A stretch of DNA of 64,000 bases. Source: Prasinococcaceae sp. CCMP 1430 (taxonomy: Eukaryota > Prasinodermophyta > Palmophyllophyceae > Prasinococcales > Prasinococcaceae). The stretch is from the NCBI GenBank assembly GCA_013416795.1, contig RQSC01000026.1, positions 431,662 through 495,661 of the forward strand. The letters are read 5' to 3'. The notes under the pieces are model-generated. The model saw only the letters and a program-made list of their open reading frames with translations, did not search any database and was not told where the DNA came from. This document shows, one piece after another, positions 1 through 64,000 of this stretch. Both the position numbers and the translations under genes were made by a program. Numbering within the stretch: position 1 is the first letter of the stretch; every line of letters starts with the position of its first letter.

Positions 1-317
1 ATGTGGCGGCCGCGCATGCACAGGAGGCTATCAAGACACTGCTCGTGTCCGACGCGCTCTTCCGCGCGAAGGACATCGCTGAGCGCAAGCGCTACGTTGC
101 GCTCGTCGAGGGCGTGCGCGAGGCCGGCGGCGAGGTGCTCATCTTCAGCAGCGCTCACGTGAGTGGCAAGCAGCTCACACAGCTGAGTGGCGTGGCCGCC
201 GTGCTGCGCTTCCCGCTCCCTGACATCGACGAGCTTGACATGGAGGGTGACATCGTCGAGACGTTCCAGGAGGCGCTTAGGGAGCAGCAGGAGCAGAGCG
301 CTCGGGGCAGGCGCTAG
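1..317 (+). CDS. PELO: Protein pelota/Dom34, C-terminal part (5' partial)
   Basis: Pelota (Dom34) is an eRF1-like factor that works with Hbs1 to split ribosomes stalled on damaged or stop-less mRNA in the cytoplasm. About the last 104 residues are present; they correspond to the third eRF1-type domain. Diagnostic stretches are IKTLLVSDALFR, IFSSAHVSGKQL and GVAAVLRFPLPDI, followed by the usual short charged tail. The reading frame is open from the left edge of the window to a TAG at 315-317, so the 5' end lies outside. No intron is visible in this piece. Family assignment is firm; whether the first few bases are exon or intron border cannot be seen. Confidence 0.9.
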   Translation, partial: VAAAHAQEAIKTLLVSDALFRAKDIAERKRYVALVEGVREAGGEVLIFSSAHVSGKQLTQLSGVAAVLRFPLPDIDELDMEGDIVETFQEALREQQEQSARGRR

Positions 318-594
318 CCGCAGCGAGCGCGTGCACGAAACCGGTAATAACAGCTGCGCGCGTTCCCGTCAGGCTCGGCTGTCGCCATCATGCACGCGCG
401 CCTGTCCCTGCATTGAGTAGTTACCTTTTTTTTTACGTTGCAGCTGCGTGCTCGGCGCACCGCTCGCGCAACAGCGCGCGGGCGTGGTAGCGCCTCGCCA
501 AAGACAGGTGTCCCCTCACGCGGGCGCCGCGGGGTGGCGCGCGCCTGGCGAGAACAGACGACCGCCGTCTGTACTACCCTCGATGAGAGGACGT
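318..594. other. Convergent spacer between pelota and RPL23
   Basis: This 277-bp stretch separates the stop codons of two genes that face each other. It holds a T-run (425-434) and GC-rich sequence. I see no gene, tRNA or repeat in it; it should hold both 3' UTRs and polyadenylation signals, but I see no clear AATAAA. Confidence 0.6.
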
Positions 595-1261
595 TTAGAC
601 GATGCTGTTGGCGGCCGAGGCGATGCGCGGCCAGAGGTCGGCGCACTCCTTGGCGACCGGGCCCGTGATGGCAGAGCCTGCGCGAAAACAAGGCGAGCGG
701 GGGTGGGGGGTGGGGGGGGGTCACGTCAGTGGGCTGCTCCATGTCGAGGTGGTGGGCTCGCCGAGAGGGAGGAGCACACACGCATGCGCTAGCGCTCAGA
801 TCCGAAAGATGGTATTTTGGTTTGTCACCACGGGCCGCTAGGGCCGTAAGGCTGAGTGGCCGGAGGCCATTCTCATCACCACGCCGCGCTGCGCGCCGCT
901 GCGCGCTGCGCCCGGGCGTGCCGCGCGCACGCACCCTTCATCTCGCCCTTGGCGTTGACGATGACGCCGGCGTTGTCCTCGAAGTAGATGAAGGTGCCGT
1001 CCTTCCGGCGGAAGGGCTTGCGCTGGCGGATGATGACCGCCGGCATGACCTTCTTGCGGAGGTCGGGCTTGCCCTTCTTGACCGTCGCCATCACCATGTC
1101 GCCGGCCGAGCCGTGCGGCAGGCGGTTGAGGCGCGCGCCGGTGCCCGCGACCGCCATGATGTACAGGTTCTTGCCGCCCGAGTTGTCCGCGCAGTTCATG
1201 ACGCCAGCCACGTTCATGGCCGAAGACATCTTGAACTTGTTGCCGGCGGCGCCGCCGCGTC
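595..1261 (-). CDS. RPL23: 60S ribosomal protein L23 (uL14), first exon missing
   Basis: Universal large-subunit protein uL14 of the cytosolic ribosome. Two exons are reconstructed on the minus strand: 1261-935 and 677-595. The 257-bp intron (donor GTGCGT, acceptor CAG) splits a Gly codon. The joined protein contains [61 protein letters not shown] and, from the second exon, [20 protein letters not shown], ending in TAA (595-597). The family normally begins with about five more residues (MSKR-like). These should sit on a short upstream exon, because a CAG acceptor lies immediately before 1261. No such exon is seen before the N at 1332, which suggests it fell into a collapsed gap. Confidence 0.93.
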
Positions 1262-1331
1262 CTGGGCGTGGCGCGCAGAGGTCGCAGGCGGGGGGAGCCG
1301 CGCGCGCGCGTCAGCGAGGCGCTCCGCGGTG

Positions 1332-1332
1332 N
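1332..1332. other. Single N: likely collapsed assembly gap
   Basis: One N separates the incomplete 5' side of RPL23 from the incomplete 3' side of a D-lactate dehydrogenase fragment, both on the minus strand. A single ambiguous base would not explain why both genes stop being recognisable here. Confidence 0.7.
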
Positions 1333-1615
1333 GTGTCCACGAGCACCGGAATCTTGCCGCCCTCCGACGCCGCCGCGATTGCCCTCTCTAGCTGCGAGCT
1401 CTTCTCGCCGGCGGCCTCGTTGTAGCCGCGCGAGTTGAAGAGCATGCCGCAGCAGAGCGAGCCCAGCCCCTCGGGGTACACCACTTCGTAGCCGGCCTTG
1501 CGCAGCAGCGAGTTCATGCGCTTGTGCACCGCGTCGCCGCCCGCGGCCTCGTCGCCGACCGCGGGGCCCATCGTGCGCGTCACGCACGTGGGCAGGTACA
1601 CCACCTTCTTGCGTG
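1333..1615 (-). pseudogene. D-lactate/D-2-hydroxyglutarate dehydrogenase CCG-domain fragment
   Basis: About 94 residues match the cysteine-rich (CCG, iron-sulphur) domain at the C-terminal end of bacterial-type FAD-linked D-lactate or D-2-hydroxyglutarate dehydrogenases. Visible motifs are KKVVYLPTCVTRTMGP, GYEVVYPEGLGSLCCGM and GKIPVLVD; the CCG cysteines are present. The fragment begins at a plausible CAG acceptor just before 1615 and is cut by the N at 1332. The family is usually 500-1000 residues, yet no upstream exon is found in the 990 bp before the next gene, which lies on the other strand. It may be a gene remnant or a misjoined contig piece. The 5' splice boundary is inferred. Confidence 0.6.
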
Positions 1616-1679
1616 CTGCGCCGTCGCCGGCGGCCGCCGGCCCCGCGACCAAAAACGCAGAAACGACGCCCACTCAAAT

Positions 1680-2606
1680 CCAACAAATCAAGTGCATTCG
1701 GACGTGAGAAAACAGATCGCCCGGTCGAAATGCGAGCAATCCGCGTTTTCGAAGGCGGCGGCGCGGATTTCGATGAGCGGGCGGGCGCGCCCGAACCCAA
1801 ACTTCGTTCCCGCCGCACGCCGCGCATTCGGACGCATTTTGAGCTACGAATATTCAATAGGGTCTGTGATACGACGCGAAGAAATGCATATTATCATGGA
1901 TCTCAATAGTATATTTAGGGTGAGATGAGCAGGAGGGGGTGGGGCCAAAAAAAAAAAAAAAGGGGACAGGCGCGTCCGAAAGGCTTTCTAACGTTCGTAT
2001 GTGTAAGAGGGTCTGCATCACAGCGCTCAGCTCAGCCCCGCAGTGACAATGATATGAAATAAATGCATTTTTGGTGGATTTTTTTTTGGCTGGAGCGCGG
2101 ATGGTTGCGGTTTGACCTTAAAGTTTCCCTCGCTGCTCGAATTTGCTCCTGGTCGCGTCGTGCACCGGATCGGGTGGCAGCGAGTGCGCGCGCGCGCGTG
2201 GGGGGGCGCGGGAAGAGGAGCGCCGGGCCGCGCACGGGGAGGCGCGCGGAGACGCGCGGGTCCCCTCGGCGAGTGGTTTAGAAACTCTCGCAGGCAGGCC
2301 ACACCGCACGCGGCGCACGCCGGGGAGTCCGCGCCGGGGCCCGCTCGCGCCCGCCCGTCGCGCGCGCGCGCGTGCGTAGCGGCCCGAGCGCGGGGCACGC
2401 CCGTGCGCGGCGCCGGCGGTGCCCGCGGCCGCGAGGCCCGCGTGGCGCGAGCGTATCGCAAAGAGGAAAGAGTTTGGGTGGTCGAGAAGGGCGTCTCAAG
2501 TCCGCGCCGCTTTCCGGCGCCGGCCTCGAGCCCGCGTCGCTGCAACGGGGGGCGCGTTCCGCGCGTTTCCGCGCGCAGCAGAGGGGGAACACACAGAGGC
2601 GCGGCG
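1680..2606. promoter_or_regulatory. Spacer upstream of the Hsp40 gene
   Basis: This 0.9-kb non-coding stretch precedes the DNAJB13-like gene. It includes a relatively AT-rich block near 1840-1930, a 15-base A run (1947-1961), a T run near 2080-2086 and alternating CG runs. No conserved coding sequence is seen on either strand; in particular there is no continuation of the D-lactate dehydrogenase fragment. The core promoter probably lies in the last few hundred bases. Confidence 0.5.
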
Positions 2607-3812
2607 ATGACGCCCGCCGTGTCGGACGGGGCGGACTACTACGCCGCGTTGGGTCTCACACGTTCGGCCACCGCCGACGCGGTGAGCAACGCGTACCGCA
2701 CTGCCGCCCTCAAGCATCACCCGGACAAGAACGACGGTGACGACAAGGATGTGGAAACAAAGGTGGCCGCTGCCGAGAACTTCGCGTCGGTCGCTGAGGC
2801 GTACTACGTGCTGTCCAAGCCCAAGCTCAAAGCCGTCTACGATCTCAAGGGCGAGGAAGGGCTCAAGGACGCCGGGTTGCTCAGCGATGTAAGTGCCAGC
2901 GCCAGCTGCAAACTGTGCGCGCTCGGGCGTGCGCGTGCGCACGCGCGCGCCCCTCAAGCGCGCCGCGTCGCGCTACGTCTCGCCGCGTTGACGCGCTCCG
3001 CCGGCGCGCTCGCTGGCATGCGCTGACGAACTCGCGCCTGCCCGCATCCGCAGTGGGATGGTGACGCCATGAGTGTGTTCGAGCGCTTCTTCGGTACGGA
3101 CAACCCCTTTGCAGCGCTCGAAGAGATCTCCGATGCGATGGAGTCGATGGCGGCCACCCGCAGCGGCATCCGCACCAAGACGGGCAAGGCCAAGGTGTAC
3201 GCCGTCGAGGCCACCTTCGAGGAGTGCTTCGCCGGCTGTACCAAGCGCGCGCTACACAAGCGCAAGGTGGTCAAGGAGAACGGTGCGGCCGCGGTGGAGG
3301 ACGCCGTGCTTACCATCGAAATCAAGCCCGGCGCGGCGCCCGGCACGCGCTACGTGTTCGAGGGCGCAGGCAACCGCGCTCCCGGCATGGAGCCCGGCCC
3401 GGTGGTGTACGTGCTCAAGGCGACGCCGCACGCGTCGTTCACGCGCAAGGGTGACGACCTGGTGCACACGGCACGGTTGCCGCTGTACAAGGCGCTCGCG
3501 GGTGCCACTCTTGAGCTGTCGGGCATCGACGGCGCGGCGCTGTGCGTCTCGGTGGGTGGCGTGGTGAAGCCCGGCGACTGCCAGACGCTGCGTGGCGCGG
3601 GGATGCCCACGGCAGGGGGAGGCCGCGGCGACCTGCACGTGATTTTCGAGGTGGTGTACCCCTCAAGCCTCTCAGTGATCCAGAAGGAGCTGCTCAAGGC
3701 GGCCTTCTTCCTGCCCGAAAAAGCGACTCCCGCGCAGACGGCCGCCGTCGACGCCTTCCTGGGAGCCTTCGCGGACTACAACGCAGGCTGGGCGGGAGGC
3801 TTCAAGATGTGA
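2607..3812 (+). CDS. Type II DnaJ/Hsp40 protein, DNAJB13-like
   Basis: Co-chaperone that stimulates Hsp70. Two exons, 2607-2888 and 3054-3812, flank a 165-bp intron (GTAAGT...CAG, phase 0); the product is 346 residues. An N-terminal J domain carries HPD at residues 38-40. There is no cysteine-rich zinc finger, so it is type II, and the rest is a two-barrel DnaJ C-terminal region. The segment FERFFGTDNPFAALEEI, EECFAGCTKRALHKRK and IEIKPGAAPGTRYVFEG resembles DNAJB13, the radial-spoke Hsp40 of motile cilia, more than the general DNAJB1 type. The ciliary role is an inference from that likeness. The ATG is the first in frame and begins a complete J domain. The neighbour downstream is convergent. 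Confidence 0.9.
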
Positions 3813-4176
3813 GGCAACGTAGACGCGTACGGCACGCGACGGCCCTTGTAAAGAACGACAGAAACTGCCTTCAATACGACTGCGAGACTCGCGCGAGGGC
3901 CGCGCAGGCCCACGGCTGTCGGCGTCGGAGAGCATACAATCCAATCTGGTCTTAATGAGTACATACAGAGGATGAGTCTATGACCGTCGGGCTGTTGCGA
4001 CGACAGCGTGGGGGCGCCAGACCGGCGTTGGCGCGCTCCCAAATGTGCTATAATCGTACAATGGGCGCGTTGTGCGCGCGCTTGCGCTGCAATGTGGCGC
4101 GGCCGATGCACCGCGGCTGTCAGCCAGCGGGTGCCCGCGCAAACACCTCCGAGGTGCGGTTGCGCGCTGCCGGCGC
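3813..4176. other. Convergent spacer, DnaJ / NYC1
   Basis: 364 bp between two facing stop codons. No gene is seen. It should carry both 3' UTRs. Confidence 0.5.
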
Positions 4177-5534
4177 TCACAGTGTGTGCTCGATGGCCTC
4201 CATCGCCGCGCCCAGTGCCTGGGTCACGGTCGCAGCCACCACGCTGCCGCTGGAGGCGTCGCCGTCGTACGAGAGCGCCACGAAGCAGCTGGCCACCGAC
4301 GTCGCGAAGAGCCACGCCCACGCCGGTGCGGGCAGCGCGTCGGAAGCGGCGTCGAAGCCGCGCGGACGCCAGTCGGCGCGCAGAACGCCGCTCGCGGACC
4401 GCCTCTCCCAACGCTTGAGGCGCTCGGCCTCCGACTTGTAGATTCGGCGTCCCTCGGCATCAAACCATCGCCCACGGCGCGCCCACGCGCCGAGAATGGC
4501 GCCGGCGATGCGGAAGGGGGTGAGGTAGGCGATGTGCGACGACGGCGCGCGCGCCTCGCGGATGCGCGGCACGAGCGCGCGCGCCACCGTCTCGGGCTGT
4601 TCGCAGATGACGTTGAACGCCTGCCGCATCTCGGGCGTTGTGTCGCGAAGCAGGAGGTCGGTGAGCACCATGCCCGGGCTCACCGAGTGGATGCCCACGC
4701 GCTCGGCCAGCCCCGCGGCGTGGATCTCGTTCACCAGTGTCTTTTTCAGCTGCATCATTCCCGCCTTGGTCGCGCCGTACGCGGCCGTGCCTGGGCTGGC
4801 GGAGCCGTCGCCGCCGCGCCCCGTCAGGTTGAAGACGTGGCCGCCGCCGCCCTCCTGATCCCGCATGAGCTCCGCTGCCGCCTTAGTGCACAGCATTGCG
4901 CCCAGGAGGTTGGTCCCGGAGACGCCCGCCAGCTCTTTCCCCGTGCATTGGAGCAGCGGCTTGTTGCCCGGATTGAAGCCGGCGTTGTTGACCCACACGT
5001 CCACACGACGGACGCGCGCCTTGACGGCGCGCGCGAGCGCTTCCACGTCGGTGGGGTTCGCCACGTCGCAGCACAGGCCGTAGATGGCGCCCGCGTCGAC
5101 GTCCTCGAGCGCGCGCAGCTCGGCCACGGCGGCCTTGAGCGACTCGCGCGTGCGCGAGACGATGACGACGGTGTCGCCCCGCAGCGCGAACTCGCGCGCG
5201 AGCGCCTTGCCGAGCCCGCGCGACGCGCCGGTCACGACCACGCTCAGCCCGCCTGCCGGCTGCTGCGCGAGGCGCGAGGTGCCATCGGCGAGCCACGCGA
5301 GCGCGTGCGCCACGACCAGCGCGCCGCCCAGTCCGTACCCACCCCAGAACGTCTCTGTGACGCCGAGCAGCGCGCCGCCCGCGCACAGCGTCGTCGCCGC
5401 CTGGGCCAGCTTCTGCGTGCTCTCGCGCCGGCGCTCCCTCGCATACTCCTCGATCGCGCCGCCGTGGTCGGCGCCCGCCTCGCTCGCGGCCCGCCCGGCT
5501 CCCGCGCGCCTCGCGACGTGGCCGGGGCGCGCCG
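4177..5534 (-). CDS. NYC1: Chlorophyll b reductase, NYC1-type SDR (5' partial)
   Basis: Short-chain dehydrogenase that in plants reduces chlorophyll b to 7-hydroxymethyl chlorophyll a in thylakoids, the first step of LHCII and chlorophyll b breakdown. Classical SDR features are visible: the cofactor loop TGASRGLG, NNAG, and the catalytic YGATK. The family-specific stretches FNVICEQPETVARALVPR, YLTPFRI and RGRWFDAEGR follow. A hydrophobic segment precedes the SDR core (CAGGALLGVTETFW...) and another lies near the C-terminus (APAWAWLFATSVASCF). Membrane segments fit NYC1 better than soluble NOL. The stop is TGA at 4177-4179. The N-terminus and any transit peptide are lost in the adjacent 201-N gap. 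NYC1-like proteins also occur in algae lacking chlorophyll b, so substrate is inferred. Confidence 0.88.
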
Positions 5535-5735
5535 NNNNNNNNNNNNNNNNNNNNNNNNNNNNNNNNNNNNNNNNNNNNNNNNNNNNNNNNNNNNNNNNNN
5601 NNNNNNNNNNNNNNNNNNNNNNNNNNNNNNNNNNNNNNNNNNNNNNNNNNNNNNNNNNNNNNNNNNNNNNNNNNNNNNNNNNNNNNNNNNNNNNNNNNNN
5701 NNNNNNNNNNNNNNNNNNNNNNNNNNNNNNNNNNN
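5535..5735. other. Assembly gap (201 N)
   Basis: A run of 201 undetermined bases. It removes the start of the NYC1-type gene and part of the shared upstream region. Confidence 0.99.
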
Positions 5736-7005
5736 CGGCGCGCGCCTCCCCCCCCGCCCCCGAAACGCACCCCGAACCCGCAACCCTTCCCACATCTGAA
5801 TGCAAATCAAACAGAGACCCTACATTTGTAAAACCCCAAATACGAGCCGCCTCGCGGGCGCGCGCGCGCGAAAACGCCCCCGCACCGGGAAAAGCGCGCG
5901 CCCAGCGTTCGCGCGCGCGCGCGCGCTTTTTGCCCCATGGGGACACGCAAACAGCCAAACACGCGCACGCGCGTGACGTGGAGTTTTCGGACTGGCAAAT
6001 TTCAAAAATCGAATCGCAAACCTGAACCCGAAGCGCGCGCGCGCGCGCCCCGACGGCGCGGCGCTCCGCGCGTCCGAACCATCTGAAACGCCGACACGCG
6101 TCCCGCGTGTGAAACCCTATGACACGAATAACCCCAATTGCGTCGGAGGGAGCGATGGCGGGTGGCGGGGCGAAGGGGCACGCACTCACAGACAGCGGCG
6201 CGGGGGTGCCGCTGTTCGAGGCGGGGGGCGCAGGGAGGTGCCGCCGAGCGGCAGTGAGGGGCCGAGTTGATCGACGTGGCGCGCGCTGGGGCCGCCGCCT
6301 GCGCCCGCGCCGCGGCACGGCGCTGACGAGGCCCGGAGCTCCGCGAGGCGAGGTGTCAAGGCGCGTGCCGCGGGGCGGTGACGGTGGCGCTGTCGTGCGA
6401 TTGACGTGCGTTTTTTTGACGTCAGGCAGCGTCAGACAGAGAGGGCTCAGGCGGGCGTGTGACCGTGACGTGACGACAGTCTGTGACGCGCATTTGGGGT
6501 TGTTGTGATGGTACAGTACGCGGCACCATCTGATGGTAGGATAGGGTTTCGTATATCGGTCATTTGATCTGAGTTTGAATGGAATTCTACGCGGTGTGGT
6601 TCGGGTTTGGTTTTGGGAACGCGCGGGGCCGGGCCGGCGCGCCAGATTCGGATGCGTCCGCGGCGGCGAGGCGGGAGCGCGAAAGAGCCAGTCTTTTTCC
6701 CGGTCAACGCGAACGTAGGAACGAAAGAAGGAGAGCCGATGTCAGTTCGGACTCGGGAATTAGTGCCGGGTGGGGGCGGACGCGTGTTTTCGAAGCGAGG
6801 CCGGGCGCCAGCCGGCCAACCAGCGCCGAGTGCCACACCGCGCGCGGCGACGAGAGCGATCGGCCGGTGGGTGGGGTGGCTCAGCGAGGGGGGGGGGGGG
6901 GGGGGGGGGCGCAGACGTTCGGGCGGAGGCGGCGGCTGCGGAGGCGGTCGGTGCGGGCGAGGCGGCCGGCAGGGGCGTGCGGGCGAGCGGGCGGTGGCGG
7001 CGGCC
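5736..7005. promoter_or_regulatory. Divergent spacer NYC1 / TBCA
   Basis: Roughly 1.27 kb with no convincing coding sequence. Features seen are long CG-dinucleotide runs near 5850-5930, a palindromic CRE-like octamer TGACGTCA at 6417-6424, and a 22-base G run at 6888-6909 that ends 96 bp before the TBCA start codon. Long open frames here exist only because stop codons are rare at this base composition. Confidence 0.5.
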
Positions 7006-7725
7006 ATGGCGGACGCCGCCAAGGCGCTGCGCATCGTGGCGGGGTCGCTCAAGCGCACCACCAAGGAGCTCGCGGCGTACCACAAGGAGAAGGTGAGTGC
7101 TCGCTTGAGGGAGATGGGGTCGCGCGTGGAGCGCGCGAGCGCGACGAGCGCAGCAGCCGGACACCGCTGGAGCGTGTGCGCACGCCAACGGGAGGAGGTG
7201 TGCGGCGCATTGCTGCGGCGACCACGCGCGCTCTGACGGCGCCCGCCCGCCCGCCCGCCCGTCGCGCGCGCGCGCGCGCAGGCCGCAGAGGAGGAGAAGA
7301 TCGAGAGCATGAAGGCCGCTGGCGCCGACGCGCACGACATCAAGCAGCAGCAGAACGTGCTCGGCGAGACTCTCATGATGATCCCTGACTGCACCACTCG
7401 GCTGAGGGGCACGCTCGAGCACACTGAGGACACCATCGTGCGTGCGCGCCTCGCGGCTGCCGCATCGGGGCCGTGCTGGAGCGCGGGAGCGCGAGCGCGC
7501 CGGCGGCGCCGCCGCGCGCTGCGTTCGCACGACGGCTGACTCGACGCGCGCGCGCGCGCCCCCGCTCTCGTGCGCGCTCGCCCGCGGCGCCTCGTCGCTC
7601 GCCTGGCGATCGGCGACCCGCAGGCCGAGCACGAAGGCGACGTCGATGCTGAGAGCGAGGAGCTCGCCGCCGCAAAGGAGGCCGTCGAAGCTGCCAAGGC
7701 CGCCCTAGGGGACGAGGAGGAGTAG
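7006..7725 (+). CDS. TBCA: Tubulin-specific chaperone A (cofactor A)
   Basis: Small cytosolic three-helix protein that binds beta-tubulin released from CCT and passes it to the tubulin folding pathway. Three exons, 7006-7092, 7282-7437 and 7624-7725, are joined in phase 0 to give 114 residues, the usual family length. Donors are GTGAGT and GTGCGT, acceptors CAG. Recognisable stretches are LKRTTKELAAYHKEK, EEEKIESMKAAGADAHDIK and the hallmark MMIPDCTTRL. The acidic alanine-rich C-terminus (from AEHEGDVDAE) ends in TAG. The ATG sits in a good context (gcggccATGG). Conservation across all three exons makes the model firm. Confidence 0.93.
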
Positions 7726-7907
7726 TGGACGCGGCGGCGCGAGCGAGCGACCGCCGCGCGAGCTCGGGCAAAATCCGTTTCCGAACATTTTCGCCGCAAG
7801 AGCGCTCACGCATGCTGGGGAGCGCGTTGGAGGGGGTGCGCGCAGGCTGGCCGCGCGCGCGGCCCCGCGCGCCGAGCGAGCACGTTCTCGTCCAGGTCGT
7901 GTGTTTC

Positions 7908-9064
7908 TTACGACGATGGATGTCGCCTCTGCGGCCTTTCTGGCACGGGCACGATGCTGTCCGCGTTGCTGTCCTCGCCGGTTATGATGTTGAACGCCTG
8001 GCAGCTCTTCTTCTCGTACAGGTTGCGGGCGCGCATGGCGCCGCGGTAGCGCACGCAGTCATCCTGGAACTTGAGCTCCGCGCCCTCGGTGGTGTCGTTG
8101 TAGCGTAGTGTGATGGGGTTGTAGTCCACGCTCGACGTGTTGTTTCTGGCGACGTTGCGCTCCTGCAGCCTTCTCGCAGCATCAGCGTCCCGTCTGGCCT
8201 CGTCCTGCGGCGCGAGCGCGTGCACGGCGGGCGCGCGCTCGAGTCAGTACCGCTGCTCCCTCTGACAGGCTGCCACTTTCGTAATCGCCGTAAAAGGCGC
8301 GCGCACACACACGTGCGTGCGCGCACACCGAGCAGCCGCAGCGATGCCGCGGACGACCCGTGGGCGAGCCGCCGAGTGCGTGCGGCGCGCGCGAGCACGG
8401 AGTGGGAGAGCCCGCGCATCGACCTCAAGGCCGCGGACGAAATCGCACGCGTTCGCACCCCGCATCCTCCTCACCTGCCGCGCTTGATAGCGTGCCTGCT
8501 CTCTGTTGTAAGTGTCTTGACGCTTGCGCGCGTACTTGATCTGTCTGTCGAGCATGCGGCCGATGTTCTCGGCGTGCTCGACCTTGGCCATGTCCCGCGT
8601 GAAGCGCTCGCGATCGTCCATGTACGACAGCGACTCCTCATCAGGCCTCACGGGATCCTGGTGCACCTCGGCGCGCCAGTGTGATTCTCGCCGCGATGCG
8701 AGGCGCGTCTGCGGGTGGGGTGGGAAGAGGGAGTGCGCATGCAGCCGGTCAAGAAGCGCCAGGGGTGGGACGCGGGTCAGCGAGTCGGTGTTGCAAACAC
8801 CAGTTGTGCGGGTGAAGCCGGGAGGCGCGATGCGTGTCGCGTCGCGAGCATGGGTGCCAGGGCGGACGTGACTACGGGCGGGCGCACCTTCTCAAGTGAG
8901 TCCTTGTTCGCTGGCCGCTTGAACGACTCGCGTGTGCGCTCAATGGGCTGGGTGCCGACGAACGGGTAGCCAAACGGCGGCGGTGGAGGGCGCTGCCGCC
9001 GCTGCGGCAGGAAGTCACCGTGCGGACTCGATGACCGCTCCGAGGGCGCACCCCGGCGGCTCAT
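7908..9064 (-). CDS. Unrecognised small charged protein, possibly ciliary
   Basis: Three exons, 9064-8888, 8657-8475 and 8204-7908, join in phase 0 (donors GTGCGC and GTGAGG, acceptors CAG) to give about 218 residues. I do not recognise the family. The protein has a basic, proline-rich N-terminus with FGYPFVGTQPIERTRESFK, a central charged helix (IKYARKRQDTYNREQARYQ, EARRDADAARRLQERN) and a conserved-looking end with YNPITLRYNDTTEG and CVRYRGAMRARNLYEKK. Such short charged helical proteins with NPIT motifs are common among flagellar-associated proteins, but that link is a guess. No signal peptide or membrane segment is visible. For exon 2, an alternative acceptor three codons upstream is possible. 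Confidence 0.65.
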
Positions 9065-10337
9065 GGCGCCACCGCACGCTGCCGCCGCCGCCTCTGCCTC
9101 TGCCACGCGCCGTGCGTGCTGGCACTCCCGCGGCGCCGCGGCGTCGCGGCGCTGCTGCGCGCAGCGCGAGGCGCGAGGCGCAGAGTGCCAGGCAGTCCCC
9201 AGCCCCCCCCCCCTCCCCCTGCTAGAGCGCGCCTCTCTCGCACGTGCGCGTTCTGCCGCGCGCCCAGCCAACCGACCAACCACCCAACCAACCAACCAAC
9301 AAACCAACCAACCTCACCCTCGCTCTCACCCCGCCGCAACTCTCCACCCCCTTCACCCCCTAGCTGCCCGCCTGCCCACGCCCACGCGCGCGCGTGTGTG
9401 CCCGCGCACACACCCACGCACGCGTGCGTGCGCGCGCTCTGGTTCATACCCGCGTCAGCCTGCTGACACCACCCCGCGCATCGCATGCTCCGCGCTGCCA
9501 GCCGCATCGGCTTGTATCGATGCTTGCATGTGCACGTACAGTACAGTCCCCAACCCCAACCCCGGACACCGCCGCGAGCACTGAATACCACGTCATCACG
9601 ACGTCGTATGTAAACCCTCATACTTACCTCAATACAGCCGCACACGCAGCAAAGCACGGCACAGGAGAGGGCCGTTGGGAGGGACCGGGCAGCGCCGGCT
9701 GCCCGCGCGCGCCCACGGGCGACAATTTTTTCCGGATTCCGTACAAAGCGCGCATTCCCAGATAATTCCATGGAATCCGTGGAATCCATGACGTCAGAAC
9801 GCAACTGAGGACGGGAGCCGCCGTCCGTGGGTGGTCGCGGAGCGGCAGTCGTCGCGCTCCGCTCCGCGCGATTTTTGTCTCTTTTTTTTTCCCATCGCTT
9901 CCAGGCATGGCCGAAGAAGTGCGTCGCCGGCCTCACCGACCGCCTTTTTTTTTTTTTTTTTGGCGCCGCGCCCGCAGCGGCGCGCGCATGTTTTTTTCGC
10001 GCGCGCCGCGCGCGCGACATTTTCCGCGTACAATTTTGTATTCCGACCGTTGGTTGGTTGGTCGGGGGCATCGCGCGCGTCGGAGGTCAAACAATATGTG
10101 GTGCGCGCGCCCGCCGCGGGCCGAACCGACGGACAGGCGCGCATTTCGGTGCGCGCGCGCCGCAGGGTGGGGCGCGCAGAGGGAGCGTGTTTGAAAGCGT
10201 CGCCCGGGCGGACGCGCGCCACCCGGGGGGGCGAACGCGTGGGTGGGGTGGGGGTGGGGGTGGGGGCGGCACACCGCGCGCGGCGCAGCGACGCGGTGGC
10301 GCGGCGCGCGTGCGCGAGCGCCGCAGCGAGCGCCGCG
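9065..10337. promoter_or_regulatory. Divergent spacer upstream of NUF2
   Basis: About 1.27 kb without recognisable genes. It contains a CCAA tetranucleotide microsatellite (9268-9313), a 12-bp palindrome ATTCCATGGAAT (9765-9776) with repeated GGAATCC nearby, a CRE-like TGACGTCA (9789-9796), and T runs near 9890 and 9945-9961 set in CG-rich DNA. Confidence 0.5.
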
Positions 10338-11696
10338 ATGACGCCCAGCGCCGCGTACTCCTTTCCGGTGCTCTCCAACGCGGAGATCCTTGCCTGCCTG
10401 GCGGAGCTGGATGTGCCCGCCGATGAGGCCGCGCTGACCAGGCCCACGGCCGAGACGGTGCGCCCCATGATGGAGGCGCTCGTGCACCTGCTCGCGGGCA
10501 CGTCTCGCGAGGAGCTCGCGACGCCCAGCGCGGACGCTATGGACGTCCTCGAGTTCCCCGAGTTGCACGAAGACAGTATCCCGCGCCAGGCGTTCTCGCG
10601 CGCGCTTCTGAGCCTCATGCGCGCTGCGGGCGTGCCGGACTTCTCGGTACGCGAGCTGGTGAAGCCAGACTACCAGCGGCTGCGCCGTTCACTCTCGGCG
10701 GTCATCAACTTCGCGAAGTTTCGCGAGGAGTCGCTCGCCTCGTATCAGGAGCTGCAGGAGAGCAGCGAAGGCGTCGAGCAGCGCCGCGCCCAGCTGCGCG
10801 CCGAGGCGGAGGCGCTGGCAGAGCGCCGCCGCGCGCAGCTCGACGCGCGGAGGGCCGAGGAGGCCGACGTCGAGGCGGTCCAGGCCCAGTGCGATGAGCT
10901 GGCGGCCAAGGTGGCCGCGATGAACAAGGCGCAGGCCAAGCTGCAGGGGGAGGTGCGCGCGCTCAAGGCGCAGGGAGTGGACGCGGCGGACAGGCTGAAG
11001 GCGGACAAGGCTGCGTTGGAGGAGGCCGCCAGCACCCAGAGTGAGCTCGAGTCCCAGATTGTGACGAGCCCTGAGAAGCTGAAGGCGGAGCTGGAGAAGC
11101 TCGCGCAGAAGGCCGACGAGGAGCGTGCGGGGACGGCAGAAGCGCATGAGCGCGCCAAGGCGCTTCACCTGCAGCTCGAAGCCCTCTCGCGGGCCGAGGA
11201 GGACATCGCCAAGGCGGTGCAGGCCATGGACGAGGCGCAGGCGGAGGTGAGCCGCCACAAGGGCGTGGCGCGCCAGGTGAAGGACGTCAAAGCTGCCCTC
11301 AAGGTCGCGGAGGACGAGAGCTGGGAGCTTGAGGCGGAGGAGCAGCAGCTTGGCCGTCAGCACGCCAGCACCACCGACAAACTGCAGCGCCTGGAGAATG
11401 CTGCGAGCGTGAAGCGTGACCAGGCAGCGGCGTACGTCGTGTCCATGGAGGAGGCCAAGGCGGCTGCGGAGGCGAGCATCGCCAAGGACAAGGCGCGCGT
11501 GGCCGCCGCCGAGCAGGCCGCAGTCGAGGCGCGCCACGCGGCCGCGCAACTGGTCGCCGAGCACGCGGAGGACATGGAGGCCATCGTGGCCAAGTATGAC
11601 ACGCTGCGTGGCCAGGTCGACGCCTACCACGCCAGCCTCGCCGAGGCCATGCGCAGCGCGCCCGTGGCTGCGACGCCCGCGTCGGTTGGCGCGTAG
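10338..11696 (+). CDS. NUF2: Kinetochore protein NUF2 (NDC80 complex)
   Basis: Subunit of the NDC80 complex, which couples kinetochores to spindle microtubules. A single exon encodes 452 residues, near the family norm. The N-terminal ~145 residues form the calponin-homology-like NUF2 domain (YSFPVLSNAEILACL, ELVKPDYQRLRRSLSAVINFAKFREE). The remainder is a long coiled coil rich in A, E, K and Q. The family signature IVTSPEKLKAELEKL is intact in the middle of the coil. The ATG is the first in frame with the domain, and the stop is TAG at 11694-11696. No intron is needed. Confidence 0.92.
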   Translation: MTPSAAYSFPVLSNAEILACLAELDVPADEAALTRPTAETVRPMMEALVHLLAGTSREELATPSADAMDVLEFPELHEDSIPRQAFSRALLSLMRAAGVPDFSVRELVKPDYQRLRRSLSAVINFAKFREESLASYQELQESSEGVEQRRAQLRAEAEALAERRRAQLDARRAEEADVEAVQAQCDELAAKVAAMNKAQAKLQGEVRALKAQGVDAADRLKADKAALEEAASTQSELESQIVTSPEKLKAELEKLAQKADEERAGTAEAHERAKALHLQLEALSRAEEDIAKAVQAMDEAQAEVSRHKGVARQVKDVKAALKVAEDESWELEAEEQQLGRQHASTTDKLQRLENAASVKRDQAAAYVVSMEEAKAAAEASIAKDKARVAAAEQAAVEARHAAAQLVAEHAEDMEAIVAKYDTLRGQVDAYHASLAEAMRSAPVAATPASVGA

Positions 11697-11898
11697 GAAG
11701 GAGGCGCCTGCTCGCAGAGTAGAAGACAGCGTGCGCAGTGGCCGAAAAGCCCACCGCCACCCCTGCGTTACTGATACTGCACCGTAGCAGACGTAAGGCC
11801 ATCTGTGACATATCAACAAGGGGGTGCGCCCGCAGCAGGCGGGTGCTCGCGGTCGAGCGGCGCTGCGCTCAGAACGGTCTGCTCGCCCGGCCGGAAGC

Positions 11899-13470
11899 CT
11901 ACTGGGACCGCCTCACCGTGCAGGTACGGCCGTGTCCCGCTCGCACACCTCCAAGCGTCGCGATAGAGCTTCGGCCACAGCCCCTGTGGGAATGCAGTCG
12001 CGCGGGGTCGCGCGTGTTAGTAAGAGCTTGCACGTCGCACTGTGTGCGCCCCTGCACGTCCGCGCGCGTAGAGCCGGAGCATTGAGCGAGGAGGTGATGG
12101 AGGGCACCGGAAGGCAGCGACGGCGCGCAGCGACCGGCATTGCGCACCTCGGAAGAGTGGCCACCGTGCGCAATGCCCTCACCGCCCGCGAGAAACTCCT
12201 CCGCTGACATCCAACGCGCGCCCTCGAGCTCCGTTTCGCATGGCGAGACAGGCGGCGGCGCCAGCGCGCTGCCCGCGGCACTTGGCTCGGGCTGGGCCCT
12301 TAGTACGCACAGAAAGAACATGTCGTCCTTTTGCGCGACATGCGTGCCCAGCGCACGGCGCATCGCCACCACGCCCTCGAAATGCGCGCGCACCCCTGTC
12401 TCCTCAAACACCTCGCGCGCAGCCGCTGCATCGACCTCCTCGTTGAGCTTTGCGCGTGCGCATGCGTCAGGGACAGGCGTGACGACGCACGCGCGGAGGG
12501 CGGGCGTGGCATGTACAGGCGGGCGAGCGCTCCCGCACCTCGGCGAGACCCGTCACCAGCTTCCAGCCACGACCGGCCGCTGGACCACGCCGCTCGCGAA
12601 CGACGAGCACGCTGTCCTCGCACACGACCAGCGCGCCCACGCCCACGTGCGAGCTGGCGGCGGGCGGGAGCGTGTTGACCTCGCCCTCGGGCAGCCAGCG
12701 CGACATCATGACAAAGTCTGCAGTCGTGTCGGGCGCAAAGTTGCCGTAGGTTCCCGTTGCTTGCGCGTCAGTACAGCTTCCTCGCGGGTGCAAGCGAGAC
12801 AGGTGGGCAACACGAGCAAGCGCTAGCTAGACGAGCGCGAGCTGCGCAATTTGGTCGCACGTGTCGTGTCTCCGCAGGCGTGCGCGCGCACGCACCGCGC
12901 TCAGCGTGGTGGAAGGCGAAGGCGCGCTCAGCGGCGACAGGCACGAGCGCGGCGTGCTCGAGGCCAATGCGAAGCCACGCACCGCGCACAGCCTCGCGCT
13001 TCCACGCGCTCAGGCTAGCGTCGAGCGCCGCGCCGAAGGTCGCAGCGTCGGCAGCCAGCGCGCCTGCAGCGGATACATCCACCGTCACGCCGCCATACGC
13101 GTCGGCTGTCGCTGGCAGCTCGGAGCCCTGCGTTGGTGCAGCAGATTGAGTTGCTGCAGAACCGAGGTGGTGATTGTGTTGCGCGACGGGGTCGAGTCAG
13201 AGAAAGGGGGCGAGGGAGCGAGCGGCGTGCACGATGTGCGTAGAGTGCGGTCTCCGCGTGCTTGCATGCGTGCACATTCGCACCAGTTGCTGCGCGCGCG
13301 AGCGCACCCGCACCAGCACCTGCGCCCACCGCCGCCACCGCAACCACGCCGCCGCCGCCGCCGCCGCTGCCCATCGCCGCTGCTGCCGCTGCGCCGCTCG
13401 CGCGCCCCCCCCCGCCACGCCGCCCTGTTGCCCCCGCTGCCGCGCGCCCCAGAGCGCGTGCGAGGAGCAT
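11899..13470 (-). CDS. Nudix hydrolase, NUDT6/plant NUDX2-like
   Basis: Hydrolyses nucleoside diphosphates linked to another moiety. Exons on the minus strand: 13470-13284, 13153-12896, 12717-12539, and a last exon from 12447. The N-terminal pre-Nudix domain has AYGGVTVDVS, LDASLSAWKREAVRGAWLR and LEHAALVPVA. The hinge FHHAERDFVMMSRWLPEG is restored only by splicing at 12896/12717. The Nudix box reads E-V-D-A-A-A-R-E-V-F-E-E-T-G-V, with the REVxEExG core. The first exon is tentative but phases agree, and its arginine/alanine-rich start would suit an organelle presequence. One acceptor (AAAG at 12451-12448) is non-standard. The 3' end is uncertain: the frame stays open to TAG at 11899, but a GTGAGG donor at 12182 would end homology just after ARWMSAEEFLAGG. 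Confidence 0.8.
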
Positions 13471-13934
13471 GCGCCCGTCCGTCACCACGCGCCGCGCTCG
13501 CACTGTGGGGCGCGCACTCTCGCGCATGTGTGTGGTCCACGCGCGCACACGCGCGCCCACCGCGAGTGGATCGAATGACCAGGTTACCCCAAGCATGTAC
13601 CCGAAATTGGAAATCTGTTTTCCCCGGTGATTCTGCGTTTCAGACCCGGTCTGCGCTTGTTGTGAATTGACGGTTGTGTCGGGGCGTTGAGGCGAACGGA
13701 CTTGTGGCCACCAACATCAACAGCTGCCACGCGTGCACAGGGCAGGGGCGGCACAGGCGCAGGGCACGCGAGCGCAGTAGGCACGAGGGCAGCGGGTACG
13801 GGCGCACGCCGGAGCGTTGATGCATTGTGTTTACGATACATGCTGTAGGCAATGCCAAAATGAATAGAGTGCGCGCGGGTGGGGGAGGAGAACCGCCTCC
13901 TGAGCCGAGCCGGCTCGGCGTTGCGGCGCTCCAC

Positions 13935-16728
13935 TCAAGCCGCCACCGCCGCGAGTTGCGGCTCCGCGCCGATCGCCTGCTGCGCCTGCGCCGCCCCGCG
14001 CTGCCGCGCTCTCCGCACGACGACCGCCAGCGGCGCAACGAGCGCGTCGCACACGCTGCTCAAAACGAGGCGTGCGCCGAGCAAGCCCAGCCGTAGCAGC
14101 CGCACTGCACCCGCCGGCGTGCTCATCAGCCGGCGTAGGTGCCCCCAAAGCAGCACGCGCGCCACGCGCTTCACCCAATAGGGGCGAATGCGCGGATTGC
14201 CGCCGAGCTGGTAAATTTGCCGCCCCTGCTCGTCGTACTGCACCTCTGAGCTGCCACCGGAGCCACCGCTCGCATCAGCCTGCGCGTTGCCTGCCTCATG
14301 CACGCTGGCCGACCCGCCTTTCGTGTTGGCGCCCGCGCCATCCCGCCGCCGCAGGCCGAGCGCGCAGAGCACCGCCCTACACATCCCCTCCATGGCCCGC
14401 TGCACCACCTGCTGCGGCCGGGTGCGGAAGAGCGCCACGAGCAGCTCATTGGGCGGCGCGAGCACTGTGTCGGCGAGCGAGGCCGAGTTGGCGTCGTAAA
14501 TGATACGCCTCAGGGCCTTGCCCTCCCGCGCGCTCAGCAACTCGGCGCCGAGGTCACCCGCCCAGCCGCTCGCGGCGTCGAGGCTCGCCTCTGCCGTGTC
14601 GGTGTCATAATTCGACAGGGCAACCGCTGGAGCGTCCGCAGCGTCGGCGCCCCGCCCCGCCACGACCACCTCCTGCGTCGCGGGGGCTTCCACGGCCATT
14701 GCGAGCAGGCGCTCCCACTGAACGCGCCCGTTGTCGTCCACCAGCACCTTGCGCAGGACTTCGCGCCCGCTCGGCGTGCGCGGGCTGAGCGCGCGCCGCA
14801 GCGCGTGGGGGAATCCGGCCTCGTACATGTTGCACGGTGGGTCCAGCCGCTGCGCGAAGCCGTCGAGCGTCGTCAACGACCGAATGATGAGCACGAGGTA
14901 AGGCGGGAGCGCCACCCGGTACTTCAGCGCCAGGTTGGCCAGCGCGTCGACAATATCGCTGAACGCCGACATGCCCGCGCCGCCAGTTTTCGCGAGCATC
15001 TCCTTTTCGAACGCCTCGAGGTACTCTGGGAAGGGGATCTCCTTCCACTTGCCCGGCCCCAGCCCAGTCGTAGCGCCCCCGTTGTCGTCGACCCAAATGG
15101 CCGGCTTCTCGAGCAGCTCTAGCTCGCGGAAGTCCTCGATGAGCGCGCGCCAGTTCTCCGCCAGCACGTGCAGGATGCTGTTGGCGATGGCCTCCTGCTT
15201 GGTGTCGTCGACTAGGCTGATGAGCCCGAAATCGAGCAGCGCGAGCCTGCCGTCCGGGGTGAAGAGCATGTTGCCCTCGTGCGGGTCGGCGTGGATGACG
15301 CCAGTGCGCATGAGCTGCGCTGCCGAGCAGTCTACGCCCATGCGGATCATGGTGGCCTGGTCCTGCGAGGGGATCTCAGCCAGTTTGCGCCCGTCGATCC
15401 ACTGCGACGTGAGCACCTTGCGCGTACTCAGCGAGTCAACGGCGAGCGGCACGCACACGAACGGCTGGAAGGCGTGCAGCTCGGCGAACAGCGCCGCGTT
15501 GGCCGCCTCCTGTCGGTAGTCCAGCTCACGGAAGAGGCCGCTGCCGACCTCGTCCGCGATCAGCTTCATGTCTGTCTCTGCCTTCCAGTAACTCTGGAGC
15601 CACCTCAGAAACTCGCGCAGGATGTGCATGTCTAGCGCGATTTGGTACGTCACGCCCGGGCGCTGCACTTTGACGGCGACGTCCTGCCCGTCGGCGGTCA
15701 CGCCGCGGTAGACCTGCCCAAGCGACGCAGCCGCGATGGGCTCCTCCGCGAGCTCGCGGAACGGCGCGCCGGTCCCTGCCGCGCCCGCGATGGGCGCACC
15801 AGGCGAGAGGCCGAGCTCGTCGCGCAGCGTCGCGCGCGCGACGTCGCTCGGGAAGGGCGTCATCGCGTCCTGCAGAACCGCCAGCGCCTCGGCGGCCTCC
15901 TCGCCGACGAGGTCTGGCCGCCCACTGAGCGTCTGTCCAATCTTCACAAACACCGGGCCGAGCTGCTGCAGCCCCTGGCGCAGCACCGCGCCCCGCCGCT
16001 CGTCGCCCAGCGTCCAGCACACGTACACGCGCGCGGCGATCGTCGACAGGCGCAGCACGCGCGTGCCCACGTCGTATGGCCGCGCCTGCGAGTGGCGGCG
16101 GGCGGTAGGCGCGAGCGCGGGAGCGTCAGTGGATGCGCGAAGGGGAAAGCAGAGGGGGGTGGATGTCAACCACAGGAGGCCTCGTGGGAGCGCATGCGCG
16201 CGAGCGGGCGGGCGCATATTCTCTCTCACACACGCAGAAATGCACTCTCTCCCTCTGTGCGCGCGTGTGTGTGTGTGTGTCACAGGTACGAGAGAGCGAG
16301 CGCGAGAGCGGAAGCGATGAGGCAGCGCTCACCGCTAGGGTGAGCGCCCCACGGCGTGTGTCCCGCGCGGCTGGTACACGGACCTCGAAGTACGCGAAGA
16401 CGTCGCTCATAACCTCGCCGTATTCTGTGTGGCCGCCCTCCTCGAGCGCGCGCTCGAGCGCAACGGACGCGCGTGCCGCTGCCGCCGTCTTCGCCGGAGC
16501 GAGCCGGCGCGTGTCGCCCACGGGCCCCTTGTCGCCAGCGCCACCGCCGCTGCTGCTGCCGCCGCTGCCGCTGCTGCTGCTGACAGCGGTGGCGACGGAG
16601 CGCTCGGCCGTAACGGCGCGCACCGCGTCATCTTTTGCTCGCGACGACGCACAAGTGGCCCACCGCCGCCCCCTGCGGCGCGCCGCGCGCGCCGGCGCAG
16701 CCTTCGCCGGCTGGCGCGTTTGGCACAT
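13935..16728 (-). CDS. ABC1-family atypical kinase (ABC1K/ADCK), probably plastid
   Basis: UbiB/ABC1-like kinase; plant members act in plastoglobules on prenyl-lipid and quinone metabolism. Exons 16728-16384 and 16085-13935 (intron 298 bp, donor GTCCGT, acceptor CAG, phase 0) give 831 residues. Motifs in order are FVKIGQTLSGRPDL (KxGQ, about residue 163), AAASLGQVYRG (alanine-rich loop), VAVKVQRPGV (lysine), HADPHEGNML (catalytic, about 383) and LLDFGLI (DFG, about 404). A long C-terminal region follows, as in plastid ABC1K3/8-type members. The N-terminus is arginine/alanine-rich and acid-free for about 45 residues, consistent with a transit peptide. The ATG lies directly after a T run. Which ABC1K subgroup it belongs to is not settled. 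Confidence 0.88.
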
Positions 16729-17208
16729 ATAGCAAAAAAAAAAAAAAAAGACGCTCCGTTCGGAACCCGCCAAATCCACGCGCGGATCGCCATATCAAAT
16801 CTCACACGTACCGTAGTCGGAATCCATGTCTTGTTCGCCATCTCTCGCGAATCCTCGGCGGCACACACGACGAGCCTCGCCGCACCTTGCGCGGGGTTAT
16901 CTGATCCACGCGGTGACGGAGATCGAGATCTCCTTCTGGTGGTGGACGGCACGGACGGGCACGGCACTCGGTCGGCGTTGACGCGAGCTGCGCGGCGTCG
17001 CCCATCACGGCAGCGAGGCTGACGCAGGAAGGGGTGGCCCGGGGCGGACCCAGACACGGGGACCGCGGGCGCGTGAGTGTGTCGAGCGCGCCCGCGCTGT
17101 GCCCATGCCGGAGATATTTTCACGCGCCCATTTTCGAGGCATTTTTTTCGAGGCCGCCTGGCATCGCGCGCGCATTTCGGTGGCATTTTTTTTAGAAAAA
17201 AAATACAG
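16729..17208. promoter_or_regulatory. Spacer upstream of ABC1K
   Basis: About 480 bp containing a 15-base A run (16735-16749, a T run for ABC1K), further short T runs at 17141-17147 and 17186-17193, and an A run at 17196-17203. It looks like a promoter for the leftward gene. I see no upstream eIF5B exon in it. Confidence 0.5.
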
Positions 17209-18053
17209 AAACTGCGGAAACGGTCTCTCCGTGTGTGGTCCGTCGGTTGGGTGGTGGTGCTGGAAGTCAAGACCATCGAGGGGCTTGGCACCACCTGTGA
17301 CGTCATCCTCGTCAACGGCCGCATCAAGGAGGGCGACACCGTGGTCGTGTGTGGCTTGCAGGGCGCCATCGTCACACAGGTGCGCGCCGTCCTCACGCCG
17401 CACCCAATGAAGGAGATGCGCGTGAAGGGCAGCTACCAACACCACAAGCAGATCGAAGGCGCCATCGGCGTCAAGCTCGCGGCCAACAACCTGGAGAGCG
17501 CGCTCGCGGGCACGCAGCTGTACGTGCTGGGCTCCCAGGACTCGGAGGAGGAGCTGCGCGACACGGTCGAGAACGAGATGAGCTCCGTGCTCGAGGGCGT
17601 GGACAAGACCGCCGACGGCGTGTGCGTGCAGGCGTCGACGCTTGGCTCGCTGGAGGCACTTCTGGAGTTCCTGGGCTCGGACGACGTGCAGATTCCCGTG
17701 TGCGGCGTCAACATCGGCCCAATCTCGAAGAAGGACGTCATGCGCGCGAGCATGATGGCCACGCGCGGCTTGCCGGAGTTCGCTGTGATCCTGGCGTTCG
17801 ACATCGAGGTGAAGAAGGACGCGCGCGAGCTGGCAAAGGAGATGGGCGTGCGCATCATGACCGCGGACATCATCTACCACCTGTTCGACCAGTTTTCGGC
17901 CTACATGAAGGAGGTGAAGGCGCAGAAGAAGAAGGAGACGCTGCGTGACGCGGCCTTCCCCTGCGTGCTGCGCATCCTGCCTTCGTGTGTCTTTACGCGC
18001 AAGGACCCCATCGTGGTGGGAGTGGACGTCATCGACGGCATAGCGCGCATCGG
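17209..18053 (+). pseudogene. eIF5B (IF-2 family) internal fragment, both ends missing
   Basis: Encodes a piece of the translational GTPase eIF5B, which joins 60S and 40S subunits. The fragment covers domain II and domain III: LEVKTIEGLGTTCDVILVNG, VQASTLGSLEALLEFL, CGVNIGPISKKDVMRASMM, AVILAFDIEVKKDARELA and MTADIIYHLFDQFSAY. The GTP-binding G domain should precede it but is absent: upstream sequence looks like the ABC1K promoter. A CAG at 17206-17208 could be an acceptor, but the first ~17 residues after it are not eIF5B-like. The frame is cut at the N (18054) in the middle of VDVIDGIARIG. It is either an orphan gene fragment or one end of a misjoined contig. Confidence 0.75.
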
Positions 18054-18054
18054 N
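18054..18054. other. Single N: likely collapsed gap
   Basis: eIF5B homology stops exactly here and an unrelated alanine/threonine-rich reading frame begins on the other side, also lacking a start codon. This fits a gap of unknown size written as one N. Confidence 0.75.
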
Positions 18055-19079
18055 CGACCGCGGCGCGGGCCGCCGCGCGGACGCGCGACAAGGGCACTGA
18101 GGCGAGGGCGCCCGTCGTGACGAAGGCGGCGGCGGCACAGGCCGTGGAGAGCAAGCACGACAAGGGGACCGAGGCGCGCGCGCCTGCTGCCACCAAGGCC
18201 GCGTCCGCCCAGGCCGCCGAGCCGATGCGCGACCAGGCGACGGTGCCGCACGTCGCCGCGACGCACGACAAGGCGACTTCGGCCGAGTCGTCGAGCGCCG
18301 TCGAGACGTCGCACAAGACGACGCAAGCCGCCGACTCGATGGCGGCCGCCTCGGGCACCAAGACACAGGCGCGCGTGCAGAACGAGACGACCGACCCGCC
18401 CACCGTTGCCTGCGAAGTCGAGGAGGCGGAAGGGGGGGACTGGGTGAAGCTGCTCAATGCTGGCGAGAGCGCAGCGCGCCGCGCGCGCACGAGGGAGCTC
18501 GAGGGCCACCGCAAGGGGTGCGCCCGCGCGCCTGCGTTCGCGTGGTTCCAGCTCATGCTCGTGCTGGGCAGCGCTGCGTGCCTGGTGCTGCATCAGCGCA
18601 GCGAGCATGCCCTGCGCGAGCTCGAGGACATGCGCACGCGCGCGGCGGAGGCGCGCATGCATGAGTGCGTAGCGAGCGCGCCTTTCATGCTGCCGGCAAA
18701 TCTGAGCGCCAGCGAGGAGGCCGCCCTGCACTGGAGCAACGCGGCGCGCAGCGTCGCCGCTGCGATCGCGCCCACCGCGGCTGCAGCTTCAGAGGCTGCC
18801 CAGCAGGTCCGCGAGCAGGCCGGCAAGGAGGTGCGCTCGGCGCTCGGCTGCCCGCGGAGCATCGCCCATGGCCACAAAGAGCGCAGCGAGGAGTGCAGGT
18901 CGCTGCGGACTGTCGCTCTCTCGGCGACGCTAGGCCTCGCCGGCTGGGCGGTGGGAGTGCCTTTCGTGCCAGGGCCGCTCGACAACCTCGTTCTCGGCGC
19001 GGCCGGCGTGGCCTGGCCGATGCTCAGGGCCGCGCGCGAGGGTGGCGCTGGCGCAGCAGGCGCACAAAAGGAGGCGTGA
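18055..19079 (+). CDS. Unknown alanine-rich protein with degenerate repeats and membrane segment (5' partial)
   Basis: At least 340 residues, not recognised. The first ~90 visible residues are imperfect repeats built around DKGTEARAP(A/V)(A/V)TKAA(A/S)AQA(V/A)E. A lysine- and threonine-bearing linker follows, then one clear hydrophobic segment AFAWFQLMLVLGSAACLVL near residue 162. A helical stretch ends in a second hydrophobic region (GLAGWAVGVPFVPGPLDNLV...). The layout suggests a membrane-anchored protein with a low-complexity, repeat-bearing arm, topology unknown. The start is lost at the N. Stop TGA is at 19077-19079. The frame's steady codon bias and hydrophobic pattern argue that it is a real gene. 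Confidence 0.6.
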
Positions 19080-19354
19080 CCAGCCGAGCGCGGGCTCCCC
19101 TCCAACCTCGCCCCTGCTCCGGCCGATCCTGCAAGCATACCCACTGTACGAAGTAGAATTAGATGTCGCGCGGCCATGGCGTTGCATCGAAGACGCTCAG
19201 GCCGCGTCGCTCCGCCATGTAAGTGAACCACCAACGCCGTTGTATTCAAGTGAGGGCCGTGCTATTCACGCCAGTGCGCGTGCAAAAAGTTGAGTCGCTA
19301 CGGTATGAATTATTCGGCGCGCCCGCGTCAGAGGCCCTGTACGCGCGGTGAGGC

Positions 19355-20956
19355 TCACAAGAAGTCGCTGATATCTTCAGGCGCCCCGTAGTCGAGACTC
19401 ATGCCCGCATTGCCAGCGCCGGCGTCGAGGTCGACATAGCTCGTGAGCTTGCGGCTACTCTGCGGCGGCGGCATCAGCGGCGGCATAGGCCCCCGACCAC
19501 CGAAAGGCATTCCTCTTCCCATCCCGCGCCCGCCGCGCCCGCCGCCGCGTCCGCCGAAGGGGGGCATACCCATGCCAGGTGGTGGCATGCCACCCATCGG
19601 TGCGCCACCGGGTCTGAAAGGCCCCCCGCCGCCCATCGGCGCCATCCCCGGGCCGCCCATCGGCGGCGCCCCTCCGCCGGGGCCGTCCGCCGGCGGCACC
19701 GCGGGTCTCTGCAGCTCAGGCACCTCGTCAGCGCCGAGGCGCAGGAAGTTGCGCTTGTACAAGCGGTCACGCGCGTCCGCGCGTGCCTCGTCCACTCTGT
19801 GTGCGTGCTTATTGCGCACGTGCTTCACAACGAACTCGGGCGCGATGAACTTCTTCTGCGAGAGCTTGCAGCCGTACTTCTGGCCCTCTGATTCGACGGT
19901 CACCTGGTCTTTGATCCAGGCTTCGACCTCTGCTTCCACCTCTTTTGTGCCGACGAGCGCCTCGGCTGCGTCGCCCTCGGTGAGGCGCGCCTCCCATGTC
20001 TCATCGACGGTGGCCTCCCACTGGCGGAATGCGGCCTCGGCGGCGGCTGCCGCGTCCGAGTCACCGGCGAGCGCCTCCATGGCTGCGCGGTCCTCCGCAC
20101 GACGCAGGTGGCGCGACTCGGGCGTGGCGCACTCGAGTCCCTCGGGCTGCGAACCACCGTAGTAGTCGACGCCGTGAACGCGCCACAGGTACACGAGCGC
20201 CACGTCGAGGCGTTCTTCGGTGGTGTGCGCCGTGACAGCTGCGTCGAGCACCGTCTCGCCCGCGTCGAAGGCGATGCCCTTCTCGCCGTCCATGCGGCGC
20301 ATGAGCTCGGTGCAGCGTGACAGATCGTGCTCCATACGCGCTGGTGCCCACGCCGCGGCAGGCGCGACCTTCGCTTCCTGCTGCTCGGCGCCGCCGCTGG
20401 CGCCATCATCCGCGCTTCCGCCACCGCCACCAAACGCCACGCCCACATCGAGCTCGCCGCTCTCTGCCTCCAGGCGCACCGCCTCCGCACGCTCCTTCGC
20501 TTCGGTATTGCGCGCCTCGAGCTTTTCGGCCAGTCGCGCTGGGTCAAAGCGGTCGCGCATCCACTCCTCATGGCGATGCTCGTCGAACCACTGCTCGCGC
20601 AGCTGGTCGGCAAAGCCGGCCTTGTACTGCGCGTACCTCGCGACGTATTCGGCGGGGTCCACGTCGGCGGGCTCATCCATCACGAACTCCTTGAACGACT
20701 TGATGCGCATACGGCCCGAATCGCGCCCGCCGCGGTCGCGGTCGCGGTCGCGCGGCTCATCGTAGCTCCTACGGCGGTCGCTGTACCCGCCACCGCCGCG
20801 CCTGCCGCCCCGATCGTACTCATCTGTGTATCCACGCCCGCCGCCGCGCCCGTCGCGTTCGCGATCGCGGTCATCATAACCGCCGCGGCGATCGGGAGGG
20901 CTCCCGCGGCGACGATAATCGCGGTAGTCGCGATCGCGGTCGTATCCGCGGTCCAT
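19355..20956 (-). CDS. SERRATE/ARS2 homologue
   Basis: Nuclear adaptor that links the cap-binding complex to RNA processing, including small-RNA maturation and RNA decay. A single exon encodes 533 residues. The N-terminus is an arginine/aspartate/glycine-rich tract (RDRDRDR, RGGYDDRD). It leads into the conserved SERRATE/ARS2 N-terminal domain (IKSFKEFVMDEPADVDPAEY, RYAQYKAGFADQLREQWF). The central domain has LDVALVYLWRVHGVDYYGG. The zinc-finger region reads KYGCKLSQKKFIAPEFVVKH. A glycine/proline/methionine-rich low-complexity stretch precedes the typical C-terminal YVDLDA motif. It diverges from MED7, with 423 bp between the two starts. Confidence 0.9.
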   Translation of the reverse strand: MDRGYDRDRDYRDYRRRGSPPDRRGGYDDRDRERDGRGGGRGYTDEYDRGGRRGGGGYSDRRRSYDEPRDRDRDRGGRDSGRMRIKSFKEFVMDEPADVDPAEYVARYAQYKAGFADQLREQWFDEHRHEEWMRDRFDPARLAEKLEARNTEAKERAEAVRLEAESGELDVGVAFGGGGGSADDGASGGAEQQEAKVAPAAAWAPARMEHDLSRCTELMRRMDGEKGIAFDAGETVLDAAVTAHTTEERLDVALVYLWRVHGVDYYGGSQPEGLECATPESRHLRRAEDRAAMEALAGDSDAAAAAEAAFRQWEATVDETWEARLTEGDAAEALVGTKEVEAEVEAWIKDQVTVESEGQKYGCKLSQKKFIAPEFVVKHVRNKHAHRVDEARADARDRLYKRNFLRLGADEVPELQRPAVPPADGPGGGAPPMGGPGMAPMGGGGPFRPGGAPMGGMPPPGMGMPPFGGRGGGRGGRGMGRGMPFGGRGPMPPLMPPPQSSRKLTSYVDLDAGAGNAGMSLDYGAPEDISDFL

Positions 20957-21379
20957 AGTGGCTGCTGCGCTGCACTCACGCCGCGGCGGCCGTACACTCC
21001 CGCCGCCAACCCTAGCGGGCTAAGCTCCAACACAGCCCTCGCAGCGCGCTCCCGCTGCGCGCTGTGCGGCGCGGCGCGGCGCAGCGGCGCCAGTCGTGCG
21101 CGCGAGCCGCGCGCGCGCGTGCTCACACGCGCGAGGGGGGAGGGGCAGGTGCCGGCAGTGTGGCACCGGCGCCGGCTCGCTGCCCGCACCCAGCCGCCGT
21201 CGTGCGAGCGCCAAACCTGGGGTACGCTAACGCATCTTTTTAATACCGTCGTTCCACAGCTCGGCAGGCCGATGTGGAAAAAAAAAATTTGGGGGGGGGG
21301 GGGGGGGGGGGGGCAGCGTCCCCCACAGGGCGCGCGAGACGCAGGCGGCGCGGTGCCGCTGCGCGCCTCGCGCGGCGCC
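20957..21379. promoter_or_regulatory. Divergent promoter SERRATE / MED7 with A10 and G23 tracts
   Basis: A 423-bp shared upstream region. It contains a striking A(10)TTT then G(23) block (21278-21313) that ends about 66 bp before the MED7 start codon. No coding sequence is seen. Confidence 0.6.
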
Positions 21380-22417
21380 ATGGCGGAGAACGGTGGCGGC
21401 GGGTGAGATCGCGCGCGCGCGATTCTTCCCGTCCCGCGCGCGTGCTCCACCCCCAGGCACACCCCTCCGGCTCGCGCCTGAGAGAGTGCGCGCGGGCGCG
21501 CGAACGCGGGTTGGCGGGCGCGAACGCCATGAGCATACGCTGACCCTGCCACCGCCACCTCCCTCTCTCCCTTTCTCTCCCCGCGACCGCGCAGCGGCGG
21601 CGACGGCGGCCTGGCGTCGCAGTATCCGCCTCCGCCGCCGTACTACGAGCTCTACGCTGACGCGTCAGTCGGTCCGCCGCCACCGCCACCGCCTGCAGTC
21701 GCTGACGGCGACGCAGGCGCTACTGGCGGCGGCAGGGACGTTGTGGCCGGCAGCGACGGTGGGGCGTACGAGGCCTTTGGCGCCCGCTTTGCGCTGCGAC
21801 CCAAGGCTCCGAGCCTCGCCGAGGGGGGCGTGCCCGTACTCTACGATGCGACAGCCGCAACTGCAGGCGGCGCGGCCGCCAAACGCGAGCTGCAGGCGTT
21901 GCACCGGTCACTAGTGTTCAACTACGTTGAGCTGGTCCGTGCGCTGGCGGACGAACCAACGCAGGCTGCCGAGCGCGTCGAGGGCGTGGGCCACGTCGCG
22001 CGCAATCTGCACCACCTAATTAATGCACTGCGGCCCGTGCAGGCTAAGGTGAGGCTGTGCGCACGCAAATGCGGGGAGCTGGTGCGAAGGAGGCGGGGGG
22101 GAGGGCGGGGGGAGGGGGGAGGGGGTCTGGTGTTCTGCGTCACGCGCGCATATGCTTGCGCCCGACCTCTTTGAGAACTCTCGTGTTGACGCATTTGCAT
22201 GCACATGTGCGCGCAGGCCACGCTGCTCTACATCCTGCGCAGCCAAATCGCCGACAAGAAAAAGGCTCTCGAAGACGTGCGTGCGCGCGCGGCTGAGATG
22301 GACGCCTTCCTGGCAGAGGAGGGCGAGCGTGGCAAGGAACTCGGCCCGGCTGAGGGCAGTCGGGGCGGCGAGGGCGCGGGGCCGGGCGGTGCACATCAGA
22401 TGGATGAGGCGGGTTGA
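21380..22417 (+). CDS. MED7: Mediator complex subunit 7
   Basis: Subunit of the Mediator middle module, bridging regulators and RNA polymerase II. Three exons, 21380-21402 (23 nt), 21595-22048 and 22217-22417, give 225 residues. The tiny first exon encodes MAENGGG and splits a Gly codon; donors are GTGAGA and GTGAGG, acceptors CAG. Motifs are YPPPPPYYELYAD at the start of the conserved region, FGARFALRPKAPSL, KRELQALHRSLVFNYVELV and VARNLHHLINALRPVQAK. The third exon begins ATLLYILRSQIADKKKAL. The proline-rich N-terminus and the HHLIN...RP(V/H)QA signature identify MED7. Confidence 0.9.
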
Positions 22418-22484
22418 TGCGCAAGGTAATATTAAAGAGTGGACGCTGTCAACGTTGTCTGCGGGTGTGACACGAGCCTGAGCT

Positions 22485-25073
22485 TCAGCGAGCGTTCCCC
22501 AGCCTGTTGAGGAGGTTGTTCCCAAGCCTGTTCAGTAGTTCCCCTCCGCCGCCCTCCTTGGCGGCCGCGCGCGCCTCGGCGGCCGCGCGGGCGTCACCTA
22601 AGCGTTCGTACGCTTCTGCGCGCACCTCCGGATCTATCAGCCGGGCAATAAAGCGCTTGGTAACGCCGTCGGGCGCGCTGGCATCCACACACGCGTCCAC
22701 GAAGGCACCCAGAGGGACATCGCCGGGTGGTGCGCCGCGCTTTTCCTTCGAGAGGCGGTCGAGGCCCTCCCAGTCGTTCGCAGTCACCAGCGCGGCCATG
22801 CGCAGCCACGTGAAGTGGCGCTCGCCCATACGAAAGTCGCGCTGCAGGCGCAGCGCCACCTTGAGGTTGCCAAGCGCGAGGCATGAGGCTACTGTGTCCG
22901 CGAGCGACGTCCCAACGAGACGCTCGCCGGTGGCGCCCTCGAGCTCGCGTTGCGCGCTCAGCAAGCTGGCAGCCTCGTCACACGCGCGCGCGTGACCAAC
23001 GCGCTCCTTTGAGCGGCTGTACATCTCCGACGCAGCGCTAAGCGCGCGACAGGCAGCAGTGACGCCCGCGGAGCCACCCGCACCGCGACGCGCGGCCGCA
23101 GCACCGCGCCCGGCCACTACTTCGCTCGGCGGCGGCCCGCCATCACGCGCCTCCAGCGCGTCCAGGAACGCGGCCTGCGCCGCCGCATGGGGTGCGCCCA
23201 CCGTGAAGCAGAACGTCTTGAGCAGTTCGGGATCCGTCGCGCGGCAGTAGGCCACGAAGAGCTCAGAGGCTAGCGGGCGCCCAGCCACCACCCGCACAAG
23301 TTCCTTGAAGTCGCCCTGGCGCCACACGTGGAAGAGCACGAGGTAAACCAGGTCTGTGTCGCCGCTCTCTATTGCTTTGTCTAGCGCGCGCTCCTGCTCG
23401 CCCATCTGCGTGAGTAGTGGCACCTGCTCGCCCGCGCGCGGCTCGAGATCAAGCAGCGCGGCAGCCAGCCTTTGGCGGCCCGCGCGGAAGGCACCCTCGG
23501 CTACCGACGCGTAGGACGCGCCGGGCATCGCGCTGAGCTTGCTCAGCACTGCCTCTAGCACGGCCAGGTCAGGGGCGTCCGGGTTGCTCGCGACCTTGGC
23601 CATCGCCCAGTGCTGCACCACGCGGCGGCTTGCAGCCTGAAGCTCCAGGTACTCGGCGATCTTGATGGCGAGCAGGTGCTGGCCCTGCGCGGCGAGCGTA
23701 TCGACCATCGCGTCTGCTCCGAGCGCCTCGAGCTGCGGTGCGGTGATCGGCCGCCCGACTCGGTAGTCGCGCAGCGCATTGAGCACGCGCAGCGTGCGGA
23801 TAGCCGCCTGGAAAGCTTCGGCGGTTTCACCCGCATCGGCCTGCGGCGTGAAGGCGTGACCATGCGCCGACGCGCGCATGAGCATGCGCTGCGTCGCGTG
23901 GTCCCACTCGTGCGTAGCCGCCTCGGCACACGCCATCGTCGCCTGAGCCATCTGCTCGGGACCGATGGCGCGCATGTTATCGTCCGCCTTCACGGAGCGC
24001 GCGTCGAAGTGCGTGAGCGCATCGTGCAGCAGCGCGGCGGGCGAGGTGGAGCCGATGCGGAAGACGTCCACCGTGGCATCTGGAACGCGCTGCAGAAACT
24101 CAAGCGAGCGGCTTGTGATCACGCGCACGCCATCCACCTCAGGCAGTAGCACCGCGGGCTCGTCGTAGGTGTACCGCATGAAGTCCCCGAAAGGCCCCAC
24201 CAACAGCAGCGTCTCGTCCCAGTATAGCACCACCGCGTCTGCGCCGCACCATACCAGCTGACGCGGCGGCGTGTCCCGCGGCGCGCCCGTCCCGAACTCG
24301 CTCAGAGTGTTCTCAAAGTCGGCCGACACCACCACCAGCGTGCCATCCTCAGTGAAAACCGCAATCATCGCGCCGTTCGGGGCCACCGCGAGCCGCGTCA
24401 CTGGGCTTGCGCCAACGTGTTTCTCCTCGCAGCGCGCCGCGTCTATCACGAGCAGCGCGTCGCCTGTGGCTACGAGCACCTCTGCGGAAGTGCCCGGCGG
24501 CGCTTCCTCGGGAGGCTGCAGCACTGCCACGCACCGCGGCTCGGGTGCACCCTCGCCGCAGATCGCCGAGTCTTGCAGCCGACGCACGCGCGGCGCAACG
24601 AAATCGTCGACCTGCAGAAGACGGTTGTCTCGCATACGTGCGACAAGTCCGCCGCTCCACACAATCACCTCCGCGACGCCGCCACCGTCGCGCGCGTCTA
24701 CGCCGAGCGAGAACGCACGCTCGGCCAGCGGCCGCCCGAGCGCGTCGTAGAGCGTGACTCCGCCGCCCTCCTCGACCACCACGAGCTTCTCCTGCGCTGT
24801 CCATCCCAGGCCTGCGATGCGCCCGCGCGTCCAGCGGAACGCCGCCAACGGGGTGCCCGCCGCTGTGTAAATGCACACTTCGGGCCGCAAGGCGCCGCCG
24901 ACCTTGACGATCTTTGACTCGTCACGCGTCGCAGCGACTGGCCCGCCAAACGGCGCGGCGGCGACGAGCTGCAAGTCGGGCTCGAGTGGCCACTCGAGCT
25001 CATAGAGCTCGCGACGTCGATAGTACCGATCGCCGATCTCCTGCCACTCGGCCGCCGCCGTGAGGCCCGCCAT
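22485..25073 (-). CDS. VPS16: Vacuolar sorting protein VPS16 (HOPS/CORVET core)
   Basis: Core subunit of the HOPS and CORVET tethering complexes that drive endosome and vacuole fusion. A single exon encodes 862 residues, close to the family length of about 840. The N-terminal half is the beta-propeller VPS16_N (EWQEIGDRYYRRRELYELEW near residue 9; later LLLVGPFGDFMRYTYDEP). The C-terminal half is the alpha-solenoid VPS16_C (AQGQHLLAIKIAEYLEL, SGDTDLVYLVLFHVW, GNLKVALRLQRDFRMGERHF). I chose the ATG at 25073; an in-frame GTG lies further upstream. Its stop lies only 67 bp from the MED7 stop. Confidence 0.92.
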   Translation of the reverse strand: MAGLTAAAEWQEIGDRYYRRRELYELEWPLEPDLQLVAAAPFGGPVAATRDESKIVKVGGALRPEVCIYTAAGTPLAAFRWTRGRIAGLGWTAQEKLVVVEEGGGVTLYDALGRPLAERAFSLGVDARDGGGVAEVIVWSGGLVARMRDNRLLQVDDFVAPRVRRLQDSAICGEGAPEPRCVAVLQPPEEAPPGTSAEVLVATGDALLVIDAARCEEKHVGASPVTRLAVAPNGAMIAVFTEDGTLVVVSADFENTLSEFGTGAPRDTPPRQLVWCGADAVVLYWDETLLLVGPFGDFMRYTYDEPAVLLPEVDGVRVITSRSLEFLQRVPDATVDVFRIGSTSPAALLHDALTHFDARSVKADDNMRAIGPEQMAQATMACAEAATHEWDHATQRMLMRASAHGHAFTPQADAGETAEAFQAAIRTLRVLNALRDYRVGRPITAPQLEALGADAMVDTLAAQGQHLLAIKIAEYLELQAASRRVVQHWAMAKVASNPDAPDLAVLEAVLSKLSAMPGASYASVAEGAFRAGRQRLAAALLDLEPRAGEQVPLLTQMGEQERALDKAIESGDTDLVYLVLFHVWRQGDFKELVRVVAGRPLASELFVAYCRATDPELLKTFCFTVGAPHAAAQAAFLDALEARDGGPPPSEVVAGRGAAAARRGAGGSAGVTAACRALSAASEMYSRSKERVGHARACDEAASLLSAQRELEGATGERLVGTSLADTVASCLALGNLKVALRLQRDFRMGERHFTWLRMAALVTANDWEGLDRLSKEKRGAPPGDVPLGAFVDACVDASAPDGVTKRFIARLIDPEVRAEAYERLGDARAAAEARAAAKEGGGGELLNRLGNNLLNRLGNAR

Positions 25074-25752
25074 CGCTGCGGGCAGCACTGGGCGCCACCC
25101 CGCGCCCTTCCGCCACCACTACCGTGTGCCTGCCGTGCGCACGCCGTCGGCCCCGGCGCGAGCGAAGGTTGGCGGGGTGAAGGTGAGGGGGGGGGGGGGA
25201 AGGAAGGGGGGGGGTGCTGAACCAGTGAAGGGCAGGGAAGCGCGCCGGGCGCCGCGCACCGACTTGAGTGGGCTGTTGCCGGGTCGAGCGGGGCGTCAGG
25301 TGGGTAGGCGGAGTGGCTCACCTCCGAAGTTCACGCGCTCAGGTCGGTGGGGCGCGGGAGCGGCGTGTGGAGGGGAGCGAAGGGGGGGAGGGGGGGGGGC
25401 GCTGCGCCCCGCCGCAGCGCGCGCGCCCTCTGGCGCTCGCGCGGGTTCCCCTCAAGCTTCTTTTTGACCCCGGCGCTCGAGCGGCGCTTCACCTGGGTCG
25501 AAGCATTTGCATTGAATTTCGTACCATTTCAAGCCCTCTTGGCGCGCTCCGGCTCGTGTGTACCCCGGTGTGACTCTTTTCCCCTGTCTGGAGCAAGTTT
25601 GGCCCAGGTCTGTCGGTCGGTGTTGTCTACACCTAGGACTGCAAGCGCCGCCGCTGTTGGTGTACGGCCGGGTGCGGGCGAGGGCGAGGGTGAGGGCGGG
25701 GGCTAGGTGCGGGAGGGGCAGAGCGTGCGCATGGCGCTCATCCCCGCTGGGG
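25074..25752. promoter_or_regulatory. Divergent spacer VPS16 / HRD1
   Basis: 679 bp with repeated G runs on the plus strand (around 25187-25212 and 25384-25400) and no conserved coding sequence. It presumably holds both promoters. Confidence 0.5.
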
Positions 25753-27921
25753 ATGAGCGGCCTGCAGGCCCCGCCGCTCGCGGCGCTCACGGCGGCGCCG
25801 GCGGTCGACCTGTGGCAGCACGCGCGGGAGCGCGAGCGCACGCAATGGCAGCGAGCGCCAGGAGGCGGCGGCGGCGGTGCAAGAGAGGGGGGGCGCGGGA
25901 ACACCCTGCGCGAGCGTGTGCGACGCCACCGGCACGGCCTTGCGGCCGTCGCGTGGCTGCTAACATCGGTCACCACGATGTGCGTGTTGGAGAGGCGTGC
26001 ACTGGAGGCGGCAGGCGATGACCCTGTGGCCGCTGCGGATGCCTTCGTGCAGGACCCGTTTGCGGTTGCCTCGGCCGCGAGCGCGGCGCTCGCCGCACTC
26101 GCGGCCATGTTTTGGGTGTTGCGGCTGGCGCTGCTCGGACCACTGCGCATTGTCGAGTCCGAGGCCGTCACCCAGCGCATGCGCGACGCAGTGCTCGAGA
26201 GCTGCCTTGCGCTCTCAATGTTTCCAGACAACGATACCGGCTCCGCCACGGCCGCCCCGGCCTTCACTGCCGATGCGGCCGCGCGTGTTGCCGGAGAGCC
26301 ATCTGCTGCTGCTGCTGCGGGCACCGCCGCGGGCACACTGAGCGCGGCCAGTGCCGCACGCTTCCTCAGTGGCGCCTCGTTCCTTTCGGCATTTGCGCTG
26401 TGCCTGTTTTCCAAGTGCTTCCAGGTGCTGCGAGAGCAGCGCGTCGACTACATTGACACCGGCGCGGGGGCGCTGACGCGCTGGAAGGCCGTGCGGTTGT
26501 GGGCTCTTATCGCGCTGCTGCTCGTGCTCGACGGATCGCTGGTGGTGTTGAGCATCGCCAACCTTCTCGAAGGCGGCGCGCGCGCACACATGCTCTTTGC
26601 GTTTGAGCACGCGGTGCTCTTCATCATGGGCGTCAATGCCGCAGGCAGACTCTTGCTCGCGCAGACACAGGGCGGGGGGGTCAGCTGGCACGAGCGCAGG
26701 CCCGTCGGGGTAAGTACGAAGCGCACGCGCGTGCTGCGGGTCTGATGGCGCAAATGACGGGCGCATAAGCAGCGGGGCGCGAGTGGGCGGGCGTCAGCAT
26801 GTGCCAGCGCTGACTCGCTCGCAACCGCCCTCGCGCGCGCGTGCCCGCTCGTCGCTTTGCGGCAGTTCTACCTGAATGTGTTCACAGATGGATTGGTGCT
26901 CATCCTGTACTGCTCCTTCTTTTTCCTCGCGCTTTTGTCGTTCGGGCTGCCTTTCCACATGGTGGGCGACTTCTGGCGCGCGGGCGCGAGGCTTATGCAC
27001 CGCGTTGGCGACCTCCAGCGCCACCGGCGCAACGCTCATGGCCTAGACGGGCGCTTCCTGGACGCCACGGAGGCCGACCTCGCAGGGCCCGGCCGAGAGC
27101 GCGCAGGGGAGGGAGCGAACGCAGGGGTAGGTGGCGAGGGCGGTGCGATGTCTACGACATGCGTCATCTGCCACGAGGAGATGCACGTCGGCGGCGGCGC
27201 GCCGGGCGCGCCGGCGGCTGAAGGTGCAGCGCGTGGGCGCGTGCCCAAGCGCATGCCCGCGTGCGGGCACTGCTTTCATGAGGGCTGCTTGCGCTCGTGG
27301 CTGGAGCGCCAGTCGCGCTGTCCAATCTGTCGCACACCGGTGGACCCCGACGAGGCGGCACTGATGCACCGCGAGCAGAATGTCGTGCGCCAGACGGAGG
27401 AGCAAATTCGCGAAGAGGCGGCCAGAGAGCGTGCAGGCAGCCGCGGAGGCAGTGGCGGGGGCAGCAGCGGGGGCGCGGGGTGGCGAGCTGCCGCGACCCA
27501 TTCGCCCGTACCTCCGCACGTCGCCGCGGCGGCAGACGCCGACACTGCCCTCGCAGCGGCGAGTGCGGGCGCGGGCGTGCAAGGACGGGCCTTGGGCGCA
27601 TACTACGTCGACCTGCAGAAATGCACGGATGAGCAGCTCGATGAGCTTGTCGTGGCACAAGCGTCGGTTTGGGGCATGCTCAAAGGCGAACTTGACAGGC
27701 GCCGGGCGCCTGGCACAGGCATGGGCGCGGATGGTGCTGCGGGGGGCGCTAGCGTGGGCGCAGGAGCTGCTGGGAATGCGCAGGGGAGCGGCCAACCATA
27801 CATGCAGCTGCAGCGCGGGTCGCAGATGAGCCCGCCGCTGAGCCCGTCGACGAGCCCACCGCTGAGCCCTCGCGAAGGCTCAACAGGCCGACTACCGGGA
27901 CATCGCCGCAGGCGCGCGTGA
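25753..27921 (+). CDS. HRD1: ERAD E3 ubiquitin ligase HRD1/synoviolin
   Basis: Multi-pass ER membrane RING ligase that ubiquitinates misfolded proteins during retrotranslocation. Exons 25753-26709 and 26866-27921 (GTAAGT...CAG, phase 0) encode 670 residues. Several hydrophobic segments precede the RING: LAAVAWLLTSVTTMCVLE, FWVLRLALLGPL, LESCLALSMF, LFSKCFQVLREQRVDYID, MLFAFEHAVLFIM and LNVFTDGLVLILYCSFFF. The RING-H2 finger (about 417-475) reads CVICHEEM, a ~22-residue insert, then CGHCFHEGC and CPIC, giving C3H2C3 spacing. A long low-complexity tail follows, with a conserved short helix DLQKCTDEQLDELV. The first ATG in frame is at 25753; an alternative ATG at 25732 is in another frame. Confidence 0.93.
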
Positions 27922-28121
27922 AGGTGCTGCAGCGTGGGGTGGCGCATATGAAGTGCGCCACCGTAGCGCACCGTAAGAGATGTCGCCCTTCGCGTGGACA
28001 CCGGAATCAAGATTAGTATTAGTGAGTGTGCGGGGCAGGGTCGGCACGTCGTCCGGGTTCATCAAGGCCCAATGGGGTCTTCGTTGGCTCCCTGTGGATC
28101 CATGCCGTCCGTCTGCGACGA

Positions 28122-29264
28122 CTACTTCTCGGCCAGCTCGTTCTGATTCGACGGCCCGAGGTACTTGTTGAGTTTGGGGTTGAAGACCTCATAAATGAGC
28201 GTCATGGGCTGGCCGTCGTGCCAGAAGATGTAATGGCGTCCCCAGAACGGGCCCCTGCAGCCGAAGGCCTTTTCAAGCTCCTCGGAATGACCCATGTAGA
28301 CCGCCAGAATGTTGCGGTAGACCTCAGTGCGCGTGGACGCCAGGTTGTCCCAAATGGGCTTGTCGCTCTGCTTCATGTACCTGCGATGCGTCGCCGCGGT
28401 TGGCGCGGCAGATGGGCAGGACAGCGGCGCATGTCAGCGACTCGCGGCGGCCGTAGCAGCTGCAACAGTGACGAGCGGTCTCGCGGCGTGAGGGCTGCGT
28501 GGGCACACCAACACCGCGCTCGCGAGGCGTACGCACTTGTTCATCGAATCCTCCGACCACCACGACGCCGCGTAGGCCATGCGCTCGCCCGTGTCGCTCG
28601 TGAGGAACACTGTGGCCGGATCGGACAGGGGTCGCGAACAGTCAGCACTCGCGCACTCCGCTCATGACGATATGCGCACGACTGAGCGCCCGAACGCAAT
28701 CGCATGCTACAGCGCGCGTGCATCGCTCCCTCCCTCCCCTCCCCACCCCACCCGGCGCAAGCGCGCGAGCGCGCTGCGTTCCCCGGCGCGCGTCCACATG
28801 CGTGCGCACAAACACATCGCGCAGTGCTCGCCGCTCACCCTCGCGCTGCACGTGCGGCCCCGGAATGGTGTTGACGTCGTTCCCGAGCACCTTCAAGTTG
28901 ACCTGATCATCGCCCACGCAACGCTGCTGCACGAGCTCCACGTGCACGGTTTCCTCGGTGAGCAGCTTGAGGTGGCGCGTTACGGAGCCGTCGGAGAGCA
29001 GCATGACACGCCACGACGGCGTGACGAGCCCCGAGAGCATACCCGCCACAGCATCAGCTCCGAGGTCCTCCTCTGAGATGGAGAGATTGAGGACGGGATC
29101 TACGATGTAATCTTCCACCTCGCACGAGGGTGCGTAGCCGTCACTGAGCGTGACGCCGTCCGCGACGGCGCCCGCCGGGGCCGCGCGGTTCCTCTCCTCC
29201 TCCGCCGACTGCGCCGACGACGGCGCGCCGTTGGCGCTGCTGCTCTGCTCCGCGGCGGCCGCAG
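28122..29264 (-). CDS. DUF98/ycf21-like protein (chorismate lyase-like), 5' partial
   Basis: Homologue of the cyanobacterial and plastid-genome ycf21/DUF98 family, which shares the chorismate-pyruvate lyase fold; its biochemical role is not established. Exons 29264-28839, 28609-28537 (73 nt) and 28380-28122 are joined through phases 1 and 2 (donors GTGAGC and GTGCGT, acceptors CAG). The splices restore HVQREVFLTSDTGERMAYA and SWWSEDSMNKYMKQSDKP. Further motifs are RVMLLSDGSVTRHLKLL, RTEVYRNILAVYMGHSEELE, GPFWGRHYIFW and GQPMTLIYEVFNPKLNKYLG. The stop is TAG. The start codon and any transit peptide are lost at the N (29265). The family occurs in cyanobacteria and plastids, so a plastid location is expected. 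Confidence 0.82.
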
Positions 29265-29265
29265 N
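29265..29265. other. Single N: likely collapsed gap between divergent genes
   Basis: Both flanking genes run away from this base and both lack their 5' ends, so the missing sequence should include two N-termini and a shared promoter. Confidence 0.75.
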
Positions 29266-30582
29266 CTGGCAAGCGCTTCGCCCCGCCGCTGGAGTGGGCC
29301 ATCAACGAGGGCTTCGACCCGACCCAGTTCAATTCGTCGCAGCTCCTCTCGAGCGGCACCGTCACCATCCAACTCATGTGGTACGACAAGGCGGTGTGGA
29401 TGCCGGTGTTTGCCACGGAGGACGCCACATCCGGCGCAGATCCGCCGGTGGCTGCCAGTCGGGGGCGAGTTCGCATTCGCACGCCCGTCCCTAGGCTGCT
29501 GCCTGCGGACGGCGCGTACCGGTGGAGAATTACGTTCGCCATCCCCGAGAACCAGGCTGGCAGGGCGTCCGAGTTCCCCCTATTCGCATATACCGATCCT
29601 CTCGAGGTGAGCAACATGCACGCTCGTCCTGTTCTGTCAGGCGGCGGGAATCGGTTGAGAGCGCGCACTAGTACTAGTCTATCGCTTCGTGACCGGAGGC
29701 GCTGACGCCTCGCATTGCATCCGCGCACCGCCGCACCCAAATGCGCAGCTGGTTAACCCCGGCGACCGTGCCATGCGCGTGGTGACGCCCCCTGATCGCG
29801 CCTGGCGCCTCGGCGAGGCGGTGCCCTCCAAGATTGAGTGGTTTCTTCCAGAGGCTGGCCTCACCCTCGGCGCGGCTCCAGCGGTGACGGTCGAGCTCTA
29901 CCGCGTGGACAACCTGCAGCACGCAGCGCACACGCTTGCGTGCTATGCGCCGACGGGCGAGCGGCGCGGCTCGCTGGTCCCTTTCGACTACCGGCGCGGC
30001 GAGCCCTACCTCGGCCAGCCCGGTGGGCCGTGGCTCCCCTCGCCGCCCGACCTCGCACAGTCAGGCTCGGGGCGCTCACAGGGCGCAACGCGCTTCCAGA
30101 TGCGTGTCGCACTCACGCGCTCGTCCACCGCGAGCGCGGCGGCGGCCGGCGACCCCCCCCTCGAGGCAAATGCCGGCAACTATTCGCTCTTCGGGGTGAG
30201 CGCCCCATTCGAGGTGCGGCACGCGCGCGCGAACACCGCCTCGCCGCACCTGCAATCGACGTGCGCAGACTCCGTCTCGGGCCCAGGCTACGGCACGTAC
30301 TGCAACGCCGTGTTCCGCGAAAGTGACGCCCCACTGTGTGGCGCGAAGCACTTTTCTTGGCTTGGCGGCTGCTCGTGCGACGCGTCGCCGTCCGGCTGCG
30401 ATTGCCGGCGCGAGAGCGGCACGACGTGTGTGCGCTGCCTTCGAGCGGCTACCAAGGACGGACAGCCGTGCTGTCCGGACGTCGCACAGACGTGCTTGAA
30501 CGAGGCCAAGGTCGTCGCCCCGGGCGACCTCGCTGGCTGCCCCGATGATGCTGATGCTGGAGGTGGTCAGGGCGGGGCGTGA
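29266..30582 (+). CDS. Secreted-type protein with tandem Kre9/KNH-like Ig folds (5' partial)
   Basis: Exons 29266-29606 and 29749-30582 (intron 142 bp, GTGAGC...CAG, phase 0) encode at least 390 residues. Two repeats resemble the Ig-like domains of Ser-Thr-rich wall proteins. In the first, VTIQLMWYDKAVWMPVFA is followed by YRWRITFAIPENQ and FPLFAYTDPLELVNPGD. In the second, PSKIEWFLPEAGLTLG and VTVELYRVD are followed by NYSLFGVSAPFEV. A cysteine-rich C-terminal section follows (CSCDASPSGCDCRRESGTTC and more), likely disulphide-bonded. This suggests an extracellular or wall-associated protein. The signal peptide would be in the missing 5' part. Family assignment rests on the pattern of W, IP and LF/PFEV strands and is tentative. 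Confidence 0.6.
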
Positions 30583-30864
30583 TGGGGTTTGCCCTTCGAT
30601 ACGGGCGGGAAAGCGGGGGCGGCGGCGCGGGGGTGTTGGCGCCTGCGGCGCGCGCACGCGCGCGTTCGGCTCGGTGCGGTTCGGTTCGGGTTGCGTGTGT
30701 GTGTGCGACTCGAATATGGATAAAAAGCGCGCGGGCGAGGAACGCGCGCGTGCCGCGCGCGCGCGCGCGCTGGCGCGCGCGCGGCGAAGACCGCGCGCGC
30801 GCGCTCTTTTTTCTTGCGTGTGCTGTGCGGGCGGGCCGCGAGCGCGCCGCGGGCCGCGGACGCC

Positions 30865-33800
30865 ATGTGGCAGCGCATGGTGGGAGGCGAACTGGCTGGG
30901 GGCGAAGATGGCGTGCTCGCGGCGCCGGAGCCGCTCATCCGCGCCAGCGCACCCGCGCCAGCCATGCCGGCTGCCGGCGCGGGCACGAAGGCGCGGGCGC
31001 GCACCTCGCGCGATGGCACGTGGGCGGGCGCGCCGAACGACGCGAGCAGCGACGATGGCGGCGACGGTGGTGGCAGCGGCAGCGCCTCGCCGGCGTCGAC
31101 GGACAGCTTCTCGCTCATCTCGCACGAGGACGCCGAGGAGATTGCGGCGGCCGTCGCGCCGGTGCGCATCGTCGAGAAGCCTCGCTGGCGGCCGGACCTC
31201 GGCCCCCCGACTGCCGGGACGGAGGCAGAGGGCGTTGGGAGCGACCCGGCGCGCGCGCCTGCGACAGCCGGGGCGGATGCGCGTGCGCCCGTCCAGGACT
31301 TGCTAAAATCGGAGCCTGACGCCCCCGAGCTCGCGAGCGCCGAGCCCGCAGCAACAGAGCCCGCGTGCCCGGAGCCCGCGGCCCCGGAGAGCCCCCTCGA
31401 GTGGCTCACCTTTGAGCGCGGCGTCGCCGAGGCGGCGCGCGCGGTGCGCCGCCGGCGCGCCGAGTTCCGCGCGGAAGGCGAGCTCTCAGCGGTAGTCGTG
31501 GCCATCGCGGGCCCCAGCGGCAGCGGCAAGAGTCACATGGCCGGTGAATTGGCTGCCGCCGTTGGCGGCGCCGCCGTGCTCTGCCTCGACCAGTACGTCG
31601 ATCCGGGCAAGGCGCCGGGTGCCGACAGGGACTTGTCGTTTGAGCACCTTGACATCGAGCTGCTGCTGGTCAACCTGAGCGACCTCTCCGCGGGCAAGGC
31701 CACGGACGCACCGCTGACCGACATTGAGCGCCGTGCGCGCATCGGCTTCGTCCGCGTGGAGCCCTCGAACGTCGTCATCGTCGAAGGAGTGCAGGCGTTG
31801 CACAGCGCGCTCCGCGCGCACGTGCATTACAGTGTCGCGCTGGTGGGAGGCGCGCACTACGAGCTCGCGCGCCGCGCGCGCCGCGCGCGCTGGGGAGCGG
31901 GCTCGCCACCCTCGAGCCCGGTCATGGCGAGCGGTGGACTCCGTCGCTCCGACTCTGTCGTCGGTAGCCTCTTCCCGGACTTCGCGAGGAATCTCGACGA
32001 GATGGCGATGGCCTCGCTGCGCGTGACCAACGACTTCGAGCCGTTGGCGCTGTGCGTGCGCGAGCCGCTGTACGTCATTAAGGCAGAGGTCAGCGCCGAC
32101 ACCGCCACGAAGGCGAGGGCGATCGCGGCAGCCTTCGACAGCGACACCGAGCGCGTCACCTACTCGGAACAGGAGTGTGTGGTGGACACCTACCTGCGAC
32201 CCGCGGCCGCGGGCGCCGCCACCCCCGCAGGCGCCACCGGCACGCACGCGCTGACCGATTGGGTTCGCCATCGCACGTGCGGCGCCCGCCGCACCATCAT
32301 GTTCCGCGAGTACCTGACGGACAAGGACCTCATTCTCAGCAGTCGGGGCCAGTACGAGGTTGGCGTCAGCGTGCTACCCGCGCTGCTCGCAATGGGCTTT
32401 GAGGAGGTGGCCGAGGTCACGCGCCGCACGGAAACCTTCACCGACGGCAGCCTCAGCGTGTGCTTCGAGCACGTCCGCACCCCGACGCTCGCCGTGGTCG
32501 AGGGCGGCGTGCCGCGCCCGCTCGACGGCCGGTTCTTGCTCGTCAAGGGCGCTGACAAGGGGCTCGTCCGCCAGGCGGCTGAGCGTCTGGGCATGAAAGA
32601 CCGGTCGCGCATCGTCAAGTCAACTCTCGAGCTGGCGCTCGAGGGAAGAAATCTTCCTGATGGACGCGTCCTCTCCGAGTCCGACACCGAGAGCGAGTTG
32701 CTCGACGAGGCCACCGGCGTCGCTAGTGCTGAGGCTGCTGGTGACGCGGCGCGCGTGACTGCTGAGACGATGCGGAAAGGGTCGAGCACCTCATCGTCCA
32801 TGACCTCGTCGTTCAACTCGAGCGTGGGTACTGACGGGGACGTGGTGCATATGACCGACGTCGAGGATGTTGCCAGTAAGAGCGAGGCTAGTAGCGTCGA
32901 CGAGGATGCATTTTCCGCCGACTCTGGAGATGCCAGCGCAGATGATCACAACGTGTACGCGATGGTGGATGCGAAAGATGCTGAGGGGACAGACGACGGC
33001 GCGGATGCGCTGGCCGAACCTGCGATTCGCATGCAGGTCGACGCGAGCGATTGGCGTACGAGCGTTGGCCCCGACGGCTGCCTGGGCTTGCTCCCCTTCC
33101 AGGAGCGCAACGTCAGCATCGACTCTGGCCTTTTTCTGATCGCGCAGGCGCTGCAGATCCTGCGCGAGAACCCTGAGGGTCCAAGCCCGGTGATAGTTGG
33201 CATATTCGGGCCGCGTGGCTCGGGCGTGACCTCTTTAGCGAGCGCAGTCTCTGTGCTGCTCGACGACGCCGTGGTCGTCTCGGCGGACGCCGCCCCCTAC
33301 TCATCCAGCGCGAGCCTGGGCCTGGGAGACCAGGCGAGCGAGCTCCTGAGGGCCCAGCGGGAACACGTGCGCTCGGAGCTCGAGGTCCTGAGCGGGTCCG
33401 AGCGACGGGTGGGAGGGAGCAGATCGACGCCCAGTGCTATCGTTGTCGAGGCCCCCCTCGAGGTCTTCTGCGACAACGAAATCGCCGAAGCCGTCCACTT
33501 CCGCGTTCACACATCCGGCGGCCTCAGTCTGCACCTGCGCTCACGCGTTCAGGAGGATGCCGTTGCCGCGGGGCTTCTCCCGGTAGAGGGCGGCACCTCG
33601 CCGATGAACGCCTTGCACGAGTCATTGCTAGAGGATGCACCGAGTTGCACATCTGAATTGGACGGGTCAAGCGCCCTTCCCCCCCACCTTCATATTTTGA
33701 ACGATTTCGACGAAATGGCAAAGCCTATCGACCCCGTGTACGAGGCGGCGGTGCTCGTGAGCGACAGCGTCGGCGGGGACCGCGGCGCTTTGCTGCGGCT

Positions 33801-34950
33801 GCTCAGGGGGCCTGCCCCAGTGGTGAACACCGAAGAGATGGCGATCGCGCTCGGAGCGCTCCCCGATGACAGTGGACGGGTGGAGAGAATGCAGGTTCGC
33901 CACCGGTCGTGGCAGGATTTCTACCTGGTGCCACCGGGCGCTGATGCGGCGTCCGCCTTGTTGGACGCGTGCGGGCGCTGGATGCGCATCCGCCGAGAGG
34001 GTTCGCGCATGCACCTGCGCATGGGCGAGCGCACGTGCCCCTACGCAATGTGGCTGCGCGGTACCAGTGGCCAGCCTAAGTCCTTCCGCGAACCTCGCGC
34101 ACGTCCTCTGGGCACGCCTGCTCTCCGCCGGCCTGAGTACGACGTGCCCATGCGCACCCTCGCCGCGCTCCTTGCGGCCGGCTACCGCATCGTGGGTGCC
34201 GCTTCTGTCAAGTGCACGGAATACGTGTTCGCCGCTGGCGCTGACAAGCGACTCTCATGCGTCATCGAGAGCGTTGATGGCGCCCATAGGCGGACGTACA
34301 CCGAGGCGTTCGTGCGTGGTTCGTCTGCTCCAGACGTCCACAACGCCACGCGCGCGCTCGGCAGGGCACTCGAGCGTGTGCGCGAGTCACGGTGGCTGCA
34401 CCTGAATTCCACGTGGAGCGCAGGCATGGCCACCGCCGAGTGCGCGTTGAGAGCGATGCTCTCGCCCATCAGCACTGTCGAACAGGCGCTCGCGCTGGGC
34501 CTCGACCACTCGCCAGTGGCTGTCGCAATGGAAGGCGTCGACAGGCTCGAGGCGGAGTTGCTCGCAGTCGCAAGTGCGCACGGCATGGATGCCGCCCGTC
34601 TGCAGGCGGCGGTCCTGCTGGCGAATCGACGGAAGATTATAGCGACCCGCCGCGCGGTGTCGGCGGGTGCTTACTGTTTGGCGGCGCTGCTCGCATTGGG
34701 CGTGTCTGCGTACAGCTACAACTTGCTTTCCTCGCCGCGATCGCGCAGAGGCGGTGGGGGCAGCGGCCAGCTCCCGAGGGGCGCCAAGATGGGCTCGCGC
34801 GCGAGGCTGGCAGGCGACGCCTGGCCGAACAGACTTGGGCGCGCGCAGAGCAATGCCATCGAGCTGGGCCTGTGGGCAATGGATGCGATCAGCGGCGCGG
34901 TCACCGACGACTCGATGCGATGCACGCCGCCGGCGTGGCGGCGCTTCTGA
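30865..34950 (+). CDS. Giant TTM protein: uridine-kinase-like + CYTH module, duplicated, with C-terminal anchor
   Basis: Related to plant TTM1/TTM2, triphosphate tunnel metalloenzymes that join a uridine-kinase-like P-loop domain to a CYTH domain and end in a membrane anchor. One exon encodes 1361 residues, about twice the plant length. Module 1 has an intact Walker A GPSGSGKS (about 215-222), IVEGVQALHSALR, then CYTH sequence (RTIMFREYLTDKDLILSSRG, LVKGADKGLVRQAAERLG, about 430-600). An acidic serine-rich linker follows. Module 2 has a degenerate P-loop GPRGSGVTS (about 781, lysine replaced by valine) and a second CYTH-like region (WMRIRREGSRMHLRMGE, LAALLAAGYRIVGAASVKC, about 1010-1200). 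One hydrophobic segment lies near 1265-1290 (YCLAALLALGVSAYSYNLL). The ATG at 30865 is the first; upstream is non-coding. Confidence 0.88.
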   Translation: MWQRMVGGELAGGEDGVLAAPEPLIRASAPAPAMPAAGAGTKARARTSRDGTWAGAPNDASSDDGGDGGGSGSASPASTDSFSLISHEDAEEIAAAVAPVRIVEKPRWRPDLGPPTAGTEAEGVGSDPARAPATAGADARAPVQDLLKSEPDAPELASAEPAATEPACPEPAAPESPLEWLTFERGVAEAARAVRRRRAEFRAEGELSAVVVAIAGPSGSGKSHMAGELAAAVGGAAVLCLDQYVDPGKAPGADRDLSFEHLDIELLLVNLSDLSAGKATDAPLTDIERRARIGFVRVEPSNVVIVEGVQALHSALRAHVHYSVALVGGAHYELARRARRARWGAGSPPSSPVMASGGLRRSDSVVGSLFPDFARNLDEMAMASLRVTNDFEPLALCVREPLYVIKAEVSADTATKARAIAAAFDSDTERVTYSEQECVVDTYLRPAAAGAATPAGATGTHALTDWVRHRTCGARRTIMFREYLTDKDLILSSRGQYEVGVSVLPALLAMGFEEVAEVTRRTETFTDGSLSVCFEHVRTPTLAVVEGGVPRPLDGRFLLVKGADKGLVRQAAERLGMKDRSRIVKSTLELALEGRNLPDGRVLSESDTESELLDEATGVASAEAAGDAARVTAETMRKGSSTSSSMTSSFNSSVGTDGDVVHMTDVEDVASKSEASSVDEDAFSADSGDASADDHNVYAMVDAKDAEGTDDGADALAEPAIRMQVDASDWRTSVGPDGCLGLLPFQERNVSIDSGLFLIAQALQILRENPEGPSPVIVGIFGPRGSGVTSLASAVSVLLDDAVVVSADAAPYSSSASLGLGDQASELLRAQREHVRSELEVLSGSERRVGGSRSTPSAIVVEAPLEVFCDNEIAEAVHFRVHTSGGLSLHLRSRVQEDAVAAGLLPVEGGTSPMNALHESLLEDAPSCTSELDGSSALPPHLHILNDFDEMAKPIDPVYEAAVLVSDSVGGDRGALLRLLRGPAPVVNTEEMAIALGALPDDSGRVERMQVRHRSWQDFYLVPPGADAASALLDACGRWMRIRREGSRMHLRMGERTCPYAMWLRGTSGQPKSFREPRARPLGTPALRRPEYDVPMRTLAALLAAGYRIVGAASVKCTEYVFAAGADKRLSCVIESVDGAHRRTYTEAFVRGSSAPDVHNATRALGRALERVRESRWLHLNSTWSAGMATAECALRAMLSPISTVEQALALGLDHSPVAVAMEGVDRLEAELLAVASAHGMDAARLQAAVLLANRRKIIATRRAVSAGAYCLAALLALGVSAYSYNLLSSPRSRRGGGGSGQLPRGAKMGSRARLAGDAWPNRLGRAQSNAIELGLWAMDAISGAVTDDSMRCTPPAWRRF

Positions 34951-35063
34951 AGTGCTGTACTGAGAAGAGAGGAATGTGGCGCACATTAGTCCATCATACC
35001 TGTACCCTGTACTGTAGACGTCTGTTAAATCAACGAAACCGCTCACTGCGGCTGCGCCGCAAC

Positions 35064-36671
35064 CTAGGCGCGCCTGTGTGGGACGAGGCCGCGCGTGGCC
35101 TGTCGCAGCGCCACCACGTGTCTGACCTTTTTCCATGCCTCGTGGTCGTGAAAAGTTGAATCCCGATTGTCGACCGTCATGTCGTAGACTCGGAGCGCCG
35201 AGTCCTCGGCCCCCAGAACCACGCGTGCGTGTTCGAAATCGAGCCCGAGCACTCCAACGCGTTCCGTGTGCAGTACATGGCAGCGACGCGTGCGCTCATG
35301 CAAGATGCACACTTTGCCGTCGTCGCCACCTGTCAACACCATTTCCATCTCTGGTCGATACTTGACTACGTTTACCACGTCATCGTGCACTCGATTGACG
35401 AAAAGAGCATTGTCGCTCGCACCGCTTCCAATAGCGCGGAGATCGAAGAGGCGCAGGGTGCCATCGGCTGCGCCCACCGCAAGCACGTGCCCCCCCGAAG
35501 AGCAGCATCGCACGGCCCCTCTGCGAGATGCGCGCACTTCATTGACCGTGCTACTGCTGGCACGCGCGTCCCAGAGCCGCAAGTAACCGTCACCGCACGC
35601 TCCCGCGATTGCCGCACCCGCGCCCGACATCTCTCCACCCGCGAGGCCGTAAACGTCAATCTGGCCGACCTCCAGCTCAGCTGCCTTGGCGCCCCACCGC
35701 GCGACATCGAGCACTGTCAAGACGCCAGGCAATCTGCCTTGACATGATGATGGCAGGCCGAGCGACGAGTTGACGCCAGACACGAGCCAGCCCGGCGAGC
35801 GGCTCGGGACGGCGTGAACGAGCGAACTCGGCAGCGACATGCGGTCGAGACCGCGCAAGGAACGCGAGGGACTGCTGCCACCGAGGGCCTCCTGCGAGCA
35901 GTCCCACAACGCCACTTCCTTGCCTCCTGCAGCCGTTACGCCGACGTCCGCACAGACATCACCGCCGCAGAAGGTAACGGAAGTCACCTCACCGTCGGCG
36001 TCGCCCACTGTGAAACGACTCGCGCAACCCTCCGCGAGCTGCTCGCGCGTTCCTGGCGATGAGCCTGCCGAACCGTAGCCATGAATTTCCTCTGCGTCCG
36101 ATCCACTCGGTGACCTTGGAGGAGTGGCGTCTCCGCTGCCCGAGCGTCCTGCCCCGCCGGTACTATGACTTGCCCCCATCGGTGCACGCTCGAGGTCCCG
36201 CGGGTGATGCAAGAGGTCGAGCGTGACCGCACGAACGTTGCCATCGGCGCATCCGGTGAGCAGCAGCGAGCGCGGCGCGTGCAGGCGCACTGCATGAATG
36301 TAGCTGGAGTGCGTATGAGAGACTTGGCGCTTGAAGCGATGCCTGCGCCAATTGGAGTCGACAGACATTGAGGCCATGACGCTCGCACGGTAGCTTCCGC
36401 CGACCATGACCCCTGGCCAGCGCCCACAGCCGACAGCGGCGTGCTTCCATGCGTAGTCATCTTCAGCGGCGCTGCGTAGCCTGCGGCACGACGCTGCGGC
36501 AGCTGCAACATCCTTTGGCGGTAGCTTTCCGAGTACCGCTCGCAGCACCTCGTCGGGGCAGTCCGTCACCAGGGGCGCGTCCTCGTCGCACGCATTCGCT
36601 GACGAGGCTTGCGGCGCGGACGGGACCCCGTCATCCTCGCAGCACGGGCAATGCTGCGGCTGCACACGCAT
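35064..36671 (-). CDS. F-box / WD40-repeat protein
   Basis: Probable substrate adaptor of an SCF ubiquitin ligase. A single exon encodes 535 residues. The F-box lies near residues 38-80 (CPDEVLRAVLGKLPPKDVAA, with conserved leucines and the downstream AWKHA). The rest forms WD40-type repeats, e.g. YIHAVRLHAPRSLLLTGCAD, GEVTSVTFCGG, AAIAGACGDGYLRLWDARA, HVLAVGAADGTLRLFDLRA, VVNVVKYRPEMEMVLTGGDDG and HARVVLGAEDSALRVYD. A serine/glycine-rich insert interrupts the propeller. I took the ATG at 36671 (MRVQPQHCPCCEDDG); the frame stays open upstream, where an N-terminal CPCC motif is already included. The closest named orthologue is not clear. Confidence 0.82.
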   Translation of the reverse strand: MRVQPQHCPCCEDDGVPSAPQASSANACDEDAPLVTDCPDEVLRAVLGKLPPKDVAAAAASCRRLRSAAEDDYAWKHAAVGCGRWPGVMVGGSYRASVMASMSVDSNWRRHRFKRQVSHTHSSYIHAVRLHAPRSLLLTGCADGNVRAVTLDLLHHPRDLERAPMGASHSTGGAGRSGSGDATPPRSPSGSDAEEIHGYGSAGSSPGTREQLAEGCASRFTVGDADGEVTSVTFCGGDVCADVGVTAAGGKEVALWDCSQEALGGSSPSRSLRGLDRMSLPSSLVHAVPSRSPGWLVSGVNSSLGLPSSCQGRLPGVLTVLDVARWGAKAAELEVGQIDVYGLAGGEMSGAGAAIAGACGDGYLRLWDARASSSTVNEVRASRRGAVRCCSSGGHVLAVGAADGTLRLFDLRAIGSGASDNALFVNRVHDDVVNVVKYRPEMEMVLTGGDDGKVCILHERTRRCHVLHTERVGVLGLDFEHARVVLGAEDSALRVYDMTVDNRDSTFHDHEAWKKVRHVVALRQATRGLVPHRRA

Positions 36672-36920
36672 CGCGCTCGGGGAGTGGCGCGCGCCCGCGT
36701 GGCGTGCGCTCCTTTCTCCTGAACCGCAACCAAACGTCCTGCCAATCAATATCAATATCAAGGCACAAGGCAGGGGCAGGTGTTGATTAGGATAATTATC
36801 AGGGTTTGTAAAAAAATGCGTCACGCCTGCTGGCCACTGGCGGACGAACTCAGCGCACCCAGCGGCGCGGACAAAGAATGCCTTGCGAGAGTGGGGACTC
36901 ACTGGGGAGCGCGCGCGCTC

Positions 36921-38116
36921 CTAGTTCCTGAGCCAACCCTTGGCCGCCTCGTACATGTAGAAGGACAGCGCAGAAGTCTGCGCAACGTTGAGCGTGCGCG
37001 CGGCGAGCCCCACGGTCATCGTGCGCAGGACGCCTTCGCGCGACAGCTGGCGCAGGGCGCCCGCGAGCGAGAGCTCACTGCCGGGCACGGCCTGCAGACG
37101 CGTCTGCGTGAGTGCACGCATGGCAGAGCGCACGTGTCAGGCCGGGCGAGCGCAGAGCGTGCCGCTCGTGGCGTTCTGAATACGCGCGCCTCGGTTGCAT
37201 GCGCCGGAGCCCCGTGGCGCACGCGAAACGAAGCGCACGTACCTTTGCGGTGTCCAGCGGCTGCGTGAGCACGCACGCGCCCGAGGCTGCCGCTGCCGCC
37301 GCCCCTGCACACGCCCACGCGGGAAGTTCTTCTGCCTCCCCGCCTCTTGGGCGCGCCAGCCCCATGTGTGCCGCGCACGCGTCCTTGGCGGCCTCGTACA
37401 TGGCGAAGTACAGCATGTTCCACGGACCCCACACGGCGAGCGTGGCGCCGTAGCCCTTGAAGAGCCCGCGAAAGAGCCCCTCGGAGCGCACGACGGCAGC
37501 AAGCGCCTCCCCCGCATGGCGAAACTCGCGTGCGCCGGCGGCGCCTGCCTCGAGCGCCAGACGCTGCGTCTGCATGCGCTCCTTGACGACGTCCACGGGC
37601 GTGAAGACAACGTTCGCCACTGCCTGGGCGGCCAGACCCGCAGCCATGTGGCCAGACGAGCCTGCATTGGGCGAAGCCGACTCAATGGCAGCCTTTGCAG
37701 CCTGAGGGCGCGCGTGGCAGATTGATGCGGCGCGGCCAAAACGCGTCAGAGCTGATTTGTGGAACACATCCGCACTCGATGCGCTTGTGCCCACATACCT
37801 CATACCCCCCGAAGTACAAGGTGTTGGCGGGCACTGTGCCCACAGCGACAGCACCAAAGCCGCGATAGAGCCCCGCAGCGCCCTCCAGGGCCAGTGTTTG
37901 CCGCAGCACGCCCAGCAGTGGCGCGCGCGCCACGACACGCGCGCTACCGCCGCCGCCGCCGCCTGTCCCCCCCGCCGCGAACGCGCCGGCGACCTGCTGC
38001 TGCGCTTTGAGCGTGTCGAGCGGGTGCGTCAGCGCGCGCGCCCCGATCCCCGACATGCCGCCCGCCGCGAGGTCGTGCCACCACATGCCGCCCCCGCCCC
38101 CTCCGTCGCCTGCCAT
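36921..38116 (-). CDS. Mitochondrial carrier family (SLC25) transporter
   Basis: Inner-membrane solute carrier with three repeats of about 100 residues. Exons 38116-37799, 37701-37243 and 37103-36921 join in phase 0 (donors GTATGT and GTACGT, acceptors CAG) to give 319 residues, a normal length. The three signature motifs are PLDTLKAQQQV (repeat 1), PVDVVKERMQ (repeat 2) and PLDTAKTRLQ (repeat 3); the last is formed only across the second splice. Each is followed by the usual aromatic-rich helix (GLYRGFGAV, LFRGLFKGYGATL, LRTMTVGLAARTL). A glycine-rich loop interrupts the first repeat. The transported substrate cannot be told from these motifs; a mitoferrin-like or cofactor carrier is possible. 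Confidence 0.87.
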
Positions 38117-38522
38117 CGCCCCCTTTCCCCCCCCCTCCTTCCCCGCGCGCTCGCCGCGCCCGCGAGCGCGCGCTGTGTGGCCCCGCGGCGAGCGCCGCGG
38201 CGCGCACGCGCGGCCCGAGGATCGGGCGCACTTTTTGCGCGGCGCAGCGCGCACGCGCCCGTTTGGGGTACGCGCGTCACACTTTCGGTGTCGAGTGCAC
38301 TTGAGTCTCCCTTAGGGTTTGGACTTTGCCCCCGGAATGTGCGGAACCAACGCTGTTCAGTTGGGTGGGACTCGATGATGATTTGATGGCGGCACCCCGC
38401 CGAGGGTCTACACTGTGAAAAAAAGGGTGCGGTGAGAGTGTCGGCGTCGAGGGCTTCCGGAGGCGGCCAGTGTGCGCGCGGCTGCTGCTGCGGCGGCTGC
38501 GGCCGTGCGGACGCCCACGGCC
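38117..38522. promoter_or_regulatory. Divergent spacer, carrier / plastid protein
   Basis: About 400 bp between two divergent starts. It contains an A run at 38418-38424. No separate gene is seen. Confidence 0.4.
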
Positions 38523-39897
38523 ATGGCGGCGCGGGCGGCTGCGCAGGCGCGGGGTGGCGGGCGGCGACGCCGCCGCGCAGCAGGGCTCGGGCGCGCAGGA
38601 GGGCGCGGCGCGCACCAACGTGCCCATCTCGGAATGGGGCAAGGGGCGTGTCGCCTCAGCGGACGAACTTCCGGAGGAGCCTGGCTCGGCCGCTGCTGCG
38701 CTGAGCGTGCGACCGGACAAGCCGCCTCGTGCGATCGAGCGGGAGATGGCAGACAAGCTCGCCACTATGTTCCGCAAGTCTGACAAGGTGCGGACGCGCG
38801 AGTGCGACGGCCCGCGGGGATAGCGCTCGCGCGTGGGGCTAACCTCGACCGCCTCGCGTCCCCGACCCTTTTTCTCCTCTCGAACGCCCACGCCCGTGCG
38901 CGCGCTTTGCCCCTGGCGGCCTCCGCGCGGTGCTTTGCCCTCCACATGGCCGCGCTCGCCGCAGGCCGAGTGGAGCAAACTGGTAGGCTTCTCCGCTGAG
39001 TGGACGGAGATCTCGGAGAGCTTCATGATGCACCTCACCGACATGGTGCGCGAAACGGCCGACCCGGCAGAGGAGGCGCTGCTGCTTGCCATGCGCCGCC
39101 GCCTTCGGCGCATCGACGCAACGCTGCGCGAGAGCCTCGACACCATCCAGGCAGCGCTCGACGCCGCTCGCGAGAAGGAGCTCGAGAGCTGGGTTGCGCA
39201 GGAGCGCGCGCTGCTCACAAAGGACTTCTTCGCCTTCTTTCAGACGTATGTGAGCCGCGAGGAGGACGAGGAGCGCCAGGACGCACTGGCGGGGCTGCTC
39301 ACCGATCTGCTGGCGCTCTGCCAGGCGCACGACAACCTGGGGGAGCAGGAGGAGGCCATGATTGAGGCAGGTGCCAAGCTGGACCTTCTGCTGCAGGGGA
39401 AGTCTATACAGGAAATGACAGACAAGCTGGACGAAATGGGGGACAATGGCGAGGTTGACGCGGCGTTCATGCTTACCATGGCCAAGGCATACGCAGGCGC
39501 CAAGGAGAGCTCGATGGTGCGTGACGAGGCCAAGGACGTGATGGCCCACCTGTACTTCCGCGCCAAGGAGAACATGGCCAAGAACCTCCCGGACGAGGTC
39601 CGCATCCTGCGCCACCTCATTTCCATCGAGGACCCGCTGGAGCTGCGCGCTAATCTTGACGACGCCTTCGAGCCGGGTGAGACCATCGATGGCTGGCAGA
39701 GTGGCGTGGAGGGCGGCAAAGACTACCTGAGCACCACGCCCGCGCGGCTGCTGGACTGCTGTGACGCGGTGCTCACGGCATTCATGCAGCAACGCGGCGG
39801 CTCCATGCTCTCCGAGGCCATCCCCATGATGAACCCGGTGACCATCGACAGGGTGCGGAACATACACGCGATGATCCAGCAGCACTACGCGGCTTGA
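38523..39897 (+). CDS. Conserved plastid protein, At4g37920-like
   Basis: Two exons: one ending at 38787 and 38965-39897 (intron 177 bp, GTGCGG...CAG, phase 0). The protein resembles the uncharacterised chloroplast protein family of Arabidopsis At4g37920. Motifs are REMADKLATMFRKSDK, LVGFSAEWTEISESFMMHL, MLTMAKAYAGAKESSMV, DEAKDVMAHLYFRAKENMA, PDEVRILRHLISIEDPLE and DYLSTTPARLLDCCDAVL. It is mostly helical; function is unknown. The start is a problem: the frame of the conserved part has no ATG after an in-frame TGA at 38416. The only good ATG (38523, followed by an alanine/arginine-rich stretch like a transit peptide) is one base out of frame. An extra base near the GGGG at 38553-38556 would reconcile them. 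Confidence 0.75.
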
Positions 39898-40062
39898 TGA
39901 AGCGCGAGCGCTGGTGGCCTTGCGTCAGTCTCTCTCACGTGTGCCCCTTGCACGTGCGCACGCGCGAGCGCGCGGGTCGGGGTGGCATGAGCAGCTTTCT
40001 CGCGCTTAGTCTAATGGAGCATAGGTTGTACAGAGAGGACAACTTAGTGGCTGCCTGCGCGG

Positions 40063-43000
40063 CTAGCGACTGAAGTTATTGCGGGCTGCTGGCGCAGGCA
40101 TGGGCGTGAAAAAGTGCGCACTGGCCCCCGCTCCGCCCGCTGCGGCTTGCGCGCCCACATGCGTGCTCGCCGCCGCCCCACCGTCCTGACAGCCATCCGA
40201 GACCGCATGGCCTAGCGCTGTGCGTGTGACCCACTGGTTGTAGTCGAGGCGTAGCATGAGGCCGCCTGCGCCCGCTCCGCCATCCTGCACCTCCCCGCCA
40301 CGTTCGCGCTGTCTGCTGGCCACTTGCTCAAGGAGGGCGTACAGGAACTCCGCGCTGTCGGTGAAGCGCGCGTGCGCCTCGCAGATGGCAGCGTACTCGC
40401 CGGTGTCTGCAAGCGCCGCCATGGTTGCCGCCCCTGCGCCCGCGCCTGCATCCCCCGCGAGCCTTTCCGCCTGGCGCGCGGCTGCGTCGCACAGCCTGTG
40501 CAACGAGATTGCGCCTTGTAGTACGCTCTCGACAGCCTCGCGCGCGGCGGCTTGGTCGTCCGCAAGCAGGCAGCGTACCTTGGCCTCCTCCAGATATTCG
40601 CGGTGCGCTTTGACGACGCAGCCGAGCGTGCGCGCACGAGAGAGCGCGGCCATGAGCTCCGACCAACAGACGCCCGCGAGCTGCATGCCGACGTGCTCGC
40701 GGAAGGCACGAACGAAGTGCGCGGCCTCGTGGCGATAGCGCTGCACGCGGTGCAACCGGCCGCGAAGTGCGCGCGCGGCGCGCTCCGCAGCCTCGCGCTC
40801 GGCAATTGGAGCTCCACGCAGACGACGCGCAGCTGTCCGCTCGCGCGCCGCCAGGAAGCGCTCGGCTGCCGAGAGCTCACTGAAGGTCGCGTCGGTGGCT
40901 GCCTGTGCGCGCGCTGCGGCAATCTGGAAGCGCATCAGCTCTGAGTACACTTCGATGGCCTCCTGGGATATCACCGTTGAAAGCGCACCGCACGCACTCG
41001 CGCCCTCGCCGCCATCGCCGCCGTTGCTGCGGGTGTCGTAGTCGAAGCGCAGTGCATCGAAAGCATGCAGGGAGCTGCGATCGACAATCGCCGGCGCACG
41101 GCCGCCCACCCACCCGATCGAGCATCGCGCCATGGCCAGATCGCCCTCCGCCTGTGCAAGCGCCTCGGTCCGTCCGTCCATGTGGGCGCCCGGGCGCGAG
41201 AGGGCGTGCGCTCGATGCACCTCCTCGGCGCTACCCTGGTCGACGCTCGACCCACGCATCGCGGCCTCGAGCATGTTTGCAAGCTCGGCTTCGCCCGGCG
41301 TGGGCCTGCCGGTGGCGTCGGCGCCACAGCAACGCGCCTCAAGTGAGGTCGTAAGCTCGTGTGCGGCGTCGCCAGCGCGCATAAGCGCCACGAGCCGTAT
41401 GGCGCCCAGGTGCGCCGCTAGGCGCTGCTCGTCCATGAGGAGCCGCAACACGCACTCGCTCGCCGATGCATGCCACAAGTGCGCCTCAGCAACGATCGAG
41501 GCACCGAGCGCAGCCTCAAGGGGCGCAAGTGGCGCATCGGACACGCGGGGGGGCGCGGCGGATGGCGCCATTTGCCTCACTACTGCTGCCGTGTGAGAGT
41601 GAAGCGCTTCTTCCTCGGCCCCGGCCAGCGCGTCGAGCTCTGCAGTCTCATCCTGCCCTGTGTTGACCACTGAGTGTGCCGTCTCGTTTCCATCGCCGCC
41701 GACGACGGCAACATCGTTCGCACGGAAGTCGGCCGCCACGCGCAAGTGTGTCTCGTCCGGTCCAGTCGAGCCGCGCGTCAAGGTGACGAAGTCATCGTCA
41801 CCAAGCGCCAAAATAGCGTCCTCAGCGGCACGCTCAGCCTCCGCATCAAGGTCGCCTGCGCCGCGGCCGTCACTGCCGCCGCGTGCTTGTAGCCCCCGCT
41901 GCAGGCGCGCGCCAGCAGCCTCGTAGCGCAGCCTGCGCCACTCGGCACGCGCCTCAGCCGCGTCGAGCGCACGCATCCAAGCCTCATGCGATTCCATCAT
42001 CAGCCGCGACGCCGACGCCACTGCCTGCTGTACTGAAGGGGTGTCACCTGCAGCCAAATCGTCACGCGCCCTCACGGCCGCCGCGTCGCCTGCTGTACCG
42101 AATCCTTCCGCACCGGTGGTGCGCAGAGATAGGCCGCGTGCCTCCCGCAGCGCATCGGCCGCGGCGCGGCTATTCTCCAGTGACAGCGTCGCGATGGACG
42201 CCACGGCAGCAACGTCGCCTCGCCGCGCCGCGCGCGCAGCAGCCGCGCGAAGTTGCGCGCGCCGCTCGCCGGCACGCACAGCTCGCAGCACCGCTGCGCG
42301 GTGGGCTGACAGCGCGGCGGCTTCTGTGGATGCCAACGCCGTGCGGCGCGCGCGCCGACCAACGAAGAAGCGCTCGCACATGGCCGAACGTGCGGCTGCT
42401 GCGGCCCCCAGCACCGTGCGCGAAGCCAGCAGCGTAGGCTCATCCGCATCCAAAGGAAGCGACGCATTGGCGGAGGCACCCGCCAGCTCGCCCAGTCGCT
42501 CCGCCAGTGGGCGCGTGGGTGCGAAGGCCGCAAGCACGCGCACCTGCAGACCTGCCGCAAGCGCGAGGCCTGCCACGCCGCGCAGGAGCGCGGGCGGGCG
42601 CCGTGCGCCCTCGAGGTGAAGCCGCGCTTGCTCCCCGGCATCACCGCATGCCTGCTCGATGAAGAACTCATCGTGTGGGTCCTCGCAGCTACCGGTGGCA
42701 AGCCATTCACGCAACATCGCGGCGTACGGACGCAGTGCCGCGCCCAGTAGCCGGCGCGCGGTGGGTGCAAAGTCTGGGGTTGCTCTGCTCGCACGTGCGT
42801 GCAGGGCGTCAATGAGCGAGGCGCTCGAGCCGAAGCAGCTTGCGACGGGCGGCGCCTCGCCACTTCCTGAGCTACACATGAGCACGTGGAGGGAGCGCAG
42901 GTGCGCGCGTGCGCCCTCGGTGTGCAGCGAGGTCTGGAGCATTGAGAGTGGTTGGTCCGCCCCGATGTGCGTGCCGCTGGCGGCCGGCAAGCACGCAAGC

Positions 43001-44238
43001 GCGGTGTCCAGTGCGCGCAGCTCAGCAGCCAGCGCTACCGCGAGTGCACGCGAAGCAAGCGCCGGCGCAGCGGTGGCGGCGGCGGCAGCACTCTCGAGCG
43101 CGCGCCGCCGCGCGGACGCGACAGCCGCGTCGCCCAGCAGCGAGCGCGACGCCGACGCCGACATTGACGTCGATGCTGACGTGTGCGCTTGCGCGAGAGG
43201 AACTGCGAGCAGGCTCGAGGCATTGTGCACGCCGGCGAGACCATCAGTCACGCCACGTCTCACGTGCGCCGACTCCATGCCTTCCGCCGCTCCGAGCCGC
43301 ATGCGCCCGAAGAGCGCGCTCGGCGCCGGCGCTGGCTCGTCTGTGTTCAGCACAGGAGCGAAGCTGGCGCCCCCACTGATGACTGCCGCGCGCTCCTCCC
43401 ACGTGACGGCCGCGCGGGGCTCGCGCACTGGCAGCGCGTCGGCCGCGGACGCTGCCGACAAAAGCGCGATCGCCTCGCATCCTCCATCGGATGTGCTGTC
43501 GTCTAGGGCATCAGCAGGCGCGGCCGCGCCTGTGGCCGCCCCAGCGCATTCGTCTGCAGAATGTTCGCTCGCAGCACGCGCCGCGCCGCCGCCGCGCGTC
43601 TCTGCCTCTGTATCAAAGAGCTGCCGCGTGACGAACGACTCGCCACGCAAGAAAACGAATTGCTCGGAGCGCACGAGGGCGTCGAGCGGCGACAACTTCT
43701 TCGTGTCGCCGGCGCTCTGTTCTCCGGGGCCGGCCGCCGCGCGAAGGAAGGCCATGCCTGCGCCGGGCGTCGCCGCGCAGAGCGCGAGCGCATCGAGTGC
43801 GTCGCGTGCACCACGTGCGTTCACATCGATGGGATCGATGTCGGGCGAGGAAGGCAGGCTGGGAAGCGCCGCGAGCGTCGTGTCGGGATCCTGCTCGGCC
43901 GTGCGCAGCGCGAGCTCCACTCCGCACCCGCGCGGCGCGTCGTCGAGCGCGGCGGCGAGCACCCCCTTGTCACGCGCGGCCGATGGCTCCGCAGCATAAC
44001 CCTCCTCACCGCGTTCGCACACGCGTGCGGCAAGCGCGAGCGCCCGGGCGTCTTCAACGCGGGAGGGTGTCACACCTCCAACGTCGGAGAGCGCCAGCAG
44101 CGTCGCGATTGCCGCATGCGCACCGCGCTCGCTCAGCACGGCCGAGCCGCCCGCGGCCCTCGCCGAGTCGGCGTGCCGCGCGCGCCGGCCGCTCGCGCCC
44201 CGCCCCGCGCGCAAATTACCCCCGCGCCGACGCGGCAT
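40063..44238 (-). CDS. Gamma-tubulin complex component, GCP6-like
   Basis: Microtubule-nucleating gamma-tubulin complex subunit. A single exon encodes 1391 residues. The C-terminal GCP domain has HFVRAFREHVGMQLAGVCW, then AALSRARTLGCVVKAHREYL, EEAKVRCLLADDQAA and LMLRLDYNQWVTR near the end. An N-terminal GCP-like block contains LLRGVAGLALAAGLQV. A very long alanine-rich coiled linker lies between the two, as in GCP6, the largest family member. I chose the ATG at 44238. The frame remains open upstream, but two copies of CCATTGG at 44283-44297 (CCAAT boxes on the coding strand) suggest promoter there. Assignment to GCP6 rather than GCP5 rests on size and the long insert. Confidence 0.78.
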   Translation of the reverse strand: MPRRRGGNLRAGRGASGRRARHADSARAAGGSAVLSERGAHAAIATLLALSDVGGVTPSRVEDARALALAARVCERGEEGYAAEPSAARDKGVLAAALDDAPRGCGVELALRTAEQDPDTTLAALPSLPSSPDIDPIDVNARGARDALDALALCAATPGAGMAFLRAAAGPGEQSAGDTKKLSPLDALVRSEQFVFLRGESFVTRQLFDTEAETRGGGAARAASEHSADECAGAATGAAAPADALDDSTSDGGCEAIALLSAASAADALPVREPRAAVTWEERAAVISGGASFAPVLNTDEPAPAPSALFGRMRLGAAEGMESAHVRRGVTDGLAGVHNASSLLAVPLAQAHTSASTSMSASASRSLLGDAAVASARRRALESAAAAATAAPALASRALAVALAAELRALDTALACLPAASGTHIGADQPLSMLQTSLHTEGARAHLRSLHVLMCSSGSGEAPPVASCFGSSASLIDALHARASRATPDFAPTARRLLGAALRPYAAMLREWLATGSCEDPHDEFFIEQACGDAGEQARLHLEGARRPPALLRGVAGLALAAGLQVRVLAAFAPTRPLAERLGELAGASANASLPLDADEPTLLASRTVLGAAAAARSAMCERFFVGRRARRTALASTEAAALSAHRAAVLRAVRAGERRAQLRAAAARAARRGDVAAVASIATLSLENSRAAADALREARGLSLRTTGAEGFGTAGDAAAVRARDDLAAGDTPSVQQAVASASRLMMESHEAWMRALDAAEARAEWRRLRYEAAGARLQRGLQARGGSDGRGAGDLDAEAERAAEDAILALGDDDFVTLTRGSTGPDETHLRVAADFRANDVAVVGGDGNETAHSVVNTGQDETAELDALAGAEEEALHSHTAAVVRQMAPSAAPPRVSDAPLAPLEAALGASIVAEAHLWHASASECVLRLLMDEQRLAAHLGAIRLVALMRAGDAAHELTTSLEARCCGADATGRPTPGEAELANMLEAAMRGSSVDQGSAEEVHRAHALSRPGAHMDGRTEALAQAEGDLAMARCSIGWVGGRAPAIVDRSSLHAFDALRFDYDTRSNGGDGGEGASACGALSTVISQEAIEVYSELMRFQIAAARAQAATDATFSELSAAERFLAARERTAARRLRGAPIAEREAAERAARALRGRLHRVQRYRHEAAHFVRAFREHVGMQLAGVCWSELMAALSRARTLGCVVKAHREYLEEAKVRCLLADDQAAAREAVESVLQGAISLHRLCDAAARQAERLAGDAGAGAGAATMAALADTGEYAAICEAHARFTDSAEFLYALLEQVASRQRERGGEVQDGGAGAGGLMLRLDYNQWVTRTALGHAVSDGCQDGGAAASTHVGAQAAAGGAGASAHFFTPMPAPAARNNFSR

Positions 44239-45243
44239 CCACCCCACCCCAAAAACAGCCCAAAACGGCACGTGAGCGTCCGCCATTGGCCCATTGGATA
44301 CTGCAGTAATTACGCGTACGTCCTCACTGGATTCCATAATAACCGCTCCGCCCCGCGCGCGCGCGCGCGGCCCGCCCCGGCCCCAACCCCAACCCCGTCC
44401 CGACGAAAACACCATTCATTCGAACGCATCACGCGTCGTGTATAGACCCTGGTAACGACTCACCTTAATGAAAACGCGCTTCCGCGCGCGCGGCGCCCCC
44501 ACCCGGGGTGGGGCGTTAGTGGGTCCCGCGGGCGGGCGCGCGCGCTCGCGCGGTGCGTTTTGATGGGGCGCGGCGCCTGCCGGCGCCGCGCGCGCGCGCT
44601 CTGCCGCTGCGAAAAAAAAAACTTACTGTAGTTTTCGAACCCGACGGCGGCGGCGGGAGGCGGCGAGCGCCCGCCTCGATCGATCGATCGCGGGCCAGCT
44701 CAACGAACCAACGACCCCTGTCGCAGCCGGGGCGCGCGCGCCCGGAGACCGCCGCGGCCGTCACGCTCTCGCGAATGAACCTAGCATTTGACCCGCCCGC
44801 GAGTTGCGGCGTCGCCTGGCTGGTGGTGGGTAGGTGGGTGGTGACGACTTTCTGTCTGTGGTGGTAGGGGTGGTGGTGGTGGTGGTGGTGACGCGCGCGA
44901 CGCGCGGGCGCGCCGGCCGCCCCATGTAAACCTGCATCGAAGCGCGTCCCTCGGCCGGGAGTCCGGAGGACGACGACCTCATTTGTGCGATCATTTGATC
45001 CAAAAAAAGGAGGCAATGCCGGCACCCCACCATCAGCTCTTTTCTGCCCTGTCTGTGCGGCGAAACGTTGGGGGGTGCGGCACTCCGTGTGCGTCGCGGC
45101 GCGCTCTCGGCAACCGCCTCGCCGTCCTTGCCGCCCACCCCCTACCTCCGGTCGGTGCAGCGACGCGCCGGGGCTCACCGCGGGCGGCCGCGTCTCTCGG
45201 CGCGCGCGCCCCTCGGCACGCGCGTGCGTACCGCCGCGTCGCC
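44239..45243. promoter_or_regulatory. Divergent promoter region GCP6 / LEO1
   Basis: About 1 kb with no conserved coding sequence. It holds a double CCATTGG (44283-44297), CG-dinucleotide runs, an A run at 44612-44621, ATCGATCG repeats (44678-44691), a GGT trinucleotide repeat (44869-44890) and an A run at 45002-45007. Confidence 0.55.
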
Positions 45244-46735
45244 ATGTCCGACGATGGCGACAAGAAGATAGATATGGCCGACATCTTCGGCGACTCGGAC
45301 TCGGACGACGACGGAGCCGCGGCGCCAGACCTGGGGGCGGATGGCGGGGAGGACGCCGAGCAAGTGTTGGCTGAGCTCGCGGACTCCGACGACGATGGTG
45401 CCGGCGCCGCTGGCGCCGGCGCGGGCGCTGCACCGCGCGCCGCGGCGCCGCCCATCGAGTTTGACGCGCCATACGAGCCCAACCCTAGCGCGGACGAACC
45501 CGGTGGCGGCGACCTCTCGCTCGCGCGCCTCACGAACGTGATCGCGTTCGAGGAGAACCCGTTCGATGCGGACACCTTCGAGAAGGAGGAGGAGGTCGTC
45601 ATCGACCCCGAGACTGGCGCGCAGCGCATGCGCCTGCGCTCGACGAACGTGGTGCGGTGGAGGGTGAAGGTGCGTGCGCCGCGCCGCCCACGCTCCTGTG
45701 CCCAACCTCGTGAGAGGAGGATGCTTGGCCGCTGAAGCCACAGCGTGACTGCGCGTGCGTGTGTGTGCGTCACGAACCTGGATCGATCGCGTACTTACGC
45801 TCTTGGCGCATGCGCCCTGCCGCCGTGCCTCGCAGCCGGGCGAGAAGCCGGGCGAGAAGCCGAGTATCGAAAGCAACGCGCGGATGGTGCGCTGGTCCGA
45901 CGGGACCACACAGCTGCTGGTGGGCGATGAGGCGTTCAACGTGACCACCAATAGCATCGTTGGCGAGCACAACCACCTGTTCTTGCGCACGGCCACCGTG
46001 CTCACCGCGCGCACGCCGCTGGACTCAAAGCTCACCATCGCGCCTGCGGGGCTCAACACGGTGTCGCACCGGCGGCTCGCCGCTGAGCTCGACAAGCGAC
46101 ACAACAAGGGCAGCCGCGTGATGACCATGGCCACCTTCAAGGTGCGTGTGCGCGCTTAGCCAAGTGCGCTGCGCCGTTCAATTCGCCCTGCATTTCGTTC
46201 CCCGGCGATCGCGCACGCTCGCGGTCGTGCGCTTCTCGACGCTAACAGCCAGCGCGCCGCGCAGGATCCCGAGCTCGAAAAGGCAGAGCGCGAAAAGAGG
46301 CGCGCCGACGAGATCCGCGACAAGGAGCGCCTGGAACTTGACCAGGAGAACCTCATGCAGCGCGCGGCGCGGCGCGGGCGTGACGTGGCCGGCCACTTCG
46401 ACGAGTATGACTATGACATGGAGGAGGACGACGCCGACGGCGCGGGTGTCAAGGCCGAGGAAGGCCCGCCGATGACTGACGAGGAGCGCGAGCGACGTGC
46501 CATGCAAGCAAAGAGCGGAGCGGCTGAGGTCACACGCAAGCGCGCGGCGGCTGCCGAGGAGTTGGATGAGCTGGAGGAGGACGACGCCGGCGAGGCCGGC
46601 GGAGCCGCGGGCGGGCCCGTCGATTCGCTCTCAGACGACAGCGACGGCGACCCGCTGGCGGACGCCGACGACGCCCAGGGAGGCGGCGCAAAGAAGAGAC
46701 GGCGCGCGGTCGCCATTAGCGACGACGACGAGTAG
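45244..46735 (+). CDS. LEO1: RNA polymerase-associated protein LEO1 (Paf1 complex)
   Basis: Subunit of the Paf1 complex, which travels with RNA polymerase II and promotes histone modification. Three exons, 45244-45669, 45836-46141 and 46265-46735, join in phase 0 (both donors GTGCGT, acceptors CAG) to give 400 residues. The N-terminus is acidic with DSDSDDD tracts. The LEO1 domain includes LRSTNVVRWRVK, SIESNARMVRWSDGTTQLL, GEHNHLFLRTATVL and LNTVSHRRLAAELDKRH. The third exon supplies the charged helix (DPELEKAEREKRRADEI) and the acidic C-terminus ending VAISDDDE. All these are family hallmarks. Confidence 0.93.
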
Positions 46736-47006
46736 CGCTTTCTTACGCGCCATCGTGCGGCGAGCAGTGCCGCAGGCGCACGTGCGGACACATAATAATG
46801 CATAGCGACGCGAATCACTGCTGCTGCGCTTTGCCAGCGCACGCGCGGACTGCACCTGCGCGTGCGAGCGTGCTCGCGGATGGGATTGCAGTGATCATGA
46901 GCGCGCGGATTCGTGGTGAAGGTTGGAGACGAGTTGACACTATGAGCCGTGCGCACTGAGCTCGCACGCGCTCCCCCGCACGCGTCCTCCCTAGCGGCCG
47001 AGCTCT
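46736..47006. other. Convergent spacer LEO1 / NDK
   Basis: 271 bp between facing stop codons; no gene or repeat is seen. Confidence 0.5.
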
Positions 47007-47471
47007 CTAGCGGTCGAGCTCCTTGATCCAGGGGGTAAGGCAGGGCTCCCACTCGGTGATCTCGCCCTCCTTGAACCACAGCGCGAGCTCGCGCTCGCCG
47101 TTCTCGGGGCTGTCGCTGCCGTGGACCACGTTGCGGCCCACCTCGACCGCGAAGTCGCCGCGCACGGTGCCCGGCTCGGCGTCGAGCGGGTTGGTGGCGC
47201 CAATGATCTTGCGGCACGAGGCGACCACGCCGTCGCCCTCCCAGCACATGCACACCACGGGGCCGCTGCAGATGTAACCCACAAGCCCGCCGAAGAAGGG
47301 CTTCTCGGACAGGTCCTTGTAGTGCTCCTCGGCGAGCTCCTTGGGCGTCTGGAAGAGCTTGAGGCCGGTAAGCGTGAAGCCCTTGCGCTCGAAGCGGCTG
47401 ATGATCTCGCCCACCAGGCCGCGCTGCACGCCATCGGGCTTGATCATCACGTACGAGCGCTCAGTAGCGAT
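47007..47471 (-). CDS. Nucleoside diphosphate kinase (last exon; first exon unresolved)
   Basis: Transfers the gamma phosphate from ATP to nucleoside diphosphates via a phosphohistidine. The exon encodes 154 residues from a CAG acceptor at 47474-47472: [55 protein letters not shown] and [20 protein letters not shown], where the histidine of VVHGSDS is catalytic. It covers the entire enzyme core. A short first exon with the start codon must lie upstream. A candidate ATG at 47860 opens a serine/alanine-rich stretch that looks like an organelle presequence, but I could not find a donor giving a compatible phase. The stop is TAG. Confidence 0.9.
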
Positions 47472-48795
47472 CTGCGCGCATGCATGTGTCGTTTAGTGCG
47501 TTGGCGCAGGCGCGAATCAGGCGCGCGTCGCGGTCAGCGTCGCACACACGCTGGCGCAACAGGCCTCGGCGCAGGCGCCGGGTGCTGGCGCGGGAGTCTG
47601 CCTTTTGGCGGGCGCTCACGCGCGCCCGCGCCCACACACGCGCGAGCGCTCGATTGTGCGCGCTCCAATCTCTCCATCGCCCACAGCCCTCCTTCCCCAT
47701 TCCCATCCCCCCGGCGCGCACGCGCGCGCACGCTCTCTCCCTGCTCGCTGGCGCCGTTGCTCGCTCCTCGCGCTCAACCTCCTTGTTTTGGCTGCGCGGC
47801 GGGGCGCGCGGCGGGCGCGCGCGCGGCGGAGAGCTTCGGGGCGGAGCACATCGACGCCATCGCCGATCCGATCGAGCTAGGGGAAGGGGGTTAGGGGGGG
47901 GGGGGGCGAAGGGACAGGCAAGCAGCGCGGCGGTGTGGCACCCGCCACCACCTGCGCACACTCCCAAGCCCTCAAGTCATCCGTTCGTGCGGCCGCACGA
48001 CGACCCGGGTGGCCTCCAACCCAAACCATCGATCGGGTTAGAACTCCATCGCCGCGTCCGCGTTGGTACGATATTTTGTATCGCTTCGGCGTTTTTTGTG
48101 AGCCCTCTTTTCGCTGCGGCGGGCCGCACGCGCACGCGCCGCACACACCCAACACAAACACACGTGGCGCGACAGGGCAGGGGCAGCGTGCGGAAAAGAT
48201 GCGCACACGAGGAGCGACGAGGATACACAATTCTCATTTGTATGTACAACATATACACCCACGGGAGATTTGCGCGCGAGATTCCGCACGTACTAGTCTA
48301 CTGGATCATCCTTCCGGACGGGCTGGCACGCGCGCGCGCATGCGCCGAGAGCGGCCGACCCCAGGAAACGACCCGGGAACACCGCTCTCGCCGCTGTCTG
48401 TCGCCGTCGCATGTGCCGTTTGATGCGAGTTCAACAGGGTCTTCTCCTTTTTTTCCCCGCCAGGGAGCGAGCAGCTTCCGTGTGCGCGCGCGGCGCGCGC
48501 GGACCACATCGCGCGGCGGCCGCGGCAGCTGGCCGCGGCACACGCGGCGCGCCCCCTCTCCCCCCCCCTCTCCCCCCGCCCGCACGCCGAAGCGCGAGCC
48601 ACACTCGTGAGGTGTAGGTTCGGGGGTGGGGGGTAGGGGAAAGGCGCTGACCCGCCGGCGGCGTTGGCCCCCTCCGAGCCGCTGGCCCCCGGTCCCTTCC
48701 CCCTCCCGCGCACGCACGCACGCACGCACGCACTCGCGCACGCACGCCGTCCGGCCCTGCCACGCAGTGGCGGGCCGGCGGCGACGACGCCGGCG
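47472..48795. promoter_or_regulatory. Divergent spacer NDK / FUSC protein
   Basis: About 1.3 kb. It probably includes the first exon and intron of the NDP kinase (candidate ATG at 47860 on the minus strand), a G run (47894-47906), and an ACGC tetranucleotide repeat (48711-48730). No other conserved coding sequence is seen. Confidence 0.45.
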
Positions 48796-51700
48796 ATGCC
48801 ACTCCTGCGCGCCACGGCGTGGGCGAATGGCTTGCGCGCCGGTGCGGCGGCCGCCGTCCCAGCGGCGGTCGGCGTGGCGGCGGGCGAGAACGCCGCGGGA
48901 GGGGCAGTATGGGCGGGGTGCTTGCTGGCGTCCATCGTGGTGGTCATCCTTCACTCGCTCGACCCCTTGGTTGGCTCTGTGCCGTCCGAGGCCGCAAAGA
49001 TGTGCGCGGGTGCGGCACTGGGGTCGTTCTTGGGGCTGGCTGTCGGGCAGTGGCAACCCACAGCGTGGCTCTTCTGCGCGCAGGTTGCGTTCGTCTTTGT
49101 CACCAACGTGGTTGGCTCCGCCCTCGCCGCGGCGGGCCTCGTTTCGCGCGGAGATGTCGTGCTCCCCAACATCTCGTTTACAGTGGTGCGCACGCGCCGA
49201 GCGCGCGTTGGTGCTCTGATGCGCGCGCGCCTGCCCTGCTCGTGACGGTGCGCTGACGCGAGTCGGATTCGCGCCCCGTCATCGATGCATCGGATTGCAT
49301 CCCATTCGATCCTCGTCGACGCAGGTTGTCTGGCGAGCGCAGCGAGGGACCGACTTGGGCGTCGCCTTTGACCACGGCGCGCTCGTCACCACGGCAATAT
49401 CGACTTTCGTTGGCGTGACTGCGGGGGCGATTATTACGCTGGTGAGCTTTGTGACAATCTGGCCGACCAGCGCATCGGACAAGGCGTTGAGACGTCTGGC
49501 GAGTGCAGCAGCGCGGTCTGCGAGAGTTACGGAGTTCGCATTCGGCTGGCAAAAGAGGGTGCACCAGCACCGCGCGCGGTCGGTGCCGATGGCGTCCATC
49601 GATCTCGATGCTGTCTACGTCTTCTCGAAGCTCGACCGCTGTCGCCAGGCCATCGAGGTCGCGCGCCGTGAACGTTTGGTGGGCGAACTGCCGGTCGTGC
49701 ACGAGCGCATCTGGCGGCCAGCTCTGCCCGTGCCGCTCATCGACCCTGCCTCGCCGCTGCCAAATCTGGCGGAGGAGGCGCGACAGGCCCTGAGGCGCTA
49801 CTGGCGCACAGCAGCGGTGATGGTGGCAAACTTGAATGCGGTCGAGGGTTTCATCACACCAGAGCTGGCTGAGCTGCTCAAAAGGCGCTACCGCTCGCCC
49901 GACGGCACGCCGCTGCTGGACGTGCTGGACGTGAGCATCCCCGCCGCAATGAACGAGGCGCAGCGGGCCTTGGAGTCGCTCGCGCGGCGCGGACATCGCG
50001 GCGGTGATAGCAGCAGCGGAAGGGAGCCGGGGAGGGGCGGAGGCTTTGCGCTGTTCAGGTCGAGAAAGGTGGATGCGTCGGGCTGCACCGATGTCATGAG
50101 GACGCACATTGCAGCGGCGCGTCATGCGCTGCTGGACATGCAGTCCAGCTGGAACGAGCAGCAAAGAATCGAGGATAATATCATCTACGCGCAAGCCACA
50201 CGAGCGCTGTGCGCAACCCGAAGCGCCGCCTCGCACGGCGAGGACGAATTGAATCACTTGGATTGCCCCGCGTGCGGCGCCGATGACGTCACTGGCGGCT
50301 CTGCGAACGCGCACAATGACGGCGGCATCCACGTTGTTTCAGATGAGGCAAAAAACGGGTACTGGCCGCCACCTTCCATTGAGCAACCCCCCGAGCCCGG
50401 CAGCCGTAGCAACGGCGAGCGAAGTGACGGTGGCGGCCCGCGCTCCGCTGCTCAGTGCTACGCGACGCCCTACTGGCACCGTGTGATGTGCGAGACAAAC
50501 CTGGCCATGATGCAACTCACGCAGTCTACGTGGGAGCGGCACGAAAAGCTCCTAAATTTTAGGATGCTCATAGTCCTGTCGTGCAGCTTGTGTGACGAAC
50601 TCGAGCGCCTTCGTGTGGCCATTGCTGACCTCGTGGCATGGGACGCTGGCGAGGAGGCGCGCCAAGACACCCAGCGCATGATGGCGTGCACCGATGTACA
50701 CACGGGGGCTCTTGCTGCTAGGCATTTCGATGGCCATGCAAATGGCAACGGTGCCTTCGCTTCGGGCGGCTATGAGGCGGTGCCTGCCAAAACGAGCTCG
50801 CCATCTCCTCCTCGCAGGGCCCAGCTGCCGCAGAAGACACCCAGCATCCTGTCTGCTGAGCGCGATCTGTTCGGCGGAAGGGGCTACAAGAGCGCGAGAA
50901 GACCGCGTGGGCCATCTGCGCTGCACGCCACCTCCCTCTCGGCCTCGCGATCAGCGAGCAACACTCAGCTCAGTCAGCTGCCTTTGCCCGATGTGGAAGA
51001 CGGATGCGAGAAGGAGACAGACGACGAGGGGTCGCCGACGCCAGTGTCAGCGCCGATGTCATGGCACAGTGTGCGCGCGATGTTGCTTGGCGCGTCACGC
51101 GCAGCGAAACAGGCGCTCTTTTCGCCGGCCAGCTTCGGCCACTTCAAGCAAGGCTTGCGCCCAGCGCTCGCTGCGATACCTCTCACCGCTATCGGTTTCT
51201 GGGCATTGGACAGCGCCAGCGCGAATGCCTACCAGGCTGCGCTCTGGTCAGTCATAACTCTTGGGGTCCTGTCGCCAAACCAGGCGCTGGCCAGCCTCGC
51301 GCTCAAGGCCTTCGAGCGCTTGGTAGGCACTATCGCCGTGGGCTTCCTCTCGGGGGCGATCGCCCTTCTGCACAACCCGTACTGGTTCGTGGCCTGGCAA
51401 TTCCTCATAATCGCCCTCGCGACTTCCGTCTTCAGAGCGCTCGAGGCGCCCTACGCGGGCGTCGTCTCGGGCTTCACGCACATCGTCATATCGTTCGGCG
51501 CCTACACTGCAGGCGACTCAATCGAGCTCGTTTCGGCCCGCATCGTGGGTGTGAGCTCGGGCATCGTGGCGATCCTCCTCGCGGTCCTCTTCGTGATGCA
51601 GGAGTCCTCCTCGCAACGCGCACTTGACCTGTTGCACTCGGTTACCCGGGCGTCTTTGCTGTGCGTGGCCGTGTCTGTGGACACGTGCACTGGCGACGAC

Positions 51701-52981
51701 GATGGCCTGGCCTCTGTGGCACACAGGGTGGAGAGCGAGGCGCCAGTCTCGAGGCGGGTGAGCGGCGGGCGCGAGCCACCTGCCGCGGTAAAAAAAGCAG
51801 CCGCCGTTCCGGCGTCCCCGCGCTGGAAGTCGTTCCTGTCGATGGCAACGGCAATGCAAGAAGCGGCGCAGGAGGACACAACAGGGGCGGGCGGCCCATC
51901 GGCAGGCACCGGTGGAGCAGCACAGGCGCTCGACCACGCGTGGGACGCGTACGGTGGAGAGCTCTTCAAGGCCGTGCGCATGTTTGATGCCGAGGTTCAG
52001 ATGGCCGGCTCCGAGCGTCTCGCATGTCGTTGCCGTGGCGCGGGCTGCGGCAGCGGCGCCGGACGAGGGCATGCAGAACCCTTCTACTGCCCGTTCCTTC
52101 CATACTGGGGCAGAATGAAAATGAATGAGGAGCGTTCACGTGGGCACGACGAGCATGAGAGCTCTACCATTGACCTCGAACGCGCCGCTGCGGGCAGCAT
52201 GCACATACCCGCGCACCAACCCGCGCCTGCAGATAGCCGCGCGCGCCGACGCAATCGGGCGCGTGGCCTCTTTCCCGTCGCGGAGGTCTGGCGCGTCGAG
52301 CGTCGTCTCCTTCGGTGTTTCAGGGACTCGATTGTGCTCGTCAGTGTCATGGGTCATACGCGCCTCATGGCGCCCGAAGTCGAGGAGGCACTTGGCATGC
52401 TCTACGGCGACAGGCGATGGATGCGCGCCCTGCACGACGGAATTGTCGGGGCACTCGTTGGCATCGTCACCGAGGTCGAGCGCGTGTCGCAGGGGGGGAA
52501 AAGCGCTGGAGTCGATCCCAGTCACGCAGGTGATGGGGAGGGAGACTGCGTGAGCTGCGCGGCCGTCCGTGAGCACCTCAACAGCGCCTGGCGGTCGCTC
52601 GAGGGCGTGACCGCCGCGCACGTGCATGTGCTGGCCGAGCTCGATGCGTTGCAGCACGAGCGCTCGCTCGAGGTGCTGGGCCGAGGGAAGGGGGGCGGGG
52701 CTCAAGGTAATGACGCGACCAACGGCGACGACGCAGGGGATCGTGCGGCCGAGGTCGCGTCTGAGAGCGCCAGCAGGGCCTCCCCAGCTCTCGAACTCGA
52801 CCGCCATCGCCGCGCCGCATGGTTCGCCGTGTTGCGACTGATAGAGCTCAGCAGCAGCCCGGCCGACCACCACAGGCGCGTGCTGCGCTCGCGCGCTTTT
52901 ATTGCGCTCATGCGACGCCTGCTGCTGGACCTGGGCGAGTTCGCGTCCGCGGTGGAGGATCTCGCCAGCGCGGCGCCGTAG
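48796..52981 (+). CDS. FUSC/ALMT-type membrane protein
   Basis: Resembles the fusaric-acid-resistance/aluminium-activated malate transporter superfamily, multi-pass membrane proteins that move organic anions or other solutes. Exons 48796-49185 and 49325-52981 (GTGCGC...CAG, phase 0) give 1348 residues. Hydrophobic helices sit in an N-terminal bundle (LLASIVVVILHSLD, ALGSFLGLAVG, FVFVTNVVGSALAAAGLV, TTAISTFVGVTAGAIITLV). A second bundle is near residues 730-880 (LRPALAAIPLTAIGFWALD, LVGTIAVGFLSGAIALLH, AWQFLIIALATSVF, GIVAILLAVLFVMQ). Large soluble helical and low-complexity segments separate and follow them. Two half-bundles around a soluble domain are typical of FUSC proteins. Substrate is not predictable. 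The donor could also be read three bases earlier. Confidence 0.7.
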
Positions 52982-54035
52982 CGCCCCGTGGTGGCCATGG
53001 CTGGCTCGTGAACGATCCGAAGTTCTCTTCGGCCGCGGCCAAGTCAACGATGGTCACGGCGTGGTGTCGAGCCGCGCCAGGCTTGTCATTTCCCGCCGGC
53101 GGGGAAAATAAAAAAGTCGTGCTGATTTTGCTATGTTGACCGTGTTTTTTACGGTTCGGAAAGAGTCGATGAGTGCGCGTGCATTGTGACGGTACGTTTG
53201 CCGCATGGGACAGGAAAAAACGGATGTTCGACCAAAATGTTTTATTTAAAAAAGCAAAAAAGAACGACCCGATAGATTCGTTTTGACATCCGTGTTTTTT
53301 TTCTGAGATGGGGGAGGCCGCCGGCACTCTTGACAGGAGCGCGCGCGGTTTCGTCCCCGCGACCCGCCGGCTTTTGCCCACCGGCCGAGGGGCGGTTCCC
53401 CGACCGATGCCAAGCGGGCCGGTTCCCCGAGGCGGCGGCGCGCGCGCGCGGGGGGGCTCGGACGGGCGCGAGAGAGCGCGCCACGCGGTCCCAACCCGGG
53501 CCAGCCAGGGTGGCGCGCGCTCACGCGCCACCCTGGCTGGTCCGAGGGCCCCGGCGGCCGGGCCGCCTCGACTCCTACAGAACAGTGTACGAAAAAGCCT
53601 TTCAGAGGGAACTGACCTTTCGCCTCTGCGCGCAGCTTTCGGTCGGGGAACGGCGCGGCGGGCGGCAGAGCCGTCGCGCGGGTGACGCCCGCGCGCGATC
53701 GGTTCCCCAACAAACACCAAGGCTGTCATCAACACGCCCCCCACCGAGCACGCCATCAAAGTGCACAGGAAAAGCGGATTGCGAGCCCACGCGAGGCGCT
53801 CCACGTGGGGCGCGATATTTGCTCGCACGATACACTTTTGCGTTCCCCGGTCGCCCGCTGGTGGGCGTGTGCCTGACACGCGCCCAACTCCACGCACGGC
53901 ACGAACGGGCACGCGGGCGCGCGGCCTCGCCCGCAGCGCGGTGCATGTTGAAAGATACAGGTTAGCCGAGCGCGCGCGCCGCCGAAAGGGCGCGCGCCTC
54001 CGCACCGGCCGCGACGGCGCGCGTGGCGGGCACAT
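52982..54035. other. 1-kb spacer with AT-rich block and hairpins
   Basis: No gene is seen. The first third (53100-53310) is unusually AT-rich for this genome and contains an imperfect inverted repeat: A(6)CGGATGT at 53215-53227 against ACATCCGTGT(6) at 53286-53300. A perfect 17-bp hairpin follows at 53501-53540. The last ~100 bp before the N is GC-rich and may belong to the FEA1-like gene's upstream region. Confidence 0.55.
53501..53540. repeat. Perfect 17-bp inverted repeat (hairpin)
   Basis: Arms CCAGCCAGGGTGGCGCG (53501-53517) and CGCGCCACCCTGGCTGG (53524-53540) are exact reverse complements separated by six bases. Further pairing with one G-T wobble extends the stem to about 53497-53544. 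It lies in non-coding DNA. Confidence 0.9.
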
Positions 54036-54036
54036 N
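54036..54036. other. Single N: likely collapsed gap
   Basis: The FEA1-like coding frame begins at this base without start codon or signal peptide, so the N-terminal part is missing here. Confidence 0.7.
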
Positions 54037-55031
54037 TCTACTCCAACGGCAAGAACTCGGCGAAGGGCTCTGGCCTGCGCACGCTCCAGGGCATGGCCCA
54101 GAAGGACCTTTCGGCCGAGCCGCTGGCCACGGGCTTCGTGACGCTCTACGGCGCCACCGACTTCCTGGACACGTACATGGTTGCCGCGCTCGACGGCACC
54201 GGCGACTTCGAGGGCATGAGCGACGACGTGCGCGTCGTGGCCGCCAAGAAGAACATGCAGGCCATCCTGGTGCTGTACGCCAACCACGAGGCCGTGGAGG
54301 CGCTCGAGCAGGCCGAGCTGGGCGTGGCCCTCAACGCACCCAAGGCGTCGGGCTCCAACAACATCTACTACGACGAGTACTACGCCTTCTGGTACGGCCT
54401 CACCGGCGAGAACGCGCCCGCCGAGGTCACCCGCAAGAGGGACGCCGACTTCGGCACCGACGTGCTCGGCGAGGCCTTCGCCTCCTTCGCGGCGGGCCGC
54501 GAGGCGGCGCTCGATGCCGACGTGGCCGGCATCGAGGCCGCCCAGGAGGAGATCAGCGCGGGCTTCCTCAAGACCTTCCTCCAGGCGACCCTCAAGTACA
54601 GCTACAAGGTGCAGGCCGGGACCGGCGACGACGGCGACTGGGCCGAGGGCTACACGTACTGGCGCGTCGTGTCGGGCATCGTGGCGGCCGAGAACCTCGC
54701 GGCCGCCAAGGCCATCGACGAGCTCCTGTGGCCGGCGCCCAGCCGCGACGCCCTCGCGGATGACGTGTACTGCCAGATCAAGTCCAAGATCGAGGCCGCC
54801 CTGCCCATCAAGGGCGTGACCTACGCCGACCTCGGCGAGCTCACCCAGGACCACGGCAAGGGCATCGTCATCTCCGCGGACGCGTGCGTTGCCTTCGATG
54901 AGGAGGAGGAGGAGGCGGACAGCCCCGCCTCGGAGGAGGAGGAGGAGGCGGACAGCCCCGCCTCGCGTGCCCAGGTCAGCCTGCTCGGCGCCGCCCTCGT
55001 GGGCGTGGCGTCCGTGGCGCTCATGCTGTAG
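54037..55031 (+). CDS. FEA1-type iron-responsive surface protein, 5' partial
   Basis: Resembles algal FEA1 (H43) periplasmic/surface proteins, secreted under iron deficiency and linked to iron assimilation. About 330 residues are present, starting YSNGKNSAKGSGLRTLQGMA. Other stretches are FVTLYGATDFLDTYMVAALD, NNIYYDEYYAFWYGLTG, YWRVVSGIVAAENLAAAKA and VYCQIKSKIEAALPIKGV. Codon use is very uniform and GC-rich at third positions, as in highly expressed genes. The C-terminus has two exact copies of an acidic unit (EEEEEADSPAS, 54900-54965) and then a hydrophobic tail VSLLGAALVGVASVALML, which looks like a GPI-anchor signal. The signal peptide is lost at the N. Role in iron uptake is inferred from the family. 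Confidence 0.68.
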
Positions 55032-55369
55032 GCACAGCCGCAGCATGGGGCTGGGAGCGCTTGTGTTCTGCTTATGCGCCAATCTCATCACGAACGAGAC
55101 CTAGCTAGCTAGCTGTGCAGCTCGTCTGAAATCTAGCTCTAGTAGCTAGCCAGTCCCAGAGACAGAAAGGTAAAACAAGATCTCAATCAACTTCCGTACG
55201 TAGATGGCCCTTTACATTCGCCGTGTGCAGCACTCCCCTCGTGCTTCGATTCCGAGCCCCACACCGCGCGCGCGCGGCGCGGCCGCACTGACCTGCGCAG
55301 CTCGTACCCCTCGGTAGTGACCCGCCTGGGGCACGATAGTACTCCAAGAGGTTGCGAGGGTGGCCAGCC
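55032..55369. other. Convergent spacer with CTAG-rich tract
   Basis: 338 bp between the FEA1-like and amine oxidase stops. It includes repeated CTAG units (55101-55112 and further copies to 55150). No gene is seen. Confidence 0.5.
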
Positions 55370-57807
55370 TCAGCCGGCGAGCGCCGGGGGCAGACGCACG
55401 GCGGCAGCGGCGAGGCGAGGGCGGCCCGCGCCAACGCGGGCTCGCCTCTGCCGGTGGGGCGCGCGTTCGGGCCGCGCGGGGCGACGGCGCCCTAGAAATA
55501 GGGCGGGGACGGCGCCCCGCCTTCCTCCGACGCCTGCCGCGGCTGCGGCCGGGCTGCCGTCTCCGCCCTCGCTGCAGCACCCGTCCTGCCTGCTTGCAGC
55601 GGACCGCGACGGCGGCAGGTCGATGCCGGGATTGCAGAGCGAAAATCCATCGGGCTTGAGATGGAAGCCCGCGGACTCGCACGGCATGACGGGGAAGTCC
55701 TCCACTCTCGGAACGTGCGTGACACCGAACGTGTGCCACAGCACCACGTCCTCGGCCACGATGCTTTCGTCGGCCTCAACCCATTCCAGCAGGCCCCCGC
55801 CGTCCCCGGTGCTCTGGACGGTGTACTCCCCCGCCGGGTAGCGCTCGTCATCCGAGTAGCGAGTCACCCAAAGGCTCTTCGTGGCGAAGCCACCGCGCTT
55901 CGCAACTGCCGATGAGGGCGCCGTGATGAGCACCTGAGAGCTATGGGCGGGCACGAGTTTGTAAGCGGTCGGCTTCCCGCTGATGGGGTTCTCGCGCTGG
56001 CTCTCGATCCGCCACGTCCGCGAGCGCGCTGGGTCGCCGAGCCGGGCCGCCTGCTTCTCGCTCTCGAGTCGGGTGTACTGCGGCACGAAGGCGTTCCCGT
56101 AGGGGTTCGTCTCGGCGTCGACGGGGAGCGGGACGACTTCGGACTCGACCACCGTGTTCGAGTCGCCGTCGACGCTCATATCGAGGCGTGCGCTGAACAT
56201 GTGCTGGTGGACCTGGGCGTTCACCCCCGGGGCAACCAGCGTCCCGTGCGCCGGGGCCGGCCCCTCACCGGGCGACAGCTGGTTGGTCGAGAGCTCGCCG
56301 CTGAGCTTGATCTCGAGCTCGATCGAGCCATCCATGCTCAGGTACCAATAGAACAGGTACTCGTAATTCACCACGGTGGCGATGCTCGAGATCACCAGCC
56401 GGCGCGCGCGGCGCGACTCCGAGTGGCCGGTCCTGTACTCGACGTGCTTCCACATGAGTCCGACGTCCTCCTCGTGCATGCATATGGCCTTCTTCACTTC
56501 GTAGGGCTCGCCGCTGGAGTCCGCGAGCGTGGCGTCGAAGTACCGTATGTGACCCAGGCAATCGCAGCCCAGCTCGAGCGAGTTCGCGCAGTACCCCAGG
56601 CCGTAGTCGCCCACGTCGAACGCGCACTTGCGCGCGTAGGTCGATGCGGGGTCCCCGTAGGGCACGGCCATCTCAACGAGCGAGGCGCGCCACAGCACGG
56701 GCCTGTCCTGGAACCTGACGTCGCTCAGGACGATCCCTTCGCGGTAGTTAAATCCGAGGTGGAGCTCCCAGCCCTGCCAGCGCACCGTGGACCCGTCGAC
56801 CGAGAAGGAGGGCCCCTCGGGCTGGGTGATCTCGAGCGGCTTCGGCACGTCCTCGCGCCACTCGCTCGGGAGGACCTCGTTCCTGGCCAGCCCGTCCCGA
56901 TGGTAATTGTACGGCGCCGACGGCATCGGGGCGTACGCAGGCTCTGCCTGGTCGACGTGCACGACCTTCCGCGACAGCAGGTCGACCACGGGCACGCAGG
57001 CGATCGGGTGCGCGTATGCGTTATCGGCGGCGTCGCTGCGACCGTAGAGGAACGTCTGCACCAGGCGCTTCGTCCCGCCGCCCATAATGTCCGCCTCGGC
57101 CGGGCCGCCCGCGAGGTGCACGCTCCAGGGGTCCTGTTTGAATAGGGAGCCGGCGCGGCCCGTGCACGTCAGTGCTGCGCGCGCACGATGGCCATGTCCG
57201 AGCCAAGAGCTCGGGGAACCACCAGGACAAAATGCGCGCGCGTGCAGAGGTCGCGCGCGCGAGCCATCGAGCTGAAACGCCGCGACGCGCCATCAGGCTC
57301 CAACATGGGCGGACCGATGCCGCCGACCGGATCACGTACCGCTACGATCTCGTCCATGCTCCCGATCCCGTACTGCTCGCGGAGGAGCGCCGCCACGGAG
57401 GCGTCCGCGCGGACAATCTCCTCGGCGAGCGCGCAGTCGTCCGGCGAGAGGAGCGGCTGCGCCCCGTCGGAGAGCTTCGAGAGAGACGCCACCACCCCCT
57501 TGGAGCCAGAGAGCCCGCCGACCTCCACCTCGTACGAGTTGCCAGCAGGGAGCACCGTCGCGATCACCTCCGCCCGCCTCTCGGGCGGTGGCTGCTCGGA
57601 GCCCGATGAGCCCTTGGTAGCAAGCCATGCCTTTACCTCAGCCTTGGGCGGCGGTTTTAATGTCACCGCCGCGAAGCGCACGACGCTCGTCTCGTCGCCG
57701 CCGAGGGCGAGCAGCTCCTCCCTCGCCGCCGCCGCCGCCGCACGCACCTCGTCACCGTCCAGCTCGTCGAGCGGGTGGCGCGTCCCCGTCGCCGCTGCAA
57801 TGGCCAT
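55370..57807 (-). CDS. Copper amine oxidase (topaquinone type)
   Basis: Oxidises primary amines to aldehydes with release of ammonia and peroxide. Exons 57807-57340 and 57133-55370 (intron 206 bp, GTACGT...CAG, phase 0) encode 743 residues; the splice restores IVADPWSVH. The topaquinone precursor lies in NYEY (Tyr about 413). The catalytic-base region is AFDVGDYGLG (about 330). Copper ligands are the HQH pair (about 466) and the histidine in WHTFGVTHVPRVEDFP (about 631). AGFHLKPDGFSLCNPGIDLP ends the conserved fold. The final ~90 residues are an arginine/alanine-rich extension that may be an unspliced tail. No clear signal peptide is visible (MAIAAATGTRHPLDELDGDE), so a cytosolic or peroxisomal place is possible. 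Confidence 0.92.
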
Positions 57808-59101
57808 CCTTTCCCCTCTCGCTGGGAGGTCCCGCTCCGCTCACACACCGCGACGAGTCTACCACGGTCCCACCACCCCGAAGCAGTGCGCGGCGTGGTC
57901 CAAGCACCCGTACAGAGCCTCCTCCGAGCTGGGCTGGGAACAGCGCACCGAGGGGAGAGTGTGGAGTGGGACTCCCCAGCCCTCCGCCCGCTCCCCCGCC
58001 CCGCCTGCGCGCGCGCGCTGTGGCGCGAAAAGCGGCGGCCCGCCCGCCCGTGAGCTTGGACGCGCCGTGGCCGGTACCGTGCCGTCGGAATTCCTCGTCT
58101 CCTCGCGGCCCCGCGTGCGTGCATGCGCCCGCCATCGTGCCCGCATGCGCGCGCGCGCGTGCGCGCGCGCCGTGCTCACCCCCTCCACGCCCGCAGTCGA
58201 CACCCCTCAGCGCACGCAGCGCGCGCGACGTCACTCGGGCAGACGGGCCCACAGCGCCTCTTCAACGGACGGAGGGGTCCACGAGCGCGAAGCAGGCTGT
58301 GCGTGTGGGACCCCGACGACGCATGCGTATCACATCCGTGCGCGCGCGTTTGTTTGTGTTTGTTTACATGACGGCATCGCGTGCCGCGTCCATGCGGGAG
58401 CTCGCGTGCGTGGCATGAGCGACCACGTGATACCATGATCAGCGCGTGCATAACACCATCACCTAAGCACCCGCCCGAGAATAGTCGTGGGCGCCGCGTG
58501 CCTGCCACGTCGGACCACCCCTGACTGGATCCTCGACCTGGGAAATGAGCGCGCGCAGACCGGCGCGCCGGGCACGGCAATGTGAGTCAGTGACTCGGTC
58601 AATCGCAATCGGGTCACGAAAAATGAGGCTCGCGCCTTCCGAGCTTCGACCTACGCGGGGGTTGAGAGCTCCGAGGGGAGCGTGAACGCCCCGTCGCAGA
58701 TCGAGGCTCGGAAGGCGCGCGCCTCAATTTTGTGGACCTGGTTGCGATCTACGCGCGTTTTTTTGTTTTTTCCCCCGCCGGTCTTTGTCTTCGTCAGCGG
58801 CGCGACGATGCGGTGCGGCACCGCGGGGCGCTGCGCGCAGCAGCCGCGGGCGTGCCGGCGGGTGGCGGGTGGGGTGATGCCACAGGGCCGCGGGACGGAT
58901 ACCAGTGGCGGGCAGACGGGCGGGTGGGCGGGCTGCGGCGGCGAGGCGCAACAGCAGCCTCCGAAAGAGCGCCGGTAAGTGCTCCGAGGCCGCTCGCGGG
59001 CGGGGCGCCGGGACGCAGTCCCTATCGCCCGTCCCAACTATCGCAGTGGCGGCTGCTGGTCCCCGGCACGGGCGGGCGGCCCAGCAGGCGCGGCGGCAGC
59101 G
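57808..59101. promoter_or_regulatory. Divergent spacer amine oxidase / PAP2 phosphatase
   Basis: About 1.3 kb without conserved coding sequence. It contains the foldback element at 58619-58731, a T run near 58759-58773, and a GTAAGT at 58976 followed by CAG sites before the PAP2 ATG, which could be a 5'-UTR intron. Confidence 0.5.
58619..58731. repeat. Foldback element, 42-bp imperfect inverted arms
   Basis: The arms 58619-58660 and 58690-58731 are inverted copies matching at 35 of 42 positions, with a perfectly matched 14-bp core (CGCGCCTTCCGAGC in the left arm) and a 29-bp loop. The outer ends are A/T runs. It could be a small MITE-like foldback, or a transcribed hairpin. No target-site duplication is obvious. 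Confidence 0.8.
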
Positions 59102-60816
59102 ATGGGCAGCATGGCGTCATCCGAGGAGGGGCGCCCGGTGCCCGCACCCGCGCCTCCTGCGGGCGACACAGCGGCACCGGCGGCACCCGCGGAGACCGCC
59201 GCTGCCACCACTGAGGGCGCGCCTGTGCCGCCCGGGCCGCAGGCCATGCAGGCCGGAGGGAGCGCGAAGGAAGGCGCCAGTGGCACCGTCGCCGTCGCCA
59301 TCGACGACGGCGGCGAGACCAAGGGCAAGGCGACGGACCTTGCCACCGACAGCCAGATGAGTCAGATGACGGATCTGACCCACAACAGCCGGGTCCTGAG
59401 TTTCCTCGCGGAGCACGAGACGGCCTTTCACGCGACGTGCTGTGGCTGCGGGGGCGATCGGGTCTACGCTGACGCGCGTCAGCGCGTTGCAGGCCTCGTA
59501 GGCTTTGCCATAAGCGCGCTGGCCTTCCTGCCTCCTCTCATAGTCGACCAGGCGGGTGGTGGGGAAGGCGCCGTCACAGAGGTGGCCGCATTTTTCGAGC
59601 GCGATCCTATGCTGTCGCAGCGCAACGACTCCAGCGAGGTGCGCTTGGAGCACAGGCCGCGCTGCCAATGACTGGCTGCTGCTGCCCCCCGCCCCCCCCC
59701 CCCCCTTCCCACTTTGCGGCAGCACGGTGCTGACCCACCCGGACGCGATGCGCGCCTCCCGCATGGCGCGCGAGCATAGGTGCCAGACTGGCTCCTTTTC
59801 GTGCTCGCGCTCGTCATCCCGTCGGTGTTCATCCCCACCTGCCAGCGCGCACTGCGCGTCTGCCACGAGCGCGAGCTTGCCGACTACGCGGCCTTCCGCG
59901 CGCTCCTGCGTTTGGACCCGCTCGCGCTCTTCCTGCGCTTCTTGACGGCCTTCGGGTGGACCATGGCCATCACATTTATGCTGAAACTCTACTGCGGCAG
60001 GCTCAGGCCCAACTTTTTCGCTTCCTGCAACTACGCCGGCTACGCCGACGCGATCAACAGCGGCGACGAGACGCAGTACCTGTCCGAGACCGTGGCCGGT
60101 GCATTTGGAGACTATGGCAAGTGCGAGTTTCCCAACGACGAGTGGCGCTCCGCGCAGAAATCGTTCCCGTCAGGCCATGCGTCCTTGTCATTCGCGGGGC
60201 TCACCTGGATGGGCTACTATAGCGCGCTGGTCGTGCGCGCATGCACCACCCGCGGGCACGTCCTGAGAGAGCTGGCGGTGGTCCCGTTCGCCGCCTGTCT
60301 CGTCGGCGCATTCCTGATCGCAGGCTCACGCGTGAGGGACCATCACCATCACTACGGTGCGTGGGCGCAGCTGCATCGGTTGCTCGACTCGGCCTGCGCC
60401 CCCCCCAGCTGCCCCGAGCCCGCACCAGCGCCTCCAACCGGGCGCGCAGACCCCGTGTAGGTACCTTTTCCTACGCATGCTCGCGCGGCGCAATGCATGC
60501 ACCGCGCTGACAACATCTTGCTTGGCGCGAGCTGATGCCAGCCGACATCACCGCGGGAGCGTGCATTGGCTTCGCGGTAGCGACTGGGTCGGTCGTGCTC
60601 TCGCTTGCGCCCGCCGTTGCGTACCCTGCGACGCCCGAGGAGCACTTCGACGCCCACGCGCCACCCGGCGCGCGCGTGAGATCTGCAAGCGACTGGGTTC
60701 GCCGACCTGAGCGCAAGCGCGACACCGACGAGGACGCAGGCCAGAGCAGCGCCAAAAAGACGCTGGGGGCGGGGCTGCCGTCGGTGGACGAGGAGGTGTC
60801 CGCGGTCGACGCGTGA
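59102..60816 (+). CDS. PAP2-family lipid phosphate phosphatase
   Basis: Integral membrane phosphatase acting on phosphatidate and related lipid phosphates. Exons 59102-59638, 59780-60356 and 60542-60816 (donors GTGCGC and GTGCGT; acceptors TAG and CAG; phases 0 and 1) encode 462 residues. The three phosphatase motifs are present: KLYCGRLRPN, SFPSGHASLS and SRVRDHHHHYADIT; the last is completed only by the second splice. Hydrophobic helices surround them (VAGLVGFAISALAFLPPLIV, WLLFVLALVIPSVF, FGWTMAITFMLKL, FAACLVGAFLIAG, GACIGFAVATGSVVLSLA). The long N-terminal ~120 residues are alanine/proline-rich with a GDRV...-linked cysteine pair. A possible 5'-UTR intron lies just upstream. Confidence 0.9.
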
Positions 60817-61026
60817 CGGATGCGAGCTCTCTTCGTCGACTCCTCTTGATGCATGCCACACCCAAGCAAGACTAGCGCGCTCTCCGCAGAGCTGTCGATA
60901 GCACAGACTGTTTCTTGTCGTATCACCACCGCGGCAGCGACATGAGGCGGACGCGCTCCGCTTGCGATCGCTACAGTCACGACATTACAGGCGGGCGCGG
61001 GGCGCCCGCTTGACCAGCCCGGGCGC
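60817..61026. other. Convergent spacer PAP2 / HECT ligase
   Basis: 210 bp between facing stop codons; nothing else is seen. Confidence 0.5.
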
Positions 61027-64000
61027 CTAGCTTAGGTCAAATCCGGCTCCGCTCCGGATGCTCGCCAGCAGCTTCGACCTCATCGTCGACTCCTTCTTGA
61101 AGTTGGGGAGCTTGAGCGTGTTGAAGCACGTCGACGCGCTCGGCAGCCGCTCGGCATCCTTGCCAAGCCCGATGACCGCGAACGGGCTCGCCTCGCACGC
61201 GACCTTGTGGAGCGTGAACGGCGGCCGAAGGTGTCCGAATCCGAGCGCGGGCGGCCTCGAGCTCGAGGTCACAAACTTGAGCAGCAACGAACGGTCCTCA
61301 CGCGACATGCCGCGCACGACCCGCCAAAACATCTTGACGGTGCGTGAAGTCGCCGAGTAGCCCGACAGCACGGTGTGTTTCATGAGGTCGTCCACCGACA
61401 CGTCGACGACCGCGCCGCCCGTGAGGAGGTTGAACTCGCCGGGAGAAAACATGTTCAACCAGCTGGGACGCATGAGCGACAGCAGCCCTCGCTTGAAGGC
61501 CGCCCGTTGCCTGTGCGTCGCGCGGTTCAGATAGTAGTCGGCGAGCTTGTGCACATAGAGCAACTTGTTGTCTGCGGTGACGTCCACGTCGCCGCCTTTG
61601 GGGACGAGCTCGTGCGTCTGCCGCGCGCCGAAGCGCTCCACCTCCACCGTAAAGTCCAAGCACAGGTCGGCCACGTCACCGTCGTCGTGCTTGACCTGCA
61701 TGAGGGACGCGTAGATCTCCTTGTCCATCGCCGCCAGGTCCTCGAGGCCCACATGCGAATCGCCCTGGAGGATCTGCGCGGCAAACGTGGGCGCCACCGC
61801 GGCGTCGACGAGCACCCCCTCGTACAGACACTTCGCGAGCACCTGCCCGGCGAGCTCGTACAGCAGCAGCGTCTCAGAATCCGCCCGCTTGTCGCCCCCC
61901 CCAACGGACTCGGTCGAGGGGTACACGAGCCCGTCCTCGGTCTTGGACCACAGCCCATAGTGACCCTCCCGGCACAGGGCCGCGGCCATGTCCGTCAGGA
62001 ACTCCTTGTACAGTCCGCCAAAGTCCAAACCGGCCTCGCGCGCGCCAGCGGCGTTGACGAACGCGATGTGCAGCGGGTTGCGCAGCCCGGCCGTCGGCGC
62101 GTGCGCCGCCGCCGGCAGCACTGCGCGGCTCTGCGCGAGCAGCCTGAAGGCTTGGAGGCCGTCCTCGACGAGGCGCGCTCGGCGCACCTCGTACGAGACC
62201 GCTGCCCGATGCAGCGCGCCGGGCTGTTCGTCGGTTCTGTCTGGACTTGGCGCGCCGCACGCCCGCCTGTCTTGGTCGATGAAACGGCGCAGCGCGGCCA
62301 CCCGCCTCTGGAAGGGCAGGACGTGCGGCAACGTGGAGAGGACGGCGTCCTCAGCCCACTCTCCGTACGCCTCGGGCGGCGCCAGCACGGCCGGCGCGGT
62401 CCACAGCAGCGGCGGGCCGAGCGCGCCAGCGCTCGCACGCAAGCGCTCGGAGCGGCACGCGGCGGTGCGCAGGTGGCGAAGGGTGAGCGCACCCGCGCGC
62501 AGGAGCGCGGCGTCCCCTCCGCTGCCGCCGGTAGCCACCGTCTGGCGCGTGACCACCGAGTAGTACACAGCCGTATTGAGCATCGCCGCGCACGCGCGAA
62601 CGCCATCGGGCGACAGCGGGCACCCCGCCTTGGTCCCATTGAGTTCAGCGTCCTCGAGCACCGTGAGAAGCGCCGAGAAAGCGCGGCAAAACACGGCCAT
62701 CGCGGCGCCTGCGCCCGCCGCAGCCATCGCTGCGAACCCACCCCGAGCGGCCGACGGCGTGAGCTTCTTCGCCGCCGCCGCTGCGGCGGCAGCGCGCTTG
62801 GCGTCGGCGCCCCGCATGGCCGCACTTCCCCGCCCGCCCCCGAGCGCCTCCAGCTCGCGCGCACTGAGCGGCGGCTGCTCCTCGCTCGTGGCGAGCGTGG
62901 AGCACACGGTTGCCCAGCTCGCGCGGACGCACGTCCGACTGAAGGCCAGGGCGACCGCGAGGCGCTGCACCCACGCGCCGCTCGCAGGCGCCGCGCCGTC
63001 CGCGTCAGCGGGTAGGCTCTCGAGGAGAGCGAGCAGCGCGTCGTACAGCGCGCAGGCATCCATTGCGTCCGACGTGAATGCCGCCTCGACGACCGCGTGC
63101 GTGGCGAACGTGTCCACGAGCGCCTGCATCGCGTCGTCAACCCACTGCGCCTGCTGGTCCGGCGCGGAACGGCGATGATCGGCATCCGCGGCGGGCACGG
63201 CGAGCTCGACGAGCGCGGCGCCGAGCAAGGCCGCCAGTGGGCGAAGGCAGGCCCGCAGGTGCTCCTCGCGCGGCTGCTGTGACCGACCCCCGGCGCCGCT
63301 GCGCGAGAGCAGGTGCGTCAGGCTGGCTGCCGCTCGCAGCGCGGCAGACGGGCTCGAGCGCCCCGCCGCCGCGGCCTCCCGCGCCGCCGCGGGCTGCCGC
63401 TGCCGCCGCTGCCGCGGGCCGGCGCTCCACGAGCGCCGTCGCCGGCCGCAGCGCGACGCCGCAGAGCGTGAGCAATCGCAGCTGCCGTACCGCCGCCTGC
63501 GCCTGCGCCTGGGTCTCACCATCCCGCTGGCACGCGCCTACGAACGCCGTCCGCGCACTCCGCGCCACCGAGGAGCGCGCGCCGACGTACTCGAGCAAGC
63601 GCTCCTCGGCGGCGTCGATGGAGTCGCCGCCGTCGCCGCCCCACTGCCGCGCGTCTGTGAGGGTGATGAGAAACCTCGCCGCCGGCCGCTGGAGCTCCCC
63701 ATCCTCGCCCGCGGCGAGCATTGCGGTGGCGACCTCCACGAGCGCCGGCGCCTGCACCTCGAAGCCATTGTGCGGCACCTGCGCTCCGCCGCGCGCCGGG
63801 CCGTAGCGACCGTCGCCGAGCGCGCTGGCGAGAGCGGCGAGGGCGTCGGCGGCGAGCGCTCGGTGCGCGGTGGCATCGAGCCGGCGCAGTGCGAGCCACG
63901 GCCTCGCGAGCTCCGCTTCGCAGAGCCTCGTCCGCCCCGCCTCTGCGTCCCCCGCCGGCCCGGACGCGAGCGCCCCCAGCGCCGCGCGCGCGCGCGCCCC
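61027..64000 (-). CDS. HECT E3 ubiquitin ligase, UBE3B/UBE3C-like (5' partial, one frame slip)
   Basis: Catalyses ubiquitin transfer through a HECT-domain thioester. The C-terminal ~340 residues are the HECT domain: FVNAAGAREAGLDFGGLYKE, DSETLLLYELAGQVLAKCLY, YVHKLADYYLNRATHRQ, LMRPSWLNMFSPGEFNLLTG, KFVTSSSRPPALGFGHL and LPSASTCFNTLKLPNF. The cysteine of STCFN is catalytic (codon near 61126). Upstream is a long alpha-helical region, as in UBE3B/UBE3C and plant UPL6/7. The frame shifts by one base between 63365 and 63415, inside GCC/GCG repeats: before it the protein reads ...GVALRPATALVERRPAAA, after it AAASLTHLLSR. A short intron without normal sites is less likely than a base-count error. 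The gene continues past the right edge. Confidence 0.88.

Follow-up and report, generated by a model that had tools for sequence, protein, structure and literature searches.

We describe here a green-algal nuclear gene that encodes a protein of the TTM1/TTM2 type, and the chain, judged from its sequence, carries two homologous kinase-CYTH modules in order, a doubled layout that is a variant of the TTM1/2-type protein. We consider it a reasonably probable reading that such a protein would combine a possibly catalytic first module (module 1) with a second one (module 2) that would be a pseudo-module, acting as its partner or as a phosphate sensor. The gene occupies positions 30865-34950 of the plus strand in the window, that is, in the whole 64,000-nucleotide stretch of DNA that was analysed, where a single uninterrupted frame translates into 1361 residues and closes with a stop codon at 34948-34950 (Table 1).

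Table 1. Features along the 1361-residue chain and their positions in the window
Feature	Residues	Positions	Strand	Basis
N-terminal low-complexity extension	1-175	30865..31389	+	Ala/Pro/Gly/Asp-rich by eye; in-frame coding bias
Module 1 kinase (P-loop, uridine-kinase-like)	176-390	31390..32034	+	7z66 match; kinase profile
Module 1 CYTH/TTM domain	391-610	32035..32694	+	CYTH profile; LYVIK, VDTYL, WVRHR
Ser/Asp/Glu-rich linker (128 residues)	611-738	32695..33078	+	in-frame codon score
Module 2 kinase-like domain	739-947	33079..33705	+	kinase profile; match to the genome's other TTM
Module 2 CYTH-like domain	948-1215	33706..34509	+	CYTH profile; low-confidence model with AtTTM1 7z67 match
C-terminal segment, probably helical	1216-1263	34510..34653	+	inferred; helices in very-low-confidence model
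Membrane-anchor-like stretch	1264-1282	34654..34710	+	Kyte-Doolittle peak
Tail (79 residues past the anchor-like stretch)		34711..34947	+	frame runs on to stop

The central claim of an earlier note on this DNA, namely that the whole kinase-CYTH module is duplicated, holds up: all four domains score above all shuffles with independent profiles, and the two modules match each other. The kinase and CYTH profiles were built from AtTTM1, the single-module TTM of the same genome and nine bacterial relatives (L011, L012 and L015-L021), with modules 1 and 2 excluded. Modules 1 and 2 score 83.8 and 16.8 bits, respectively, with the kinase profile and 36.1 and 14.6 bits with the CYTH profile, and none of 2000 residue shuffles reaches any of these values. 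By contrast, the N-terminal part, the linker and the tail do not rise above their own residue shuffles; for the N-terminal extension, the kinase profile score is reached by 408 of 2000 shuffles and there is no CYTH profile match. Among the 382 stop-free frames of at least 100 codons in the window, the whole frame reaches 92.3 bits with the kinase profile and 42.5 bits with the CYTH profile, and no other frame exceeds 2.3 and 0.1 bits, respectively. The two modules share 29% identity; BLASTP aligns them at E=1e-5 with 101 of 399 columns identical, and hhalign, given each as a single sequence, at E=4e-7. When solved structures were searched with phmmer, module 1 (residues 181-577) matched Arabidopsis TTM1 (7z66) at E=8e-28, whereas residues 713-1361 alone gave no better than E=0.0031 against it, with the match split into three collinear pieces corresponding to the P-loop region, the DxY/WxRxR region and a later stretch.

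Searching the chain with uridine kinase and CYTH models, the check that had been proposed for the duplication, gave a divided answer, in that the purpose-built profiles find both modules but the Pfam cut-offs are missed throughout. Pfam CYTH (PF01928, cut-off 23.2 bits) has no match in the whole chain or in the two pieces scanned; Pfam PRK (PF00485) gives 17.5 bits on the chain, below its cut-off of 22, with the best stretch in module 1 and no match for residues 713-1361; and no curated Pfam cut-off is reached anywhere along the chain. The NCBIfam uridine kinase model finds module 1 at E=6e-16 and 58.5 bits, under its cut-off of 180. Structure prediction had been proposed as a way to see two tunnel folds. 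A model built from the sequence of module 2 alone had a mean pLDDT of 36 and was set aside. Adding module 1 as a second row raised the mean pLDDT to 43, still low; in this low-confidence model the elements follow one another in kinase-then-CYTH order, and its best Foldseek match, the only one below 0.001, is AtTTM1 (7z67, E=4.9e-12; next best 0.012). However, VIA-align gave unrelated capping proteins a similar Z for the tunnel half of module 2, and we thus do not count a second tunnel fold as established by structure.

What each module has kept and lost was read off a 13-row alignment that included 11 reference rows. As had been claimed, the first P-loop is intact (GPSGSGKS, residues 216-223) and the second is degenerate, with its lysine gone (GPRGSGVT, residues 782-789). 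The EG motif is kept in module 1 (VVIVEG), where module 2 has AIVVEAP; module 2 furthermore has SADAAPY at the position of DDY or DNY in most other rows, and is missing the counterpart of YDF. The tunnel motifs are LYVIK (402-406), VDTYL (440-444) and WVRHR (466-470) in module 1, and VYEAA (958-962), QDFYL (1017-1021) and WMRIR (1039-1043) in module 2. According to passages of PMC8233210, pyrophosphate is the preferred substrate of AtTTM1 and AtTTM2, which have no ExExK and retain W/YxRxR and DxY; a passage of PMC9582125 gives TYILK as the motif that replaces ExExK. The lysine of this replacement is kept in module 1 (LYVIK) but not in module 2 (VYEAA), whereas W/YxRxR and DxY, which we equated with YLRMR and DIY of AtTTM1 by our own mapping, are present in both (WVRHR and DTY in module 1, WMRIR and DFY in module 2). 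DxY and WxRxR thus survive in module 2, whose losses fall mainly on the kinase and on a single tunnel lysine and are not total. Several of the lost residues are thought necessary for activity, and module 2 therefore probably serves module 1 as a structural or regulatory partner. Module 1, for its part, departs from the reference rows in having TDI for YDF and FRE for FEE, and together with a CYTH domain below the Pfam cut-off this makes its activity only putative. The earlier proposal, in which one copy would be active while the other would have a structural or regulatory role, fits the residue pattern, though as an inference.

These departures bear on an alternative that we consider unlikely, in which both modules would be catalytically dead and the chain would be a binding or tethering protein with a role comparable to that of Drosophila TTD14. 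As described in passages of PMC4624897, TTD14 resembles the algal chain in that its P-loop domain precedes a CYTH domain; it binds GTP and phospholipids and works by such nucleotide and lipid binding, but differs in being a soluble, single-module protein of 475 residues. The absence of ExExK from TTM1/2-type tunnels anyway (PMC8233210, in the passages cited above) would accord with such a role, as would the divergence of module 1, which nevertheless retains GPSGSGKS, the EG of VVIVEG, the LYVIK lysine, DTY and WVRHR.

On the reading that we prefer, namely a putatively catalytic module 1 accompanied by a pseudo-module, module 1 would be the working copy, with its P-loop binding nucleotide and its tunnel binding a short phosphate, which by analogy with AtTTM1/2 would be pyrophosphate. 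Module 2 would be a pseudo-module: the Walker A lysine is gone from its kinase, as are most of the other signature residues, and its tunnel is devoid of the TYILK-equivalent lysine, yet still holds DxY and WxRxR. It would probably pack on module 1, or bind phosphate without turnover, and in either way would tune module 1 at the membrane to which the chain would be tethered by its C-terminal helix.

Plant TTM1 and TTM2 have a C-terminal membrane anchor, and AtTTM1 reportedly resides at the mitochondrial membrane, going by the title of one paper. The top 19-residue Kyte-Doolittle window of the algal chain is 1.84, at residues 1264-1282, and, unlike in plant TTM1/TTM2, 79 residues follow it; the second-highest window (1.66, residues 787-805) falls within the kinase of module 2. 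The single anchor claimed for the chain is thus matched by one anchor-like stretch, situated behind module 2 only. The single-module TTM of the same genome has its hydropathy peak, 2.08, near the C-terminus. By analogy, and with the hydropathy peak taken into account, module 2 would most likely stabilise or regulate module 1 near a membrane. More tentatively, and with a probability that we would put well short of even, the protein may be a TTM with its own pseudo-enzyme partner, in which module 2 would sense phosphate or nucleotide from within the chain and control module 1 at a membrane. Were this so, it would amount to an enzyme-pseudoenzyme dimer contained in one molecule.

It is conceivable, if quite improbable, that two neighbouring TTM genes are present instead of one, with a boundary in the 128-residue linker that is masked by splicing, by a start inside the frame or by a join made in the assembly. 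Consistent with this, the linker is of low complexity and has no profile match above shuffles, and GC3, which stays at 0.71-0.91 throughout the frame, is lower over residues 751-1200 in module 2 (0.73-0.80) than over residues 151-600 in module 1 (0.83-0.91). However, no stop intervenes between the modules, and splicing would have to provide one for module 1; the anchor-like stretch is found behind module 2 only. The frame, which runs for 1408 codons from stop to stop, is as uninterrupted as had been stated, and the alternative plus frames across it contain 27 and 31 stops. A codon score trained on 1908 codons, drawn from four frames elsewhere in this genome, ranks the gene's own frame first in seven of seven segments, with values of 0.13 to 0.47, whereas the five remaining frames give -1.08 to +0.09. 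The linker is one of these segments and scores +0.319 in the gene's frame and -0.170 to -0.950 in the others, which is in-frame coding bias.

The genome (24.5 Mb, 145 contigs), searched with the whole chain, module 2 and the single-module TTM as queries, holds at least two genes of the TTM kind, the doubled one and the single-module TTM, which lies on another contig (L004, 3049-5664, minus strand) and comprises a kinase, a CYTH domain and a hydrophobic C-terminus. The existence of this separate gene means that its mis-assembly does not by itself explain the doubled gene. The separate gene has one module only, is less divergent and exceeds the Pfam cut-offs (PRK 58.6 bits, CYTH 42.2 bits), being the only Pfam CYTH match in the genome search. 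It is also far closer to module 1 (E=3.5e-25 and 1.1e-5) than to module 2 (E=0.0016, in the kinase-like part). In a tree, modules 1 and 2 form a group with support 63/32; each sits on a very long branch, the grouping is flagged as a possible false join, and three alternative topologies are not rejected (p-AU 0.336, 0.222 and 0.448). Given these alternatives and the long branches, the doubling may have arisen within the gene, or module 2 may be the older copy. That module 2 is a functionless, decaying remnant of a tandem duplication we regard as very unlikely: it has the longest end branch in the tree (3.07 changes per column) and has lost many motifs, but the frame stays open, with coding bias, for 623 codons beyond residue 738, the anchor-like stretch sits behind it, DxY and WxRxR survive in it, and 29% identity between the modules means that the duplication is not recent.

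With respect to known proteins, the algal chain shares with Arabidopsis TTM1/TTM2 (CYTH cluster 7 in passages of PMC8233210; 7z66 and 7z67) the kinase-then-CYTH order, the TYILK-type lysine motif in module 1, W/YxRxR and DxY. Because it has two modules, the second degenerate, where the plant proteins have one, it is a variant and not an ordinary member. The statement that no TTM with this layout had been described agrees with our search of the open-access literature, in which we found no TTM with two kinase-CYTH modules.

Relatives were also sought outside this genome. In three pattern scans of viral contigs (1, 21 and 91 stretches matched) no stretch encoded a relative, and none was found in a phage collection. 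In a collection of genome contigs, 0 of 25 stretches were relatives at first and 2 of 90 with a sharper alignment, and matches at E<=1e-15 occurred in 10 of 383 genomes sampled from the class of the first bacterium (L011). Two of these ten bacterial matches, L013 and L014, are the genes of L011 and L012, and L022 was dropped as it comprised the CYTH half only. The bacterial kinase-CYTH proteins (L011 from Parcubacteria, L012 from Nealsonbacteria, and L015-L021) have the same module in about 390 residues. L015 and L016 carry, in the same frame, a CYTH-like stretch upstream of it, for which there is no Pfam CYTH match; being N-terminal and without a kinase, it yields the order CYTH-like, kinase, CYTH, unlike that of the algal chain.

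The algal protein thus offers a natural chain in which one module has a P-loop, the tunnel lysine, DxY and WxRxR, and the other only DxY and WxRxR, and this contrast between what is kept and what is lost provides a comparison for separating the roles of kinase and tunnel. On the features listed below, the genome is probably that of Prasinoderma or a close relative. If it is that of Prasinoderma, it would also place a TTM variant in a lineage reported, in PMC7455551, to have split before Chlorophyta and Streptophyta.

The GC content of the window is 64-76% in 2-kb steps; for the genome of Prasinoderma coloniale, a size of 25.3 Mb and a GC content of 69.8% are reported. The genome has 22 matches to the light-harvesting family PF00504, and one of these proteins, compared with solved structures, matched LHCI chains of 9vfj and then chlorophyll a-b binding proteins (among the best 60 of 374 matches). 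Finally, one frame in the genome appears to encode a kynureninase, read from the translation only, followed by a 3-hydroxyanthranilate dioxygenase with a Pfam match; a fusion of these two enzymes is reported for Prasinoderma coloniale.

Among the bacterial relatives of the TTM protein, a CYTH-like part upstream of the kinase-CYTH unit is found in two arrangements. In a parcubacterial locus (L011) and a Nealsonbacteria locus (L012) it forms a frame of its own, and frames are also present at the corresponding position in four relatives from genomes of the former's class (L018-L021), of which the one scanned, that of L018, gave no Pfam match. In two further relatives from that class (L015 and L016), it is joined to the kinase and CYTH parts in a single frame; these latter parts exceed the Pfam cut-offs, and the N-terminus, which reads by eye as CYTH-like (IERKFLI), gave no match to Pfam CYTH when scanned alone.

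Features by locus
Locus	Position	Strand	Feature	Remark
L011	1195-1749	+	CYTH-like frame directly upstream of kinase-CYTH frame	Pfam CYTH E=0.00021, below cut-off
L012	5511-6014	+	as L011	Pfam CYTH E=0.012, below cut-off
L015	1504-3297	-	CYTH-like N-terminus, kinase, CYTH	598 residues
L016	1507-3309	-	as L015	601 residues
L010 (algal)	1108-3447	-	kynureninase-like part, 3-hydroxyanthranilate dioxygenase; one frame	by eye; Pfam, respectively
Algal contig C52	736658-737026		light-harvesting match	open frame 4149 codons
C73	248265-248594		light-harvesting match	open frame 2980 codons
C35	7494-7772		light-harvesting match	open frame 2598 codons
C2	131320-131439		light-harvesting match	open frame 6555 codons
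Window	35064-36902	-	F-box/WD40 match	neighbouring frame
Window	40063-44415	-	gamma-tubulin complex component match	neighbouring frame
Window	22485-25088	-	Vps16 match	neighbouring frame
Window	61027-63522	-	HECT match	neighbouring frame

Elsewhere in the algal genome, the L010 frame, with its kynureninase-like part read by eye, has the two-enzyme combination that is reported for Prasinoderma coloniale. The very long frames around the light-harvesting matches may be fusions or open frames of a GC-rich genome.

Judged by their domain matches, the listed neighbours of the TTM gene are ordinary eukaryotic genes. About 60 bases 5' of its start codon lies a GC-only inverted repeat of 12 pairs, followed by a T run (window 30773-30802).
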